Assembly (NCBI RefSeq): GCF_947260015.1
Contig: NZ_CAMYOM010000027.1
Location: 1-62,989 of the forward strand
From: an uncultured Eudoraea sp.
GTDB lineage: Bacteria > Bacteroidota > Bacteroidia > Flavobacteriales > Flavobacteriaceae
Direction of reading: 5' to 3'
DNA length: 62,989 nt
Below the pieces are notes generated by a model, which saw only the letters and a list, made by a program, of their open reading frames with translations, did no database searches and had not been told where the DNA came from. Within the stretch, counting starts at the first letter, position 1. Every line of letters begins with the position of its first letter. Positions 1 to 62,989 of this stretch are shown here, in pieces. The translations under genes were made by a program, and so were the position numbers.

Positions 1-1
1 T

Positions 2-946
2 AGCATTCCCTATGAAAGGGAAAACAATAATGTCTTTGCCAAGAACAAACATTGGGATGACACTAAGCCAACACTTTTATTGAACTCACACCATGATACC
101 GTGAGGCCTAATAAAGCCTATACTCGGGACCCATTTGATCCACAAATTGAGAATGGGAAATTGTATGGATTAGGAAGCAATGATGCCGGCGGGGCCTTAG
201 TCTCGTTAATTGCAACATTTACCTATTTCTACGATTCAGCAAATTTGAAACATAACCTGTTAATGGTAGCTTCCGCTGAAGAAGAAAGTACGGGTGGTAA
301 AGGTTTAAATAGCCTTTTAGCCATACTTCCAAAAATTGATGTTGCAATAGTAGGGGAACCAACACTTATGAATCTGGCCATCGCCGAAAAGGGGCTGGTA
401 GTTTTCGATGCTGTTATAAAAGGTACTCCTTCTCATGCTGCACATCCAAATAACAACAATGCCATTTATAATTCTATCGAAGTGTTGGAATGGTTTAAGA
501 ACTATACATTTCCAAAAACATCAGACGTCCTTGGTGAAGTTAAATTAACAGTTACCCAAATTAATGCCGGTAGCCAGCATAATGTGGTCCCCGCTAAAGT
601 TCATCTGGTAATTGATGTACGTGTTAATGATAAATACAACAATAAGGAAATAGCAGAAATGTTATCAAGGGAAGCTCCTTGTGAGCTAAAGCCCAGATCA
701 TTAAGATTGAACTCATCTTCCATAAACAAAGATCATCCTTTGGTAGGTTCCGGGATTGCATTAGGAAGAAGCACTTATGGCTCTCCTACCCTTTCAGACC
801 AGGCGGCCCTTAGCTGCCCTTCATTAAAATTAGGGCCCGGTGATAGTACACGTTCACATACTGCCGATGAGTTTATTTATATTAAGGAAATTGAAGAAGG
901 AATTAATCTATACATTAAAATTCTCGATGGGTTTTTGATAAACTAA
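2..946 (+). CDS. argE: M20 metallopeptidase, acetylornithine deacetylase type (5' partial)
   Basis: The reading frame is open to the first base of the window, so the true start lies outside; the first in-window start-like codon (TTG at 80) is internal. About 314 residues are visible. They show the M20 di-metal site in order: the LLNSHHDTV strand, the GSNDAGG segment with the bridging Asp, the SAEEES pair holding the general base, a VGEPT segment, the GTPSHAAHP turn of the dimerisation domain and the C-terminal His in SHTADEF. The family deacylates N-acetyl-ornithine or a related N-acyl intermediate. argH follows 48 bases downstream on the same strand, which supports a role in arginine synthesis rather than general peptide cleavage. 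Flavobacterial homologues may act on succinylated intermediates; the sequence alone does not decide. Confidence 0.88.
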   Translation, partial: SIPYERENNNVFAKNKHWDDTKPTLLLNSHHDTVRPNKAYTRDPFDPQIENGKLYGLGSNDAGGALVSLIATFTYFYDSANLKHNLLMVASAEEESTGGKGLNSLLAILPKIDVAIVGEPTLMNLAIAEKGLVVFDAVIKGTPSHAAHPNNNNAIYNSIEVLEWFKNYTFPKTSDVLGEVKLTVTQINAGSQHNVVPAKVHLVIDVRVNDKYNNKEIAEMLSREAPCELKPRSLRLNSSSINKDHPLVGSGIALGRSTYGSPTLSDQAALSCPSLKLGPGDSTRSHTADEFIYIKEIEEGINLYIKILDGFLIN

Positions 947-994
947 TTATATTTAAACAGCCTTAGTTAGGAGAAACCACTAAAAATAAGAGCA

Positions 995-2269
995 ATGAAA
1001 CTTTGGGACAAAGGATACAGCACAGATAAAAAAATTGATCATTTTACAGTGGGCAATGACAGGGAATTAGATTTGGTACTGGCTAAGTATGATATAATAG
1101 CCTCCATGGCCCATGCGAAAATGTTGGGTAAAATTGGGTTATTGACAAGTGAGGAAACACATATACTGGTCCGGGAACTGGAAAATATGGCCCTGAGTAT
1201 TAAAGAAGGAAAGTTTATCATTGAAGATACTTTTGAGGATGTTCATTCTAAAATAGAATTTATTCTAACCGAAAAACTTGGCGATACGGGAAAAAAAATT
1301 CACACAGCCCGTTCCAGGAATGACCAGGTTTTGGTAGCCATGCAATTATATCTAAAGGAAGAATTATCTGAAATAAAACAACAGACCAAAGAACTGTTTA
1401 ATTTGCTAATTGAACTAGCTGAAAAATATAAAGAAATTTTATTGCCCGGATATACCCATTTCCAAATTGCCATGCCTTCTTCATTTGGATTGTGGTTTTC
1501 AGCCTATGCGGAAAGTCTTATTGATGATCTTTACTTTATAGATTCAGCATACAAAATCGCAGATCAAAACCCACTTGGAAGCGCGGCTGGTTACGGAAGT
1601 TCCTTTCCTATCGATCGTTCTTATACGACTGAAGAAATGGGGTTTTCCGATTTGAAATATAATGTTGTAGCCGCACAAATGGGACGAGGAAAAGTGGAGA
1701 AAGCTACTGCATTTGGTATCTCAGGAATTGCCGGTACTCTGTCTAAGTTGTCAATGGATATTTGTCTTTATATGAGTCAGAATTTCAACTTTATATCTTT
1801 TCCGGATGCGCTAACAACAGGAAGTAGTATTATGCCTCATAAAAAAAATCCTGATGTCTTTGAGCTTATCAGGGCAAAATGCAACAGCTTGCAGGCCATC
1901 CCTAACCAGATTACTCTTATCACGACTAATTTACCCAGTGGCTATCACAGGGACCTTCAAATGGTAAAGGCACTAATAATTCCGGCTATCCAGGAAATAA
2001 AGTCCTGTTTGGAAATGATGACTTTTAGTTTAAAAGATATTAAGGTGAATTTCACTATTCTGGATGATCCTAAGTACGATTATCTATTTAGTGTAGATAC
2101 ATTAAATAAACTCGTTCTAAGTGGAATACCCTTCCGTAATGCCTATAAGCAAATAGGTGCTGAAATTGAAGCAGGGTCATTTAAACCTGAAAAGCAAATA
2201 AAACACACGCACGAAGGGAGCCTGGGTAATTTGTGCCTGGATAAGATAAAGGCCAAAATGAAGACATAA
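995..2269 (+). CDS. argH: Argininosuccinate lyase
   Basis: Cleaves argininosuccinate to arginine and fumarate, the last step of arginine synthesis, in the cytoplasm. The 424-residue protein carries the fumarase/aspartase superfamily signature GSSIMPHKKNPD at about residues 274-285 and the substrate-binding TARSRNDQV segment near residue 105. It begins with an N-terminal WDKGYSTDKKID typical of Bacteroidota forms, which are slightly shorter than the 460-residue enterobacterial enzyme. It directly follows the argE-like gene and is probably the last gene of the arginine operon, since the next gene lies about 100 bases away and is unrelated. Confidence 0.96.
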   Translation: MKLWDKGYSTDKKIDHFTVGNDRELDLVLAKYDIIASMAHAKMLGKIGLLTSEETHILVRELENMALSIKEGKFIIEDTFEDVHSKIEFILTEKLGDTGKKIHTARSRNDQVLVAMQLYLKEELSEIKQQTKELFNLLIELAEKYKEILLPGYTHFQIAMPSSFGLWFSAYAESLIDDLYFIDSAYKIADQNPLGSAAGYGSSFPIDRSYTTEEMGFSDLKYNVVAAQMGRGKVEKATAFGISGIAGTLSKLSMDICLYMSQNFNFISFPDALTTGSSIMPHKKNPDVFELIRAKCNSLQAIPNQITLITTNLPSGYHRDLQMVKALIIPAIQEIKSCLEMMTFSLKDIKVNFTILDDPKYDYLFSVDTLNKLVLSGIPFRNAYKQIGAEIEAGSFKPEKQIKHTHEGSLGNLCLDKIKAKMKT

Positions 2270-2368
2270 ATTTCATGTTAGTTATTAAATTAATCAAGTT
2301 CTGATTTAGACTTAAACATTAATTATTTTATCTTTAATGAATAAGCTTTTGCAAATATCCCATTTATC

Positions 2369-2809
2369 ATGTTTTGTCTTGTTTATAGATCCGTTGCCTC
2401 ATCAACTTTTAAGCAAGTTGATGTGAAAGAGATGCTTGAAAAGGCAAGAGAAAATAATTCTCGTGATAATATAACAGGTTGTTTATTGTATTATGAAGGA
2501 GAATTTATTCAATATCTTGAAGGTAATCAAGTAAAGGTTCTTACCCTTTTTGATAAGATCAATGCAGACAAACGACATAAGGATGTTACTTTATTGGCTT
2601 ATGATGTTACAGATTCCCGGGAATTTAAGGATTGGGAAATGGCCTATGCCGATTTCTTTGGGGACAATGATCAGATGAACTATTTCAAGCTATTAATAAA
2701 TTCCTATAATGAAAACCCGGATTCAACCACGAACCAGAACCCCTCTTTTAACGCTTTCTGGATTGCAGTTAGGGAAAATCTTGATAAAACATTAAAGTCG
2801 CAACCCTAA
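2369..2809 (+). CDS. BLUF-domain blue-light sensor
   Basis: A 146-residue protein that is essentially one BLUF domain (about residues 1-95) plus a 50-residue tail. BLUF domains bind FAD and rewire a Tyr-Gln-flavin hydrogen-bond network on blue light. The key residues fall at Y6, N30, Q48, W89 and M91, with the same spacing as Y21, N45, Q63, W104 and M106 of AppA, so the photocycle should work. No EAL, GGDEF or cyclase output domain is present, so signalling must go through a protein partner or oligomer change. The gene is monocistronic and convergent with the rRNA pseudouridine synthase; the two stop codons are one base apart. Confidence 0.9.
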   Translation: MFCLVYRSVASSTFKQVDVKEMLEKARENNSRDNITGCLLYYEGEFIQYLEGNQVKVLTLFDKINADKRHKDVTLLAYDVTDSREFKDWEMAYADFFGDNDQMNYFKLLINSYNENPDSTTNQNPSFNAFWIAVRENLDKTLKSQP

Positions 2810-2810
2810 T

Positions 2811-3653
2811 TTATTGATTCATCCCTAAATTAATTACTTCCTGCTTGGTTAAATGTCTCCAATGTCCCCGGGGAAGGTCCTTTTTAGTTAGTCCCGCAAA
2901 AATTACACGGTCCAGTTTTTTTACGTCATATCCGAGATGTTCAAAAATACGCCGAACTATCCTGTTTCTGCCACTGTGTATTTCTATTCCTACTTCGCGT
3001 TTGGGAGAATTGTCTATATAACTTGCTACATCAACTTTGATCGGACCGTCATCTAAAGTAATTCCTGTCTGTATTTTTTTTAAATCCTCCGCAATAAGGT
3101 TTTTGTTCAATTCAACATGATAAATCTTGCGGATGCCATGTTTCGGGTGCGTAAGTTTTTTTGCAAGATCCCCGTCATTGGTAAAAAGTAAGAGCCCTGT
3201 AGTATTCTTGTCCAGCCTTCCAACCGGAACTAATCTCGATTTTGAAGCTTTGGAAATCAACTCCATTACCGTTCTTCTGCCTCTTTCATCGCTTGTAGTG
3301 GTGATGAAATTCTTGGGTTTGTTTAAAAGTACATATTCCTTTTTTTGTGGATTGAGTAAGCGTCCGTCAAACTTAACAATATCAGTTAGTTTAACTTTGT
3401 GTCCCATTTCAGTTATGGTCTTTCCGTTAACCGTTACATTTCCTGCTTCTATGTATATATCCGCTTCTCTCCTGGAGCATACTCCTGCATTGGCAACATA
3501 CCGATTAAGCCTTATTAAATCAGGGTCTGAAGGAACAGACTTAGTCTTTTTAGGACCTGATGGAGGACGTCCTTTGGAAAATTGTTTTTTTGTATACTCT
3601 CTACTTTTTCCCGGAGTTTTACTTTTATCCTTATTTGATTGCGGTCTGCGCAT
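2811..3653 (-). CDS. rRNA pseudouridine synthase, RluB/RsuA family
   Basis: Isomerises a uridine in ribosomal RNA. The 280-residue protein has a basic, Lys/Pro-rich N-terminal extension (residues 1-45), an S4 RNA-binding domain (about 46-100, containing NAGVCSRREAD) and the RsuA-type catalytic domain. The catalytic Asp is D148 in the GRLDKNTTGLLLFTNDG motif. The length and basic extension are usual for Bacteroidota. The family (RluB, RluE, RluF, RsuA) is clear but the target uridine is not; RluB-like is the likeliest. The start at 3653 is supported by a perfect Bacteroidota -7 element 16 bases upstream. Confidence 0.9.
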   Translation of the reverse strand: MRRPQSNKDKSKTPGKSREYTKKQFSKGRPPSGPKKTKSVPSDPDLIRLNRYVANAGVCSRREADIYIEAGNVTVNGKTITEMGHKVKLTDIVKFDGRLLNPQKKEYVLLNKPKNFITTTSDERGRRTVMELISKASKSRLVPVGRLDKNTTGLLLFTNDGDLAKKLTHPKHGIRKIYHVELNKNLIAEDLKKIQTGITLDDGPIKVDVASYIDNSPKREVGIEIHSGRNRIVRRIFEHLGYDVKKLDRVIFAGLTKKDLPRGHWRHLTKQEVINLGMNQ

Positions 3654-3668
3654 TTTCTAAATTTTGTG

Positions 3669-3676
3669 CAAAGGTA
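3669..3676 (-). promoter_or_regulatory. Bacteroidota -7 promoter element for the rRNA pseudouridine synthase gene
   Basis: On the minus strand this reads TACCTTTG followed by CA, a perfect match to the Bacteroidota -7 consensus TAnnTTTG. It ends 16 bases before the ATG at 3653, giving a leader of about ten bases. I found no well-placed -33 TTG, so the call rests on the -7 element and its position. Confidence 0.5.
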
Positions 3677-3778
3677 GTAAAGGGATTTGGATGGCATCTT
3701 TTATTTTAGCAATGACACCTTTTTTATCTAACTATACCGGGGAAATTTGTATCAGAGCTTATCTTAGATGATTCTGCA

Positions 3779-4684
3779 TTAAAATATTCGGTTTAGAACG
3801 AGATCTACATCAATTAATAATATACTAAAAACCCCGGCAACAATTATAAACTTAAGAATATTGTGGAGCCAAATATAATCTCTCTTTGTCCTGGACTTCC
3901 AAAGCAAAATCAGGAATAATATTAAAAAAAGAATACAGGCAATAAAGTAAATATACATATAACCCACATTAAATTTATTGATTAACAATGAAGCAGGTAT
4001 CAAAGTGAGTAGTATTAAGAAACTAATCCCCAACTTAGAATAGACCGGGCCATATAAAACGGGAATAGTCTTATAATTTTGAGCGAGGTCCCCTGCAATG
4101 TTTTCCATATCCTTAATCATTTCACGGGCCATAATCAGTAGAAATAGGAAAATAGCATGGACAAAAATAACCGTATCAAAATTTCTATAATACACGAAAA
4201 TTGCAAAGAAAGGGACAATTATTAATGTGGCTGAAACTATGTTTCCAACAAAGGGTATTTTTTTTAATTTATGTGAATACAACCAAATTCCAAATACATA
4301 GGCAGAAAAGAATAGTGCTGCCCGAAAAGATATGTAGCTGGCCAATAAAACAGCAAGGAAGTTAAAAACAAAATAGGCACTTAATTTTGTACGTTGATTT
4401 ACCAATCGGTCCAGCATACTCTTTTGGGGTCTGTTGATAAGATCCTTCTCCGAGTCATAAAAACTATTAATGATATAGCCGGCGGATATTACCAGAGCTG
4501 ATGCTAATACCAGTACAAATAAATTTGGATCAAATATAACACTACGTAAGGGAAGGTCGGGAGCCAGTATATAAATGGACGCCAGATACTGGGCCAGAGT
4601 TATCATTAGGACATTATACCCTCTTATGATGGAAAACAGACTCAGGCCTTTTAATAGCAGGAGTTTGTTTTTTCTACTAAGCAT
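3779..4684 (-). CDS. UbiA-family prenyltransferase (geranylgeranylglycerol-phosphate geranylgeranyltransferase-like)
   Basis: An integral membrane enzyme of 301 residues with about eight or nine hydrophobic helices. The two metal-diphosphate motifs are visible: N73-x3-D77-x3-D81 (NSFYDSEKD) and D192-M-E-x3-G-D199. UbiA enzymes move a polyprenyl group from its diphosphate to an acceptor. Bacteroidota members of this type are commonly annotated as geranylgeranylglycerol-phosphate geranylgeranyltransferase, the second ether-lipid prenylation in archaea. It lies 10 bases downstream of mevalonate kinase, in the same operon as mvaD, so an isoprenoid substrate is well supported. The acceptor is inference; menaquinone or other quinone prenylation is the main alternative. 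Confidence 0.78.
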   Translation of the reverse strand: MLSRKNKLLLLKGLSLFSIIRGYNVLMITLAQYLASIYILAPDLPLRSVIFDPNLFVLVLASALVISAGYIINSFYDSEKDLINRPQKSMLDRLVNQRTKLSAYFVFNFLAVLLASYISFRAALFFSAYVFGIWLYSHKLKKIPFVGNIVSATLIIVPFFAIFVYYRNFDTVIFVHAIFLFLLIMAREMIKDMENIAGDLAQNYKTIPVLYGPVYSKLGISFLILLTLIPASLLINKFNVGYMYIYFIACILFLILFLILLWKSRTKRDYIWLHNILKFIIVAGVFSILLIDVDLVLNRIF

Positions 4685-4694
4685 TTTTACGGAC

Positions 4695-5633
4695 TTAGAA
4701 GTTGTATACCACTTCTAAATGATGGTCTTTTAACGCAACTCTTGCTTTTGCCAAATCTTGAGTGAAGCCTAAAATATAGCCGCCCCCTCCTGATCCGCAT
4801 AATTTCAAGTAGTAATCATTAGTTTCTATGCCGCGCTCCCAAAGTTTATGAAATTCTTTGGGGATCATAGGTTTAAAATGATCCAAAACCACGTGTGAAA
4901 GTTGCTTCAGATTTCCAAAAAGCGACTTCACATTACCACTCACAAAATCCTCAACACAGGCATCGGTATGTTTAATAAACTGATCCTTCAAAACTTTACG
5001 GAAGCCTTCATGTTTCATTTTGTCCATGAAAATTTGTACCATTGGTGCAGTTTCTCCAATAATTCCGCTATCCAATAAAAAGACCGCACCCTTGCCATCC
5101 AAATTTTGAGATGGTATACTGGTAGATTCTATATTCTCCTGTGAGTTAATTAGAATAGGCAAACTCAGATAACTGTTTAAAGGATCCAGACCGGAAGATT
5201 TACCATGGAAAAATGATTCCATTTTACCGAAAATCGTTTTGAGTTTTAGTAATTTTTCCCGGGTCAGGTTTTCTAGTACTGTGATTTTTTCAATAGAATA
5301 CTTGTCATATATTGCGGCCACCAAAGCACCACTACTTCCAACACCGTAACCCTGGGGAATAGAACTGTCAAAATACATCCCGGCATCCACGTCTGCCTTT
5401 AAGGTCTTCAAATCAAAAGATAACAACTTGGGTTCCTGACCTTGTAAATCGGTTAAATAATGAAAATATTTTTTTAGGCTTTCATTAGACTTCTTAGCCG
5501 TTTCAGACAGATTCTCGTCTTTCTTAAGGGCTCCCTTAAAGAAATTGTAAGGAATAGAGAGTCCTTTGGAATCCTTGATGATTCCGTATTCACCAAAAAG
5601 TAAAATTTTTGAATAAAAAAGAGGTCCTTTCAT
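4695..5633 (-). CDS. Mevalonate kinase (GHMP kinase family)
   Basis: Phosphorylates mevalonate in the mevalonate route to isopentenyl diphosphate. The 312-residue protein has an N-terminal strand KILLFGEYGI, the GHMP ATP-binding loop PQGYGVGSSGALVAA, and the C-terminal glycine-rich motif LCGSGGGGYILGF. It sits between the UbiA prenyltransferase and diphosphomevalonate decarboxylase genes, with a 59-base gap to the latter, and the three are co-directional. Phosphomevalonate kinase could share the same fold, but Flavobacteriaceae usually carry this arrangement annotated as mevalonate kinase. The remaining pathway genes are not in the window. Confidence 0.82.
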   Translation of the reverse strand: MKGPLFYSKILLFGEYGIIKDSKGLSIPYNFFKGALKKDENLSETAKKSNESLKKYFHYLTDLQGQEPKLLSFDLKTLKADVDAGMYFDSSIPQGYGVGSSGALVAAIYDKYSIEKITVLENLTREKLLKLKTIFGKMESFFHGKSSGLDPLNSYLSLPILINSQENIESTSIPSQNLDGKGAVFLLDSGIIGETAPMVQIFMDKMKHEGFRKVLKDQFIKHTDACVEDFVSGNVKSLFGNLKQLSHVVLDHFKPMIPKEFHKLWERGIETNDYYLKLCGSGGGGYILGFTQDLAKARVALKDHHLEVVYNF

Positions 5634-5692
5634 CTGAATTCAATTAAGTTTGACTCTAAGATAGGGTGTATTATTATTAATAAGGGCTCAAA

Positions 5693-6775
5693 TTACATTT
5701 TTTTGGCCCCAAAACCAATTCGGTCGCAAATATACTGCTCATTTTCACAATACGCAATTAGCTCTTCTTTAATAAATTTATTTACCTCATTTTTCTCATT
5801 ATTGGGGTAAAGTAAATGCACATTGGCTCCGGCATCTAAAGTAAAACATAGATGATTTTTTGTCGCCCTCCGAAATTCCCAAATTTTCTCAATAATGTTC
5901 AGCGTATTAGGTTTCATCAGGATAAAATAAGGAATGCTGGTCATCATCATGGCATGTAAAGTGAGTGCTTCACTCTCAACTACTTCTACAAAATCATCCA
6001 GATTGCCTTCCGTGAATATTGAACGTAAGCGTATTAGATTGTCATAAGCCTGTTCAAAACGATTTTTAGCGAATGGGTGGCCGTGCATAAGGTCATGGCC
6101 AACTGTACTACTAACACTTTTCTGCCCCTTATGTACCAGTAGAATAGTATCCTGAAAACTTTTAAACACTTCATCTACAGGATAAGGATAGGGTATTCCA
6201 TATAGATTTGTACTCCCAATTATTTCGTTGTGATCCCCCCATTGAACAAGATTACCCTTAATACTTCTACAAGCACTACCTGATCCCAATCGTGCTAAAA
6301 AAGATGCTTTTTTATAGAAAAAATCCGGATCCATCTCGGAAGCCATTTGCTTTTCTATATCCATTAGACATAAAGCCAAAGCGGCCATGCCACTGGCGGA
6401 AGATGCAATGCCACTGCTATGTGGAAAGGTGTTGGAAGTATTGATAGAGAAATGATAATTTCTAATAAAAGGAATATATTTTTCAATTCTTTCAAAAAAT
6501 GTTACAATCTTGGGTTTAAAATCTTCCCTGGATTTTCCTTCAAAAAGTAAATCAAATGAAAATTCCTTATTTGCTTTATCAAGCTTAGTAAAGGTCACAG
6601 ACGTCACTGTTCTGCACTCATCAAGCGTAAAACTTACTGAGGCATTGGCCGGCAATTGATTTTGCTTCTTACCCCAGTACTTAACTAATGCAATATTACT
6701 TGGGGCTTTCCACTGTACCCTACCTTGTTCCTTTTCATACTTGTAGGATGAAGGAATAAAGTCGTTTTCGATCAT
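5693..6775 (-). CDS. mvaD: Diphosphomevalonate decarboxylase
   Basis: Converts diphosphomevalonate to isopentenyl diphosphate with ATP hydrolysis and loss of carbon dioxide. The protein (about 360 residues) shows the NIALVKYWGKK substrate strand, the GHMP ATP loop HSSGIASSASGMAALAL and the DAGANVHLLYP block with the catalytic Asp. An in-frame ATG at 6814 would add 13 residues, but a perfect -7 promoter element (6793-6800) falls inside that extension, so I take the ATG at 6775. It is the first gene of the mvaD, mevalonate kinase, UbiA operon. Confidence 0.9.
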   Translation of the reverse strand: MIENDFIPSSYKYEKEQGRVQWKAPSNIALVKYWGKKQNQLPANASVSFTLDECRTVTSVTFTKLDKANKEFSFDLLFEGKSREDFKPKIVTFFERIEKYIPFIRNYHFSINTSNTFPHSSGIASSASGMAALALCLMDIEKQMASEMDPDFFYKKASFLARLGSGSACRSIKGNLVQWGDHNEIIGSTNLYGIPYPYPVDEVFKSFQDTILLVHKGQKSVSSTVGHDLMHGHPFAKNRFEQAYDNLIRLRSIFTEGNLDDFVEVVESEALTLHAMMMTSIPYFILMKPNTLNIIEKIWEFRRATKNHLCFTLDAGANVHLLYPNNEKNEVNKFIKEELIAYCENEQYICDRIGFGAKKM

Positions 6776-6792
6776 GTACACAACAATTTCTG

Positions 6793-6800
6793 CAAAGATA
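6793..6800 (-). promoter_or_regulatory. Bacteroidota -7 promoter element of the isoprenoid operon
   Basis: Reads TATCTTTG then CA on the minus strand, matching TAnnTTTG exactly. It lies 18 bases before the ATG at 6775, the same geometry as the element in front of the pseudouridine synthase gene. It decides the mvaD start. No clear -33 TTG at 17-23 bases was found. Confidence 0.5.
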
Positions 6801-6872
6801 GTTTTTAAGCGCATTTGCTATAGCCTCTATTAAAAATAAATTACTATTTTAGATAACTTACATACAGTAATT

Positions 6873-7346
6873 TTGAAAAAGAAGCTTACCTATATTGCCA
6901 TTTCTGTGTCTATATGTCTTATCATAGGCTTTCTATCTGGGTTTGCAACTCAGTCCTCAGTAAATGATTGGTACCTTACACTGAATAAACCTAGTTTTAA
7001 TCCTCCAAATTGGATTTTTGGACCGGTTTGGACATTGCTATATATTCTAATGGGGATAGCTGCAGGTATTGTCTGGGCGAAAGGATTTCATCATATTTGG
7101 GTGAAAACGGCATTATATAATTTTGGGTTTCAGTTATTATTTAACGTCCTGTGGAGTGTTGTTTTTTTTGGATTTAAAAATCCCTTCTGGGCACTTTTGG
7201 TAATTCTGATTCTACTCGCTCTAATTTTGCTAACCATTAAATGGTTCAACGTGGTGAGCAGAACGGCGGCATATCTCCTTATTCCCTATTTTTTCTGGGT
7301 TTGCTTTGCTACTATCTTAAATTATAAGATTTGGGAAATGAACTAA
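6873..7346 (+). CDS. tspO: TspO/MBR family tryptophan-rich membrane protein
   Basis: A 157-residue, five-helix membrane protein of the translocator-protein family, which binds porphyrins and other hydrophobic ligands and acts in stress or tetrapyrrole handling. The family signature is clear: the segment WYLTLNKPSFNPPNWIFGPVW, the following LLYILMGIAAGIVW helix, and later NVLWSVVFFGFKNPFWALL. The start is a TTG codon at 6873; no ATG is in frame nearby, and the KKKLTY N-terminus is sensible. It is transcribed away from the mvaD operon and stands alone. Confidence 0.9.
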   Translation: MKKKLTYIAISVSICLIIGFLSGFATQSSVNDWYLTLNKPSFNPPNWIFGPVWTLLYILMGIAAGIVWAKGFHHIWVKTALYNFGFQLLFNVLWSVVFFGFKNPFWALLVILILLALILLTIKWFNVVSRTAAYLLIPYFFWVCFATILNYKIWEMN

Positions 7347-7491
7347 CTTTTGAACAGTTTTACTAGTTTTAATATTGTTTTATGGTTTCTTGAAGTGGTC
7401 ATAATTTGAAGTCAGCCAATTATGAAGTATAAAATCAATTACATTTATTACCTTTCATTTTTAATTCTATAAAATCCACACTTCTGATAGT

Positions 7492-8982
7492 ATGCAAACC
7501 TATATCCTTGCTTTTGATCAAGGCACCACTAGCTGTAGAGCAGTAATTTTTGATAAAAAGGGAAGTATTATTTCCACTTCGCAAAGAGAATTTACACAAT
7601 ATTTTCCCAAACCGGGTTGGGTGGAGCATGATGCAATGGAAATTTGGTCTACACAAGTGTCTATCGCCACTGAAACCGTTACTAAAAAAGGATTAGAAGC
7701 AAAGAATATAGCCGCAATAGGGATCACAAATCAACGTGAAACCGTGGTTGTTTGGGATAAAAAAACAGGAAAACCCGTTTATAATGCCATCGTCTGGCAA
7801 GACAAAAGAACCGCTGAATATTGCGACCTTTTAAAAAGTGAAGGAAAATCTCAATGGATACGCGAAAAAACGGGTCTGGTAATTGATGCGTATTTCTCTG
7901 GCACAAAAGTCAAATGGATATTAGATAATGTTGAAGGAGTAAGAGAAAGAGCCGAGGCTGGCGATTTAATCATGGGAACAATAGATACCTGGCTCATTTG
8001 GAACATGACCAAAGGTGAATTACATGTGACCGATGTAACCAATGCCTGCAGAACACTTTTATTTAATATAAACACGCTGGAATGGGATGATGAGCTTTTA
8101 GAATTATTTACTATTCCCGTAAGCATGTTGCCTAAAGTAAAACAGTCCAGTGAAGTTTATGGACATACTGCTCCGGGACTGTTTGCAACCAGAATTAAAA
8201 TTTCCGGAATAGCCGGGGATCAACAGGCTGCATTATTTGGTCAGATGTGCACAAAACAAGGTATGGTCAAAAATACATATGGTACCGGATGTTTTATGTT
8301 AATGAACATTGGCGATAAACCAATAGTATCTAAAAACAATCTTCTTACTTCGGTAGCCTGGCAAATAAATGGAAAGACTGAGTACGTCCTTGAAGGAAGT
8401 ATATTTATTGCCGGGGCTGTAGTGCAGTGGCTAAGAGATAGTCTTAAAATCATTAAAACATCTAGAGAAGTGGAACAACTGGCGGGCTCTGTCGAGGATT
8501 CCGGTGGGGTATATTTTGTCCCTGCTTTTGCAGGTTTGGGAGCTCCACACTGGAATCAACATGCACAGGGCACCATATTTGGTCTGACCCGTGGAAGTAC
8601 AGATGCCCATATTGCCAGGGCTGCCCTGGAATCTATTGCCTTCCAGACTATGGATATTTTAAAGGCAATGGAAGCAGATTCGGGGATATCGATTAAGGAA
8701 TTACGGGTAGATGGAGGTGCAACAGTTAACAATCTACTTATGCAATTTCAGGCAGATGTATTAAATACAGTAACGGTAAGACCAAAAATAGTAGAAACCA
8801 CCGTGATGGGTGCTGCTTTCCTCGCCGGACTGGCAGTTGGTTACTGGGATAATCTGGAACAAATTCAGGAGATTTGGCAAACCGATGTACATTTTAACCC
8901 TACAACAGACCGTGTTGCAATAAACAACAAGATTGATGGCTGGTATAAAGCCATTGAAGCCTTAGAATTTTGGGCAAAATAG
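7492..8982 (+). CDS. glpK: Glycerol kinase
   Basis: Phosphorylates glycerol to glycerol 3-phosphate in the cytoplasm. The 496-residue FGGY-family kinase opens with the phosphate-binding [14 protein letters not shown], contains the [14 protein letters not shown] glycerol-site region, the [11 protein letters not shown] adenosine motif and the FGGY signature around [21 protein letters not shown]. Length matches the usual 495-505. glpF follows 19 bases downstream, so uptake and phosphorylation are co-expressed. No glpD-type glycerol-3-phosphate dehydrogenase lies alongside. Confidence 0.97.
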
Positions 8983-9001
8983 GTAAAAACTAATAGTATA
9001 T

Positions 9002-9736
9002 ATGACACCATTTATCGCTGAAATAATTGGAACGTTTCTGTTAATCCTGCTTGGGTGTGGAGTCACCGCCAATGTAGTGCTAAAAGATACTAAAGGACAC
9101 AATAGTGGATGGATTGTAATTTCAACTGGTTGGGCATTAGCGGTTTATGTAGCTGTAGTTGTTGCGGCTCCGTATAGTGGAGCGCATATAAATCCGGCTG
9201 TCAGCATAGGTTTGGCCGCTGCCGGAGAGTTTCCCTGGGCTATGGTTCCCTCCTACTTGCTGGCTCAATTTCTGGGAGCTATGCTGGGTGCTTTATTGGT
9301 ATGGCTGATTTACATTGACCATTTTAACCGAACTGAGGACCAAGGTTTAAAACTTGTAGTGTTCAGTACCAGTCCGGCTATCAAAAATACTTTTGCAAAC
9401 CTGCTGACAGAAATTTCGGGAACATTTGTTCTGGTCTTTGCAGTTCTCTTTTTTACGGACGCCACTATTATGGAGTCAAACACTGTAATTGGTTTAGGTT
9501 CCCTGGGAGCTCTTCCCGTTGCCTTTGTCGTTTGGGCAATAGGACTATCTCTGGGTGGCACTACGGGTTATGCAATTAACCCTGCAAGAGATCTGGGGCC
9601 AAGAATTATGCATGCTCTGATGCCTATAAAAAATAAAGGTATAAATGACTGGTCCTATTCATGGATTCCGGTGATTGGACCCGTATTGGGTGCAGTACTT
9701 GCGGCTTTTCTTTACCTGGCATTTTCGCTAGTTTAA
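9002..9736 (+). CDS. glpF: Aquaglyceroporin (MIP family glycerol channel)
   Basis: A 244-residue, six-helix channel for glycerol diffusion across the inner membrane. Both half-helix signatures are present: GAHINPAVS near residue 63 and GYAINPARDLGPR near residue 191. The Asp after the second NPAR is the residue that marks glycerol-conducting members; water-selective aquaporins usually have Ser or Thr there. Co-transcribed with glpK. Its stop lies 10 bases from the stop of the convergent flavoprotein gene. Confidence 0.95.
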   Translation: MTPFIAEIIGTFLLILLGCGVTANVVLKDTKGHNSGWIVISTGWALAVYVAVVVAAPYSGAHINPAVSIGLAAAGEFPWAMVPSYLLAQFLGAMLGALLVWLIYIDHFNRTEDQGLKLVVFSTSPAIKNTFANLLTEISGTFVLVFAVLFFTDATIMESNTVIGLGSLGALPVAFVVWAIGLSLGGTTGYAINPARDLGPRIMHALMPIKNKGINDWSYSWIPVIGPVLGAVLAAFLYLAFSLV

Positions 9737-9746
9737 TCATCGTCTT

Positions 9747-11036
9747 CTATAAAGACTTCGCAATCGCCTGAGCAGCGATATAAGCCCCGGTCCATGCATT
9801 TTGAAAATTAAATCCCCCGGTAACCGCATCTATATTTAATACCTCACCGGCAAAATAACAGCCAGGAAGTAATTTACTCTCAAAAGTCTTAAAATTTACC
9901 TCTTTCAGATCCACACCCCCTGCAGTAACAAATTCTTCTTTAAAAGTACTCTTACCTTCTACATTGAATTCTGAAGCAGTTATAAATTGCCCGAGTCTGT
10001 CGAGTTGCTTCCTGGAAACATCGGCCCATTTTAAGTCTTTGGTTATATCCGATGCAATTACCAATTTGCCCCATAATCTTGCCGGGATATCTATAGCCTT
10101 CGTTTTGTAAATTGTCTTCTTAGGATCGATCTGTTTTATCTCATTAAAAAGAGATATAAGCCCCTGTTTATGATAGTCGGGCGTCCAATTAATCCTGACC
10201 CTAAACCTGTAGTCGTATTCATTTAATAATCTGGCAGCCCGGGCTGAAAGTTTTAAGACAACCGGACCACTCAAACCCCAATGAGTAATAAGAATGGGGC
10301 CTTCTGAAATTAATTTTAAAGCACCACTTTTTGTGTTTTTAAATTTGGAATTGATCTCTTTCCCCATCATCTGTCTTGGTAAAATTTCTACCCTGGCATG
10401 AGTACTCAGCCCGGGTATTCCGGAAATTCTATTATCATTAATATTAAATGTAAATAAAGAAGGCACAGGTGCCACAATGTTATGTCCGAGCTGTTCTAAC
10501 AAATTCCATATTTTAGTGCTGCTCCCCGTTGCAAGTACAATTCTTTTTGCCTGATAAACCTTTTTAACTGATTGTACTTGCCATACCGCTTCTTTACCCA
10601 ATTTTATATCTTCAAATGGCAGAATATTTATAACTGAGCTACTCTTAAGGAGGGTAATACCGTATTTCTGAATTTCACCAAGAAAGCAATCAATAATGGT
10701 CTGGGAGGAGTTACTTACAGGGAACATTCTCCCATCCGATTCTGTTTTTATTTGTATTCCGCGTTTCTCAAAAAACTGTATGGTATCAGCTGTTGAATAA
10801 ATGTGAAACGGGCCAAGAAGTTCTTTTTCACCCCTGGGGTAGTTTTTTACCAATAAAGCAGGTTCAAATTCTGCATGGGTAACATTACAGCGGCCACCAC
10901 CTGACACCTTAACTTTTGACAGGACTTGTTTTCCACGCTCCAGAATCGCTATTTTTAGTTTGGGATTTGCTTCTGCAATATGAATAGCACAGTAAAACCC
11001 CGCAGCACCTCCCCCTATAATAATTACATCAAACAT
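9747..11036 (-). CDS. BaiN/RdsA (HI0933/YhiN) family FAD-dependent oxidoreductase
   Basis: A 429-residue flavoprotein. The N-terminus has the dinucleotide fold DVIIIGGGAAGFYCAI and the family hallmark KVKVSGGGRCNVTH; the C-terminus has the second FAD contact, CYFAGEVLNIDAVTGGFNFQNAW. The family is conserved in bacteria; some members are linked to reductive steps on unsaturated substrates, but the physiological substrate here is unknown. Its start codon overlaps the stop of the upstream glycerophosphodiesterase gene by one base, so the two are translationally coupled, although no functional link is obvious. Confidence 0.88.
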   Translation of the reverse strand: MFDVIIIGGGAAGFYCAIHIAEANPKLKIAILERGKQVLSKVKVSGGGRCNVTHAEFEPALLVKNYPRGEKELLGPFHIYSTADTIQFFEKRGIQIKTESDGRMFPVSNSSQTIIDCFLGEIQKYGITLLKSSSVINILPFEDIKLGKEAVWQVQSVKKVYQAKRIVLATGSSTKIWNLLEQLGHNIVAPVPSLFTFNINDNRISGIPGLSTHARVEILPRQMMGKEINSKFKNTKSGALKLISEGPILITHWGLSGPVVLKLSARAARLLNEYDYRFRVRINWTPDYHKQGLISLFNEIKQIDPKKTIYKTKAIDIPARLWGKLVIASDITKDLKWADVSRKQLDRLGQFITASEFNVEGKSTFKEEFVTAGGVDLKEVNFKTFESKLLPGCYFAGEVLNIDAVTGGFNFQNAWTGAYIAAQAIAKSL

Positions 11037-11785
11037 TAGTTGACCCGCTCTGGATAATTAGTGAAAATACCATCAACACCCAATTCTCTCATATTGGAAA
11101 TTTGCTCTGTATCATTTACAGTCCAGGTATAAATTTTAAACCCCTGACTTTTAATTTCTGAAACATTTTCTTGGGTTAAACTGAGGTAATAGGGGTTTAT
11201 AGCCACTGCATTTAGATCATTGGCAATGCTTATTGCATCCAAAGGATTGTCTTCTGTTAAAACGGCAATTTCTATATCCTTATTGATACGACGCATGTGT
11301 TCTAGCTCCTCCCAATTAAAACTGGAGATCAGAAAATCATCCAATACCCAGCCTTCGTTATCCATATAAATATTGATAATGTTAATTACGCCTTCAGATG
11401 TGCCGGGTCCTTTTAGTTCAATATTCAAGGGTACTTTATGATTTATTACATCTAAAACTTCGCTTAACAGAGGGATTTTATGATTCCCCTTAACGGTCAA
11501 ATTTTTAAGGCCTTCTAAATCCAAACTTTCAATATCACCACTGCCATTTGTTAAGCGGTCAATTTTCTCATCGTGAAAGACAACTATTTCACCGCTTTTT
11601 ATTTTAAAAACATCTATTTCTATCATATCCACATTCAGATCCAGGGCTTTCTGAATGGAGGCCAGCGTATTTTCTGTCTCGTGGCCCATCGCGCCCCTGT
11701 GCCCTATGGTAAATAGGGTGTTGCTTTTCTCGCTGCAATTCATAAAAACGGGTAAAAGTATAATTGACAGTAATCTTCTCATCAA
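11036..11785 (-). CDS. Glycerophosphodiester phosphodiesterase, lipoprotein
   Basis: Hydrolyses glycerophosphodiesters to an alcohol and glycerol 3-phosphate. The 249-residue protein starts with a lipoprotein signal ending in FMNC (C17), so it is anchored outside the cytoplasm. The GDPD catalytic set is present: H29-R-G, E38-N-T, metal ligands E56 and D58, and H71-D72. The C-terminal YTWTVNDTEQ and GVDGIFTNYPE blocks are also typical. Its products would feed the neighbouring glpK/glpF system, though that operon is separate and on the other strand. Confidence 0.93.
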   Translation of the reverse strand: MMRRLLSIILLPVFMNCSEKSNTLFTIGHRGAMGHETENTLASIQKALDLNVDMIEIDVFKIKSGEIVVFHDEKIDRLTNGSGDIESLDLEGLKNLTVKGNHKIPLLSEVLDVINHKVPLNIELKGPGTSEGVINIINIYMDNEGWVLDDFLISSFNWEELEHMRRINKDIEIAVLTEDNPLDAISIANDLNAVAINPYYLSLTQENVSEIKSQGFKIYTWTVNDTEQISNMRELGVDGIFTNYPERVN

Positions 11786-11907
11786 ATTAAAATTTTATTC
11801 ATACAAAAATACAACATGCAGCTTCAAATTCCTCTGCACATACGGCTATTAAATATTCATTAATTTATATATAAATTTATCTATTTCACTTTTTGTTTAT
11901 TAATTTT

Positions 11908-11941
11908 TTGTGTTATTCATAAAATATAATTAATATTTTTA
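11908..11941 (+). promoter_or_regulatory. Candidate promoter for the 141-residue membrane protein gene
   Basis: A TTG at 11908-11910 is followed after 23 bases by TATTTTTA at 11934-11941, seven of eight matches to TAnnTTTG. The gene starts at 11972, so the leader would be about 25 bases. The surrounding 11.79-11.97 kb is very AT-rich, so chance matches are likely. Confidence 0.35.
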
Positions 11942-11971
11942 CATTATCAACAACCAATTAAATTCAAAACT

Positions 11972-12397
11972 ATGTTTACAAAACAAAATTTATTAGCCAC
12001 TTTGGCCGGCTTTGTGGTCATGTTCGTACTTGGTTACGTCATCTGGGGATTCGCAGCAGTTGATTTTTTTGAAGCTCATACTTTGAACAATTTTATGAAA
12101 GATCCGCCAGAAATGCTTCTACTTGCTATTAGCAATGTTATTGCAGTATTTGCACTGAGCTCAATTTATGGTAAATGGGCAAGAGGGGTTCATAGTGCGG
12201 GACAAGGATTTAAATTTGGAATCTGGATCGGAATCTTTACAGGTCTTGGATTGGGGCTGCTCCATCAATCTACGATGGAATGGATGGATATGACCGGACA
12301 ATTGGTCGAGGCTGTTATTGAGATTGTTTTTTATGGAATTATTTGTGCGGTAATTGCTTTAGTCTACAAAGCAACTGCACCAAAGACAAATGCATAA
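11972..12397 (+). CDS. Small four-helix membrane protein of unknown function
   Basis: A 141-residue hydrophobic protein with four predicted membrane helices (about residues 7-29, 46-64, 82-102 and 113-134). The loop after helix 1 is acidic (AAVDFFEAHTLNNFMKDPPE), helix 3 is glycine-rich (IWIGIFTGLGLGLLHQS), and the tail ends KATAPKTNA. It resembles the small uncharacterised membrane proteins of the DUF1761 kind, but I cannot confirm membership. It stands alone, with its own candidate promoter and a strong hairpin terminator, so it is expressed independently of its neighbours. Confidence 0.7.
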   Translation: MFTKQNLLATLAGFVVMFVLGYVIWGFAAVDFFEAHTLNNFMKDPPEMLLLAISNVIAVFALSSIYGKWARGVHSAGQGFKFGIWIGIFTGLGLGLLHQSTMEWMDMTGQLVEAVIEIVFYGIICAVIALVYKATAPKTNA

Positions 12398-12409
12398 TAG
12401 AATTTTATT

Positions 12410-12453
12410 AGGTGAATCCTTGAAAACATATATTTTAAGGGTTCGCCTTTTTT
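12410..12453 (+). terminator. Rho-independent terminator
   Basis: Arms 12410-12421 (AGGTGAATCCTT) and 12437-12448 (AAGGGTTCGCCT) pair over 12 bases with two G-U pairs, followed by a run of T at 12448-12453. It ends the small membrane protein gene and lies nine bases past the end of the convergent amylase gene. Confidence 0.8.
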
Positions 12454-12461
12454 CTAATAAT

Positions 12462-14342
12462 TTAATCGGAAAGTTTAAATATAAAAGATTCTAATGGATC
12501 AATCTCCACATTTAATCTACCTATTCCATCACTGACATTCAGCACTTTTTTTGTTTTACCATAGAGGGCGTCCGTCATCTTATAAGAACCTTCTTTCAAT
12601 TCCCATTCCCCAATTATTTCCTGTGGGATTTTTAATTCAAAAGAATAGGATTCGTCTGCATCAAAGTTCGAAATCACTATTAGTTTTTCATTTTGGGACC
12701 ATCTCACATATGACAGTACCCTATGGTTATAATTCTCAGTATGTTCTCTATTGTAATAATGTATATCGCCATACTTACCCATTAGTGCCTCACTGCCAAT
12801 TGTAAAATTTAGTAAGCGTTTGTAAAAGTCTCGGAGTGATTTTTCTTCAGGTAGTAATTGACCTCCATCAAACTTTTTATTGTTTAACCACCTCTGATGA
12901 TGAGGAACTCCAATATAATCAAATATAGATGTTCGCGTGGGACTGCCAAAACCCGCGTGCTCTCTTCCCGGTTCCCCTACTTCCTGACCAAAATAGATCA
13001 TAGTTGGTGAAGTACTTATAGTAGCTGATACTACCATAGCAGGTTTGCCCTTTTCCGCACTACCGGCAAAATCCGGACTTGCAATTCTTTGTTCATCGTG
13101 ATTTTCAAGAAAATGCAACATCTGATGTTCAATATCCTGCATTCCTTTTTGCACTACGGGAATATGGTCCGTCCATCCATGACCCTGCATAATGTGCTTC
13201 AGACTATCATAGAATTCAACCTTGTCATACAGATAATCCATTTTACCCTTATGTATAAAGTCCCTATATAAATCTGGGTTGTAAACCTCAGCCAATAGAA
13301 AAGCTTCCGGGTTTTTCATTTTAATATTTGAGTTCATATAGCTCCAGAATTCAACAGGTACCATTTCAGCCATATCGAAACGGAATCCATCCACCCCTAA
13401 ATCCAACCAATACAAGGCAATATCTTTAAATTTAATCCATGAATCCGGGATGTCCTTATCAGACCAATAAGCATAGTGAGCTTTATAATCCTTTTGAGTA
13501 TATTCATCAGGTAAGGTTTCAAAATCATATGAACCATCCGGCCGAACCCCATAATTAATTTTCACAGTTTCATACCAATCATTAATATCCGGTTGAGCCA
13601 GTCGAGAACCATTCCCTGTCCATTTTGCCGGATTCTCATCAAATTTACCATCTGCCAAAGGGTGTTTTTCACCTCCCAGAGGTAAGTAACCATTTTGCCA
13701 TGCCGGTACTTTAAAGGATTCTTCAGTTATATAATAATAATTGTTATCCTTTTGGTATTCCATTGTAGTATCGTCCTTTGCCCCAAATGGCTCTTTCCCC
13801 ATCGGTGTTGACCCGCCTTCATATTTTCGTGCTACATGATTTGGAACTATATCTATTAACAGTTTTAACCCGGCATTGTGTGTTCGCTCTATCAAAGATT
13901 TAAACTCTTCCAATCTATTAATTGGGTCATCTGCAAGGTCAGGATTAACGTTGTAATAATCTTTAACTGCATAGGGAGATCCCGCTCTGCCCTTCACGAC
14001 ATCCGGGTCATCATTTGAAATATTGTATGCTGTATAATCTGTGACCACCGCATGATGTGGTATACCTGTATACCATATATGGGTAATACCAAGATCCTTG
14101 ATCTCCATTAAAGCCTTTTCCGTAAAATCAGAAAATTTACCAACCCCATTTTCCCGGATAGTCCCCCAGGGTTTGTTAGTGGTGTTTGTATTTCCAAACA
14201 AACGCGTAAATACCTGATATACTACTTTTTTATTTGATTGATTTAAGCTCTTCATTTTATTAATATTTGTCCGTTCTTTTTCCTCAGCACAACCCAATAT
14301 GAAGACAAAGCAACTTAATATAACCAATAAGATCCTTTGCAT
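12462..14342 (-). CDS. GH13 alpha-amylase family lipoprotein
   Basis: A 626-residue glycoside hydrolase with a lipoprotein signal ending FILGC (C18), so probably displayed on the outer membrane. GH13 regions are all visible: DIVPNH (D164-H169), GFRFDMAE with nucleophile D323, LLAEVYNP with acid/base E352 and LENHDEQ with D416. A C-terminal all-beta domain (about 530-626) follows. It is expected to cleave starch or maltodextrin outside the cytoplasm, like SusG. Its start is one base from the stop of the upstream GH13 gene, making it the last gene of the LacI-led operon. Exact specificity cannot be read. Confidence 0.88.
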   Translation of the reverse strand: MQRILLVILSCFVFILGCAEEKERTNINKMKSLNQSNKKVVYQVFTRLFGNTNTTNKPWGTIRENGVGKFSDFTEKALMEIKDLGITHIWYTGIPHHAVVTDYTAYNISNDDPDVVKGRAGSPYAVKDYYNVNPDLADDPINRLEEFKSLIERTHNAGLKLLIDIVPNHVARKYEGGSTPMGKEPFGAKDDTTMEYQKDNNYYYITEESFKVPAWQNGYLPLGGEKHPLADGKFDENPAKWTGNGSRLAQPDINDWYETVKINYGVRPDGSYDFETLPDEYTQKDYKAHYAYWSDKDIPDSWIKFKDIALYWLDLGVDGFRFDMAEMVPVEFWSYMNSNIKMKNPEAFLLAEVYNPDLYRDFIHKGKMDYLYDKVEFYDSLKHIMQGHGWTDHIPVVQKGMQDIEHQMLHFLENHDEQRIASPDFAGSAEKGKPAMVVSATISTSPTMIYFGQEVGEPGREHAGFGSPTRTSIFDYIGVPHHQRWLNNKKFDGGQLLPEEKSLRDFYKRLLNFTIGSEALMGKYGDIHYYNREHTENYNHRVLSYVRWSQNEKLIVISNFDADESYSFELKIPQEIIGEWELKEGSYKMTDALYGKTKKVLNVSDGIGRLNVEIDPLESFIFKLSD

Positions 14343-14343
14343 A

Positions 14344-16233
14344 CTAATTAGATTTATTGCTTAGTATTAGTACTCCGTTATCTTTTAATTGCAAATCGTT
14401 TTTCAATATAATTTCTTCTGAGGTAAGTATATCTTTAAATCTATTGCCAATAAGATTCATTTCCTTAAAACGCTCCAGGTTTAAGGAATATGGTTTCTCG
14501 TTTTTGTTAAGTATTAATAGTACCGTTTCATTCTCATTCTGTCTAAAAATGACATAAACCCCATCCTTTGGAGCAAAATGAGTGGTTTTGCCCGTATGAA
14601 TTGCAGTACTTCCTTTTCGATAGTTTAGTAATATTCTTGTAAATTCCTGCATCTCCTTCTGTTCCCTTGTAAGACCCTCACCTGTGAAAGCGTTGACATT
14701 GTCGTTTTCCCATCCCCCGGGAAAATCAGCCCGGATAAGACCATGATCTCCGGGATTATCGCTATTATTTAGTAAGACTTCAGTGCCATAGTAAATTTGA
14801 GGTATGCGGGGAGCGAAGATTATAAATGCCAGTGCCATTTTGGTTTTAATAAAATCTCCATTCAACTGCGTAAAAAGACGATCCATGTCATGATTATCTC
14901 CAAAAAATAAAATCGAAGAAGGATCGTGATATGCAAAATCATTGGCAAGTCCTTCATACAATTTTACCAATCCGGAATCCGAGTTCTCTTCCTCATTTAG
15001 TGCTTCAATTAATGTACGCTGTAATGGAAAATCCATTGTTGTTTTTAGGTTAGATTCATAACCATCTGAATTGGTTATCCCCTGTTGCCAATAACGAACC
15101 AAAAGTGGGTTATAAGTCCATTCCTCTCCGACTATATTAAATTTTGGATATTCGTGCATAATACTACCGGCCCATCTGGACATAAATTCCTTATCGGGAT
15201 AAGGATAGGAATCCTGTCTGATCCCTCCAAGTTTCAAAGTCTCAATCCACCAAATACTATTCTGAATAATGTAGTTGGCCATAAAAGGATTATTTTGATT
15301 TAAATCGGGCATTGAGGGTACAAACCATCCATTATTCATTAGATCTTTATCGGCTTTTGAAGCGTAATGATCCTGATTTACTGTGCGTCGGTGATTCGTG
15401 ACCTTCGTTTCTGCTCCTTCCTCATAATCTGATTGAAAGTTTACCCAATCATGAAACGGTAAATCTGACATCCACCAATGATAAGCTCCGCAATGATTGG
15501 CAACCTGGTCCATGATTAATTTTATTCCATTTTCCGTTGCTTTATCTGAGAGCATAATATAGTCCTCCAGATTTCCAAAACGCGGGTCCACCTTGTAAAA
15601 ATCAGTCATTGCATAGCCATGGTACGAAGATTGGGGCATATCGTTAATTAATAAAGGAGTAGGCCATATGGCAGTAAACCCCATAGAAGCTATATAGTCT
15701 AAATGATTAATAATTCCTTGTATATCCCCTCCGTGACGAGCATAATCATCTTTCCTGTTGATCGTATTTTCAAGAAGCCCAGGGACAATATTTATTTCAG
15801 GATCTCCATTGGCAAAACGATCCGGAGTAATTAAATAGATAACATCTGAAGAATCAAAACCCAAAAATTCCTCAGATGGTCTTTCCCTTTTATATAAAGG
15901 ATATGAATAGAAGATTTCATTTCCACGCTCAGTGGTGAGCAAAATTTGCATTAAACCCGGCGAAGTATCTGCATCAATAGTAATATCCAGGAATAAATAA
16001 TTGGGGCTTTCAGCCTTATGGTAGGCTTCCAGACTAACTCCATTATATAGAATTGACGGGGTGGTTGCTCCAATTCCCTCGCCTTTTAACATTAGCTGTA
16101 ATCTGGCATTCTTGAATCCCAGCCACCAATTAGGAGGCTCAACCCTATCTATTTGAGCAGATGAAAAAGATACCATGAAAAAGAGTATGCCAGTTAAAAC
16201 AATTGATTTTATTAACCATCCAATTTTCATCAT
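14344..16233 (-). CDS. GH13 neopullulanase/cyclomaltodextrinase-like enzyme (SusA-like), exported
   Basis: A 629-residue enzyme with a Sec signal peptide (cut near FSSAQ-I, residue 27) and no lipobox Cys, so probably periplasmic. Residues 33-115 form the N-terminal beta domain of cyclomaltodextrinase-type enzymes (PPNWWLGFKNARLQLMLKG). Catalytic residues: MDQVANH (D242-H247), GGIRQDSYPY with nucleophile D341, VGEEW with acid/base E370, and GDNHD with D449. It would shorten imported maltodextrins to glucose and maltose, the latter being the substrate of the phosphorylase encoded just upstream. SusA of Bacteroides is the closest functional model. Confidence 0.88.
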   Translation of the reverse strand: MMKIGWLIKSIVLTGILFFMVSFSSAQIDRVEPPNWWLGFKNARLQLMLKGEGIGATTPSILYNGVSLEAYHKAESPNYLFLDITIDADTSPGLMQILLTTERGNEIFYSYPLYKRERPSEEFLGFDSSDVIYLITPDRFANGDPEINIVPGLLENTINRKDDYARHGGDIQGIINHLDYIASMGFTAIWPTPLLINDMPQSSYHGYAMTDFYKVDPRFGNLEDYIMLSDKATENGIKLIMDQVANHCGAYHWWMSDLPFHDWVNFQSDYEEGAETKVTNHRRTVNQDHYASKADKDLMNNGWFVPSMPDLNQNNPFMANYIIQNSIWWIETLKLGGIRQDSYPYPDKEFMSRWAGSIMHEYPKFNIVGEEWTYNPLLVRYWQQGITNSDGYESNLKTTMDFPLQRTLIEALNEEENSDSGLVKLYEGLANDFAYHDPSSILFFGDNHDMDRLFTQLNGDFIKTKMALAFIIFAPRIPQIYYGTEVLLNNSDNPGDHGLIRADFPGGWENDNVNAFTGEGLTREQKEMQEFTRILLNYRKGSTAIHTGKTTHFAPKDGVYVIFRQNENETVLLILNKNEKPYSLNLERFKEMNLIGNRFKDILTSEEIILKNDLQLKDNGVLILSNKSN

Positions 16234-16305
16234 GGGCTAATTTCTTGCCAAATACAATCTGATTAATATTATTCATTAAGGTAAAAAATGATTAAACCCG
16301 ATCTT

Positions 16306-18621
16306 TTAGGTATTTGCTTCAATAGTCTCCTGAGATGGTTTTAACAGAACCCTTTTGTCATTTACCCGTATAGTCATCTCAGCAGTCCCATCGTGTTCAA
16401 AACTAGTCTGATGTTCTGTGACATTAACCTTAATAATCCGATTTCTGAAATTTACTTTAAATGAATACGATTTCCATTGCTTTGGAATTTTGGGTGCAAA
16501 AGAAAGTTTATCATCTTTCATTCGCATACCTCCAAACCCCTCTACGATACTCATCCATGTTCCTGCCATTGAAGTGATATGTAAACCTTCTTCAACCTCT
16601 TTGTTATAATCATCCAGATCCAGTCTTGAAGTACGCAAATAAAATTGGTATGCCTGCTCCATCCTACCTAATTTGGCAGCCTGAATGCTATGTACGCAAG
16701 GCGACAAGGACGATTCATGGACAGTAAAAGGTTCATAGAAATCGAAATGCCTTTCAAGTTCTTCTAGGCTGAAATTGTCTTCAAATAAATAAAACCCTTG
16801 TAAGGTATCTGCTTGTTTTATATAAGGTGAACGTAAAATCCTGTCCCAGCTCCATTTTTGATTAATTGGTCTTTGGGAAACATCCAGATCTTCGACTGTG
16901 ATAAGTTCTTTGTCCAGGAATCCATCTTGTTGAAGGAAAATTTGCAATTCGTCTGAATAGGGAAAGTGCAAATTTTGTGCAATCTCTTCCCACTTATCGG
17001 TCTCTGTTTCAGTGAGTGAAGTGCGCCCTATGATCCTGGTATAGTCTTCTTTATAACCTTCTTTTACTTTTTGCAGCTGTTCCAGCGTATATTCCATACA
17101 CCATTTTGCGAGGTAATTCGTATACCAATTATTATTGACGTTGTTTTCGTATTCGTTGGGTCCTGTCACCCCAAGTATTACAAACTTGTTTTTGTCTTCG
17201 GAAAATGTAGCCCTTTGTCCCCAAAAACGCGAAATACCTATTAATACTTCGAGACCCATTTCAGGAATGTATGAATAGTCTCCTGTATATCGGAAATAGT
17301 TGTATATGGCAAATGCAATTGCTCCATTACGGTGGATTTCTTCAAAAGTAATCTCCCATTCATTATGGCATTCTTCCCCGTTCATTGTTACCATAGGGTA
17401 TAGGGCTGCTCCATTAACAAAACCCAATTTCTGGGCATTCTCAATGGCCTTTTCCAGGTGATTGTATCTATACTGCAGTAGATTCCTGGCCACAAGGTGA
17501 TCTTTGGTTGCCATATAAAAAGGAATACAATAGGCTTCAGTATCCCAATAGGTACTACCTCCATACTTCTCTCCGGTAAATCCTTTTGGGCCGATATTTA
17601 GTCTGGAATCCGTACCTAAATAAGTTTGATTTAAATGAAATATATTAAATCTAATGCCCTGCTGAGCTTTTACATCACCCTGAATGTTTATGTCGCTCAT
17701 CTCCCAAATTTTAGCCCAGGCAGATATTTGTTTTTCCAATAATTTATCGAACCCAATAGTAGTAGCAGAATTAAGCGCCTTTTTGGCGGCATTCACCAAT
17801 TCATCCGGCTGATGATCCCTGGAAACAGTATAACCTCCATATTTATAAAAAGTGACTTCTTCACCCTGTTTTGCCGTATGAATATATTCATGTCCAACCG
17901 ATAATTCTTTGATTTCTTCGGAAACATCAACCGGTACTTCAGTACCGTTAGCAGTTAATTGACATTCCATAAAAGTGCAAATCTCAAAATGAGTCTTCAT
18001 GGTATGAGCTTCTATAAAGGCCTGTTTTCCTTCTGAACTCACTTTGGTAACGTTCCAGAATTTATCGTCCCAATTGCTATCCTCATTGGTAATCCCATTA
18101 TCCAAATATGGAACAAAGCGAAGAGACGCATTTCTATCTACTGGTGTAATTTTATACTTTATGGCCCCTACTTCATCAATATCCAGGCTTAAAAACCGAA
18201 CTACTTCAACATCAACTGTAATAGTATTTGGTAACGTAGCCGTGAAGTTTCTTTTATACCACCCCCCCTTCATATTGAGTTCTCGCCTGAAACCGCTAAT
18301 ATTAGTACAAGTATTAAGATCTAAAGGCTCTTCATCAACAAATACGTTGATCCCAATCCAGTTAGGTGCATTTAAGACTTTGGCAAAATACTCCGGATAA
18401 CCATTCTTCCACCAACCTACCCTGGTTTTATCAGGGTAGTAAACCCCCGCAATATAGCTCCCCTGGAAAGTGGGACCGGAATACTGTTCCTCAAAATTTG
18501 CACGCTGCCCCATGGCACCATTTCCAATACTAAAGAGGCTCTCAGAAGATTTTACGTTCTCCTTATTAAATCCTTCTTCAATTATTGACCATTCGTCTGC
18601 TATTATATATTCTTTATTCAT
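16306..18621 (-). CDS. GH65 maltose phosphorylase-type enzyme
   Basis: Phosphorolyses a glucosyl disaccharide to glucose and beta-glucose 1-phosphate in the cytoplasm; there is no signal peptide. The 771-residue length is typical. The GH65 catalytic block HNEWEITFEEIHRNGAI begins at residue 419, preceded by GSTYWDTEAYCIPFY and followed by the phosphate-binding C-terminal region with HESSLSPCVHSI. Maltose is the likely substrate because the operon also encodes starch-active GH13 enzymes and beta-phosphoglucomutase, which uses the beta-glucose 1-phosphate product. Kojibiose or trehalose phosphorylase would look similar and cannot be excluded by sequence alone. Confidence 0.9.
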   Translation of the reverse strand: MNKEYIIADEWSIIEEGFNKENVKSSESLFSIGNGAMGQRANFEEQYSGPTFQGSYIAGVYYPDKTRVGWWKNGYPEYFAKVLNAPNWIGINVFVDEEPLDLNTCTNISGFRRELNMKGGWYKRNFTATLPNTITVDVEVVRFLSLDIDEVGAIKYKITPVDRNASLRFVPYLDNGITNEDSNWDDKFWNVTKVSSEGKQAFIEAHTMKTHFEICTFMECQLTANGTEVPVDVSEEIKELSVGHEYIHTAKQGEEVTFYKYGGYTVSRDHQPDELVNAAKKALNSATTIGFDKLLEKQISAWAKIWEMSDINIQGDVKAQQGIRFNIFHLNQTYLGTDSRLNIGPKGFTGEKYGGSTYWDTEAYCIPFYMATKDHLVARNLLQYRYNHLEKAIENAQKLGFVNGAALYPMVTMNGEECHNEWEITFEEIHRNGAIAFAIYNYFRYTGDYSYIPEMGLEVLIGISRFWGQRATFSEDKNKFVILGVTGPNEYENNVNNNWYTNYLAKWCMEYTLEQLQKVKEGYKEDYTRIIGRTSLTETETDKWEEIAQNLHFPYSDELQIFLQQDGFLDKELITVEDLDVSQRPINQKWSWDRILRSPYIKQADTLQGFYLFEDNFSLEELERHFDFYEPFTVHESSLSPCVHSIQAAKLGRMEQAYQFYLRTSRLDLDDYNKEVEEGLHITSMAGTWMSIVEGFGGMRMKDDKLSFAPKIPKQWKSYSFKVNFRNRIIKVNVTEHQTSFEHDGTAEMTIRVNDKRVLLKPSQETIEANT

Positions 18622-18696
18622 ATTATAATGTGTTATAATCTATTTCTAAGAATTGATTAAAATAGACAAATAAGTATAATTTGCCGGATTAATATG

Positions 18697-19368
18697 CTAA
18701 TTTTTGCTCATTAGTACTAAAATCAGGTCATTTAAAAACCCAGGATCTATTTCAGTGAAGTCATTAAAACCGTGGTCGGCATCAGATAAAATTTTCACAT
18801 CTCCAATTCCTATACTCTCCATGCCGGCTGTATTGGCAGCCTCTATTCCGGCCAGTGCATCCTCAAAAACCACGCAATTTACCGGTTTTACGCCTAATTT
18901 TTTAGCTGCTATCAAAAAAACCTCCGGATCCGGTTTGGCTTTACTTACCTGAGTACCATCTACAATAGCATCAAAATAGGGCATTAACGCAACCTTTTTC
19001 AAAATTGAAACAGCATTTTTACTTGCAGAACCAAGTGCCATTGGAATTCCTTTCTCTTTAAGGTATCCCAACACTTTGGTCACATCGGGAAGTATTTCAC
19101 TTTGGTCCATATTGGAAATATATTTCAGGTAGTCCTCATTTTTTTCCTGTAACCATAAGTCGAACTGTTCTTTAGAAACGGAAATATTCCCCATTTCCAA
19201 TAAAAGTTCGAGACATCTTATACGGCTAACACCTTTGAATTTCTCATTGTCCTCTTCGGTAAAATCAATACCCAGTTCATCGGCCAGATTTTTCCAGGCC
19301 AGATAATGGTATTTTGCTGTATCAACAATTACTCCGTCTAAATCGAATATGAATCCGGTTTTCTTCAT
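18697..19368 (-). CDS. pgmB: Beta-phosphoglucomutase (HAD superfamily)
   Basis: Converts beta-glucose 1-phosphate to glucose 6-phosphate, linking maltose phosphorolysis to glycolysis. The 223-residue HAD protein has nucleophile D9 and acid/base D11 in FDLDGVIVDT, a helical cap with the substrate motif FKGVSRIRCLELLL, LGSASKN as motif II, the Lys in SKAKPDPEVF and the metal-binding VFEDALAGIEAA. It lies between the LacI regulator (22-base gap) and the GH65 gene (75-base gap), which fixes its role well. Confidence 0.94.
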   Translation of the reverse strand: MKKTGFIFDLDGVIVDTAKYHYLAWKNLADELGIDFTEEDNEKFKGVSRIRCLELLLEMGNISVSKEQFDLWLQEKNEDYLKYISNMDQSEILPDVTKVLGYLKEKGIPMALGSASKNAVSILKKVALMPYFDAIVDGTQVSKAKPDPEVFLIAAKKLGVKPVNCVVFEDALAGIEAANTAGMESIGIGDVKILSDADHGFNDFTEIDPGFLNDLILVLMSKN

Positions 19369-19390
19369 TTTACTATACTAATATGTGTAA

Positions 19391-20422
19391 TTAGTTAATT
19401 GTTGATTCTCTTTCAATCAGAGTTGCTTCTATAACTTCAGTCCTAAAAGTTTCTTCTTCTAATTCCTTTTCATCATCTCTTTCTATTTTCTCAATAAGCA
19501 TTCTGGCAGCAATTGCACCCATTTGTTCTCCATGTTGCGCAACCGATGTAAGTGCAGGCGTGGCCAGTTTAGACAGAATACCATCCGTAAAACCAATAAA
19601 GGCAACATCTTCCGGGATTCTAATTCCATTTTTCTGTGCTATTTTCATAGATCTAACCGCAAATATTTCATTAACACATAAGACTGCATCCATTCTATTT
19701 GCTGCAAAGAAGGCTTCACTCTTTTTTTCTTCTTCATATTGATAAGGCAAACGTAAAATTAAACTTTCGTCCAGTTCCAGCTTGTGGTCTTTCAGAGCCA
19801 TATAATAACCCTGAGCCCTTTTATCACTTACATTCAAATAACTTTCGGTGGTAACCAGTGCTATGCGTTTTCTGCCATTTTCTATAAGTTTTTTTACTGC
19901 CATATAAGAAGCTTCAAAGTCGTTAAGAACAACCTTGTCACAAATTACATCATCTGTAACCCTGTCAAAAAGGACCATGGGCATACCCTGATCAATTATT
20001 TCTTTCAAATGATGGAAATCATTTTTTAGCTGAGTTTCTGCAGATAAAGCCATAATAAAACCATCAATACTGCCATTTGCCAATAGTTCCATATTTATAA
20101 CTTCCTTCTCAAATGATTCATCCGATACGCATGCAATAACATTATAGCCCCTGGTACCCGCAAATTGCTCTATCCCTCTAAAAACTGTAGTAAAAAAATG
20201 ATGAACTATATCTGGTATGATTACCCCTATATTTTTGGTGCGCCTGTTTTTAAGGCTAATGGCAATATTATTAGGTTTGTAGTTGTAAAGTTTAGCAAAA
20301 GCCTGAATTTTTTCCGTTGTGTCCTTGCTTATTTCCCGACTATTTTTTAGCGCCTTTGATACTGTTGAAATGGATACCTCCAATTCCCTGGCAATTTGTT
20401 TAAGAGTAATCTTTTTTTTCAA
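19391..20422 (-). CDS. LacI-family transcriptional regulator of the maltose/starch locus
   Basis: A 343-residue regulator. The helix-turn-helix lies at residues 4-28 (TLKQIARELEVSISTVSKAL) with the hinge helix near 50-57, followed by a periplasmic-binding-protein-like sensor domain (from NIGVIIPDI to the end). LacI proteins bind palindromic operators and release on sugar binding. It leads the pgmB, GH65, GH13, GH13 operon and is divergent from susC; a textbook operator (20648-20680) lies between them, so control of both directions, including itself, is likely. The inducer is probably maltose or a maltodextrin, by context. Confidence 0.92.
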   Translation of the reverse strand: MKKKITLKQIARELEVSISTVSKALKNSREISKDTTEKIQAFAKLYNYKPNNIAISLKNRRTKNIGVIIPDIVHHFFTTVFRGIEQFAGTRGYNVIACVSDESFEKEVINMELLANGSIDGFIMALSAETQLKNDFHHLKEIIDQGMPMVLFDRVTDDVICDKVVLNDFEASYMAVKKLIENGRKRIALVTTESYLNVSDKRAQGYYMALKDHKLELDESLILRLPYQYEEEKKSEAFFAANRMDAVLCVNEIFAVRSMKIAQKNGIRIPEDVAFIGFTDGILSKLATPALTSVAQHGEQMGAIAARMLIEKIERDDEKELEEETFRTEVIEATLIERESTIN

Positions 20423-20553
20423 ATGTTAAAGAATAAAAATGTTAAAGCAACTAAAACCAGACATCCTATAAATATATTCTTTTTTTAACATATAAAAATG
20501 CCCGGAACTATTTAAACTAACATCTTTATAAGGCTCCAGAATAAAAAATATAT

Positions 20554-20561
20554 TATATTTG
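20554..20561 (+). promoter_or_regulatory. -7-like element in the LacI/susC intergenic region
   Basis: TATATTTG matches TAnnTTTG exactly on the plus strand. A transcript from here would have a leader of about 200 bases and would run through the LacI operator. No -33 TTG sits at 17-23 bases upstream, so it may be chance in an AT-rich stretch. The rest of 20423-20768 holds only the operator and the weaker element listed below. Confidence 0.25.
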
Positions 20562-20647
20562 CTATGTTTTTAACAAAGATTGAACTAAAAAATAATGATA
20601 ATATAATTTTACCAATCGTATATTATCAGATTCACACATCTTAAAAG

Positions 20648-20680
20648 TTATTAACACGAAACCGTTTTCGTAGTTAATAA
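20648..20680. promoter_or_regulatory. LacI-family operator palindrome
   Basis: A core palindrome ACGAAACC/GTTTTCGT (20656-20671) with a central CG is flanked by perfect outer arms TTATTAAC (20648-20655) and GTTAATAA (20673-20680). The centre GAAACCGTTTTC matches 10 of 12 positions and has the CG step typical of LacI-family sites. It lies 225 bases upstream of the regulator start and 88 bases upstream of susC, so it can control both divergent transcripts. Confidence 0.75.
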
Positions 20681-20723
20681 GTATTGATAAGATTGAGATA
20701 TTAACATATTTTTTACATAGGTT

Positions 20724-20732
20724 TAACCTTTG
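20724..20732 (+). promoter_or_regulatory. Weak candidate -7 element for susC
   Basis: TAACCTTTG resembles TAnnTTTG with one extra spacer base and ends 36 bases before the susC ATG. The nearest upstream TTG (20693-20695) is 28 bases away, too far for the usual spacing. It is listed because no better plus-strand element lies between the operator and susC. Confidence 0.25.
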
Positions 20733-20768
20733 GTACAAATAATTAACTAAACTCAAAATTAACTTTTT

Positions 20769-23700
20769 ATGAAGATTTCGCTACTAAAGAGCTTTTTATT
20801 GGTTGGAGCAATTTTAAGCTTCGGACTTGCAAAGGCGCAGGAAATATCAGGTACAGTTTCTGATGAAAATGGTCCTTTACCAGGGGCCAGTGTTGTTGTA
20901 AAAGGGACTACCAATGGTACACAGACAGACTTTGATGGCAACTATACATTAAACAATGTGGAAAGTGATGCCACACTGGTTGTTAGTTATATTGGTTACA
21001 GTACTCAAGAAGTTGCATTAAATGGAAGAACTTCTGTTAATGTAGTTCTGGCTGAAGATGCACAGGCATTGGATGAAGTAGTAATTATCGGTTATGGTAC
21101 TACTACGGTTAAGGATGCAACCGGTGCCGTTTCGGCAATTAACTCAGAAGACTTTAATGGCGGTATTATTGCTTCTCCAGAGCAATTGATCCAGGGTAAA
21201 ACCGCTGGGGTTCAGATAGCCCAGGCCAGTGGTGAACCTGGTGCAGGGGTACAAATAAGGATCAGGGGTGCCAACTCAATTCGTTCCAACAATAATCCGC
21301 TGTTCGTTGTGGATGGTATACCGCTATCAGCAGAATCTACCACTCCGGGTGGAGGTGACGTGCAAAATGGTGAAAACGCTTCCAGGAACCCTTTGAATTT
21401 TATTAACCCTGCTGACATTGAAAGCATTTCTATTTTAAAAGATGCCTCAGCTACAGCCATTTATGGGTCCAGGGGAGCCAATGGGGTAGTAATTGTAACC
21501 ACAAAAACCGGTAAATCCGGACAGGGTGGTGTATGGGAATTTGATCAAACGCTTAGTATTGCTACTCCCAGGGAAAATTATGACCTATTTGACGGCCCAA
21601 CATTTTTGGCGCAACAAGCAGCATTGCGATCACAGGCAATTGCAGATGATTTAGATTTTGGCAACAATACAGATTGGCAGAAAGTTGTTCTCAGAACGGC
21701 GGCTTCTCCGGTTTCAAACTTGTCGTATTCCAACAATTATGGTAGTGGTAATGTAAGAGCTACTTTTGGCTATGGTAAACAATTTGGGGTTATTGAAAAG
21801 TCTTCTCAGGAAAGAATTACCGGAAGGGTAAATCTTAATCAGCGTTTTCTTGATGACAGGTTAAAATTATCCATGCAAGCCTCACTTTCACGGGTTAATG
21901 ATGAAGCTCCACCTGTAAGTGGTGCTTCCGGTGCCAGTGGTAACCTACTTGGTGCTGCCTATGCAGCCAATCCTACCTGGCCCGATGATCCTGCTTTTTT
22001 CAATCCAGGTAACCAGTTAAATCCGGCCAACTATTTGGCTAATTTTCAACAGACTACCAATACTGATAGGTTTCTGATCAACCTTTCAGCTTCTTATGAT
22101 ATTATTAAAAATGATGATAACACTTTAACTGCCAAGGTTACCGGAGGTTGGGATAGATCCGACGCTGCTGCGTTTGCAACTTTTGCACCTGCTATTAATA
22201 ATCTAGATAGGGTTAGCGGTAATGGACAATCTTCTTACAATACGCTGGAGGCTTCCAGTAAATTACTTGAAGCGACTCTAAATTGGAAGAAAAACTGGAC
22301 TAATTCTTCTTTAGATGCCATTATAGGATTTACATACCAGGATTTCCGCAGGCAAGGAATCAACTCTCAGGGTTGGGGTTCATCTAGCCCATTCCTGGAT
22401 CAAATGGGACGAGACCTAAAGGAAACTATCCGCGGTGCTGCAGGTAGTATTTCAGGTTCCTTTCAGCACTTTGGGTACGATCCTAATGGACTTAGCACGG
22501 ATATTACAAAAAGATATGTTTCAGCCTGGGGCGATACCTTTGACAATACAGATGAATTGCAATCTTACTTTGCAAGGGTAAATTTCACACTGCATAATAA
22601 ATATTTGTTTACTGCCACATTCAGGGCAGACGGATCATCTAAGTTTTCACCTGATAACCAATATGGATATTTCCCTTCAGGTGCCTTTGCGTGGAAGATG
22701 AATGAAGAGGATTTCATTGGAGATAATACCTTTTCTACTTTAAAACTAAGATTAAGTGCAGGTATAACAGGTAACCAGGATGGTTTAGGTTATGCGCAGT
22801 TTGTTAAAAGATCGCGCTTTGGAGAACCAGATATTGATCCTGATGGTAGTATTAACAGACCGGGTCTGGAAACCGTTGCGGTACAAAATCCGGATCTAAA
22901 ATGGGAAGAGACTCTTGATTACAATTTTGGGTTTGATTTTGGCTTTATGCTAGACCGTCTTAGCGGGTCTCTTGACTTTTATAGAAAAGAAACCACCGAT
23001 CTTCTGTTTAAACAGGCGGCGGCAGCACCTGCTTTTGATCCTTTTGTTTTTAAAAATCTGACAGATGGTAAATTAGTCAACCAGGGGGTAGAATTTGCCC
23101 TTGGTTATGATTTTATACAAAACGACAAAATAACATTTAGCGGAGCCTTTAATATCTCCTACAATGATAATAAAGTTGAAGGTTTGAATGGAACTACAGC
23201 AGATTTATCGCCAATTAGGGGTCCAGGACTTTCTAATGCCTTTGCCCAGCGCTTGGGTGAGGGAATATCCATCTTTTCCTATTATATGGCAACCTATGCT
23301 GAGGATGCCAGTGGAAATCCTGATTTTAATCCAGATATAAAAGGTTTTGTTGGCCAGGATGCCGTACCTGATGTTACTTCAGGGCTTACGCTTAATCTAA
23401 AAGCAGACAGATGGGATGCCAACCTTTTCTTTGCAGGACAATTTGGATTCTCTATTTACAACAATACAAGTAATGCCTTCTTAAACAGGCCCACCTTTTT
23501 AACCTCAAGAAATGTAGATCCTACCGGTATAGATCTCTTAACACAAGAAGTATCTACCTTATATTTGGAAAAAGGAGATTTTGTTAGGTTGCAAAACGCA
23601 ACCGTTGGTTATACTGTGCCTCTTAGTGGAGAAGGTACATTTAAGAACCTAAGGCTTTCTTTAACCGGACAGAATTTATTACTGTTTACAGGTTATAGTG

Positions 23701-23828
23701 GCCTGGATCCTGAAGTAAATGCCAATACGGGTGATATTGGAGGTTCCGGAATTCCTAGTCAGGGCATTGACTATACAACATTCCCGCGACCATTAACGGT
23801 AACTTTAGGAATAAATGCTAAATTTTAA
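20769..23828 (+). CDS. SusC/RagA-family TonB-dependent outer-membrane transporter
   Basis: Imports oligosaccharides across the outer membrane using TonB energy. The 1019-residue protein has a signal peptide (cut near LAKAQ-E, residue 24), an N-terminal carboxypeptidase-regulatory-like beta domain (about 25-100), the hallmark LDEVVIIGYGT, the plug domain with IRIRGANSIRSNNNPLFVVDG and LKDASATAIYGSRGANGV, then a 22-strand barrel ending in the aromatic ...NAKF. It looks intact. Substrate is not readable; control by the neighbouring LacI operator suggests maltodextrin, while the downstream xylose genes allow an alternative. Its partner SusD, directly downstream, is damaged. Confidence 0.95.
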   Translation: MKISLLKSFLLVGAILSFGLAKAQEISGTVSDENGPLPGASVVVKGTTNGTQTDFDGNYTLNNVESDATLVVSYIGYSTQEVALNGRTSVNVVLAEDAQALDEVVIIGYGTTTVKDATGAVSAINSEDFNGGIIASPEQLIQGKTAGVQIAQASGEPGAGVQIRIRGANSIRSNNNPLFVVDGIPLSAESTTPGGGDVQNGENASRNPLNFINPADIESISILKDASATAIYGSRGANGVVIVTTKTGKSGQGGVWEFDQTLSIATPRENYDLFDGPTFLAQQAALRSQAIADDLDFGNNTDWQKVVLRTAASPVSNLSYSNNYGSGNVRATFGYGKQFGVIEKSSQERITGRVNLNQRFLDDRLKLSMQASLSRVNDEAPPVSGASGASGNLLGAAYAANPTWPDDPAFFNPGNQLNPANYLANFQQTTNTDRFLINLSASYDIIKNDDNTLTAKVTGGWDRSDAAAFATFAPAINNLDRVSGNGQSSYNTLEASSKLLEATLNWKKNWTNSSLDAIIGFTYQDFRRQGINSQGWGSSSPFLDQMGRDLKETIRGAAGSISGSFQHFGYDPNGLSTDITKRYVSAWGDTFDNTDELQSYFARVNFTLHNKYLFTATFRADGSSKFSPDNQYGYFPSGAFAWKMNEEDFIGDNTFSTLKLRLSAGITGNQDGLGYAQFVKRSRFGEPDIDPDGSINRPGLETVAVQNPDLKWEETLDYNFGFDFGFMLDRLSGSLDFYRKETTDLLFKQAAAAPAFDPFVFKNLTDGKLVNQGVEFALGYDFIQNDKITFSGAFNISYNDNKVEGLNGTTADLSPIRGPGLSNAFAQRLGEGISIFSYYMATYAEDASGNPDFNPDIKGFVGQDAVPDVTSGLTLNLKADRWDANLFFAGQFGFSIYNNTSNAFLNRPTFLTSRNVDPTGIDLLTQEVSTLYLEKGDFVRLQNATVGYTVPLSGEGTFKNLRLSLTGQNLLLFTGYSGLDPEVNANTGDIGGSGIPSQGIDYTTFPRPLTVTLGINAKF

Positions 23829-23844
23829 CTTAAAAAAAACTGCG

Positions 23845-25366
23845 ATGATTAATTATTTAAAAACTAAATTTAAAACTACATTTTTTTCGAGAAGCGGCAA
23901 GTTCTGTTTCTGCAATGTTCAATGCTATTAACGGCAATCTTAAAACACAAGAAGGTTTATATGCCTTGACTACAGTTACAACTGATGAGCAACTGATTCC
24001 CACAAGAGGGTCTGACTGGGGAGATAATGGAATTTGGAGACAATTGCACCAGCATTCATGGACGCCGGATCATAAGTTTATTTTAGACACATGGAATAAT
24101 TGGAATGAGTTACAACTAACTGCCAGTGAAGTATTGGACAGCAGGTCTGCTTCTTCTCCTGATTCCAGAGCAACTGCTGCTTTCTTCAGAGGTTTGTCCG
24201 TATTTATAATCTTAGACAATTTTGGACAAGTACCTTTTAGGGATACTGAGGCTCCTCCTTTGCAGGATCCTGCGGTTCTTACCGGTGAAGATGCCGTAGC
24301 TCAAATAGTTTCCGATTTGGAGGCGGCTATAGCCGGCCTACCTGCTATTGGACCTGAAGGTGCTGCAAACGTAAATGTTTCCAAGGCTGCCGCCAGGCTC
24401 TTATTGGCCAAAGTTCATTTGAACAGGCATATTTTCAACGGCTCCGGAAGCCCGGATGCTGCTGATATGAGCAGGGTAATCACCCTGGTAGATGAAATAA
24501 CCGCCGATGGTTACGCATTGCACTCAGGTTTTTTCGATATTTTTAGAGAAACACAGGATAGTGAAACCATTTGGTGGAGCAAAAATGCTATTGGTGATCG
24601 CATGTGGAATTCTCTGCATTATAATAATGTTACACCGCAACAATCCGGAGGGTGGAATGGTTTTGCAACCCTTTCTGAATTCTATGATCTGTTTGAAGGG
24701 CCAGAAGAAAATATATTAGGTGGCGATCAGGAAGAAAGAAGAGGTGGGGTGCCACTTCAAGCAGCACCAGCCGGCGAAGATGGTACGGTTGATGAAGACA
24801 ATGATGGTTTTGCAGATGGCACGAACATAGGCTTTGGTTTCCTTTTTGGCCAACAATATAACCCGGACGGGACCCCAATTGTATTCGGTGGAACTAATTT
24901 GGATTTTACAAGAGAATTTTTCAACGCAGCTACAGGCGCGCCAGACCTAAATGATAATAGTCAGGTAACAGGGATTAGGGTACTCAAATACAACCCCAGA
25001 TATGGCGCACAAACAGAGCATAATGTTTTCTTAAGATATGCAGATGCTTATTTAATGAAAGCAGAGGCTATTCATAGAGGTGGTAGTAGTGGTGAAACAG
25101 CCTTGTCCTTGGTTAACACCCTTCGAGGTTTACGAGATGCTACTCCTCTTGGTAGTTTATCAGATCAAGATATAATAGATGAAAGAGGAAGGGAGCTTTA
25201 TATGGAGAATTGGAGACGTCAAGACTTAATTAGATTTGGCACATACACCCGCGATTGGGAATTTAAAGACCCGGCAGCCATTGGTAATGCAGATCGCCAG
25301 CTATTCCCTATTCCTGCAACTCAGGTTATTCTTAACCCTAATCTGGTTCAGAATCCCGGATATTAA
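23845..25366 (+). pseudogene. SusD/RagB-family glycan-binding protein, N-terminus deleted and frameshifted
   Basis: The body of a SusD-like protein is open from 23915 to 25366 (483 residues), with good family features such as LRYADAYLMKAEAIHRGG, DERGRELYMENWRRQDLIRFG and LFPIP. It lacks any signal peptide or lipobox. Seventeen bases after susC, an ATG at 23845 opens MINYLKTKFKTT, the start of a typical SusD leader, but this frame stops within 28 codons. The SusD frame appears only from about 23888 (REAASSVSAMFNA). So the hydrophobic leader, lipobox Cys and first mature residues, roughly 25-40 codons, are missing, with a frame change. Translation from ATG 23915 would give a cytoplasmic, presumably useless, protein. 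Real decay or assembly collapse are both possible. Confidence 0.82.
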
Positions 25367-25390
25367 GAATTTTTTTTAAGTTTATTTTTT

Positions 25391-25423
25391 AAAAATCCCT
25401 GATCATATAGATCAGGGATTTTT
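25391..25423 (+). terminator. Rho-independent terminator after susC-susD
   Basis: Perfect 14-base arms (25391-25404 and 25410-25423, core ATCCCTGATC/GATCAGGGAT) with a five-base ATATA loop, ending in a T-rich run to 25429. It separates the SusCD transcript from the xylose genes. Confidence 0.92.
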
Positions 25424-25490
25424 ATTTTTGGTTATTAGGCAGAAAGCCATAAAAACAATATATTCCCCAATAATAAACCCTTAAAAAAGC

Positions 25491-26975
25491 ATGTACACCT
25501 TAGGCTATGACCTTGGAAGTTCTTCAATAAAAGTAGCCTTAGTAGCTATAGCATCTGGTAAAAGCCTGGCCGTAATAAGTGAACCTAAAACAGAAATGGA
25601 TATGCTCTCGCTAAACAAAGGGTGGGCAGAACAAGATCCTGAAGATTGGTGGGCGCATATATGCAACGCCACTAAAAAATTATTAAAAGAAACCGGAGTT
25701 AATCCAGGTAAAATAAAAGGTATAGGCATCTCTTACCAAATGCACGGCCTTGTTTTAGTTGATAAGCATGGTATTCCCTTAAGAAAATCAATTATATGGT
25801 GCGATGGAAGAGCCGTTGATATTGGCAGAAAAGCATTTGATGATCTTGGGCACGATACCTGTGCACAAAAACTTTTGAATTCACCGGCAAACTTTACAGC
25901 GTCTAAATTAAAATGGGTTAAGGAAAATGAACCCGAACTTTATAAAAACAGTTTTAAAGCCATGCTCCCTGGTGACTATATTGCTTATAAGTTAAGTGGA
26001 AAAGTTAATACCACCATTTCCGGCCTTTCAGAAGGTATATTCTGGGATTTTGAAGAAGAGCAAATTAGCAGTTGGCTTTTGGATTATTATGATTTAAATG
26101 AAGAGCTTCTCCCTGAAATTGTAGCTACTTTTTCAGACCAGGGCCAGATTTCTGTTAACGGGGCCAGGGAAACCGGCCTGGCAGAAGGCACCCCTATCCT
26201 TTATCGGGCTGGCGATCAACCTAATAATGCCCTCTCACTAAACGTATTTAATCCAGGTGAAGTAGCAGTTTCAGGCGGTACTTCCGGAGTGGTTTATGCC
26301 ATTACTGAGAAGCTCTCTGTTAAAGAATGTTCCCGTGTCAATAATTTTGCCCATGTTAATTATTCGCCCAGGAGCAGACGCATTGGTAAATTATTATGTG
26401 TGAATGGCGCTGGAATTATGTACAGATGGATATTAAATAACTTAAAGGTTGAATCCTATCAGGAAATGAATGAGTTGGCGGCGAATGTACCAATTGGTTC
26501 AGAAGGAGTTATTATTTTACCTTTTGGCAACGGCCCGGAGCGGATGTTAGACAATAAAGATTTAGGAGCACAAATAGGAAATATAAACCTAAATATTCAT
26601 TCCAGGGCACATCTTTGCAGGGCTGCATTAGAGGGTATTGCTTTTTCTTTTGTATATGGTATGGAAATTCTTAAAGCAGATGGTATTAAGTCCAAAGTAA
26701 TCAGAGCAGCTAATGATAATTTATTCAGGTCTCCTGTTTTTTCGAATACTATAGCTAGTTTAATAGATCAGGAAATCGAAATTTATAATACTACCGGTGC
26801 TATAGGAGCTGCAAGGGCATGCATGTTACATGAAGGTAATTGGGAGGCTTTTGGAAGACAAATAATGGACAATGATTATGTTAAGAGTTATTCGCCCTCA
26901 TCCGAAAAAAAGGAATATAAAATGGCATATAAACTCTGGAAAAACCAATTGGAAATAACATTAAAAGATAATTAA
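25491..26975 (+). CDS. xylB: Xylulokinase (FGGY family)
   Basis: Phosphorylates xylulose to xylulose 5-phosphate, feeding the pentose phosphate pathway. The 494-residue protein begins with the phosphate-binding YDLGSSSIKVALV, has GISYQMHGLVLVD with the xylulokinase-typical MHG, WCDGRA, the catalytic Asp region YRAGDQPNNA, and the late RAALEGIAFSFVYG helix. It appears full-length and intact. Its stop is one base from the xylA ATG, so the two were made as an operon. With xylA broken, its substrate would have to come from outside or from another isomerase copy. Confidence 0.93.
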   Translation: MYTLGYDLGSSSIKVALVAIASGKSLAVISEPKTEMDMLSLNKGWAEQDPEDWWAHICNATKKLLKETGVNPGKIKGIGISYQMHGLVLVDKHGIPLRKSIIWCDGRAVDIGRKAFDDLGHDTCAQKLLNSPANFTASKLKWVKENEPELYKNSFKAMLPGDYIAYKLSGKVNTTISGLSEGIFWDFEEEQISSWLLDYYDLNEELLPEIVATFSDQGQISVNGARETGLAEGTPILYRAGDQPNNALSLNVFNPGEVAVSGGTSGVVYAITEKLSVKECSRVNNFAHVNYSPRSRRIGKLLCVNGAGIMYRWILNNLKVESYQEMNELAANVPIGSEGVIILPFGNGPERMLDNKDLGAQIGNINLNIHSRAHLCRAALEGIAFSFVYGMEILKADGIKSKVIRAANDNLFRSPVFSNTIASLIDQEIEIYNTTGAIGAARACMLHEGNWEAFGRQIMDNDYVKSYSPSSEKKEYKMAYKLWKNQLEITLKDN

Positions 26976-26976
26976 A

Positions 26977-28234
26977 ATGGCACTTATTGGAAACAAGGAG
27001 TTTTATTCGGGAATAGGGGAAATACACTTTGAAGGCAAAGAATCTGATAATCCCCTGGCTTTTAAATACTATAATGCGGATCAGCTTGTGGCGGGTAAAA
27101 CCATGGGAGACCACTTAAGATTTGCAGTGGCCTACTGGCATACCTTTTGTGGTGTAGGCGCCGATCCTTTTGGTCCGGGTACACAAAATTTTCCCTGGGA
27201 TAATTATAGTGATCCTATAGATGCGGCAAAAGCCAAGGCCGATGCTGCCTTTGAGTTTATTACAAAAATGGGATTTAACTATTTCTGCTTCCATGATTTT
27301 GATCTGGTAAGAGAAGGGAGTTCATTTTCAGAATCTGAAAGGAGACTTTCATTGTTTTTCTAATCCCAGATATATGAATGGAGCCTCTACTAATCCGGAT
27401 TTTAACGTATTGGCAAGGGCCGGAGGGCAGATAAAACTAGCTCTGGATGCCACCATGGCTCTCGATGGCGAGAATTATGTTTTTTGGGGAGGACGCGAAG
27501 GTTATATGTCTTTATTAAATACAGACATGAAACGAGAATTGGACCATATGGGCCGATTTTTGACAACGGCAAGAGATTATGCAAGGCAACAGGGTTTTAA
27601 AGGGACTTTCTTTATTGAACCAAAGCCCATGGAACCTATGAAGCATCAATATGACTTTGACGCAGCAACAGTAGTTGGATTTCTGCATCAGTATGGTTTA
27701 CAAGATGATTTTAAACTGAATCTTGAAGTCAATCATGCCACCTTGGCAAGTCACACTATGCAACACGAAATGGAAGTTGCTGCCGCTCATGGAATGCTGG
27801 GGAGTATTGATGCAAATAGAGGTGATTATCAGAACGGTTGGGACACAGATCAATTTCCGAATAATATTACTGAAGTAACTGAAGCCATGCTTACATTTTT
27901 GAAAGCAGGAGGTTTGCAAGGCGGCGGAATTAATTTTGACGCCAAAATAAGGCGGAATTCTACTGATTTGGATGATGTATTCCATGCTCATATTGGTGGC
28001 GCAGACACCTTTGCACGGGCACTACTTATTGCCGACAAGATTATGACTTCTTCCCCCTATAATGATCTGAGAAAAAAGCGTTACCAGTCCTTTGATTCCG
28101 CTAAAGGGAAGGATTATGAACTTGGGAAATTAGATCTGAATGATCTTTATGAAATTGCAAAGTCAAATGGAGAATTAGAATTACAGAGCGGTAAACAAGA
28201 GTTGTTTGAAAATATAATAAACCAATACCTCTAG
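26977..28234 (+). pseudogene. xylA: Xylose isomerase, interrupted by an internal deletion with frameshift
   Basis: Two reading frames together make a xylose isomerase. Part 1 (26977-27363) runs from the start through NPLAFKYYN, YWHTFC and the catalytic FCFHDFDLV (His and Asp) to ESERRL, then reaches a stop. Part 2 resumes in another frame at about 27353 ([21 protein letters not shown]) and runs to 28234 with [40 protein letters not shown] and NFDAK, all active-site blocks. Against the E. coli enzyme about 23-27 residues are missing, including the KLLWGTAN strand whose Trp lines the sugar pocket. The missing length must be 2 modulo 3. The gene cannot make active enzyme as written; an assembly error is the alternative. 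Confidence 0.9.
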
Positions 28235-28343
28235 ACATATAGTTAAAAGGCAATAATATTCAGGTCAATTTTTTAATCAATGGAGAATTTTACCTAAATA
28301 CAGCAATTAGTATTTATTAAACTAGCAACTAACCAAACTTTGT

Positions 28344-29996
28344 ATGACATCAGCTTTCGGATTTTGGGATTATTTTATTTTTATTGCATATGCCTTCCTA
28401 ATTTTAGGGGTTGGCCTGTGGGTATCCAGAGATAAAAAAGGGCATCAGAAGAATGCCGAAGATTATTTCCTTGCCAGTAAATCTCTGCCCTGGTGGGCCA
28501 TTGGTGCCTCCCTGATCGCCGCCAATATTTCTGCCGAACAATTTATCGGGATGTCCGGTTCAGGATTTGCGGTAGGATTAGCCATAGCATCCTATGAATG
28601 GATGGCGGCAATAACTTTACTTATCGTCGGTAAATTTTTCCTGCCAATTTTTATTGAAAAAGGTCTTTATACGATCCCGGAGTTTGTAGAGCAACGCTTT
28701 TCCACTACTCTAAAAACTATTTTAGCTGTATTTTGGATTGCACTTTACGTTTTTGTAAACCTGGCTTCTGTTTTGTATTTAGGTTCACTTGCATTAGAAA
28801 CAATTATGGGGATTCCTATGGTTTATGGTGTAATTGGACTGTCATTATTCGCTTCAGCATATTCCCTTTACGGAGGTCTTTCTGCCGTTGCCTGGACAGA
28901 TGTGATTCAGGTTATTTTTCTGGTTTTCGGAGGTTTGGTAACGTCGTATTTAGCGCTGAATACAGTCTCGGACGGGCAGGGAGTTCTGGAAGGTCTCAAA
29001 ATAGTTTACGAAACTGTCCCTGAGAAATTTGTCATGATACTGGATAAGTCCAATCCGGAATATGCTAATTTACCTGGATTGGGGGTACTGGTTGGTGGTA
29101 TGTGGGTGGCTAACTTGTATTATTGGGGTTTTAACCAATATATCATTCAAAGAACATTGGCCGCTAAGTCTTTAAGAGAAGCTCAAAAAGGAATTATTCT
29201 GGCTGCTTTTTTAAAAATAGTAATTCCGGTTATTGTGGTTTTACCAGGCATTGCAGCATATGTAATGATCCATGATGCTGAGATTATGAATCGCCTTGGA
29301 GAAGTCGGGCAGCAAAATCTACCTTCCCTTGAACAAGCAGATAAGGCTTATCCGTGGCTATTACAATTTTTACCAACCGGGCTAAAAGGAGTCGCTTTTG
29401 CGGCCTTGGCAGCTGCAATTGTATCTTCCCTGGCGTCTATGTTAAATTCTACATCGACCATTTTTACTATGGATATTTATAAGCAATATATTAATCCAAA
29501 TGCCTCTGACAAGAAAACAGTGAATGTAGGTCGTCTTTCAGCGGCCGCTGCGCTTGTTATTGCTTGTATAATGGCGCCATTATTGGGAGGAATAGACCAG
29601 GCATTCCAGTTTATACAGGAATGGACAGGATTGGTAAGTCCCGGAATTTTGGCCGTATTTATGTTGGGCCTATTCTGGAAGAAAACAACCAATAAAGCCG
29701 CTATCGTGGGTGCATTGGTATCTATACCTATAGCTTTTTATTTCAAAGTAGCCCCCAGCGGTTGGTCTGATAGTTCTATTTTTGCGGATGTCCCGTTTCT
29801 GGACCAGATGGGATACACAGCGCTGCTTACCATGTTGGTAATAGTGTTTGTCAGTCTTAATCAAAATAAAGGCGGGGATGATCCAAAAGGCATTCCGCTT
29901 GCAAAAGGTCTGTTTAATACCAGTGCGAAATTCAATGTTGGGGCCTTTGCGGCAATGATCATTATCGCTACTATTTATGCCCTCTTCTGGAATTAA
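28344..29996 (+). CDS. Sodium/solute symporter family (SGLT-like) sugar transporter
   Basis: A 550-residue, roughly 14-helix inner-membrane symporter of the SSS family, which couples sodium influx to sugar uptake. Typical blocks are GLWVSRDKKGHQKNAEDYFLASKSLPWWAIGAS, ISAEQFIGMSGSGFAVGLAI, YSLYGGLSAVAWTDVIQ (sugar-transporter subfamily) and FAALAAAIVSSLASMLNSTSTIF. It follows xylA by 109 bases and is likely the xylose (or glucose) uptake step of the xylB-xylA operon. It looks intact, so the broken xylA leaves an importer and kinase without the isomerase between them. Confidence 0.9.
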   Translation: MTSAFGFWDYFIFIAYAFLILGVGLWVSRDKKGHQKNAEDYFLASKSLPWWAIGASLIAANISAEQFIGMSGSGFAVGLAIASYEWMAAITLLIVGKFFLPIFIEKGLYTIPEFVEQRFSTTLKTILAVFWIALYVFVNLASVLYLGSLALETIMGIPMVYGVIGLSLFASAYSLYGGLSAVAWTDVIQVIFLVFGGLVTSYLALNTVSDGQGVLEGLKIVYETVPEKFVMILDKSNPEYANLPGLGVLVGGMWVANLYYWGFNQYIIQRTLAAKSLREAQKGIILAAFLKIVIPVIVVLPGIAAYVMIHDAEIMNRLGEVGQQNLPSLEQADKAYPWLLQFLPTGLKGVAFAALAAAIVSSLASMLNSTSTIFTMDIYKQYINPNASDKKTVNVGRLSAAAALVIACIMAPLLGGIDQAFQFIQEWTGLVSPGILAVFMLGLFWKKTTNKAAIVGALVSIPIAFYFKVAPSGWSDSSIFADVPFLDQMGYTALLTMLVIVFVSLNQNKGGDDPKGIPLAKGLFNTSAKFNVGAFAAMIIIATIYALFWN

Positions 29997-30029
29997 TTCT
30001 TGTTTGTAATTAAAAATAATTAATATGAT

Positions 30030-30055
30030 GGGTTGATTAAATTCAACCCTTTATT
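30030..30055 (+). terminator. Probable terminator after the symporter gene
   Basis: GGGTTGA (30030-30036) and TCAACCC (30043-30049) form a seven-base stem with a six-base loop followed by TTTATTTATT. The stem is short, so the call is moderate. The stretch 30056-30251 holds one further perfect 8-base dyad (ATCCTTAA at 30194-30201 and TTAAGGAT at 30213-30220) without a T-run and nothing else I can name. Confidence 0.5.
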
Positions 30056-30251
30056 TATTCCCCAACTTACCTTTGAATATTAAGTAAACCTGGACTACAT
30101 TTCAATTTCTGATATTATGCTTAGGATAGAGATCAACTAAAACATTTGCCTCCTGCTTCTCCTGTCTCTGAAGTATATTTTATAATTATTGACATCCTTA
30201 ATTTAGATGGTTTTAAGGATATGTTAATTGTTGAGTGCAATCATGAAATTA

Positions 30252-30276
30252 GCACCCGATTGGATTGGACGGGTGC
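30252..30276. promoter_or_regulatory. Inverted repeat straddling a -33 element (candidate operator)
   Basis: GCACCCG (30252-30258) and CGGGTGC (30270-30276) are perfect 7-base GC-rich inverted arms in an AT-rich region, spaced by 11 bases that include the -33 TTG (30265-30267) of the promoter listed next. A protein bound here would cover the -33 region. The arms could also form an RNA or DNA hairpin, but they lie upstream of the predicted transcript start, which favours an operator. Confidence 0.5.
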
Positions 30277-30295
30277 ACAACATGGTGTAATTTTG
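30265..30295 (+). promoter_or_regulatory. Bacteroidota promoter of the UnbV/haloperoxidase operon
   Basis: TTG at 30265-30267, a 20-base spacer, then TAATTTTG at 30288-30295, a perfect -7 (TAnnTTTG) followed by CA. Transcription should start near 30301, giving a leader of about 160 bases before the ATG at 30464. This is the best-formed promoter in the window, with both elements at correct spacing. Confidence 0.7.
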
Positions 30296-30463
30296 CAAAA
30301 TGATTAAAAAGATGGTTTTGTGGAGGTTAGGAAACAGAATTTTGATATTGCCGGTCTGGCAAAAGATCTTAGAAATAAAATTATAGCTGGAAGCGACAAC
30401 TGCAACATAGCCATTAATAATGATTCTACAATTAATTTGACAAAAAACAACCAGCATATAAAA

Positions 30464-33400
30464 ATGATAATATCAGGATTAAAAAGAATTGCAGGTCTTA
30501 TACTTTTACTTGCAATTACGATATCGTGTAATTCAGAAAAAGAAAGTTTTAAGGAAATTAAGAATGCCCATCCTACCCTCTTTACGCTGCTGCCTTCTTC
30601 ACATACCGGTATAGACTTCCTTAACAAAGTTGAAAACCAAAAAAACTTCAACATTTTTAAGTATAGAAATTTCTACAATGGTGGCGGAGTGGCCATAGGA
30701 GATATAAACAATGATGGATTGACCGATATTTATATGACAGGAAATATGGTCTCCAACAAACTTTACCTCAATAAGGGTGGATTAAAATTTGAAGACATCT
30801 CTGAAAAAGCAGGCGTAAAAGGATCTAAGCCCTGGTCTACAGGAGTTGTTATGGTTGATATTAACCAGGATGGATTACTTGATATTTATGTAAGTAACGC
30901 GGGTAATATGAAGGGAAATAACCATGATAATGACCTCTATATAAACAACGGTGACCTGACTTTTACAGAAAAAGCAGCTGAATATAACCTGGCCAAAACC
31001 GGCTTTTCTACCCAGGCATCTTTTTTTGATTACGATAAAGATGGCGATCTGGACGCATATATCCTTAACAATAGCAACATCCCTGTAAGTAGTTTGGGAT
31101 ATGCAGAACAAAGAGATATTAGGGCTCAGGATTGGGAGGGCATCCCGGATATTTTTAAGGGTGTCGGCGACATGCTTTTGCGGAATGATAATGGAAAATT
31201 TGTGGATGTTAGTGAAGATGCCGGGATCTATGGCAGCCTGATTGGATTTGGACTAGGGGTTATGATTACTGACATCAATAAAGACCTCTATCCGGATATC
31301 TATATATCTAACGACTTTTACGAACGGGACTATCTTTACATCAACAACCAGGATGGCACCTTTAAAGAAGATATAAAGAACTGGACTTCCCATCTCTCCT
31401 TATCTGCAATGGGAATTGATATTTCAGATATTAATAACGACGGTAATGCAGATATTTTTATTACAGATATGCTTCCGGAACCCGATCAAAGGGTAAAATC
31501 GATTATGGAATTTGAAGGTTACAATGTTTATAAATTAAAACAAAGCAAGGACTTTTACCAACAATACATTCAAAACACTTTACAGCTAAATAACGGAAAT
31601 GGATCGTTTTCAGAAATAGCCTATTTCAGCGGAGTTGAAGCAACAGATTGGAGCTGGGCAGGACTTCTTTTTGATATGGATAATGACGGGCTCAGAGATA
31701 TTTATATTACAAACGGTATTAATCACGATCTTACGGATCTTGACTTTATCGATTTTTTTGCCAATGAAATCATTCAGAATATGGTGCTTACAGGCAAGAA
31801 AGAGTCTATAGATTCCATTATCAATAAAATGCCCGTAAGACCTCAGCCAAATTACGCGTATAGAAACAATGGAGATCTTACATTTTCAAATGCCAACAAA
31901 GATTGGGGGTTTGAAATACCCAGTTTATCAAATGGTGCTGCCTATGGAGACCTAGATAATGACGGGGATCTGGATATTGTAGTTAATAATGTTAATATGG
32001 AGTCCTTTGTTTATGAAAATAATGCTACTTCACTCACGGAAAACAACTATATAAAACTTGGGTTCGAAGGTCAAAAAGAAAATAAATTTGCCGTTGGAAC
32101 TACAGTGATGCTTTACAATGACAAAAATGTTATCCTCCAGGAATTAGTGCCTTCCCGGGGTTTTCAATCTTCCATGGATCACGTAATGACCATAGGATTA
32201 GGTAAATATAAAACCATTGATTCTATTAGAATTATTTGGCCGGATGATAAAACAGTAAAGTTAGAAAAGGTTGCTGTTAATCAATTCCTCACCTTTAAAC
32301 ATTCTGACGCCAGAGAGGTTTACATTCCTTTAATTAAAGAGAAGAAGCCTTCGTTATTAAAAGAAATTCAAAACAATCAACTTATTGCCCATAAAGAGAA
32401 TGTTTATAATGATTTTGATTACGAGGGACTTATTTATATGCAACTCTCTCAGGAAGGACCGGCATTGGCTGTAGGTGATATCGATGGTGATGGCAACGAG
32501 GATGTCTTTATTGGAGGGGCTAAAAACCAATCCGGGATTGTCTACAAACATAGTGGAAACGGGACGTTAAGCGTTACAAATCAAAACTCGCTGGAAAAAG
32601 ATTCCGAATATGAAGATACTGCAGCAGCTTTTTTTGATGCTGACGGAGATTTAGATTTAGATCTAATTGTAGGTTCAGGCGGCAATCAGGTTGGGGAAGA
32701 AAAAAACTATGTGGCCCGTCTATATTTAAACAACGGCAATGGGTCTTTTGTAAAGTCAGCGGAAAGACTTCCTTCGACCTTCACGAATATTTCAACCATA
32801 GCGCCTTCAGACTATGACAATGACGGTGATACAGATCTTTTTATAGGTTCCAGAAGTATAGTAGGTACTTATGGAATTGATCCTAAACATTTGTTATTGG
32901 AGAATAAGGGTGATGGTACTTTTGAAAATGTAACGGAAAGAAATGCCTATGACCTTAAAGATGCCGGAATGATTACAGACGCAATTTGGGCAGATATAGA
33001 TGGGGATTCAAAAAAAGACCTGATAACTGTTTCGGATTGGGGGACGCCAAAAATCTTTAAAAATTCGGGCAGACAATTGTCTTTCCAAAATTCGGCCCTT
33101 GATAGTCTGCCCGGATGGTGGAATGTTGTGGAAGCGGTGGATTTAGATAAAGACGGAGATAACGATCTGATCTTAGGCAACCAGGGAAGTAACCTGCACT
33201 ATAAGCCCGGTATAGATAGTCCAATGAAAATGTGGATTAATGATTTTGATGACAATGGTACAATTGAACAAATAGTAACCCAGAATATTGATGGCAAGGA
33301 TTATCCTCACCATCAGAAAAAGGACTTAACCACTCAAATGGTTGCATTAAAAAAGCAAAACCTAAAGGCCTCAGAATATTCCACAAAGACCATTGAGGAA

Positions 33401-33823
33401 TTATTTCCTGCAGAAATTTTTGGGAACTCAATCATGAAAAAAGCGGCCATCTCAGAATCCATAATTGCCGTTAATGAAGGCGATGGTAATTTTTCTGTTA
33501 TAAAGCTACCTTCCAGAAGTCAATTGTCGTGTATTTGCGGTATTAGCTGTGCCGATGTGAATAGTGATGGGAATTTAGACTTAATCCTGGGAGGTAACAA
33601 TTTTGAATTTAAACCTCAGTATTCAAGATTGGATGCTAATTATGGTAATGTTCTGCTTGGTGATGGAGCTTTAGGCTTTGAATGGCAGGACTATGATACC
33701 AGTGGTTTTTTTATAAGAGACGAGATTAAACAATTGAAGCAGTTTAAAGATAAAACAGGAAAGACCTATTTGATAGTTGCTATCAATGAGAATAAACCTA
33801 AGATATTTGCGATCGATGAATAA
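30464..33823 (+). CDS. Giant FG-GAP/VCBS-repeat lipoprotein with UnbV/ASPIC-type domain (CRTAC1-like), copy 1
   Basis: About 1119 residues. A GTG-started frame extends upstream to 30320, but the ATG at 30464 opens a proper lipoprotein signal (MIISGLKRIAGLILLLAI then TISC), so I choose it. The protein is built from many FG-GAP/VCBS repeats with calcium-binding loops (DINNDGLTDIY, DINQDGLLDIY, DYDKDGDLDAY, DLDNDGDLDIV), consistent with one or two seven-bladed propellers. A UnbV/ASPIC-type segment lies near residues 525-625 (GTTVMLYND, PSRGFQSSMDHVMTIGLG, IIWPDDKTV). It is probably surface-exposed and calcium-stabilised. Function is unknown; the family is common in marine Bacteroidota, often near SusCD loci. 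It overlaps its paralogue downstream by eight bases. Confidence 0.85.
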   Translation: MIISGLKRIAGLILLLAITISCNSEKESFKEIKNAHPTLFTLLPSSHTGIDFLNKVENQKNFNIFKYRNFYNGGGVAIGDINNDGLTDIYMTGNMVSNKLYLNKGGLKFEDISEKAGVKGSKPWSTGVVMVDINQDGLLDIYVSNAGNMKGNNHDNDLYINNGDLTFTEKAAEYNLAKTGFSTQASFFDYDKDGDLDAYILNNSNIPVSSLGYAEQRDIRAQDWEGIPDIFKGVGDMLLRNDNGKFVDVSEDAGIYGSLIGFGLGVMITDINKDLYPDIYISNDFYERDYLYINNQDGTFKEDIKNWTSHLSLSAMGIDISDINNDGNADIFITDMLPEPDQRVKSIMEFEGYNVYKLKQSKDFYQQYIQNTLQLNNGNGSFSEIAYFSGVEATDWSWAGLLFDMDNDGLRDIYITNGINHDLTDLDFIDFFANEIIQNMVLTGKKESIDSIINKMPVRPQPNYAYRNNGDLTFSNANKDWGFEIPSLSNGAAYGDLDNDGDLDIVVNNVNMESFVYENNATSLTENNYIKLGFEGQKENKFAVGTTVMLYNDKNVILQELVPSRGFQSSMDHVMTIGLGKYKTIDSIRIIWPDDKTVKLEKVAVNQFLTFKHSDAREVYIPLIKEKKPSLLKEIQNNQLIAHKENVYNDFDYEGLIYMQLSQEGPALAVGDIDGDGNEDVFIGGAKNQSGIVYKHSGNGTLSVTNQNSLEKDSEYEDTAAAFFDADGDLDLDLIVGSGGNQVGEEKNYVARLYLNNGNGSFVKSAERLPSTFTNISTIAPSDYDNDGDTDLFIGSRSIVGTYGIDPKHLLLENKGDGTFENVTERNAYDLKDAGMITDAIWADIDGDSKKDLITVSDWGTPKIFKNSGRQLSFQNSALDSLPGWWNVVEAVDLDKDGDNDLILGNQGSNLHYKPGIDSPMKMWINDFDDNGTIEQIVTQNIDGKDYPHHQKKDLTTQMVALKKQNLKASEYSTKTIEELFPAEIFGNSIMKKAAISESIIAVNEGDGNFSVIKLPSRSQLSCICGISCADVNSDGNLDLILGGNNFEFKPQYSRLDANYGNVLLGDGALGFEWQDYDTSGFFIRDEIKQLKQFKDKTGKTYLIVAINENKPKIFAIDE

Positions 33824-36800
33824 ATACCTCCTGGGAATTATTGTGGTCTCTTTATCATTAAGCTGTGGCCCGAAAGAAGGGGAACTTTTTAAAAATCCAC
33901 CTCCCAAAGAAACGGCTATAACTTTTGAAAACACATTAACAGAAACGGATGATCTCAATATATTAGATTATCTGTATTTCTATAATGGAGGTGGTGTTGC
34001 TGTAGGAGATATTAACAACGACGGCCTTGTTGACATATATTTCTCCGGAAATATGGTTAAGAACAAACTATATCTGAACAAAGGAGGGCTCAAATTTGAA
34101 GATATTACAGAACTTGCCCATGTAGAGGGTAATAGCAGTTGGAATACGGGAACTATAATGGGTGATGTTAATGGTGACGGGCTATTGGATATCTATGTAT
34201 GCGCAATGGTTGGAATTAACGGTTTTAAAGGTTACAATGAACTTTTTATTAATCAGGGAGATAAAACTTTTGTGGAAAGTGCTGAGGCATATGGTCTGGA
34301 TTTTGACTCCTACAGTTCTTCAGCCGCTTTTTTAGACTATGATCTTGATGGCGATCTGGATATCTACATTTTAAACCAGGCTGTACATACACCAGAATCT
34401 TTTGGTAAGGCAGACCTTCGTTATAAAAGAAATTACCAGACCGGAGACAAGTTGCTTCGAAACGAGAATGGAAAATTCCTTGATGTTAGTGAAGAGGCTG
34501 GCATCTATGGAGGTGTTAATGGATATGGATTAAGCATAGCTATATCGGATTTTAATCAGGATGGTTACCCCGATATATACATTGGAAATGATTTTCATGA
34601 AGATGATTACTATTACTTAAACAATGGAGACGGAACGTTCACCGAAAACATAAAGAAGTATTTCGGGCATACTACCAGATTTTCTATGGGGAGTGATGTT
34701 GCAGACATTAACCATGATGGATGGCCTGATATTCTTTCCTTAGATATGCTGCCTGAAGATGAAACCGTTCTTAAATCTTCGGAAGGTGATGACAATATTC
34801 AAACCCAGAAGTTAAGAACAAAAAGATATGGTTACCACTACCAGTTCACCAGGAACATGCTGCAATTAAATCGCCCTGGAAGTAGCTTCGCAGAAATAGC
34901 ATTATATAGTGGTATTGCTGCCACAGACTGGAGTTGGAGCGGTCTATTTGGAGATTATGACCAGGATGGTGAACAAGACTTATTTATAGCCAACGGTATC
35001 CCAAAACGTCCTAATGATCTTGATTTTATAAACTTTGTCTCCAGTGATCAGATCAAAACTAAGATTAATAATACGAAACTGGTAGACCAACAGGCCCTTA
35101 ATATGATGCCTTCGGGGAATGTCCATAATTATGTATTCAGAGGATCATCAGACCTCTTATTCGAAGATAAATCAGGGTCATGGATTATTAACGACACACT
35201 TATTTCCGGGGCTACTGCGGTAGCAGACTTAGATAATGACGGCGATCTGGATCTTGTTACCAATAATATAAATAGCCCTGCCAGTATATATATCAATAAA
35301 ACCAATGGGAAAAACAATTACCTCAAAATTAAATTAAAATATTCGCCTCCCAACCCATTTGGAATTGGAACCAAAGTGTTCTCATATCACAATGGTGTTT
35401 TGCAGTATAAGGAATTATATCCCGTAAGGGGTTTTCAATCATCTTCGGAACCTATAATCCATTTTGGATACGGTAAAACCGCAAAGATAGATTCTCTAAA
35501 AATAGTCTGGCCTGATGGGCAATTTCAGAATGTAAAAAACGTAAATACAAATCAAACAATAATCATTTCACCTGAAAACACCATGCCTTTTGATTATGGA
35601 TCGCTTCAGCCTTCGAAGCTCAGAATCTTCAGAGAGGTAGAAGATAATCTCGGAATCAACTTTACACATAAGGAAGATAATTATGTAGATTTTAACCGAC
35701 AAAAACTTATCCCATATCAAATATCCGATAGGGGCCCCGCAACAGCAATTGGTGACATTAACAATGATGGTAAAGCCGATATTTTCTTTGGAGGCTCCAA
35801 ATTTATACCTTCCAGGATCTTTTTTCAGACAGACTCTTTGTATGTAGAAAAAGGCATCCCTGAAATTCAAAGAGATAGCATAAAAGAAGATGTTACAGCT
35901 GTTATTGCCGATTTTACAGGTAATGGAAAAACTGATCTGATCCTGGGTTCCGGCGGAGCAGATTTCTACAATAAAATGGTCCCTTTACTGGACAGTTATT
36001 ATGTTCAGAAAGATACCGTTTTTGAACAAGCCTTGCTACCTGAATATTTTGAGAATGCTTCAGTGATTAAAGCAAATGACTTTGATAGTGATGGGGATCT
36101 TGACATTTTTGTTGGCAACCAGGCCATATCCAATGACTTTGGTAAAATGCCAAATTCCTTTTTGCTAAAAAACAACAATGGCCAATTCACCATTGTAAAA
36201 AATAAGGATCTGCAAAATGCGGGGATGATTACCGATGCTATATGGGAAGATTTTGACGGGGATGGAATCCAGGATCTGATTGTAGTAGGTGAATGGATGT
36301 CACCCAAATTCTTTGCCAATATCAATGGTGTTCTTGTTGAAAAGAAAAATTTAGACAGGGAAATAAATGGCCTGTGGCAAAGTGTAACGGCTTTTGATAT
36401 TGATAAGGATGGTGACAAAGATTATCTATTAGGAAATTGGGGAGTAAATAATAAATTCAGAGCATCCGAAGACTTGCCCTTAAAGATGTTTTATTCAGAT
36501 TTTGATGGAAATGGCAGTACGGAAACTATTGTCGCTATTCCTAAAAACGGAAAATACTTTCCACTTGAAGGATTAGATGGTATTGCAGGACAATTAGTGG
36601 AGTTGCGCAAAAAATTTACTAATTATAGCGATTTTGCCGGCAAAACCATTGAGCAGATATTGGATAAAAAAACATTGGATAACTCAATTGTTTTAGAAGT
36701 ATCTGAATTGAGATCAGGATATCTGGAGAATAATAATGGCAAATTTACTTTTGTGGCATTTGAGAATGAATTACAATTGGCACCCATAATGGATTTTCTT

Positions 36801-37076
36801 GCCTACGATTTTGATCAGGATGGTTCTGAAGAAGTTATAGCAGCAGGGAATTATTTTGGGGTTAAACCCTATCATGGACGTTTTGGTTCTTTTCCCGGTG
36901 CTATGATAAAAAGCAAAAATGACGTAATTTTGGGGCATAAAATGGGACTGGATCTTTCTCAGAAATCAACACGTCATCTTGATATAATTAAATTAAACAA
37001 CCAACCTTATTTACTGGTAACCTTCAATAACGAGAAAGCCCGCGTTTATGAATTAATAAAACAAAACTCAAAATGA
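33816..37076 (+). CDS. Giant FG-GAP/VCBS-repeat lipoprotein with UnbV/ASPIC-type domain (CRTAC1-like), copy 2
   Basis: About 1086 residues, a diverged paralogue of the gene upstream with the same layout. I place the start at the ATG at 33816, which opens a lipoprotein signal (MNKYLLGIIVVSLSLSCG) and overlaps the upstream stop by eight bases; an earlier in-frame ATG at 33777 would add 13 residues before the signal. Repeats again carry DxDxDG loops (DINNDGLVDIY, DVNGDGLLDIY, DYDLDGDLDIY, DFDGDGIQDLI). The UnbV/ASPIC-type block is at GIGTKVFSYHNG, PVRGFQSSSEPIIHFGYG, KIVWPDGQ. Both copies share the FYNGGGVA(I/V)GDINNDGL opening, so they arose by duplication and probably form a pair. Role unknown. 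Confidence 0.84.
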   Translation: MNKYLLGIIVVSLSLSCGPKEGELFKNPPPKETAITFENTLTETDDLNILDYLYFYNGGGVAVGDINNDGLVDIYFSGNMVKNKLYLNKGGLKFEDITELAHVEGNSSWNTGTIMGDVNGDGLLDIYVCAMVGINGFKGYNELFINQGDKTFVESAEAYGLDFDSYSSSAAFLDYDLDGDLDIYILNQAVHTPESFGKADLRYKRNYQTGDKLLRNENGKFLDVSEEAGIYGGVNGYGLSIAISDFNQDGYPDIYIGNDFHEDDYYYLNNGDGTFTENIKKYFGHTTRFSMGSDVADINHDGWPDILSLDMLPEDETVLKSSEGDDNIQTQKLRTKRYGYHYQFTRNMLQLNRPGSSFAEIALYSGIAATDWSWSGLFGDYDQDGEQDLFIANGIPKRPNDLDFINFVSSDQIKTKINNTKLVDQQALNMMPSGNVHNYVFRGSSDLLFEDKSGSWIINDTLISGATAVADLDNDGDLDLVTNNINSPASIYINKTNGKNNYLKIKLKYSPPNPFGIGTKVFSYHNGVLQYKELYPVRGFQSSSEPIIHFGYGKTAKIDSLKIVWPDGQFQNVKNVNTNQTIIISPENTMPFDYGSLQPSKLRIFREVEDNLGINFTHKEDNYVDFNRQKLIPYQISDRGPATAIGDINNDGKADIFFGGSKFIPSRIFFQTDSLYVEKGIPEIQRDSIKEDVTAVIADFTGNGKTDLILGSGGADFYNKMVPLLDSYYVQKDTVFEQALLPEYFENASVIKANDFDSDGDLDIFVGNQAISNDFGKMPNSFLLKNNNGQFTIVKNKDLQNAGMITDAIWEDFDGDGIQDLIVVGEWMSPKFFANINGVLVEKKNLDREINGLWQSVTAFDIDKDGDKDYLLGNWGVNNKFRASEDLPLKMFYSDFDGNGSTETIVAIPKNGKYFPLEGLDGIAGQLVELRKKFTNYSDFAGKTIEQILDKKTLDNSIVLEVSELRSGYLENNNGKFTFVAFENELQLAPIMDFLAYDFDQDGSEEVIAAGNYFGVKPYHGRFGSFPGAMIKSKNDVILGHKMGLDLSQKSTRHLDIIKLNNQPYLLVTFNNEKARVYELIKQNSK

Positions 37077-38419
37077 AGAAGACATTAGGAATGTTGCTGG
37101 CAATAATAACTCTTGCGTCCTGCAATAAGAACGAAGAACCCATTGTTGTTACACCAAATGAACTGCATATGGCTATAAACAAGGTTACAGAGATTATGAT
37201 ACATGATATTTTTTCTCCCCCTGTTGCCAGTAGGATCTATGCCTATCCAAATATAGCCGCATATGAAATAATAGCGCTAAATGATGAACATTACCTCTCA
37301 TTGGAAGGTCAGGCGCACGAACTCACTGCGATTCCCAAACCAGACACATCAAAACCGGTAAATTATTCATTATCTGCTTTAATAGCACATATGGATGTAA
37401 GCAGCAGAGTAATATTTTCTGAGGATAAACTGGCTACGTTCAGGGATAGTCTATATACTGTCTGGGAATCTCAAAACGCACGAGAATTTAATGCCTCCAA
37501 AGAGTACGGACTGCAGGTTGCCGAGCATATTGCAGAATGGATGAATGGAGACAATTATAATCAAACACGGACAATGCCCAAGTTTACCGTAGATACTGAT
37601 GACCCTTCGAGATGGCAACCCACCCCTCCGGCATATATGGATGGAATAGAGCCTCATTGGAACAAAATACGCCCTTTTGTTATAGATTCTGCAAACCAAT
37701 TTATTCCCACTCCTCCCCCACCTTTTTCTATGGAAGAAGATTCAGAATTTTACAAAGAAGTAAAAGAAGTATATGACATTAGCATGGAAATCACTGAAAA
37801 GGGAGACACCTCCGAGGAAATTGCCATAGCACAGTTCTGGGATTGTAATCCATATGTTTCCGTGACACGTGGTCATTTGATGTTCGCAACAAAGAAAATT
37901 TCCCCGGGTGCCCACTGGATTGGTATAGTTAAAATTGCTGCCAAAAATACAAATAGTGATTTTAACAAAACAGTATACGCCTATACCAAAACATCCATGG
38001 CCATAGCCGATGCTTTTATTAGTTGTTGGGATGAAAAGTACAGAAGTAATCTTATCCGGCCTGAAACCCTGATCAACGAACATATTGACGAAAACTGGAA
38101 GCCGGTATTGCAAACCCCCCCATTTCCTGAGTACACCAGTGGGCATAGTGTAGTTTCCGGAGCAGCTGCAACGGCACTTACTGATATATTTGGTGACAAT
38201 TTTACCTTTGATGATGATACTGAAGTGCCTTTTGGATTGCCTGCCAGAAGTTTTAATTCATTTAATGAAGCCGCAGATGAGGCGGCTATTAGCAGAATGT
38301 ACGGCGGAATTCATTATAGAAAAGCCGTTGCGATTGGCGTAAAACAAGGAAGGGATTTAGGCAAGTTCATTTTGGAAAACCTTACAATGACCAGGAATCC
38401 CAATTTAGTTTCCAATTAG
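37073..38419 (+). CDS. Vanadium-dependent haloperoxidase/PAP2-superfamily lipoprotein
   Basis: A 448-residue lipoprotein (lipobox ITLASC, C17), so extracytoplasmic. The C-terminal half has the complete vanadate/phosphate-binding set: K322-x6-R329-P, T355-S-G-H358 and S-R408-x5-H414. These match Curvularia chloroperoxidase K353, R360, S402-G-H404, R490 and H496 in order and spacing; H414 would be the axial vanadium ligand and H358 the acid/base. The family either oxidises halides with hydrogen peroxide or acts as an acid phosphatase; sequence alone does not separate these. It overlaps the upstream UnbV gene by four bases (ATGA), so the three proteins are very likely made together. Confidence 0.85.
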   Translation: MKKTLGMLLAIITLASCNKNEEPIVVTPNELHMAINKVTEIMIHDIFSPPVASRIYAYPNIAAYEIIALNDEHYLSLEGQAHELTAIPKPDTSKPVNYSLSALIAHMDVSSRVIFSEDKLATFRDSLYTVWESQNAREFNASKEYGLQVAEHIAEWMNGDNYNQTRTMPKFTVDTDDPSRWQPTPPAYMDGIEPHWNKIRPFVIDSANQFIPTPPPPFSMEEDSEFYKEVKEVYDISMEITEKGDTSEEIAIAQFWDCNPYVSVTRGHLMFATKKISPGAHWIGIVKIAAKNTNSDFNKTVYAYTKTSMAIADAFISCWDEKYRSNLIRPETLINEHIDENWKPVLQTPPFPEYTSGHSVVSGAAATALTDIFGDNFTFDDDTEVPFGLPARSFNSFNEAADEAAISRMYGGIHYRKAVAIGVKQGRDLGKFILENLTMTRNPNLVSN

Positions 38420-38423
38420 TTAT

Positions 38424-39323
38424 ATGAAAAAGATCATTTTAGTTTTAGTGACACTGCTACTTGTGGGTCTTGTATGGTATTTGTTTATAAAGCCCTATGA
38501 TTACCTCGTAACTTTCAAAGCCAGGACGTTTCCAGGGACTATTAACCAATCTATTAAAATTTGGAGCTCTACTCTGAAAGATGCACAATTAGTGAAACAG
38601 GAAGGTCTAACTCACCTGGAACAAAATATAAAATTCAACGATTCTACTTATTTATATAAATGGGACATTATTCCGCTAACAGACTCTACTTCAAAGGTAA
38701 AAGTTTATGTAAAGGATCTTGATCATAGTTTTGGAAACAAAATTGCGATCCCTTTTTTTAATACCGATTTTGAAAAACGAACCATAAGTACAGTTAAGGA
38801 TTTTAATGAAAACCTAAATACACACATTGATAAGTTCAGGGTTAAGATTATTGGCCCGGGAGAATTAACTTCTACTTATTGTGCTTGTGTTAAAGTAAAG
38901 ACCACTCAATTAGTAAAAGCAAAGGGAATGATGAAATACTATCCCTTACTAAATAACATCTTTGCCAGTAACGGAATTGAATTAAGTGGAAGGCGATTTT
39001 TAGAAGTTACCAAATGGGACAGGGAAACAGACAGCATACAGTTTGATTTCTGTTATCCGATTATTAAAACGGACTCATTGCCCCAACATCCGGACATGAA
39101 GTACAAGGAATTCAATTCAAGGAAAGCACTTATGGCAATTTATAATGGTAATTATATAACTTCGGACAGGGCTTGGTATGCTCTTTTGGATTATGCCGAT
39201 AAAAATGATATTCAAGTTACAGGTCTGCCAGTAGAAGTTTTCCATAGCAACCCTAATATGGGAGGTGATGGACTTAATTGGAAAGCGGAAATCTATATGC
39301 CCTTAAAAAACAACAATGAGTAG
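38424..39323 (+). CDS. Membrane-anchored SRPBCC/GyrI-like effector-binding domain protein
   Basis: A 299-residue protein with one N-terminal membrane helix (residues 4-22) and the rest outside or periplasmic. Residues about 25-140 look like an SRPBCC-type ligand-binding fold (YDYLVTFKARTFPGTINQSI is the usual opening), and residues about 150-295 resemble the GyrI-like small-molecule-binding domain (CVKVKTTQL, then GNYITSDRAWYALLDYADKN, ending NWKAEIYMPL). No DNA-binding domain is present. It starts four bases after the haloperoxidase stop and overlaps the next gene by eight bases, so it belongs to the same operon. Ligand and role unknown. Confidence 0.65.
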   Translation: MKKIILVLVTLLLVGLVWYLFIKPYDYLVTFKARTFPGTINQSIKIWSSTLKDAQLVKQEGLTHLEQNIKFNDSTYLYKWDIIPLTDSTSKVKVYVKDLDHSFGNKIAIPFFNTDFEKRTISTVKDFNENLNTHIDKFRVKIIGPGELTSTYCACVKVKTTQLVKAKGMMKYYPLLNNIFASNGIELSGRRFLEVTKWDRETDSIQFDFCYPIIKTDSLPQHPDMKYKEFNSRKALMAIYNGNYITSDRAWYALLDYADKNDIQVTGLPVEVFHSNPNMGGDGLNWKAEIYMPLKNNNE

Positions 39324-40164
39324 GTATTTATACATTTTATTCACAAGCCTATTATTCAGTTGTTCCAACTATGGTCAGCTTACTTACATTACTAAACTCC
39401 CTAAAAAAATGGACGAAAATTCGGGAATGGTAGTAGGCCGGGATTCCACTGTTTGGATGATTAACGACAGTGGAGGTGCAGATAAAATATATCAAATAAA
39501 TTTTAAGGGAAAGTACGTCAAACAACTCGAAGTCAAAAATGCCAAAAACAAGGATTGGGAAGAACTGGCCCGTGATATTGATGGTAATGTTTATATAGCT
39601 GATACAGGAAATAATGCTAATAAAAGAAAAGACCTGGTTATATATAAAATACCCAATCCGGATAAGGAAAAAGGAGACAAGATTGAAGCAGAACGCATAG
39701 AATTCAACTTTCCTGAACAAAAAAAATTTCCCCCTAAAAAGAAAAATTTACACTTTGACACAGAGGCCATTTTCTACGCAAAAGACAGCCTTTATCTTAT
39801 CACAAAAAACAGGTCCCATCCTTTTAGTGGTGAGGCCATGATATACAGAATTCCCGCGAAAAAGGGGAAATATAAGGCCACTTACCTTGGAGAATTTATT
39901 CCCTGTACAGATTTTTCCACCTGTAAAATAACAGCGGCAGACATTTCCCCTGACGGTAAAACCATCGCCCTGTTAGGCTATGGCAAATTATGGCTTTTCA
40001 CTAATTTTGATCTTTCAAATTTCTTTAAAGGAGAGCTAAAAACAATTGATCTTGGTATTAGAACACAACTGGAATCTATTTCTTTCCTCAATAATAATAC
40101 CCTGTTGCTTTCCGATGAAGAACTGCATAAATCCGGAAGGAATCTTTATTCTTTTAGCTTTTAA
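39316..40164 (+). CDS. Predicted beta-propeller lipoprotein
   Basis: A 282-residue protein with a short lipoprotein signal (LLFSC, C16). Repeating strands such as MVVGRDSTVWMINDSGGADKIY, GNVYIADTGNNANKR, HFDTEAIFYAKDSLYLITKN and AADISPDGKTIALLGYG suggest a six- or seven-bladed propeller of the kind found in SdiA-regulated or esterase-like phytase-like lipoproteins. It overlaps the upstream gene by eight bases and is the last gene of the operon starting at 30464. No catalytic residues are recognisable. Binding of a peptide or glycan is a guess. Confidence 0.7.
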   Translation: MSRYLYILFTSLLFSCSNYGQLTYITKLPKKMDENSGMVVGRDSTVWMINDSGGADKIYQINFKGKYVKQLEVKNAKNKDWEELARDIDGNVYIADTGNNANKRKDLVIYKIPNPDKEKGDKIEAERIEFNFPEQKKFPPKKKNLHFDTEAIFYAKDSLYLITKNRSHPFSGEAMIYRIPAKKGKYKATYLGEFIPCTDFSTCKITAADISPDGKTIALLGYGKLWLFTNFDLSNFFKGELKTIDLGIRTQLESISFLNNNTLLLSDEELHKSGRNLYSFSF

Positions 40165-40256
40165 ATATCAAAACTAATTTTTGACTATAAATCATTGGTT
40201 TATTTGCGTTTTTATAAGTACCTTATTCTACTGTAAACACTAAAAAAGGCCTAACA

Positions 40257-40802
40257 ATGAAAACCTCACAATCACTTAAAATTTCAATCTTTACCTTTAT
40301 ACTTACCCTGATTATATCTTCAACTACATATGCTCAAGTTGGTTGGAATCCTGAATTAGAGAAAGAATGCACTGAGGCCATTGCTGAAATGAAAAAGGAA
40401 GCACCTAAACTTAAAACCTATTTTGCCGAGGCTTATGGCTATGCAATATTTCCAAAAATAACCAAAGCAGGCCTTGGAATAGGCGGTGCCGGAGGCAAAG
40501 GATTAGTGTACCGTGGAAATACCGCAACCGGTGAGTCTAAATTAGGACAGGCCTCTATTGGTCTACAAGCAGGTGGTCAGCAATTTAGCGAATTGATCTT
40601 TTTTGAAGATAAAGCTGCCTATGACCGTTTTACAGGCGGAAAATTTAAATTTGGCGCTCAGGCATCCGCAGTAGCTATTACGGAAGGTGGAGCGGCAGTT
40701 GCTCCCTACCAGGATGGCGTAGCTATTTTTACCCACGTAAAAGGTGGGCTAATGTATGAGGCATCCGTAGGCGGACAGAAATTTACTTTTGAACCTCATT
40801 AA
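40257..40802 (+). CDS. SYLF (Ysc84-like) domain protein, exported, copy 1
   Basis: A 181-residue protein with a Sec signal peptide (cut near TTYAQ-V). The rest is one SYLF/Ysc84 domain: AYGYAIFPKITKAGLGIGGAGGKGLVYR, then LGQASIGLQAGGQQFSELIFFED and GGLMYEASVGGQKF. SYLF domains bind lipids in eukaryotes; bacterial ones are exported and of unclear role, often stress- or envelope-related. A paralogue about 15 kb downstream (55925-56476) shares most of the glycine-rich core. The gene is 92 bases past the preceding operon and probably has its own promoter. Confidence 0.88.
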   Translation: MKTSQSLKISIFTFILTLIISSTTYAQVGWNPELEKECTEAIAEMKKEAPKLKTYFAEAYGYAIFPKITKAGLGIGGAGGKGLVYRGNTATGESKLGQASIGLQAGGQQFSELIFFEDKAAYDRFTGGKFKFGAQASAVAITEGGAAVAPYQDGVAIFTHVKGGLMYEASVGGQKFTFEPH

Positions 40803-41415
40803 TACTGTTAAATCTTCATTGTGATTTAATGCTATCTTGGTTATTGACAATGCAAATAATGTAACTATAAGACATTCGTCAATATAAATTATTAGCAATC
40901 GGACCTGTCTATATTTACATTTCAGAAAATGAGCTGTCCTTAGAATAGTTATGCTTAGTTAATTAACATAGCTGATTTTTGGGATATCTATAATTCTGAG
41001 AATTGGAAATCCCAAAGAAAGTACAAACGCCTATTATTGAATGATTTGGCATTAACGACGGAAATACCATCGTCCGTTATAGCACTGCAAAATAAATTAA
41101 ATGAGATATGGAATAGTTCAATGAAGGCTCAATATCAACCCAATAAAAACTGAATGCTTAGAGCCAAGGCGGGGTTATAGGTGATAGAAAATCTTTACTT
41201 CTTTCAGTTAACTGGATATTTTTACTTTAGGAAATAAAACAAGATCAGTTACTTTGCGTTATCCATTTATTCAATCCTTTTATATGTTTATTTTTGTAAT
41301 TGGCAAGTTTAAATTTATCCCCATAAATACGACTGGTAAAAATTATACGAGTATCTAACAAAATATATACTGATCATTATACACCTATTCAAAAATCATC
41401 TAAAACCAATTTTCT
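40803..41415. other. 613-base gap with a gene remnant and no intact gene
   Basis: Apart from the start-less reading frame at 40959-41153 listed separately, I see only AT-rich sequence. One near-match to the -7 element (TATTTTTG in the stretch about 120 bases before the next gene) has no partner -33 at correct spacing. No tRNA, inverted repeat with T-run or mobile-element end was recognised. Confidence 0.5.
40959..41153 (+). pseudogene. Start-less reading frame, probable gene-tail remnant
   Basis: Sixty-four codons are open between stops with protein-like composition (segments FWDIYNSENWKSQRKYKR, LALTTEIPSSVIALQ, LNEIWNSSMKAQY) and then a TGA. There is no ATG, GTG or TTG at a sensible position, and an in-frame TAG lies directly upstream. 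The Trp/Tyr-rich, charged composition is unlike random translation of AT-rich DNA. I do not recognise the family. Other damaged genes in the window make a remnant plausible, but chance is not excluded. Confidence 0.4.
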
Positions 41416-41826
41416 ATGACTCAAATTAAAATAGTTTTATGTATTACTTGTCTTCTTATGTTCTCTAATATAAAGGCTCAGGAGCTTAGTAAGGAAGAAA
41501 GAAAAGTTGAAATTTTTTCCTCAGAAGAAAAGGATAATCTTCAACTCTGGTTCCAGGATGAAGCTAAAAGAATGGATCTCAACGAGGAGGAAATGAGCCA
41601 ATACAGTAGTATTATTGTTTACTATGTAGCCAAGATCGCAAGGTTAGATGATAAGGATAAAGATTATTCGCCGGAGAGATTTAAAAAGGAATTAAACAGT
41701 TTGTTGGCCAAACAGGATGAGGAGTTAAAAGAATTACTCACTCCGGAACAATTTGAAATACATAAGGAAATTTATGGAGAATTTCTAAGGTCGGCCTATA
41801 GAAGATGGGGGATAAAAAATGATTAA
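41416..41826 (+). CDS. Small exported helical protein of unknown function
   Basis: A 136-residue protein with a Sec signal peptide (cut near NIKAQ-E, residue 22) and a highly charged, almost entirely helical mature part. The C-terminal LLTPEQFEIHKEIYGEF recalls the LTPEQ turn of Spy/CpxP-like and other small periplasmic helical proteins, but the similarity is too short to assign. The next gene, an outer-membrane barrel, starts 55 bases later, so they may be co-transcribed. Confidence 0.65.
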   Translation: MTQIKIVLCITCLLMFSNIKAQELSKEERKVEIFSSEEKDNLQLWFQDEAKRMDLNEEEMSQYSSIIVYYVAKIARLDDKDKDYSPERFKKELNSLLAKQDEELKELLTPEQFEIHKEIYGEFLRSAYRRWGIKND

Positions 41827-41881
41827 CAAGTACCGGGTAAAAATAAAGAAGTAAAATCATATTTAAGCTTACCAGTGACCT

Positions 41882-42811
41882 ATGGTGAATAAAAAACCAT
41901 TAACTCTTAAACGTATTTTATTATGCTGCGTTATGCTCTATCTGCAGCAAGGCTATACGCAGGATGTAGAACCCCGCAGGTGGTCGTCCATTCCTTTGGG
42001 TGTAAATGTTATAGCCGCAGGATATGCCTATACTTCCGGCGATGTCTTTTTTGATCCCGTCTTAGGAGCTGAAGATGTAATTTATACAGGTAATGGGTTT
42101 GTTGCCGGTTATATACGTCCCTTTAGATTGGGTAATAAATTGGCACGGGTAGACGTATTACTTCCTTTTTCTTTTTCCCGTTGGGAAGGTCTTTTGGATG
42201 GTGTCCCCGAGAGTGCTAACAGAACTGGTTTCGCAGATCCGAGAGTGAGATTATCCTTAAATTTAACAGGACCCCCACCCACAGGGCCTAAAGAATTACA
42301 AGAATACCTGACTGCCAACCCGGTTTTCACAACCTTTGGTGTTTCTCTGTCTGTATCCCTGCCTTTTGGTCAATACTCTGATGATCAATTATTAAATCTG
42401 GGGGGTAACCGTTTCGTTATAAGACCGCAGATAGGAATGGTTCATTATTGGGGTCCCTGGTCATATGAACTTACAAGCTCCCTGGTACTCTTTTCCAAGA
42501 ATAATGATTTTTTTAATGATGGTGAATTAAAACAAAGGGCACTTTTTGCCCTTCAGACCCATCTTATAAGGCAATTTGAGAAACGCTTTTGGGCTTCACT
42601 AAGTGCGGGGTACAACCAAGGAGCGTCTTCTGTAGTTAACCAGCAATTCAATGATGACCAAAGAGCTAACGTTGTTGGTGCGGCTTCCGTTGGAGCTAGT
42701 TTTGCAGGCAATCAAGGTCTTAAATTAGCATATGTTTATTCCAAAACCCTGAAAGATGTTGGTGCCACCACTAATACCGTGCTTTTAGCATGGTCTATTG
42801 TTTTTAAATAA
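41882..42811 (+). CDS. Outer-membrane beta-barrel, phenol-degradation MetA-like transporter family
   Basis: A 309-residue protein with a signal peptide (cut near QGYTQ-D) and alternating amphipathic strands ending NTVLLAWSIVFK. The opening RRWSSIPLGVNVIAAGYAYTSGDV and the middle ADPRVRLSLNLTGPP are characteristic of the family annotated as transporter or MetA-pathway of phenol degradation, presumed outer-membrane channels for hydrophobic compounds. Substrate is unknown. A short reading frame without a start lies 20 bases downstream. Confidence 0.78.
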   Translation: MVNKKPLTLKRILLCCVMLYLQQGYTQDVEPRRWSSIPLGVNVIAAGYAYTSGDVFFDPVLGAEDVIYTGNGFVAGYIRPFRLGNKLARVDVLLPFSFSRWEGLLDGVPESANRTGFADPRVRLSLNLTGPPPTGPKELQEYLTANPVFTTFGVSLSVSLPFGQYSDDQLLNLGGNRFVIRPQIGMVHYWGPWSYELTSSLVLFSKNNDFFNDGELKQRALFALQTHLIRQFEKRFWASLSAGYNQGASSVVNQQFNDDQRANVVGAASVGASFAGNQGLKLAYVYSKTLKDVGATTNTVLLAWSIVFK

Positions 42812-42831
42812 GACAAGGGCTGTTAATCTAG

Positions 42832-42963
42832 GTTAAAGATAAATCCCCACTTAAACCATCCATAATAAAAGTAGAGGATACTGCAATACCTCCTCATGCA
42901 CCTTGGGGACCTCCACCTACACAAATTCCACCTCAGGAAACAGCTAACATAAGGTCGCCCTGA
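42832..42963 (+). pseudogene. Start-less proline-rich reading frame, probable gene-tail remnant
   Basis: Forty-three codons between an in-frame TAG (42829) and TGA, with the protein-like ending VEDTAIPPHAPWGPPPTQI then PPQETANIRSP. Such a Pro/Trp-rich tail is very unlikely by chance in this AT-rich DNA, yet no start codon or upstream continuation exists. I do not recognise the parent family. The rest of 42964-43102 is AT-rich and shows nothing else. Confidence 0.45.
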
Positions 42964-43102
42964 ATTGTAATTCCGATTACATTCCTTAATCCAACTATGA
43001 TATGGATTTAAAAATTAATTTACTACATGCTCTAGGTATGTTTACTATAATTTAAGTAAATTGAAATTATTACTTCAAAACACCTGACTTATATTAAAAG
43101 CA

Positions 43103-43783
43103 ATGCAAAAATTCAAAGTATTTTCCAAACTATTCGTATTGCTATTCCTGGCTTTTAATGCTACACTGGTATTTTCTCAAAATACAGTTCCCTCAGACAC
43201 TGTAGACTCCATTTTAACGCCCTTTCGAAAAGGACGTTGGTTAACTTCTTTGTCGGGAAGCATTAGCAGCACAAGTAATGAATTAAAATCAACCAAAAAC
43301 AAAACAATCTCAAATGAATTTGGAATAAACCTGTCCACCGGGAAATTCTTTAAAGAAAGATGGCTATTTGGAGTAACTTTTCAGGCAGCCAGACAGGAAG
43401 CTAGAGGAGATTTTAAAATTGTTGGAGAAACTTTATATATAGGACCGCAAATTGCCAGGTATTTTTCTAAAACTAAAGATGGGTCATTATTTTTGAATGT
43501 TTCCCCGGGCTTTGTCCTTTATCGCAGTCTTGCCAGCATAAATGAAATTCCTGATTTCGGTGAAGAATCGGACGGAAATGGATTTGGTACTTTGGTTAGT
43601 TTGGGTTATTCCCATGTTATCCGTGATTTAATATCCTTAAATATTGGTTTTAATCTTCAATATGGCTGGATTGGCATAGATACTGTTGACATAAATGGTA
43701 TGATTGGCTCAGACAATATTACTATAAGTAACCTTTCATTTACTTTCGGATTTGGTGTAATTCTCGACGATTTCTTTTTTTGA
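43103..43783 (+). CDS. Outer-membrane beta-barrel protein of unknown function
   Basis: A 226-residue protein with a signal peptide (cut near LVFSQ-N) and a mature part of alternating strands with aromatic girdles (GRWLTSLSGSISSTSN, ERWLFGVTFQAARQEARG, GFGTLVSLGYSHVI), ending in ILDDFFF, a terminal aromatic typical of outer-membrane barrels. An eight-stranded OmpW/OmpX-like barrel is likely. Its stop overlaps the start of the following BamA-like gene by one base (TGATG), so the two are coupled. Confidence 0.72.
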   Translation: MQKFKVFSKLFVLLFLAFNATLVFSQNTVPSDTVDSILTPFRKGRWLTSLSGSISSTSNELKSTKNKTISNEFGINLSTGKFFKERWLFGVTFQAARQEARGDFKIVGETLYIGPQIARYFSKTKDGSLFLNVSPGFVLYRSLASINEIPDFGEESDGNGFGTLVSLGYSHVIRDLISLNIGFNLQYGWIGIDTVDINGMIGSDNITISNLSFTFGFGVILDDFFF

Positions 43784-44904
43784 TGAAAAAATATATTTTA
43801 TATACAATAGTTTTTACTTTCTTCATGTCTTCCGCTGTATTTGCTCAGGCTAAAAATGAAGATGGTTTTATTCAGTCAGATACCATAAGACAAGGTAAAA
43901 ATGTTCAGTTGGTCGCACTACCCATTATTTTTTATACTCCGGAAACAAAATTTGGATTTGGCGGGGGTGGCCAGCTATTTCTTCTTAATCAAACCAATGA
44001 ATACAATCAACGTTTGTCCAATATTTTTTTTAGTGCGATCTACACCTCGGAGGGTCAGTTTATTTTCGAGGCTACTCCTCAAATCTATCTGGGGAGTGGA
44101 AATTATTTTATTGATATGTTTTATACCTTTAGGATTTTCCCAAACTCATTTTGGGGAATTGGAGCTACAACTCCAGAGGATAATAAGGAATCCTATAACC
44201 AAACCACTAATAAATTTGATATTACACTTTTAAAAAGACTACCTCCGAATCTTAATTTTGGACTGTCCTTGAATTTTGCTAACTATAAGATTACAGAGGT
44301 CCTCGAAGGGGGTATTTTAGATTCCGGCGCTGTTCCCGGTAGCGACGGAGCAACAATAAGCGGAATGGGTGCCGTGTTTAATTTGGATTCCAGAGATGAT
44401 ATTGGTGCACCCCAGGCTGGTAATTATCTTAGTTTAGCAGCGCGATTTTCAAGTGAGCTCTTTGGGGCGACACATGCCTTTAATAAATTTATTTTAGATT
44501 TAAGAACGTATCAAAGAATAGCAAAAAAAAGTATTTTGGCTTTTCGTCTGTACGTAGAAAACAACTATGGTGACGTGCCATTTCAGGGTATGGCAAGCTA
44601 TGGGGGTAGCAAATATGCAAGGGGGTACTTTAACGGAAGGTTCATAGACAAGCATATGTATATTTTGCAGGCAGAATACAGATGGCGATTTAAAGAGCGA
44701 TGGACTTTAGCCGGTTTTGGGTTGTTTGGCAGTGTAAATGATGAAGCGGGTGACCTATTCAGTTTTAATAACTTAAAACCAAGTTTTGGAGGGGGAATAA
44801 GATTTAAACTGATTAAGGATAAGAGCACCTGGCTCAGGCTCGACTATGGAAAAGGGATAGATGGCCAAAGTGGTATTTACTTTGGTGTTAATGAAGCATT
44901 TTAA
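43783..44904 (+). CDS. BamA/TamA-family outer-membrane barrel (no POTRA domains)
   Basis: A protein of 373 residues with a signal peptide (cut near AVFAQ-A) and a 16-strand-type Omp85 barrel without visible POTRA domains. The barrel has the PQAGNYLSLAARFSSELFGA and MASYGGSKYARGYFNGRFIDK segments; the last resembles the loop 6 R-G-(F/Y) motif of Omp85 proteins. A TTG three bases upstream could be read as a start, but the ATG at 43783 overlapping the upstream stop is preferred. Standalone Omp85 barrels of this kind are frequent in flavobacteria and uncharacterised. Confidence 0.8.
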   Translation: MKKYILYTIVFTFFMSSAVFAQAKNEDGFIQSDTIRQGKNVQLVALPIIFYTPETKFGFGGGGQLFLLNQTNEYNQRLSNIFFSAIYTSEGQFIFEATPQIYLGSGNYFIDMFYTFRIFPNSFWGIGATTPEDNKESYNQTTNKFDITLLKRLPPNLNFGLSLNFANYKITEVLEGGILDSGAVPGSDGATISGMGAVFNLDSRDDIGAPQAGNYLSLAARFSSELFGATHAFNKFILDLRTYQRIAKKSILAFRLYVENNYGDVPFQGMASYGGSKYARGYFNGRFIDKHMYILQAEYRWRFKERWTLAGFGLFGSVNDEAGDLFSFNNLKPSFGGGIRFKLIKDKSTWLRLDYGKGIDGQSGIYFGVNEAF

Positions 44905-44936
44905 ATTGATCTGAGAGGTAAACGTTCTCCCGCTTC

Positions 44937-45614
44937 TCATTCCAACCTGTCACTGTGCCTGATATATTTTTCTACAACAACCGCAGTAACAATAACGAGA
45001 TAAAACTGCCCTAGCAATCCTATTATCACTGAAGCATTTCGAGCGAGTTGTGTTAAAGGCAAAATATCCCCATACCCTATAGTTAAAAGTGTGATGAAAC
45101 TGAAATAAATTAAATCATCCCTGTTCCCTTCAGAATTCAACTCCTGGCTTATCAAACCGGAAAAAGAATCCGGTTCTATAATCTCTACCGCCATACAAAT
45201 AAAAAAACCAACTAAACCTAAACAAATATAACCGCTCATCAGGCCCAAAATTACCCCTCTGTTTACTCTTTTACTTCTCCATACCTGAGTGATAATTACA
45301 TATGTTACAATGCTATAAAACGAGAATAATATAGCAAAATTCGTATAGGTCAATAGAATTTCATCTATAGCCAATATAGAAGATAGTACATAGAGGACAA
45401 TGGCCACAAAAAGAACGACTACAAAAAGATTTTTAATCCTGTTTTTTTTTGAAATCAACAGAATTCCCGCAAGTATATTGATGATAAAAAATAAAGGAAT
45501 AACATATGTAACGAACAATTTGGATGGTATAAAAAGAGTTCCAAATAATACAAATAATAGGCTTATCAGAAATAGTGTGAATCTATATGGGTATAAATGA
45601 TAAAACTTTTTCAT
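44937..45614 (-). CDS. Two-pore-segment ion channel, potassium-selective type
   Basis: A 225-residue membrane protein with about six hydrophobic helices; the last two flank a pore with selectivity filter TIGYGD (in FITLLTIGYGDILPL), the potassium-channel signature. No RCK or cyclic-nucleotide-binding domain is attached, so gating is unknown. Its ATG overlaps the stop of the RND permease gene by one base (TAATG), placing it at the end of the efflux operon. A functional link, such as membrane-potential adjustment during efflux, is conjecture. Confidence 0.85.
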   Translation of the reverse strand: MKKFYHLYPYRFTLFLISLLFVLFGTLFIPSKLFVTYVIPLFFIINILAGILLISKKNRIKNLFVVVLFVAIVLYVLSSILAIDEILLTYTNFAILFSFYSIVTYVIITQVWRSKRVNRGVILGLMSGYICLGLVGFFICMAVEIIEPDSFSGLISQELNSEGNRDDLIYFSFITLLTIGYGDILPLTQLARNASVIIGLLGQFYLVIVTAVVVEKYIRHSDRLE

Positions 45615-48600
45615 TAATCCAGTAATTCTTCATTAAAAGTATATTCTTTATAGTTTACGCGGTAAAGGATACTATAAAATGACGGGATAAACAACAGGGT
45701 AATCACCGTTCCAAATAAAAGTCCAACCATTATGCTTACCGCCATCCCTTCCCACATTTCTCCACCACTTAGGTAAAGCGGAATCAATCCCAGCACAGTG
45801 GTGAACGTAGCCAGTAAGATAGGTCTGAACCGCTGCAGGCAAGCCGAAATTACGGCATCCTGGGTAGAGCGCTTTAGGACATTTTGTTCCACTTCAATCC
45901 GGTCTATTAGCACAATGGCATTGTTGATCACTATCCCGGCCAAAGAGATAACTCCTAAAAAAGGCATAAATCCAAATGGCTCCTGAAACACCAGTAAGCC
46001 AACAACTACCCCGATGATCCCAAGCGGGATGGTTAAAGTTACCATGGCCATTTTTCTAAAGGAATTGAATTGTATGATGAGCAATAACAAAATAATAAAT
46101 CCGGATAAGGGTAGGTATTTAAATACTGCACCCATATTCTCAGCCGTATTTTTGGCATCTCCTGCAAACTGGTAGCTATAACCTTCCGGCCAGTTTTCCA
46201 TCTGTTGATTAAGCCAGGGAGTAATTTCAGCAGTAATGGCAGAGGCATTACCATCTTCGCGTAATTCACTCGAAACCATAATGGTACGGTCTAAATTAAA
46301 TCGCAGTATTTTGGCATACTGCCATTGGGGTATAATACTGGCAACCTGCAATAATGGTACACTTTTTCCAGATCCCTGTGAATATATATTCAGCGTCTCC
46401 AGTGATTCCAGGGATTGCTGCTGGCTGGCATCACTCCGCATTAGAATGGGAATGGACTTATCGTCTTCCCGGTACTCCCCGGTCTGAAAACCATCCAGTA
46501 CAGTCTGCAAGGATGTAGCAATGTCCTGGCTGCTTATCCCGGCAACCTGTGCTCTGTTTTGATCAATATCGATTACAAACTTTTTACTTTGAGGACCCCA
46601 GTCATCCTTTACATTTTTGGTGCCGGTTATTGATGATAATTTGAGTTTTATTTGCTCAGAGATCGTCGAAAGTTCATCCGGGTTTTCGCCAGATACCTGT
46701 ATCTCAATAGGTGTCCCGCCGCCACCGCCCTCTAATGAGGATACTTTAATATCGGCATTGGGAAAGTGATTAAAACAAAACTTATCTAATTTCCTGATCA
46801 TTTCCAAATTATAAATGGCGTCAGAAATATTCACCAGCATATGGGCATAACTTGAATTAGGTTCGTCTGGCGAGTACCCCTGGTCATACGATTCGGGACC
46901 TTCCCCAATATAGGAAGACCAGTCTACTATTCCATTTGGCCTGTTGGCATTTACTTGTAATGAATCCTTAATATAATTTTCAATGTCGAGCACCAGTTCA
47001 GAAGTCCGTTCAATTTTAGTACCCTGGGGAAGGTTTATGTCTACTGTGATCAGGTTCCGGTCACTATCAGGGAAAAAGATGAAAGGTATTTTTGTAAAGC
47101 CAAAAAGTGAAACAAAGAAAGCTATGAATATTCCCAAAATTACACGATACTTTCTAGCTAAAGCCCAAAGTATGATATTCTTATAATACGCTTTTAATTT
47201 TTGGATGGTCCTATCTACCAAACCCGGCTTCTTTTGACCTTTAGGTTCTATTTTTAAAAACAAGTAGCAGAAAAGGGTAATTACAGATAAGGCCATGATC
47301 CAGGAGGAAAGTAAAGCAAGGGTAATTACTACGAATATTGGACCTACAATATCGCCCATAGTAGATTCCGCTAAATAAAACGCCAAAAACGCTGCTGAGG
47401 TAGTTAAAGTTGAAATAAGAAGTGGAGTAAACAATTCAGAACAAGCTTCTACCGCCGCTTTTTTACCTGAAATACCAGCTTCCATTTTAACCATAATGGT
47501 CTCGGCCACTACAATGGCATTATCTACCATCATCCCCAAAGCCATTATCAAAGCCGCCAGAGTTACCTGGTTTAGGCCCATATTAATAACACCCATCAGC
47601 ATCAAGGTCATGATCACTACTATGGGAATTAAACTAGCAATAACCATCCCGGACCTGAATCCTAAAAAAATCAACATAACCGCTAAGACGATAACAATAG
47701 CCTGGATTAAATTGACTATAAAATCATTGATTTTTACATCAATATAGGTGTCCATACTGGCCAGCCTGTCAAGCTCCAGGCCCATCGGCAGCTTTGCTTG
47801 CCACTCGTGTACTACCCTGTTTACATCTTCACCTAGTTTTATGATATTGGCACCTTCTTTTAGGTTAACATGGAGCGAGATCGCATCTTTCCCATTAACC
47901 CTTACTCTTTGGGTAGGAGGATCGATATATCCCTTTACTATTGTGGTAATATCGCCCAAGTACACTTGTTGGCTGCCATCTCCAACGGGTATAAGCATTT
48001 CCTGAATATCTTCGATTGAATTAAAATTACCGGTCGGTTCCAGAATGATGCGTTCATTTTCCACATTAATCTGGCCGCCGGAACTCAAAATATTAGTAGC
48101 ATTAATACTGTTTTGCAACATACTGGCAGAGATTCCGTATTCTTTCAGCTGTGCATTTTCGAATTCGACAAATACCCGCTCATCCTGTTCGCCTCCCAAC
48201 TCCACTTTTGCAGCATCTTCCAGTTTAATAAGATCGTCCTTTATGTCATCTGCATATTCCTTCATCTTGGCATAGGAAAAGCCATCCGATATCAGGCCTA
48301 CAGCAATACCGTATACATCACCAATGCCATCATCATCCAGATTAGGAACTACATTTTCAGGCAAGCCTTCAATATCATCCAATTTTCTTCTCAACCTGTC
48401 CCATACCGCCTGAAGTTTTCCAGGTACTACCTCATCCTTTAAGGTTACTGTAACTACAGATAGTCCCGATCTTGAAGTACTTTCCACTTCCTTTAGTTCC
48501 GGAATTTCCTGTACTTTTTTCTCCACCTTATCGGTAACCAGCAGCTCTACCCTTTCCGGGCTGGCTCCGGGAAAATTGCTCACTATAGTAGCCACTCTTA

Positions 48601-48724
48601 CCGTATAAGGCGGCATACTATCCCTGGGAAGGGAAGTGTACAGTACAAGACCCATGAGAATAATGGTTCCCAATACAGTAAACGTGATCCTGTTTTTTTC
48701 TATTGAAAATTGAGTGAGATTCAT
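45614..48724 (-). CDS. RND-family efflux pump permease
   Basis: A 1036-residue inner-membrane transporter of the AcrB/MexB superfamily, driven by protons. It shows the family layout: one N-terminal helix, a large periplasmic loop, five helices including the GMMVDNAIVVAE signature of helix 4, a central helix, a second large loop and a final bundle with GIVINNAIVLID. Helix 4 acidic residues needed for proton relay are present in the MVDNAI block. It forms a set with the adaptor and TolC genes upstream. The HAE1-like type suggests drugs or lipophilic compounds, but no substrate can be assigned. Confidence 0.93.
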   Translation of the reverse strand: MNLTQFSIEKNRITFTVLGTIILMGLVLYTSLPRDSMPPYTVRVATIVSNFPGASPERVELLVTDKVEKKVQEIPELKEVESTSRSGLSVVTVTLKDEVVPGKLQAVWDRLRRKLDDIEGLPENVVPNLDDDGIGDVYGIAVGLISDGFSYAKMKEYADDIKDDLIKLEDAAKVELGGEQDERVFVEFENAQLKEYGISASMLQNSINATNILSSGGQINVENERIILEPTGNFNSIEDIQEMLIPVGDGSQQVYLGDITTIVKGYIDPPTQRVRVNGKDAISLHVNLKEGANIIKLGEDVNRVVHEWQAKLPMGLELDRLASMDTYIDVKINDFIVNLIQAIVIVLAVMLIFLGFRSGMVIASLIPIVVIMTLMLMGVINMGLNQVTLAALIMALGMMVDNAIVVAETIMVKMEAGISGKKAAVEACSELFTPLLISTLTTSAAFLAFYLAESTMGDIVGPIFVVITLALLSSWIMALSVITLFCYLFLKIEPKGQKKPGLVDRTIQKLKAYYKNIILWALARKYRVILGIFIAFFVSLFGFTKIPFIFFPDSDRNLITVDINLPQGTKIERTSELVLDIENYIKDSLQVNANRPNGIVDWSSYIGEGPESYDQGYSPDEPNSSYAHMLVNISDAIYNLEMIRKLDKFCFNHFPNADIKVSSLEGGGGGTPIEIQVSGENPDELSTISEQIKLKLSSITGTKNVKDDWGPQSKKFVIDIDQNRAQVAGISSQDIATSLQTVLDGFQTGEYREDDKSIPILMRSDASQQQSLESLETLNIYSQGSGKSVPLLQVASIIPQWQYAKILRFNLDRTIMVSSELREDGNASAITAEITPWLNQQMENWPEGYSYQFAGDAKNTAENMGAVFKYLPLSGFIILLLLIIQFNSFRKMAMVTLTIPLGIIGVVVGLLVFQEPFGFMPFLGVISLAGIVINNAIVLIDRIEVEQNVLKRSTQDAVISACLQRFRPILLATFTTVLGLIPLYLSGGEMWEGMAVSIMVGLLFGTVITLLFIPSFYSILYRVNYKEYTFNEELLD

Positions 48725-48823
48725 AGGTTGGTTAGTTTGTTGTATTGGTAGTCTCGAATCATTTATTCTATAACCAAAATTAGATCATCTTTTAAATATA
48801 AATTCTTTCTTATGCTGAACAAC

Positions 48824-49903
48824 CTATTGCAAACGAACTTCCTGCCCATGCAATAAGGTTTGTAAACCCGCTGTTGCGATCTTATCTCCTAAAGAAAGGC
48901 CATCCATTATGGCAAATCCCTCTGATGAAAGAGCCCCTACTTTAATATACTGCTTATGGACAGTGGTTTTATCGGCTTCTTCCTTTATAAGAAAAACAAA
49001 TCTTCCATTCCCGTCTTCACCAACCGATATAGGGGGTACTACCAACTGCTTTGGTTGGTTTTTGTCTGCCTCGAATTGGAAGGTTATATTAGCTGCCATT
49101 CCTGACCTGATCTCAGTAGAAGGAATCTTAACAACTATACGCACCGGATAGGTCGCTGTGTTGATATCCACAGAGGGTGAAACTTCCGTCACTACGCCAG
49201 AAAACCTGGCATCCGTTAAAACCGGAAATTCTATTATAACCTCCATTCCCTGATTTACCCGATTAATAATACTCTCCGGCAGGCCCAGCGATATTTCCAT
49301 CTCGGTACCCGCATTTAAGACCGCAATATTCTGACCCGGACTAACATTTTCTTCAATTTCGGCATTTACCGCCGCGATTATTCCGTCTTCCGGGGCGTAT
49401 AAAAAACCGAATTTAATCTGTTCTGCTTCTATACCAACCTTGCGTTTGGCCGATTCAAAACTGGCCTGGGCGGTTTTATAAGCATTTTTGGCACTTTCGT
49501 ATTCGCTCAAGGATAAACTTCCTTTCTCATAAAGCACTTTTGTACGTTGGAGACTGAGTTTGGCCGTATTCATTTCTGATGCAGCACTGTTTTGTGCAGA
49601 AATAGCCGATTCATAGTTCAGCCTTGCCTGCACATTGTCTAACTTAGCAAGGAGGTCTCCTTTTTTAACCAATTGCCCAATTTTTAGATTAAATAATGTA
49701 ATAATACCACTGCTCCGAAAACTCAGGTTAATTACCCTTTCTGTTTTCGCCGTTCCACTAAAAGTACGCTGGTCATCGCCTCCCAAATACCCCACTTCCT
49801 GATAAATTACGGGGCGGACAGGAGCCGGCTCCACTACTTTTTCTTTGCAGGAACTCAATGAAAGTAATGTTACTGTCAATATTATTAAACCTTTACGTTT
49901 CAT
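48824..49903 (-). CDS. RND efflux periplasmic adaptor (membrane fusion protein), lipoprotein
   Basis: Bridges the permease and TolC in the periplasm. The 359-residue protein has a lipoprotein signal (LLSLSSC, C19), the split lipoyl domain (GIITLFNLKIGQLVKKGDLLAKLDN and later DGIIAAVNAEIEENVSPGQNIAVL), a coiled-coil hairpin between (about residues 90-150), and beta-barrel and membrane-proximal domains at the C-terminus. It lies 27 bases after the TolC gene and 99 bases before the permease gene, all co-directional. Confidence 0.92.
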   Translation of the reverse strand: MKRKGLIILTVTLLSLSSCKEKVVEPAPVRPVIYQEVGYLGGDDQRTFSGTAKTERVINLSFRSSGIITLFNLKIGQLVKKGDLLAKLDNVQARLNYESAISAQNSAASEMNTAKLSLQRTKVLYEKGSLSLSEYESAKNAYKTAQASFESAKRKVGIEAEQIKFGFLYAPEDGIIAAVNAEIEENVSPGQNIAVLNAGTEMEISLGLPESIINRVNQGMEVIIEFPVLTDARFSGVVTEVSPSVDINTATYPVRIVVKIPSTEIRSGMAANITFQFEADKNQPKQLVVPPISVGEDGNGRFVFLIKEEADKTTVHKQYIKVGALSSEGFAIMDGLSLGDKIATAGLQTLLHGQEVRLQ

Positions 49904-49930
49904 AAATGTATTATTGTTTATCTGCCTTTT

Positions 49931-52261
49931 TTAGTTGTTGTTTTCCAGGTATTGTGTAAACCTGTTTATAAATTCATCATTCTGTGCACGGCTGTGTAAC
50001 AAAAAATAATAGCCTATAAACCGCTCTAACTGAAAGCTGGATAATAAGTAATTATACACAGCTGTAGCCCTCGCCAGACTTGTATTTAAATAGTTATTCT
50101 GTGCGTCGAGAAGCTGTACTATGGTTACAGCGCCTTCTGAATATGAGGTTTGTGTAAGTTCCAGTGCCTCTTTTGCCGAGATTTCCGATATCCTGGAAAG
50201 TTCTATATTGGAGACTTGATTGACCAGGCTCACCACAGCATTGTTTACGTTAGTTTCAATGGCCAGATTGGTATCGCTCTTACTTAAGTCGAGTTGCTCT
50301 TTTTGAATCATAGCAATTTGGCGATTGACATTCTTTCTGTTCTGATCTACAAGCGGAATAGCCAGATTGAGACCAACCCTGTAATTATCCACTACAAAGT
50401 TAGGGTTAACACCGACACCCCATTGATTAAAATTGTGATTGTACTGTCCCTGTAAAGCCAAAGTGGGCAACAGACGTCCTGCAGAATTTAGTTTTATACG
50501 TCTTCCGGTTGCCGAGATATTGTAGTCCAGAGACTTTATTTCAGGAGCATTATTTTTTGCCTCTTCTACAAGGAAATTAATAAATGGCCTTCTAAGGGTA
50601 GGATCATCCAACAGCTCCCTTAATTGAATATAGTTGTATCGTTCAAACAAGCCTTTCTCGAGCTCAGCCTCATCCACATCTATATTGTATTCAATCGGAT
50701 TGTTCAAGACACGGTTCAATTCATAAAAAGCCTGCTCCAAAGCATTGGCAGATTCAATCATGGATTGCATATCGTTTGCTAACTCAGATCTAAATCGCAA
50801 GACATCTGTTTTACCTTTAAGGCCGGCTTCAAAATTTTCTTCTGCAATTTCCAGGTTCTTCTTAGTGAGGTCTAAGTTTGTGGCAGTAATTTGCAAATTC
50901 GATTTAAATATTAACGCATTAAAATAAGCGTTTGAAGCTTCAAAAATGGCATCGAGTTGATCAGCGTTATACAACTCCTGCTGAGATGCCAAAAGGTCCT
51001 TTTGAGTATTAATGCTGGTATTGGCTTCTGCTGAGAAGAGGGTCTGAGATAAGGTTATGGTTCCGTCGGTAGAATACTCGGGGTTTAAACCTTGAGATAT
51101 TTCTGCAAGATCAGGATCTATATAAGTCGCCCCGGCATCAGCAGTAATATTCGGAATATAATTGGTCCATGCCGTTTGTAAGTCTTTTTCACTGAGTTCT
51201 ACTTCTTTCTGGCTTGTTTGCAACGCCAGGTTGTTGGCCAATACATCATTCATAACTTCGAGCAGGTTATATTTCCTTTCGGAGACTTTTTCATTGAAGT
51301 CCCCAATGAAATCCGTTCTCGATATAAGGCTCATTTTGATGGGAAGGCCTATTTTCTCCGCCGTATTATAGTTTAAGGTGAGATTGGGTTCAAAGCTCAT
51401 ATATATAGGAAGGTCGGCGAGATTCTGACCGTCAATATACGCTTCCACGGTCAAGGCTATTCTTCGGAAAAATCGGGTAATGTTTCCTTTTCCCTGATTG
51501 GTAGCCAGGATACCCAATCTGATGTCATCAACACTTCCACTGGTAAAAGACGGAAGCCCAAGTCGTATACAATCTTCTGCCAATTTCTTAACCTCACCGT
51601 CTGTCAGATAAAAGGCCTCGGCGATATATAGTGCATCGATATCCTGTAGATTTGGAGCTATGTCCTCATAGTTCATATAGGTAATAAGCTTATAGGTAGT
51701 CGCTAACTGCTCCATCTCCTTATCAAAGAACGTAGCAAAGGGATAAACATCCATAAATGGCTGTTGTATCAGGATACCAATTTTTTTAAAACTGGTCAGT
51801 TCTTTAAAGGTCGCCAGATCATCTCTGTATGATCGGGAGGCAATCAGATAGGTAAAATTAGGAATCCCTGATGCCTGGTTTTCTTGCTTTATTTCGACGA
51901 AATCATTATTTACTGTTCCGAATAAAATGGTTGGTTTTGGAAATGATTCCTGCTTAATTATAAGTTCATTGTTAACTATCCCAAAGGCCAGAATAATATC
52001 TACTTCAGAAGCTAGTAAAGTTTGATAGTTATTGGCTGCCTTTTCCAAATCAAAACCATTAGACAATAAGGAGCCTTCCGGGTATCGAATTATTGCGTCT
52101 TCTCCTACTACATCTGAAATTTCATTTTGAAGTTCTTCGAGAATGGGAATTAATTCAGGTTGTTCCAGGTCAACTAATATCCCGATATTATACGTTTTCT
52201 TTTCCTGTGATAAAACTATAAAAGGGACAGCCAACAAGCAGGCTAAAACAAATTTTCTCAT
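49931..52261 (-). CDS. TolC-family outer-membrane efflux protein with N-terminal substrate-binding-protein-like domain
   Basis: About 776 residues, far longer than the usual 430-480 for TolC. A signal peptide (MRKFVLACLLAVPFIVLSQ) opens at the ATG at 52261; an in-frame ATG at 52336 would add 25 polar residues and is less likely. Residues about 22-320 resemble the ABC_sub_bind/periplasmic-binding-protein fold (KTYNIGILVDLEQPELIP, VDIILAFGIVNNELI, ALYIAEAFYL, LGLPSFTSGSVDDIRLGIL). Residues about 335-776 are an OEP/TolC domain with two repeats of long helices and VGLNLAIPLVD. It leads the tripartite RND operon. The fused domain could sense or deliver a ligand to the channel; that is inference. 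Confidence 0.87.
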   Translation of the reverse strand: MRKFVLACLLAVPFIVLSQEKKTYNIGILVDLEQPELIPILEELQNEISDVVGEDAIIRYPEGSLLSNGFDLEKAANNYQTLLASEVDIILAFGIVNNELIIKQESFPKPTILFGTVNNDFVEIKQENQASGIPNFTYLIASRSYRDDLATFKELTSFKKIGILIQQPFMDVYPFATFFDKEMEQLATTYKLITYMNYEDIAPNLQDIDALYIAEAFYLTDGEVKKLAEDCIRLGLPSFTSGSVDDIRLGILATNQGKGNITRFFRRIALTVEAYIDGQNLADLPIYMSFEPNLTLNYNTAEKIGLPIKMSLISRTDFIGDFNEKVSERKYNLLEVMNDVLANNLALQTSQKEVELSEKDLQTAWTNYIPNITADAGATYIDPDLAEISQGLNPEYSTDGTITLSQTLFSAEANTSINTQKDLLASQQELYNADQLDAIFEASNAYFNALIFKSNLQITATNLDLTKKNLEIAEENFEAGLKGKTDVLRFRSELANDMQSMIESANALEQAFYELNRVLNNPIEYNIDVDEAELEKGLFERYNYIQLRELLDDPTLRRPFINFLVEEAKNNAPEIKSLDYNISATGRRIKLNSAGRLLPTLALQGQYNHNFNQWGVGVNPNFVVDNYRVGLNLAIPLVDQNRKNVNRQIAMIQKEQLDLSKSDTNLAIETNVNNAVVSLVNQVSNIELSRISEISAKEALELTQTSYSEGAVTIVQLLDAQNNYLNTSLARATAVYNYLLSSFQLERFIGYYFLLHSRAQNDEFINRFTQYLENNN

Positions 52262-52513
52262 GTTCAACAGTAATTTCTTTTCTGATGACTTTTTAGTCAT
52301 TCCAACTCTGTAAATATAATTTTTTTTGACCCACATTGGACCATAAGCGGTAATAATTCATTAGTAAACCATTCTATAAATTATTGATACATAGAACTAA
52401 ATCTCATTGAAACGGAACAATATTTAGTACTCAAATTACAAATGAAAGAGTATTTTAGGATCGAACTAATAGTATAAAACTGTAATTTCACCTAGGAATA
52501 AAAATGGTGTTTT

Positions 52514-53079
52514 ATGAATAGCAAATGGACCAAGAACGTATCAGCTTTTATCCTTGGTAGCTTATAGGTGTTTTTATCTGGAAGTTGATAAAAGGATTAA
52601 CTTCTGTTAGCAACACTGAAATTTGGAACCTTTCGGTAACACCAGCTATATTTCTTCTCATACAATTAAGTTTAGTAATTATAGCGGGGCTGGTATTTGG
52701 TACTCTGCAATATCTCTATGAAAAGTTTTCTCTATTTCATATTTCATTTCGGGCCTATTTACTTCAATCTTTGATGATTCATTTAGTCTTAATGATTTGT
52801 ATCTATTTTACACTGTTTTGACATCAACTAATTTAATGCGTGATTTCACTTTTTATGAATTCATTAGTAATCCGACAATTCTGGCTAGCCTCATCTATTA
52901 ATGTCGCAGCCAGAATTCAGGAACAATGTAAGAAATTCGATAAACCAATACTGTTATCCCAAGAGGCTATGGAAAAGGTTAAGAATCTACCTAATTATAT
53001 CATTGAACACGTAGGAGAATTTGTATTAAGAGGTAGAAAAAAATCAACTGAACTTTATAGTGTTTTACCCAAAAAATAG
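52514..53079 (+). pseudogene. Class III adenylate/guanylate cyclase, heavily degraded
   Basis: Three frames join into the two ends of a membrane-bound cyclase. From ATG 52514: MNSKWTKNVSAFILGS, one base lost near 52559, then LIGVFIWKLIKGLTS with two membrane helices to 52818; another one-base loss in a T-run near 52818 leads to MRDFTFYEFISNPTILASLIY; then the frame jumps near 52898 to INVAARIQEQCKKF, EFVLRGRKKSTELYSVL and the stop. That last block is the C-terminal part of a class III cyclase catalytic domain (N-x-AARIQ follows the usual GD motif). The catalytic core with its metal-binding Asp residues, roughly 150-200 codons, is gone. It cannot be functional. Confidence 0.8.
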
Positions 53080-53175
53080 CGAACTACTTCAATAAGAGGT
53101 GATTGAGTTTATAAATTGGTTAAGTTCTCGAATAAGTCTAATTTTAAATTCCCAAAAAAAGTAATTCTGATACTT

Positions 53176-53814
53176 ATGATTAAGAACTATATCATACTCT
53201 GGTTTTTTACTCTTTTACTTGCAGACTGCGGGAATTCCTATTTGCGGGAATCCACGAACGTAAGTAACATCAAAAAAAAATACGATAAAATATTGGTAGT
53301 AGCACGTACAAAAGATAAAATTGCCCGAATTAGAGCCGAGGGATTGGTTGTAAATGAACTCGGGCTTCGGGGAGTAAAAGCTGAATCTTCTGTAGATGTT
53401 ATTAAAACCGAAAACTTCTCCGAAGAAATGTCGGATGAGGAAATTGAAACCTTAATTTCTCAATTACTTGATGCAGGTTTCTCTGGTGTATTAATTACCA
53501 ATGTAATAAACAGGGAACAATACAAAGATGTTATTCGGGGAGGCAGTAATTTGGAATATCAAGCACCTCAATATGGCAGGTTTGGGCAGTATTATAACTA
53601 TTACCCTGCTACTTCCTGGGAACCTGATCAAATAGAAACAGGGGTGGATTATACCGTAGAAAGTTGTTTGTACGATATAACTGTAGCTCAAAAGGACAAT
53701 TTACAGTGGGTTGGCAGATTTAAATTGAAAAACCCCACAGATATTAAAGAAGCTATAGCGCAGTATTCGAAGGAGCTTGCGGATGCCTTAATTGACCAAA
53801 GTATTAATCCATAA
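53176..53814 (+). CDS. Paralogous small lipoprotein A (Rossmann-like core, Tyr-rich linker)
   Basis: About 212 residues. The ATG at 53176 opens a lipoprotein-like signal (IILWFFTLLLADC); a TTG-started frame from 53116 would add 20 residues before it. The mature part has a beta-alpha core (KILVVARTKDKIARIRAEGL and LLDAGFSGVLITNV), a Tyr-rich linker (YGRFGQYYNYYPATSW) and a C-terminal strand-helix unit (LYDITVAQKDNLQWVGRFKL). Two paralogues lie at 55009-55680 and 61063-61746 with the same three-part layout; this one is the most diverged. It may resemble DUF4136-type lipoproteins, but I cannot confirm. Function unknown. Confidence 0.72.
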   Translation: MIKNYIILWFFTLLLADCGNSYLRESTNVSNIKKKYDKILVVARTKDKIARIRAEGLVVNELGLRGVKAESSVDVIKTENFSEEMSDEEIETLISQLLDAGFSGVLITNVINREQYKDVIRGGSNLEYQAPQYGRFGQYYNYYPATSWEPDQIETGVDYTVESCLYDITVAQKDNLQWVGRFKLKNPTDIKEAIAQYSKELADALIDQSINP

Positions 53815-53940
53815 GTAAAGCTCCGGAAACAAAAGAAACTATATCTTAGATCCATAAATTGGACATGTCCTTATAGTCAGCACAATGGAAAATTTAGTAT
53901 GAGTTATGATCTTAGCTATGCCTTCTTAATAAAAGTTTAA

Positions 53941-54969
53941 ATGAAAAAAATAGTTTTAGCACTTACGTTATTAATTTCTCTTATCACAAACGCGCAAAAA
54001 CTTGCGGACTTATATAAGGATATTAATTCCTCGGTAGTAGTTATAGATATCATTAATGTTTCCCGGGAAAGTGAAGGGGAATATATTCAGGTAGTCACCG
54101 AGGAATCTCAGGGTTCCGGAGTATTAATAGCTGAAGAAGGTCTTATATGGACTGCTGCTCATGTGGTACAAACTGCGGAAGAGGTTCAAATTGAATTTCT
54201 TGATGGTGACATATACGAAGGAACAGTACTAAGTTCTGTAGCCCAAGCTGATGTTGCCCTTGTAAAAATAAAAGGAGATTTTAAGCTGAAGAACAAAAAA
54301 GTTGCCCCCATTGGAGATTCCGATAGGGTATCTGTAGGCGAAGATGTCTTTGTTCTGGGCGCCCCTCATGGTTTTAAACAATCGCTCTCAAGAGGAATAC
54401 TAAGTGGTAGATTTACACCAATACATTTAAGTAATGATTTTGTAAAGATTGAATTTCTGCAAACGGATGCTTCTATCAACCCGGGGAACTCCGGGGGTCC
54501 TATGTTTAATATGAGAGGTGAAGTTATAGGTATTGCAAGCAGAATCTATAGTAACTCTGGTGGGTTTGAGGGAATTGGTTTTGCGATGTCATCGAATGTG
54601 GCTAATAAATTACTAATGCAGGAGCCTAGTATCTGGGGCGGTATGGAATCAATATTACTGGACGGAGATCTGGCAAAGGCACTTAATCTTCCTCAGGAAT
54701 CAGGCTTGTTGATTACAAGTTTGTCCTCTAAAGGATCGGCAAGTGCATTGGGTCTGAAGGCTGGTACTATTTCAGCCAAAATTGAAGAAACAGAACTTAC
54801 AATTGGAGGGGATATTATTCTGGAATTGGCTGGCATAACCATTAAAGATATCAACTCCATTTTCAAAATCAGAAAGATAATAGCTGAAGCTCAAAAAGGG
54901 GAGGTCATTACCATGACTGTTCTAAGAAACGGAAAAATCGGCAAGGCAGAATTTACCAAGGAGAATTAA
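53941..54969 (+). CDS. HtrA/Do-like trypsin-type serine protease with one PDZ domain, exported
   Basis: A 342-residue periplasmic protease with a signal peptide (cut near TNAQ-K). The catalytic triad is H74 (TAAHV), D104 (AQADVALVKI) and S184 (NPGNSGGPM), all in family context. One PDZ domain follows (about 235-335; SGLLITSLSSKGSASALGLKAG and GDIILELAGITIKDINS). HtrA proteins degrade or refold damaged envelope proteins. It lies between two of the three paralogous lipoproteins and may be co-transcribed with copy B, 39 bases downstream. A second PDZ, usual in DegP, is absent. Confidence 0.92.
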   Translation: MKKIVLALTLLISLITNAQKLADLYKDINSSVVVIDIINVSRESEGEYIQVVTEESQGSGVLIAEEGLIWTAAHVVQTAEEVQIEFLDGDIYEGTVLSSVAQADVALVKIKGDFKLKNKKVAPIGDSDRVSVGEDVFVLGAPHGFKQSLSRGILSGRFTPIHLSNDFVKIEFLQTDASINPGNSGGPMFNMRGEVIGIASRIYSNSGGFEGIGFAMSSNVANKLLMQEPSIWGGMESILLDGDLAKALNLPQESGLLITSLSSKGSASALGLKAGTISAKIEETELTIGGDIILELAGITIKDINSIFKIRKIIAEAQKGEVITMTVLRNGKIGKAEFTKEN

Positions 54970-55008
54970 TTGCCATATATTGTATATATTAGCCGTTCAA
55001 TAAAAAAT

Positions 55009-55680
55009 ATGAAAAAGATATCACCTTTTATTTTACTGCTTATTGCATTGGTTTTGACCAGTTGCTCAAGTTTTAAAGTCATTAAATCCTGGGAAGCTGA
55101 AACAGCAGGTAGCATGCAGAATAAAAAAATTCTGGTTATTGGCAGAACTGCAGATAAGGATATCAGGATGGCGTATGAAAACGCACTTACCAAAAAATTT
55201 GTAGCGGCAGGGTACAATGCCATATCCAGCTATAGTCAATTTCCCGATTTTAATCCTGTGGCCAAGATTACAGAAGAACAAAAACAGCAAATCCAATCCA
55301 TTTTGGAAAAAAATGGATATAATGGCGTAGTCCTTACTGCCTTAAAGGATTATCAGGAACAGAGCCGTGAGGTAGGCGCCGAGAAATATGAAACTACAGT
55401 ATTTTATGGTGGAATGGGTTATCCAACCGCATATGGTGGCTTTTATAATTATTTTTATATCCCTGGATCATATTCGGCAGATCAGGTTAGGCGTGATACA
55501 TCCGGGTCAACAATAACCTCCAAACTATATATTCTCGAAACTGTGGTCTATGACCTGGAGCTTGAAGATGGAAAACAACTCGTGGCATGGGTTACGGCTT
55601 CTATTGAAAATCCTGACGATTCACCAAGCGTAGCAACTGCTTATGCAAATTCTGTTGCTAAAGGTTTTAAAATTAAGTAG
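55009..55680 (+). CDS. Paralogous small lipoprotein B (Rossmann-like core, Tyr/Gly-rich linker)
   Basis: About 223 residues with a clear lipoprotein signal (LIALVLTSC) opened by the ATG at 55009; an upstream TTG-type start at 54970 would precede the signal by 13 residues. Core motifs: KKILVIGRTADKDIRMAYEN, ITEEQKQQIQSILEKNGYNGVVLTALK. The linker is Tyr/Gly-rich (GGMGYPTAYGGFYNYFY), followed by LYILETVVYDLELEDGKQLV and VTASIENPDDSPSVA. It matches copy C (61063-61746) closely in every segment. It follows the HtrA-like gene by 39 bases. Function unknown. Confidence 0.78.
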   Translation: MKKISPFILLLIALVLTSCSSFKVIKSWEAETAGSMQNKKILVIGRTADKDIRMAYENALTKKFVAAGYNAISSYSQFPDFNPVAKITEEQKQQIQSILEKNGYNGVVLTALKDYQEQSREVGAEKYETTVFYGGMGYPTAYGGFYNYFYIPGSYSADQVRRDTSGSTITSKLYILETVVYDLELEDGKQLVAWVTASIENPDDSPSVATAYANSVAKGFKIK

Positions 55681-55924
55681 TCTTTTGATCAATTCTTTTG
55701 ATATTCCTCAATTAGTCTGTTAGGATGTCTTTGGCACAATAATTGAGATACTATAAATCGAAATAAAACAATATATAGGGGTGTTATTTAGCTTCTTTTT
55801 TGTATCTTTTTCAATGTTTTATCTTATCCCATAATCACAATACTTTGGTGTTGTTGATTATACATCATATCCCCAGGTTTAGAAAAAATATACCTAAATA
55901 ATTTAAACACTTAATAATTATAAT

Positions 55925-56476
55925 ATGAACACAAACTATTTAAAAAAGACATCTTTTTTATTACTCCTCATGGGCTTTGCTTTCTCATTTAGTTCTAATG
56001 CCCAGATAGCTGGCTGGAATGTTGATTTGGAAAAAGATAGCAACGAAAAGTTGGCAGAAATGATTCAAAAGGTAGGCAAATTACAAACCTTTAAGGATAA
56101 GTCATATGGTTATGCAATTTATCCAAAAATAACCAAAGCAGGATTAGTCATTGGAGGCGCAGGTGGCAAAGGGCTAGTATATAAAGGCAAGCAAATAGTG
56201 GCTTCTTCAAAACTTGGACAGGCATCCTTTGGTCTGCAGGCCGGTGGACAACAATACGCTGAGGTGATTTTCTTTGAAAATCAAGAAGCTTTTGACCGTT
56301 TCAAAAGCGGCAAATTAAAGTTTAATGCACAGGCTTCTGCAACAGCAATTACAGCTGGTGCTTCTGCTGATTTTTCTTATCAGGGTGGTGTTGCCGTATT
56401 TACAATGGTAGAAGGCGGGCTAATGGCTGAAGCCTCTGTAGGCGGCCAACATTTTTCGTTTGATCCAGTGCAGTAA
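55925..56476 (+). CDS. SYLF (Ysc84-like) domain protein, exported, copy 2
   Basis: A 183-residue paralogue of the protein at 40257-40802. Signal peptide (cut near SSNAQ-I), then a single SYLF domain: SYGYAIYPKITKAGLVIGGAGGKGLVYKG, LGQASFGLQAGGQQYAEVIFFE, FNAQASATAITAGASADF and GGLMAEASVGGQHFSFDP. The two copies keep the same length, Gly positions and C-terminal sequence, pointing to duplication and conserved function, probably envelope-lipid related. It is monocistronic, with a perfect hairpin terminator downstream. Confidence 0.88.
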   Translation: MNTNYLKKTSFLLLLMGFAFSFSSNAQIAGWNVDLEKDSNEKLAEMIQKVGKLQTFKDKSYGYAIYPKITKAGLVIGGAGGKGLVYKGKQIVASSKLGQASFGLQAGGQQYAEVIFFENQEAFDRFKSGKLKFNAQASATAITAGASADFSYQGGVAVFTMVEGGLMAEASVGGQHFSFDPVQ

Positions 56477-56498
56477 AACAAAGTTAACTATATAATTT

Positions 56499-56522
56499 AA
56501 AGGCCCGGATATCCGGGCCTTT
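56499..56522. terminator. Perfect palindromic terminator between SYLF copy 2 and cls
   Basis: AAAGGCCCGGAT directly followed by ATCCGGGCCTTT, a 24-base perfect palindrome with a GC-rich stem and a minimal loop at its centre, and a T/A-rich flank on both sides. It lies between convergent genes and can serve both directions. Confidence 0.8.
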
Positions 56523-56610
56523 CTTATTAAAGTTAGATTATATAAGCCAGATGTTATGGTGTCTTTTACTTTTCAGAAGCCTATATGATTTAAAAAGGAG
56601 ACATGATTCT

Positions 56611-58041
56611 CTACATCAAGGGACTGCTTAATCTTGCCAGTTTTTCCTTAACCCTATCTATATTAGGCCTTGCTTTATGTTCTTCAAGGGTCAGCTGCTT
56701 ACTGTTTTTTTGAAATACCGAGAATTGCTTTTTCATAGTGATTGTTTCTTCCTTGCTATAAATCAGGGCGTTCACTTCAAAATTCTGTTCCAAACTCCGC
56801 ACGTCCAAATTGGCAGTTCCAATTGAACAAACGGAATCATCAGATATAATTACCTTTGAATGTACAAAACCTTCCTGGAACAAATAAATTTTAACCCCTG
56901 CGTTGAGGAACCTGCTAAAATAGGATTTTACTGCCCAATGAATCATGACTGACTCAGAATTTCCGGGAACTATTATCCGCACATCTATACCGCTTAAGGC
57001 GACTGTCTTAATAGCCATTGAAAGTGTTGTATCGGGAATTAAGTATGGATTTACAATGTAAACATATTTCTTAGCCTGATATAAAATATATAAGTATTGT
57101 TGAAGAATATTTGGGTAATCCGTATCGGGACCGCTAGAGACGATTTGTACATCCCCAATTGGATCCATCAATTTAAACATCTCTGGTTTAATTAAATTTT
57201 CCCTGGTGACAAAAAGCCAATCAGAAAGAAATACAAAATGCAGGAAGTTTACACTCATCCCCTCTATTTTCAAATGGGTATCAGACCAGTGACCCAACTG
57301 TTCATCATCTTTGATGTATTTGTCATCCACATTAATACCCCCGGTAAAACCAACTAAACCATCCACGATTAATATCTTCCGATGACTTCTGTAATTTACT
57401 CTTGCCAACCTACCAAAACGAACCGGCATAAATGGAAAAATTTTGACTCCAATTTCACTGAATCTATTTATCATCTTATTTGATAAATCCCAGCTGCCAA
57501 CTGCATCATAAATAAGTCTTACCTCAACACCTTCCTTTATTTTTCTTTCAAATAGTCGTTCAAATCTATCAGCAAGTTCACCATCGATGAAAATATAGTA
57601 TTGCAGGTGAATATATCTTTCGGCCTTTTCACATGATTCAAAAATAGCCTTGAATGTTTCAGGTCCATCGTTGAGAATCCGTACTTTATTGTTGAATGAA
57701 ATAATAGAGCTATTAACTCTCGTAAGTAATCGAATGAGGTGGATATAAGAAGAGGTTACATCGTGTCTTTTTGATATACTTTGTTCCGCTTCTGTGGAAT
57801 ACTTTGTAACGAATTTCTCAAATTGGGCGTAATCGATTTCCTTTTTTAAATCAAACATCTTTTGTCTTCGAAGGTTGATCCCAAAAAAGAAAAATAATAA
57901 TGCGCCAATAAATGGAATAAAGACGATAACCAAAATCCAAGCCCAGATACGTTCTGGTTTACTGCCATCTTTAATTAATAAATATAAGGACGTGATAGTT
58001 AGGGTAGCTTCCAAAATTGCTATTATAAGCACCCATTTCAT
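56611..58041 (-). CDS. cls: Cardiolipin synthase (phospholipase D family)
   Basis: Joins two phosphatidylglycerols to cardiolipin in the inner membrane. The 476-residue protein has two N-terminal membrane helices, and two HKD motifs: H220-x-K222-x4-D227 (SHRKILIVDG) and H394-x-K396-x4-D401 (HSKVIISDD), each followed by the expected GxxN/GTANLD segment. Length is typical. It lies 17 bases downstream of the HAD lipoprotein gene and is probably co-transcribed. Cardiolipin content is often stress-regulated, fitting the envelope-stress neighbourhood. Confidence 0.94.
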   Translation of the reverse strand: MKWVLIIAILEATLTITSLYLLIKDGSKPERIWAWILVIVFIPFIGALLFFFFGINLRRQKMFDLKKEIDYAQFEKFVTKYSTEAEQSISKRHDVTSSYIHLIRLLTRVNSSIISFNNKVRILNDGPETFKAIFESCEKAERYIHLQYYIFIDGELADRFERLFERKIKEGVEVRLIYDAVGSWDLSNKMINRFSEIGVKIFPFMPVRFGRLARVNYRSHRKILIVDGLVGFTGGINVDDKYIKDDEQLGHWSDTHLKIEGMSVNFLHFVFLSDWLFVTRENLIKPEMFKLMDPIGDVQIVSSGPDTDYPNILQQYLYILYQAKKYVYIVNPYLIPDTTLSMAIKTVALSGIDVRIIVPGNSESVMIHWAVKSYFSRFLNAGVKIYLFQEGFVHSKVIISDDSVCSIGTANLDVRSLEQNFEVNALIYSKEETITMKKQFSVFQKNSKQLTLEEHKARPNIDRVKEKLARLSSPLM

Positions 58042-58058
58042 AGCATTGAATTTTAAGG

Positions 58059-59093
58059 CTAATTCTTTATAAGTTGGAATGGATAAATAACCTTCCAGTC
58101 ATTTTTCATATTTATAACTGTCCAGCCTTTTTCATTAGCCTCGTCCAATCCCTTGTCTAATTTTCCAATATGAGAATCCCTGTCATATGCCCATTCCCTG
58201 TCGGCATCGGTATGATGCAAATAGAGTTGAAAACTTAGCTTTTCATTAGAATCTGTATACTGCAACATTTGGAGGTCTCCATCGGAATTCCCGGAGGCAA
58301 AGATGGGTTTTTTCCCTATATGCTTATGAATACCAACAGGTTTTCCCACGTTATCATCCACAAAATCAATTTCAGGTAACCGTCTGATGACAGCCTTACC
58401 ATCATTGTACTCAAATTTTGTTTTTATGCTACTTCCCACAATCTGATTTGAAGGGATATTATAGGCCTCTGTGGCCCATGCCCGCATAAACTCTATCCCG
58501 CCTCCAGAAACAATAAATGTCTGAAAGTCGTTTGCTCTGAGATAGTCCAAAAGTTCCAACATAGGTTGATAGATCAATTCATTATAGGGTTGATTAAACC
58601 TGGGATGCTTGGCAGTTGACAGCCAATTGGTTACGATAGCGTCAAATTCTTCAGCTGTCATTCCGGAATGACTGGCCATGACCAACTCCATTAGTCCATG
58701 CATCCCTGTTTTCAGAACTTCATCCATATCATCTTCCAAAACTCCTTTAAAGGGTTGTTTGCTACTCCACTCCGGGTGTTGATCTGCGGTTTCCTTAATG
58801 CGATCTAAAGCAAATTCCAATTGAAAATAGATTGGTTGTTCAGACCAGAGGTTGCCATCATTGTCAAAAGTGGCAATACGATCTTTTATTTCTACAAAAT
58901 CAATACTGGAGGGGTCTGTTACCTTATTTACAAATGCCATGATTGCATTCTTGGTGGCGCCCTCATTCCAGGAAGGTAAAGGGTCTTCTTTAACCTCAGT
59001 TGCAGTCGTAGTTTCTGAAGGTGCAGCCTGCTTGCAGTTTATAAAAAAGCCTGAGATCAATAAAAGAATAAAAAAAGTGCGTATTGTTTTCAT
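58059..59093 (-). CDS. HAD-superfamily phosphatase lipoprotein
   Basis: A 344-residue lipoprotein (FFINC, C20) and therefore extracytoplasmic, unusual for a HAD enzyme. HAD motifs: nucleophile D77 and acid/base D79 in TFDNDGNLW, motif II FIVSGGG and the C-terminal FASGNSDGDLQML. A helical cap of about 110 residues sits between motifs I and II, as in phosphoserine-phosphatase-like members. The substrate is unknown; a phosphomonoester in the periplasm is likely. It lies upstream of cls, and the sulfatase gene upstream of it is separated by a terminator-like hairpin. Confidence 0.8.
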   Translation of the reverse strand: MKTIRTFFILLLISGFFINCKQAAPSETTTATEVKEDPLPSWNEGATKNAIMAFVNKVTDPSSIDFVEIKDRIATFDNDGNLWSEQPIYFQLEFALDRIKETADQHPEWSSKQPFKGVLEDDMDEVLKTGMHGLMELVMASHSGMTAEEFDAIVTNWLSTAKHPRFNQPYNELIYQPMLELLDYLRANDFQTFIVSGGGIEFMRAWATEAYNIPSNQIVGSSIKTKFEYNDGKAVIRRLPEIDFVDDNVGKPVGIHKHIGKKPIFASGNSDGDLQMLQYTDSNEKLSFQLYLHHTDADREWAYDRDSHIGKLDKGLDEANEKGWTVINMKNDWKVIYPFQLIKN

Positions 59094-59156
59094 ATTAAAT
59101 TGATTTTTATAGATTATAACCTATCACGCATGTGATATTGCATTAATTCAAAAATT

Positions 59157-59205
59157 AAAAAACCCTATACTCAAGTAAGACTTAATATACAGGGTTTTAA
59201 AATTT
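59157..59205 (-). terminator. Rho-independent terminator after the sulfatase gene
   Basis: On the minus strand AAAACCCT (59191-59198) pairs with AGGGTTTT (59159-59166), extended by several A-U and G-U pairs, and is followed by TTAATTTTTG. It lies between the sulfatase stop and the HAD lipoprotein start and separates the two transcripts. Confidence 0.7.
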
Positions 59206-59277
59206 AAGCTGTCCACTCCGAGTATTCTATTTTTAAACACCGGAATTAAACATATATTCCATGTTCATTCTATAGTC

Positions 59278-60783
59278 TTAATTCTGAGGTCTTGAACCTA
59301 ACGTTTTTACCACCTTATCTATACCAAGAGAACTACCAGATACAGGGGGGAATTCTTTAAAGGAGGCAAGAAATTCTGCTACATAAGTCTGTGCAGGCAC
59401 GAATAGAAACATATTTTCGGCATACCATCTTGTATACATCGACGCTTTCCAAGACACCTCATAAGGATCCGCTCTAAGGTTAATCACCAAAGGCCAGGCG
59501 GGTTGCACCCTAAATGCCTCATTAATGGCGCCTTCGTTATAAGCAAAATGCAATTTCCAGTTATTATAGCGTACTGCATTTAGATTTCCACTTTGTTCAA
59601 AGTAGAATATTTCCTTCCTTGGACTTTCTTTGACTTCCCCCTTCCAAAAGGGCATTTGGTTGTAACCATCTAAATGCACCTTAAAATTCTTACCGTTAGC
59701 CTCATACCCTTTCAATAATCGTTCCTTTACATCCGGTACTCCCGCCGCTGCCAATAAGGTAGGCATCATATCTTCATGCGAATAGATATCATTGGAAATT
59801 GTTCCGGGTTTAATCACACCGGGCCAGCGAATTACACAAGGTACTCTAAAGCCCCCTTCCCAGGTAGTTCCCTTCTCCCCTGCAAAAGGTGTAGTCCCGC
59901 CATCAGGCCAGGTGAACTTTTCCGCACCATTATCGGTGGAGTACATGATAATCGTATTGTCGATTATTTTTAATTCTTCAAGCTTGGCCAAAACACGACC
60001 AACGGTTTTATCGTGTTCTACCATCCCATCAGGATAAAGGCCTATGCCTGTTACCCCTACACTCTCTTCCTTTAGATGCGTCCAAACATGCATCCGGGTG
60101 GCACTCAGCCAAACAAAGAATGGTTTCCCTGCATTGTGAGCTCTTTCTATAAAGGATATGGCGGCATCAGTAAACTCATCATCTGCAGTCTCCATTCTTT
60201 TTCGGGTCATTGGGCCGGTATCCTCTATTTTGCCATCCGCATAGGAATGCAATACCCCTCTGGGGCCAAACTCTTTAATAAAGGCAGGGTCTTTTGGATA
60301 ATAGTACCCTTCTGGCTCTTCTTCCGCATTTAAGTGATACAGGTTTCCAAAAAATTCGTCAAACCCATGGTTGGTTGGTAACATTTCGTCACGATCTCCT
60401 AAATGGTTTTTACCGAACTGCCCCGAGGTATACCCCTGGTTTTTCAATAATTCAGCTATGGTAGGCTGGTTATCCTTTATCCCCTGATCGCCCCCTGGCA
60501 TACCAATGGTTAACAAACCCGTCCTAAAAGGATGCTGTCCTAAAATAAAAGCAGCCCTTCCGGCCGTACAGGATTGCTGTGCATACCAATCAGTAAAAAC
60601 AGCCCCTTCCTTACCTATACGATCTATATTGGGCGTTTGATAGCCCATCATACCCTGGCTGTTGATACTGATATTGGAATAGCCAATATCATCACCCCAA
60701 ATTACCAGGATATTAGGCTTTTTCTGTGCAAAACTAATAGCAGTAAATGCCATAAAAAGCAGTACGTAAATTTGTTTTTTCAT
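59278..60783 (-). CDS. Arylsulfatase (type I, formylglycine sulfatase), exported
   Basis: Hydrolyses a sulfate ester in the periplasm or outside the cell. The 501-residue protein has a signal peptide (cut near ISFAQ-K). The catalytic motif is C72-T-A-G-R76, the C-x-(A/P)-x-R site whose Cys is converted to formylglycine; metal ligands D31-D32 (GDDIGY) and the YSTDNGAE pair are present, as is the GEKGTTWEGGFRVP strand. Substrate cannot be read; it is not in a polysaccharide-degradation cluster here. Activity needs a formylglycine-generating or radical-SAM maturase encoded outside the window. Confidence 0.9.
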   Translation of the reverse strand: MKKQIYVLLFMAFTAISFAQKKPNILVIWGDDIGYSNISINSQGMMGYQTPNIDRIGKEGAVFTDWYAQQSCTAGRAAFILGQHPFRTGLLTIGMPGGDQGIKDNQPTIAELLKNQGYTSGQFGKNHLGDRDEMLPTNHGFDEFFGNLYHLNAEEEPEGYYYPKDPAFIKEFGPRGVLHSYADGKIEDTGPMTRKRMETADDEFTDAAISFIERAHNAGKPFFVWLSATRMHVWTHLKEESVGVTGIGLYPDGMVEHDKTVGRVLAKLEELKIIDNTIIMYSTDNGAEKFTWPDGGTTPFAGEKGTTWEGGFRVPCVIRWPGVIKPGTISNDIYSHEDMMPTLLAAAGVPDVKERLLKGYEANGKNFKVHLDGYNQMPFWKGEVKESPRKEIFYFEQSGNLNAVRYNNWKLHFAYNEGAINEAFRVQPAWPLVINLRADPYEVSWKASMYTRWYAENMFLFVPAQTYVAEFLASFKEFPPVSGSSLGIDKVVKTLGSRPQN

Positions 60784-61062
60784 AAGTTTTAATTTTTTAG
60801 TTTAATATATTATAGTGGGAGGGGATTTTGTGGTTTTAAAGATAATAGAAAGTATAATAACTATATAATGAAACCTGTTGGTTTTTGTAACATTTAATAC
60901 TTTTTTAATGGTATCCCAAACATATTAAATACACAAAAGGTCCTGCTTCTTAGTAAGGTAAAAGATTTGATGTACATTGGATACCGCTTCGACCAGCATT
61001 CAAATTTTTTGCTAAAATCTTCTTACCCCAAAAGCAGAGGCTTCAAAAATGGCAGGCCAGAG

Positions 61063-61746
61063 CTACTTCTCGAAGGCTTTTACCATAGTTTCCACATATT
61101 TTTGGGCAGTTTTATATGCTTCCTTGGGATCATCTAATTCTGATGTTACCACGGATACTAATTGATTTTCCTCGGGCTCATCAAGATTATAAAATACGGT
61201 CTCTAAAATATAAGTTGTAGAAGTACTGGTAGATGTAGAAGTGGGAATATAGCCTCCAAATGAATCATAGTAAGAACCATATGCATAAGGAGTCCTGTAA
61301 TAACTATTAAATCCGCCATAATAACCGGGGTATCCGTAACCTCCTGATACACCCATGTAAACTCCGCTGCTGGAAGTTGTGGTGGTACTCTCCTGATCCT
61401 TTACTGCAACAATAACAATTCCATTGTACCCTTCACTATCCAGGATGCTTTCCACAAAAGCTATTCTTTCTTCCGTAATTTCTTTATTAGTATAAATTTT
61501 TGGAAATTTTTTAAAACTTTCAGTGGCCTTATAGCCTTGCGCCCTTAACTCGTTGGCTAGTGCTTCTTCAAAAGCTATTCTGGCCGTGTTATCTGCCGTT
61601 CTTGCTAAAACAAAAATATTCTTTTCTTTGAATTTAGCAATAGTCGCTTCTTCAGCTGTCCAGGAGTCCCGAACCTTCACACTGCCGCAGTTTTGGAATA
61701 CAAAGGATAAAGCAAGTAATACTAATAGGGTAAGATTTTTATTCAT
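61063..61746 (-). CDS. Paralogous small lipoprotein C (Rossmann-like core, Tyr/Gly-rich linker)
   Basis: A 227-residue protein with a lipoprotein signal (LALSFVFQNC, C20). It shares the core of copy B: KNIFVLARTADNTARIAFEE, ITEERIAFVESILDSEGYNGIVIVAVKD, then a long Tyr/Gly linker (GVSGGYGYPGYYGGFNSYYR) and a Ser/Thr repeat (STSTSTSTTYILETVFYNL), ending in a helix. It stands apart from copies A and B, on the other strand. The 279 bases separating it from the sulfatase gene hold nothing I recognise. Function unknown. Confidence 0.78.
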   Translation of the reverse strand: MNKNLTLLVLLALSFVFQNCGSVKVRDSWTAEEATIAKFKEKNIFVLARTADNTARIAFEEALANELRAQGYKATESFKKFPKIYTNKEITEERIAFVESILDSEGYNGIVIVAVKDQESTTTTSSSGVYMGVSGGYGYPGYYGGFNSYYRTPYAYGSYYDSFGGYIPTSTSTSTSTTYILETVFYNLDEPEENQLVSVVTSELDDPKEAYKTAQKYVETMVKAFEK

Positions 61747-61850
61747 AACAATTGGAGTAATTAATACATTAATTATTTAAGGGGTTCAAGCTACTAAAAA
61801 TATACTATCTAATTGCAAGGAACAACTAGTATATTCAGATCAGATCTGGA

Positions 61851-62989
61851 CTATAGTCCCAAAATAAATCCAAAATAAAATCTCATCCCGTCGTCTGACC
61901 CAAATAGCCCTATGTTAGCAGTGATCAAATCTGTTCCGTTTACAAAAAATCCACCTCCATAAGAGGTATTCCAGATATTTCGATTAAAGGAAGGGTCAAC
62001 CACCAGATCGTCATCCACCCAGATTCTACCTATATCAAAACCACCAAAAATACCTACTTCAACCGGTATTATTCCTGTTTTGAACCTTTTAAAATTAAAG
62101 CGCAGATCTGAAGTCTGATAAAAAGATGATTTTCCTGTAAAACGTTGATTCCTATAGCCACGTAAGCCATCGTTACCACCTATACTGGCGGCCTGATAAA
62201 ACTCAAAATCATCACCAAAAATAAGATGTGCCTTAGACTTTGTAGCTAAAACCAATTGACCATTCTGAGATATTTTGTAGGCAAAACCAAGCGTTGGTAT
62301 CAAATACCCAAAAGTATCTGAATTATCCAGGTTAGAGGTAATTCCGGTTTTTAATTCAAACTCCATTCCCAGGGTTGGAAAAGCGGGGTTATCACTATTT
62401 GTGTATCCGTAAACGGCTTCGGCACCGATAAAACTATTCCGCTCTTCCTGAGAGATAAAATCCGAGAATAAATTGATATACCTCCCCTGAGTCTCTTCCA
62501 GCTCATAGGATTTATAATTTAACCCTACACTAAATTCCCCATTATTTTCTCCATGCCATACCAACCCGGCAAATCCGCCCAATGTACCAAGTTTAACGCG
62601 ATTGTAATTCAGGTTAAAAGTATCTTCGTCTTCAACGTTGGGATTCGGGGCTGAATTACCAAAGCCAAAAAAGTTTATGCTGTAATTAGGGCTGGTTAAC
62701 TCACCATTAATGGCAAGATTCCATTTGCCGACCACATGAGCGAACTCTCCCTGATAACGAATATCAAAACCCCCTGTAGATGTATATAAGGCAGCCGCGA
62801 TCCTATTGGTGGAGGTAAACGGATTTCGCTCAAAACCATAGGTAGTATGCCCCGCAATTATGCCCAGCTTTAGACCGTCATCCGGGTTAAACCCTATTAA
62901 TGGCAATACTGCGTTAACATTATATTTCGGTTTCCTATAGTCATAATTATTATTCTCATAATCATCCCTGATATGCTGTTTCCCCCTTT
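61851..62989 (-). CDS. BamA/TamA-like outer-membrane barrel, C-terminal part (5' partial)
   Basis: The frame is open to the window end; the TTG at 62906 is internal and the protein continues upstream (RKPKYNVNAVLPLIGFNPDDG is in frame). The visible 379 residues are an Omp85-type barrel with the loop 6 motif GGNDGLRGYRNQRFTGKSSF and a final strand MRFYFGFILGL. In flavobacteria this barrel with an acidic Asn-rich lead-in is often the C-terminal half of a metallophosphoesterase-barrel fusion, so the missing part may be an N-terminal phosphoesterase. That is inference. Confidence 0.78.
   Translation of the reverse strand, partial: RGKQHIRDDYENNNYDYRKPKYNVNAVLPLIGFNPDDGLKLGIIAGHTTYGFERNPFTSTNRIAAALYTSTGGFDIRYQGEFAHVVGKWNLAINGELTSPNYSINFFGFGNSAPNPNVEDEDTFNLNYNRVKLGTLGGFAGLVWHGENNGEFSVGLNYKSYELEETQGRYINLFSDFISQEERNSFIGAEAVYGYTNSDNPAFPTLGMEFELKTGITSNLDNSDTFGYLIPTLGFAYKISQNGQLVLATKSKAHLIFGDDFEFYQAASIGGNDGLRGYRNQRFTGKSSFYQTSDLRFNFKRFKTGIIPVEVGIFGGFDIGRIWVDDDLVVDPSFNRNIWNTSYGGGFFVNGTDLITANIGLFGSDDGMRFYFGFILGL

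Follow-up and report, generated by a model that had tools for sequence, protein, structure and literature searches.

Gene organization of the operon

Five genes on the forward strand, at positions 30464-40164, make up the operon studied here. They lie in a window, by which we mean the whole analysed stretch of 62,989 nucleotides from an uncultured Eudoraea sp. According to the ORF coordinates, the consecutive junctions are an overlap of 8 bases, an overlap of 4 bases, a gap of 4 bases and another overlap of 8 bases, which bears out the single operon proposed in the initial annotation. The first gene (30464..33823, +) encodes UnbV1, a lipoprotein with FG-GAP repeats and a UnbV/ASPIC domain, whose reading frame opens earlier, at GTG 30320. 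The second gene (33816..37076, +) encodes UnbV2, a lipoprotein with the same domain and a predicted double propeller, and its reading frame opens at TTG 33777. They are followed by a vanadium iodoperoxidase-type lipoprotein (37073..38419, +), a membrane-tethered protein (gene 4; 38424..39323, +) and a small propeller-like lipoprotein (gene 5; 39316..40164, +).

Both UnbV proteins had Pfam matches above the cut-off to FG-GAP_3 (6.5e-74 in UnbV1, 1.2e-62 in UnbV2) and to UnbV_ASPIC (8.7e-20 and 3e-22), and they carry 10 and 11 loops of the DxDxDG type respectively. The structure model of UnbV2 (pLDDT 87.5) had CRTAC1 as its top fold match (3.1e-28). The proteins share the propeller and the ASPIC domain with CRTAC1 and the UnbV/ASPIC FG-GAP proteins, whereas they differ from CRTAC1 in being bacterial lipoproteins with a second propeller. 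To our knowledge, no function has been assigned to the bacterial members.

Gene 4 encodes a helix, a START-like part and a GyrI-like ligand-binding domain (PF06445, 27.4 bits, cut-off 26). Its model (pLDDT 89.7) predicts a long N-terminal helix and then two domains, and CTR107 and CtaZ were among the top fold matches, with E values from 4e-9. Gene 4 adjoins the enzyme gene in 38 of its 41 places. For this comparison of gene 4, UnbV and Prop places, 150 listed UnbV places were used, with scoring limited to 5 candidates in each genome, together with the top 29 Prop places; the numbers obtained for UnbV and Prop are therefore minimum values. Regarding gene 5, the match to the phytase-like PF13449 was sub-threshold (21.6 bits against a cut-off of 27.6) and the best hit among the PDB sequences had an E value of 0.14.

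The view that the products are membrane-anchored is supported by lipobox-like cysteines in UnbV1 (position 22), UnbV2 (17), the haloperoxidase (17) and gene 5 (16), located with a home-made rule, as well as by the predicted helix at the start of gene 4; that most of them lie outside the cytoplasm is a fair reading. Acid-rich residues behind the lipobox are a mark of surface export in Bacteroidota lipoproteins. With a home-made lipobox finder, at least two acidic residues followed the lipobox in 38/44 SusD, 84/158 UnbV, 35/94 enzyme and 0/19 gene 5 proteins, and the gene 5 product of the window has none directly behind its lipobox. The mark is thus frequent in SusD and equivocal in UnbV and the enzyme, and some of the operon products may be surface-exposed.

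The third gene product is related to a characterised iodoperoxidase

The third product contains a PAP2 domain (Pfam, 1.7e-10) and is 73% identical to the solved enzyme of Zobellia galactanivorans (4CIT/4USZ) across the 441 columns of the alignment with 4CIT, which means full-length homology (phmmer E 1.8e-229). Both proteins have the lipobox cysteine. The full vanadate site described in the initial annotation was found again as a complete pocket, K322, R329, S356, G357, H358, R408 and H414, whose seven residues are all present in the Zobellia enzyme at positions 324, 331, 358, 359, 360, 410 and 416. Among 100 relatives, the lysine, both arginines and both histidines were conserved in 100, the serine in 99 and the glycine in 98. 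The structure 4USZ is named as the Z. galactanivorans vanadium iodoperoxidase (PMC5064120). Since the enzyme groups with this characterised protein, its likely chemistry is known, and judging from the sequence it is very probably an iodide-oxidising enzyme, with iodide as the presumed halide in vivo. A halogenating or phosphatase activity had been suggested before; the halogenating part is favoured and the phosphatase part is improbable.

The literature searched did not name the gene context of the 4CIT/4USZ enzyme. Zobellia uliginosa DSM 2061 (L078) carries a near-twin of it, 98.4% identical to 4CIT, inside the same type of operon, in the order UnbV-UnbV1-UnbV2-enzyme-gene4-gene5.

The sugar locus upstream

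An alpha-glucan locus starts about 18 kb upstream of the operon in the same window, a context that was absent from the initial annotation's reading. On the reverse strand we found a GH13 alpha-amylase-like enzyme (12462..14342, PF00128 4.9e-23), with counterparts upstream of SusC in relatives; a GH13 cyclomaltodextrinase-like enzyme (14344..16233, PF00128 6.8e-48, with Cyc-maltodext_N and _C domains), whose NCBIfam matches were below their cut-offs; a GH65 enzyme (16306..18621) with the N, m and C domains (NF010380 1187.7 bits, cut-off 838), which we take to be of the maltose-phosphorylase type; a beta-phosphoglucomutase (18697..19368, TIGR01990 237 bits, cut-off 189.4); and a LacI-family sugar regulator (19391..20422, LacI HTH and Peripla_BP_3), divergent from SusC. 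The forward strand continues with SusC, a TonB-linked outer-membrane transporter (20769..23828, TIGR04056 663.2 bits, cut-off 368.25), and SusD (23915..25366, SusD_RagB 4.8e-22). The SusD open frame as read has no signal-like N-terminus in frame, and possibly it is damaged at its start.

Downstream of SusD there is a xylulokinase-like FGGY kinase (25491..26975, +; TIGR01312 302.6 bits, below the cut-off of 380.25) and a xylose isomerase, XylA (26977..28234, +), read as two ORFs and broken at about 27363. Its second piece matches TIGR02630 positions 149-435 (1.2e-128), and the relative L045 exceeds the cut-off. A sodium:solute (sugar) symporter follows (28344..29996, +; TIGR00813 382.3 bits, cut-off 184). 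SusCD is separated from UnbV1 by the xylose genes and by a hairpin at 30030 that resembles a terminator. The promoter and terminator scan gave 34 (shuffles 35.9) and 8 (shuffles 7.9), and hairpins of this kind are no commoner in this stretch than in shuffles. In Zobellia other genes also intervene between SusCD and UnbV.

The presence of SusC, SusD, LacI, GH13, GH65 and beta-phosphoglucomutase resembles the starch/maltodextrin Sus-type loci, and many relatives also have the regulator and these enzymes beside SusCD. In Sus loci the accessory lipoproteins SusE and SusF take the gene position that follows; here, unlike in those loci, UnbV double propellers stand in that place and a vanadium peroxidase belongs to the locus. 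In 37 hand-chosen upstream regions out of the 60 family loci, LacI was present in 26 and an alpha-glucoside enzyme in 20, while none of the alpha-glucoside enzymes sought was found in the other 17. Furthermore, GH65 lies at most 40 kb from the enzyme gene in 28 of the 63 genomes having both; in the remaining 35 the two do not share a contig at that distance.

Conservation of the enzyme-UnbV neighbourhood

The neighbourhood of the enzyme gene was examined in a named set (the best 80 of 446 relatives, from which the Zobellia locus L067 was left out, its fusion having been counted as a UnbV match, giving 79), a family set (60 of 70 enzyme places) and a class set (40 of 80 places outside the family, one per genome, hand-chosen). 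Requiring at least 150 bits, UnbV lies immediately upstream of the enzyme gene in 60/79 named, 47/60 family and 17/40 class loci, counts that ignore kinship. Since the profile used for UnbV covers the protein in full length, simple FG-GAP proteins such as L166 (493 aa) and L176 (517 aa) also match it with low scores. With no threshold, 150 bits and 400 bits, the counts were respectively 61, 60 and 58 in the named set, 47 each in the family set and 18, 17 and 17 in the class set. Outside the family, UnbV is found at most four genes from the enzyme in 27/40 loci, and the UnbV_ASPIC domain was above its cut-off in all 8 distant neighbours tested. At a loose UnbV threshold, 82 of the 101 tips of the enzyme tree have UnbV on the same strand at most four genes away, and 19 have none at that distance. 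Thus UnbV stands beside the enzyme gene far beyond the present genome, and the main ground on which the initial annotation could have been rejected, a neighbourhood lacking conservation, falls away.

The orders enzyme-UnbV, UnbV-enzyme and SusCD-UnbV-enzyme were all seen across families. SusC/SusD are on the same strand in only 40/60 family and 16/40 class loci, and the uninterrupted order SusC-SusD-UnbV-enzyme occurs in 22/60 and 8/40 respectively.

The present genome has a third UnbV gene, C25, in a separate SusC-SusD-UnbV set with no enzyme (SusC above the cut-off, SusD match weak). That C25 is the broken-off front of the operon was rejected on the identities of the extra upstream UnbV genes: in the six loci with a full extra gene of this kind (L004, L005, L007, L009, L012, L014), these genes are 37.9-38.7% identical to C25 and 38.6-40.5% to UnbV1/UnbV2, and the UnbV1/UnbV2 counterparts of the same loci are 68-90% identical.

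Interpretation of the operon

The reading that we prefer, with a probability of roughly 0.5, is that the operon makes up the distal part of the alpha-glucan SusCD locus, the part that acts in the cell envelope. SusC and SusD would import an alpha-glucan sugar of the maltodextrin type. UnbV1 and UnbV2 would be calcium-loaded double-propeller lipoproteins in a SusE/SusF-like slot, and they would probably aid glycan capture or keep the complex together. The lipid-anchored vanadium iodoperoxidase, supplied with H2O2, would convert iodide into HOI/I2, and iodide oxidation during feeding may both remove peroxide and trap iodine at the envelope. The gene 4 product may be anchored in the inner membrane on its periplasmic side, where it would bind a small hydrophobic product or signal, and the gene 5 product could be a periplasmic accessory. 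In the locus we came across no enzyme producing H2O2; elsewhere in the genome there are GMC oxidoreductases.

Several other explanations have to be weighed. The enzyme could protect algal feeders against peroxide and halogens and share no more than its regulation with the sugar genes, with no joint assembly and with UnbV serving the glycan only. Diffusible H2O2 and HOI require no complex, the C25 set shows UnbV following SusC-SusD with no enzyme, and a passage of PMC9296495 on algal defence has the Z. galactanivorans vIPO3 up with the brown alga A. nodosum compared with alginate. However, the UnbV neighbourhood is kept across families despite the changed order, which is tighter than co-regulation alone requires, and we consider this explanation rather doubtful. 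The initial annotation had instead seen the UnbV proteins as a surface scaffold presenting the enzyme. Their position directly upstream of it in most named and family loci fits such a role, as does L067, where UnbV2 and the enzyme form a single open frame. Nevertheless, that frame retains an internal methionine and a signal-like stretch and is a single case, so that we rejected it as proof of contact; moreover UnbV genes are much more numerous, with 578 matches spread over 117 of 149 genomes while the enzyme has 70 places in 67, and they also occur with SusCD alone. A scaffold role is therefore improbable.

A phosphatase that removes phosphate from sugars or glycans ahead of their import would agree with the PAP2 superfamily fold and its pocket, with the sugar-locus context and with relatives in many Bacteroidia genomes, whose habitats are possibly iodide-poor. 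Against it stands the 73% identity with a characterised iodoperoxidase. The PAP2 acid phosphatase motif is SRx5Hx3D, and its final Asp is Ala in the window enzyme and in 88 of 100 relatives, with Asp in 1; yet 1qhb, an algal-type haloperoxidase in the alignment, has Asp there, so this residue is not a clean phosphatase mark. We regard a phosphatase as quite improbable. Finally, the XylB-XylA-symporter genes directly upstream could suggest a function in xylose use. XylA or XylB was found in 20/79 named loci (best 80 of 446 relatives) and 12/60 family loci, but not in the other 59 and 48, SusC-SusD comes directly before UnbV in 22/60 family loci and the operon is accompanied more often by the LacI-GH65 set. 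Xylose was thus rejected as the core function, and we give this possibility hardly any credence.

Implications for iodine accumulation

Iodine uptake by Arenibacter sp. C-21 needs glucose, O2 and Ca2+; glucose is dispensable if an H2O2-making or iodide-oxidising system is given, a haloperoxidase has been proposed and the genome has at least five 4USZ homologues (PMC5064120; genome BDGL00000000). By analogy, the distal-part model of the operon fits this sugar-, O2- and Ca2+-dependent uptake. We found no description of a link between the UnbV/enzyme operon and SusCD sugar uptake in our literature searches: PMC5064120 mentions haloperoxidase and SusD with no link drawn between them, and the parts of PMC9296495 and PMC12188728 that treat haloperoxidases and polysaccharide utilization loci do not describe the operon link.

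The conserved operon offers a partner and a pathway for the Zobellia enzyme, for which the literature searched otherwise gives structure and activity only, and it places the UnbV/ASPIC lipoproteins in a context. Its frequent association with starch-sugar uptake genes connects iodine chemistry to sugar feeding in a way that can be tested, and the glucose and calcium need of iodine uptake in a marine flavobacterium becomes addressable by gene deletions. For Z. galactanivorans, a marine model, a gene knockout is reported (PMC8490876). A further-reaching and unlikely version joins the vanadium iodoperoxidase, SusC, SusD and the UnbV double propellers into a single machine of the envelope that depends on calcium and couples the uptake of alpha-glucan or glucose to the oxidation of iodide and the capture of iodine. 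If this were true, the iodine accumulation that depends on sugar, O2 and Ca2+ in marine Flavobacteriaceae would have its genetic basis here, and Bacteroidia would generally use the wider enzyme-UnbV pairing to put an oxidant-making enzyme at nutrient importers. Our results suggest that sugar-feeding marine bacteria may join coastal iodine cycling by means of a defined locus.

The operon and its products

The five-gene operon proposed in the initial annotation at 30464-40164 of the forward strand was confirmed with its coordinates and overlaps, all five genes being found as drawn. Regarding the domain searches, genes 1 and 2 (UnbV1 and UnbV2) carry FG-GAP and UnbV/ASPIC domains, gene 3 (37073-38419) carries a PAP2 domain and gene 4 a GyrI-like domain; gene 5 gave only a sub-threshold propeller match, and none of the five products reached the cut-off of an NCBIfam model. 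A lipobox-like cysteine is present in all but gene 4, whose N-terminus is a predicted long helix.

UnbV2 is predicted to be a double propeller (pLDDT 87.5, pTM 0.88), the count being a reading of the strand pattern and of the fold matches. Its best fold match was CRTAC1 (3.1e-28), followed by far weaker matches to other multi-propeller proteins. UnbV1 and UnbV2 contain 10 and 11 DxDxDG-type loops respectively, the calcium binders of the UnbV/FG-GAP family. In the gene 4 model (pLDDT 89.7) a helix is followed by two halves, one START-like, with a weak match to a cyclase di-domain, and one GyrI-like. Fold matches to CTR107 with rhodamine and CtaZ with closthioamide make it likely that gene 4 binds flat or hydrophobic small molecules.

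Gene 3 encodes an enzyme of a known kind, but in a surprising setting. When it was compared with solved sequences by phmmer, 4CIT/4USZ stood far ahead (1.8e-229, 73% identity; second-best match 3.5e-05), and 4USZ is the vanadium iodoperoxidase of Zobellia galactanivorans (PMC5064120). Among the frames compared, the closest to 4CIT (98.4%) were those of L078 and L093, which appear to be a single locus of Zobellia uliginosa DSM 2061; the gene order around the enzyme there is UnbV-UnbV1-UnbV2-enzyme-gene4-gene5, and the genome holds a single relative at E ≤ 1e-80. The seven residues of the vanadate pocket of gene 3 are identical to those aligned in 4CIT. Across 100 aligned relatives the serine was kept in 99, the glycine in 98 and the remaining five in all 100.

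Conservation of the pairing

The UnbV-enzyme module is real and widely conserved. The enzyme was found (E ≤ 1e-80) at 70 places in 67 of the 149 family genomes surveyed, which cover 148 genera. A UnbV2-like gene ended no more than 123 bases upstream in at least 46 of the 70 places, and no more than 300 bases separated gene 4 from the enzyme in 38 of the 41 places where gene 4 occurs. Since the 578 UnbV domains, spread over 117 of the 149 genomes, amount to about one per megabase, we estimate that chance UnbV neighbours should be well under 1%.

Neighbours were counted by profile search on fetched DNA (UnbV score ≥ 150 bits) in 79 named loci (the best 80 of 446 relatives minus L067), 60 of the 70 family places and 40 hand-chosen places outside the family, one per genome. 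UnbV stood immediately upstream of the enzyme in 60, 47 and 17 loci respectively, so the combination singled out in the initial annotation extends beyond this genome; it stood immediately downstream in 0, 2 and 2, and 68, 53 and 27 loci had it on the same strand no more than four genes away. Of the UnbV neighbours that are distant or reversed, the eight tested (L137, L166, L168, L169, L172, L181, L182, L183) each had UnbV_ASPIC over its cut-off. The enzyme precedes UnbV in L137, L138, L169, L181 and L183, and this varying order indicates that the pairing is more than one frozen operon. In a quick tree of 101 enzymes, with 32 of its 98 inner branches open, 82 tips had UnbV within four genes at a looser threshold, with at least 12 state changes.

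Gene 5 is the loosest member of the operon: it has relatives in 107 of the 149 family genomes and follows the enzyme, directly or past gene 4, in 67 of the 79 named, 20 of the 60 family and none of the 40 outside-family loci.

In L067 (Zobellia amurskyensis) a single open frame at 6689-11353 spans UnbV2 and the iodoperoxidase with no intervening stop, and retains an internal methionine and a signal-like stretch.

The sugar locus

The module is a variant of a Sus-type locus, and we found no description of a UnbV-iodoperoxidase module of this type in the literature searched. Upstream of the operon, within the window, a LacI regulator, beta-phosphoglucomutase, GH65 and two GH13 enzymes are encoded on the reverse strand, divergent from SusC; SusC-SusD and then XylB-XylA-symporter lie on the forward strand between them and the operon. 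SusC or SusD occurred on the same strand in 7 of the 79 named loci, which reach at most 10 kb upstream, in 40 of the 60 family and in 16 of the 40 outside-family loci; contiguous SusC-SusD-UnbV-enzyme runs numbered 1, 22 and 8.

Among 37 hand-chosen upstream regions of relatives, LacI was present in 26, alpha-glucoside enzymes of the kinds sought in 20 and two or more such kinds in 18; GH97, GH13, trehalase, GH65 or a sugar MFS adjoined the operon in other loci. GH65 is present in 113 of the 149 family genomes, and the enzyme in 63 of these versus 4 of the 36 without GH65 (Fisher p 1.8e-6, kinship ignored). Of the 63 genomes holding both, 28 have them no more than 40 kb apart, a count lowered by contig breaks, against an estimated 2% or so expected by position. 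Several counts weigh against the mechanism proposed below: UnbV is missing from the vicinity of 19 of the 101 enzymes, 17 of the 37 upstream regions lack all the alpha-glucoside enzymes sought, and SusCD is not adjacent in every case, Zobellia included. An arabinofuranosidase near family locus L134 and a fucosidase near outside-family locus L164 suggest that the module may accompany more than one SusCD specificity.

In the region 23828-23930, the SusD frame opens at 23915 without a signal peptide, and a possible N-terminal stretch in another frame suggests that the gene or the assembly is possibly damaged there. The xylose isomerase (26977-28234) is in two frames, split at about 27363, from a broken gene or an assembly error. 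Outside the family, L158, L164 and L165 have a protein of about 440-457 aa between SusD and UnbV-enzyme (L164 by gene pattern only), with sub-threshold copper-monooxygenase or cytochrome matches in L158 and L165; L158 has a redoxin too. Flagellimonas/Allomuricauda loci encode, upstream of the operon, a molybdopterin oxidoreductase together with a small protein whose haem-binding match is sub-threshold (L046 1576-2796, L051 2869-3336).

Candidate peroxide makers

Only one close copy of the enzyme is encoded in the genome (3.42 Mb, 98 contigs), where the second-best match reaches 31% identity. The genome's UnbV domains number three, namely the operon pair and one behind a SusC-SusD pair on contig C25. 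Five GMC-oxidoreductase matches passed the cut-off. One adjoins the C25 set (L084 6837-18375), where SusC-SusD-UnbV, without a haloperoxidase, is divergent from the GMC oxidoreductase and a gluconate 2-dehydrogenase subunit 3. Another lies on contig C23, three genes ahead of a distant VCPO-like haloperoxidase (27% identical to gene 3); an amidohydrolase and a short-chain dehydrogenase belong to the same run of genes (L085 3540-8850). In the window, an HI0933-like FAD enzyme (9747-11036), over the aminoacetone oxidase family cut-off, is a possible H2O2 maker.

Proposed mechanism

Gene order, its conservation, the kinship of the enzyme and the sugar locus are direct observations. From them we infer that the UnbV proteins would occupy the accessory-lipoprotein slot behind SusD, that the iodoperoxidase would use H2O2 to oxidise iodide in or on the envelope during sugar uptake, and that gene 4 might deal with a product or a signal. 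The surface-export signals of the enzyme, as read from its sequence, are equivocal, which speaks against this reading. Published physiology offers a likeness: iodine uptake by Arenibacter C-21 requires glucose, O2 and Ca2+, glucose being dispensable once the cells receive H2O2 or an iodide oxidiser (PMC5064120), which matches the proposed mechanism. The iodine accumulation reported for Zobellia galactanivorans (PMC9296495) matches it as well.
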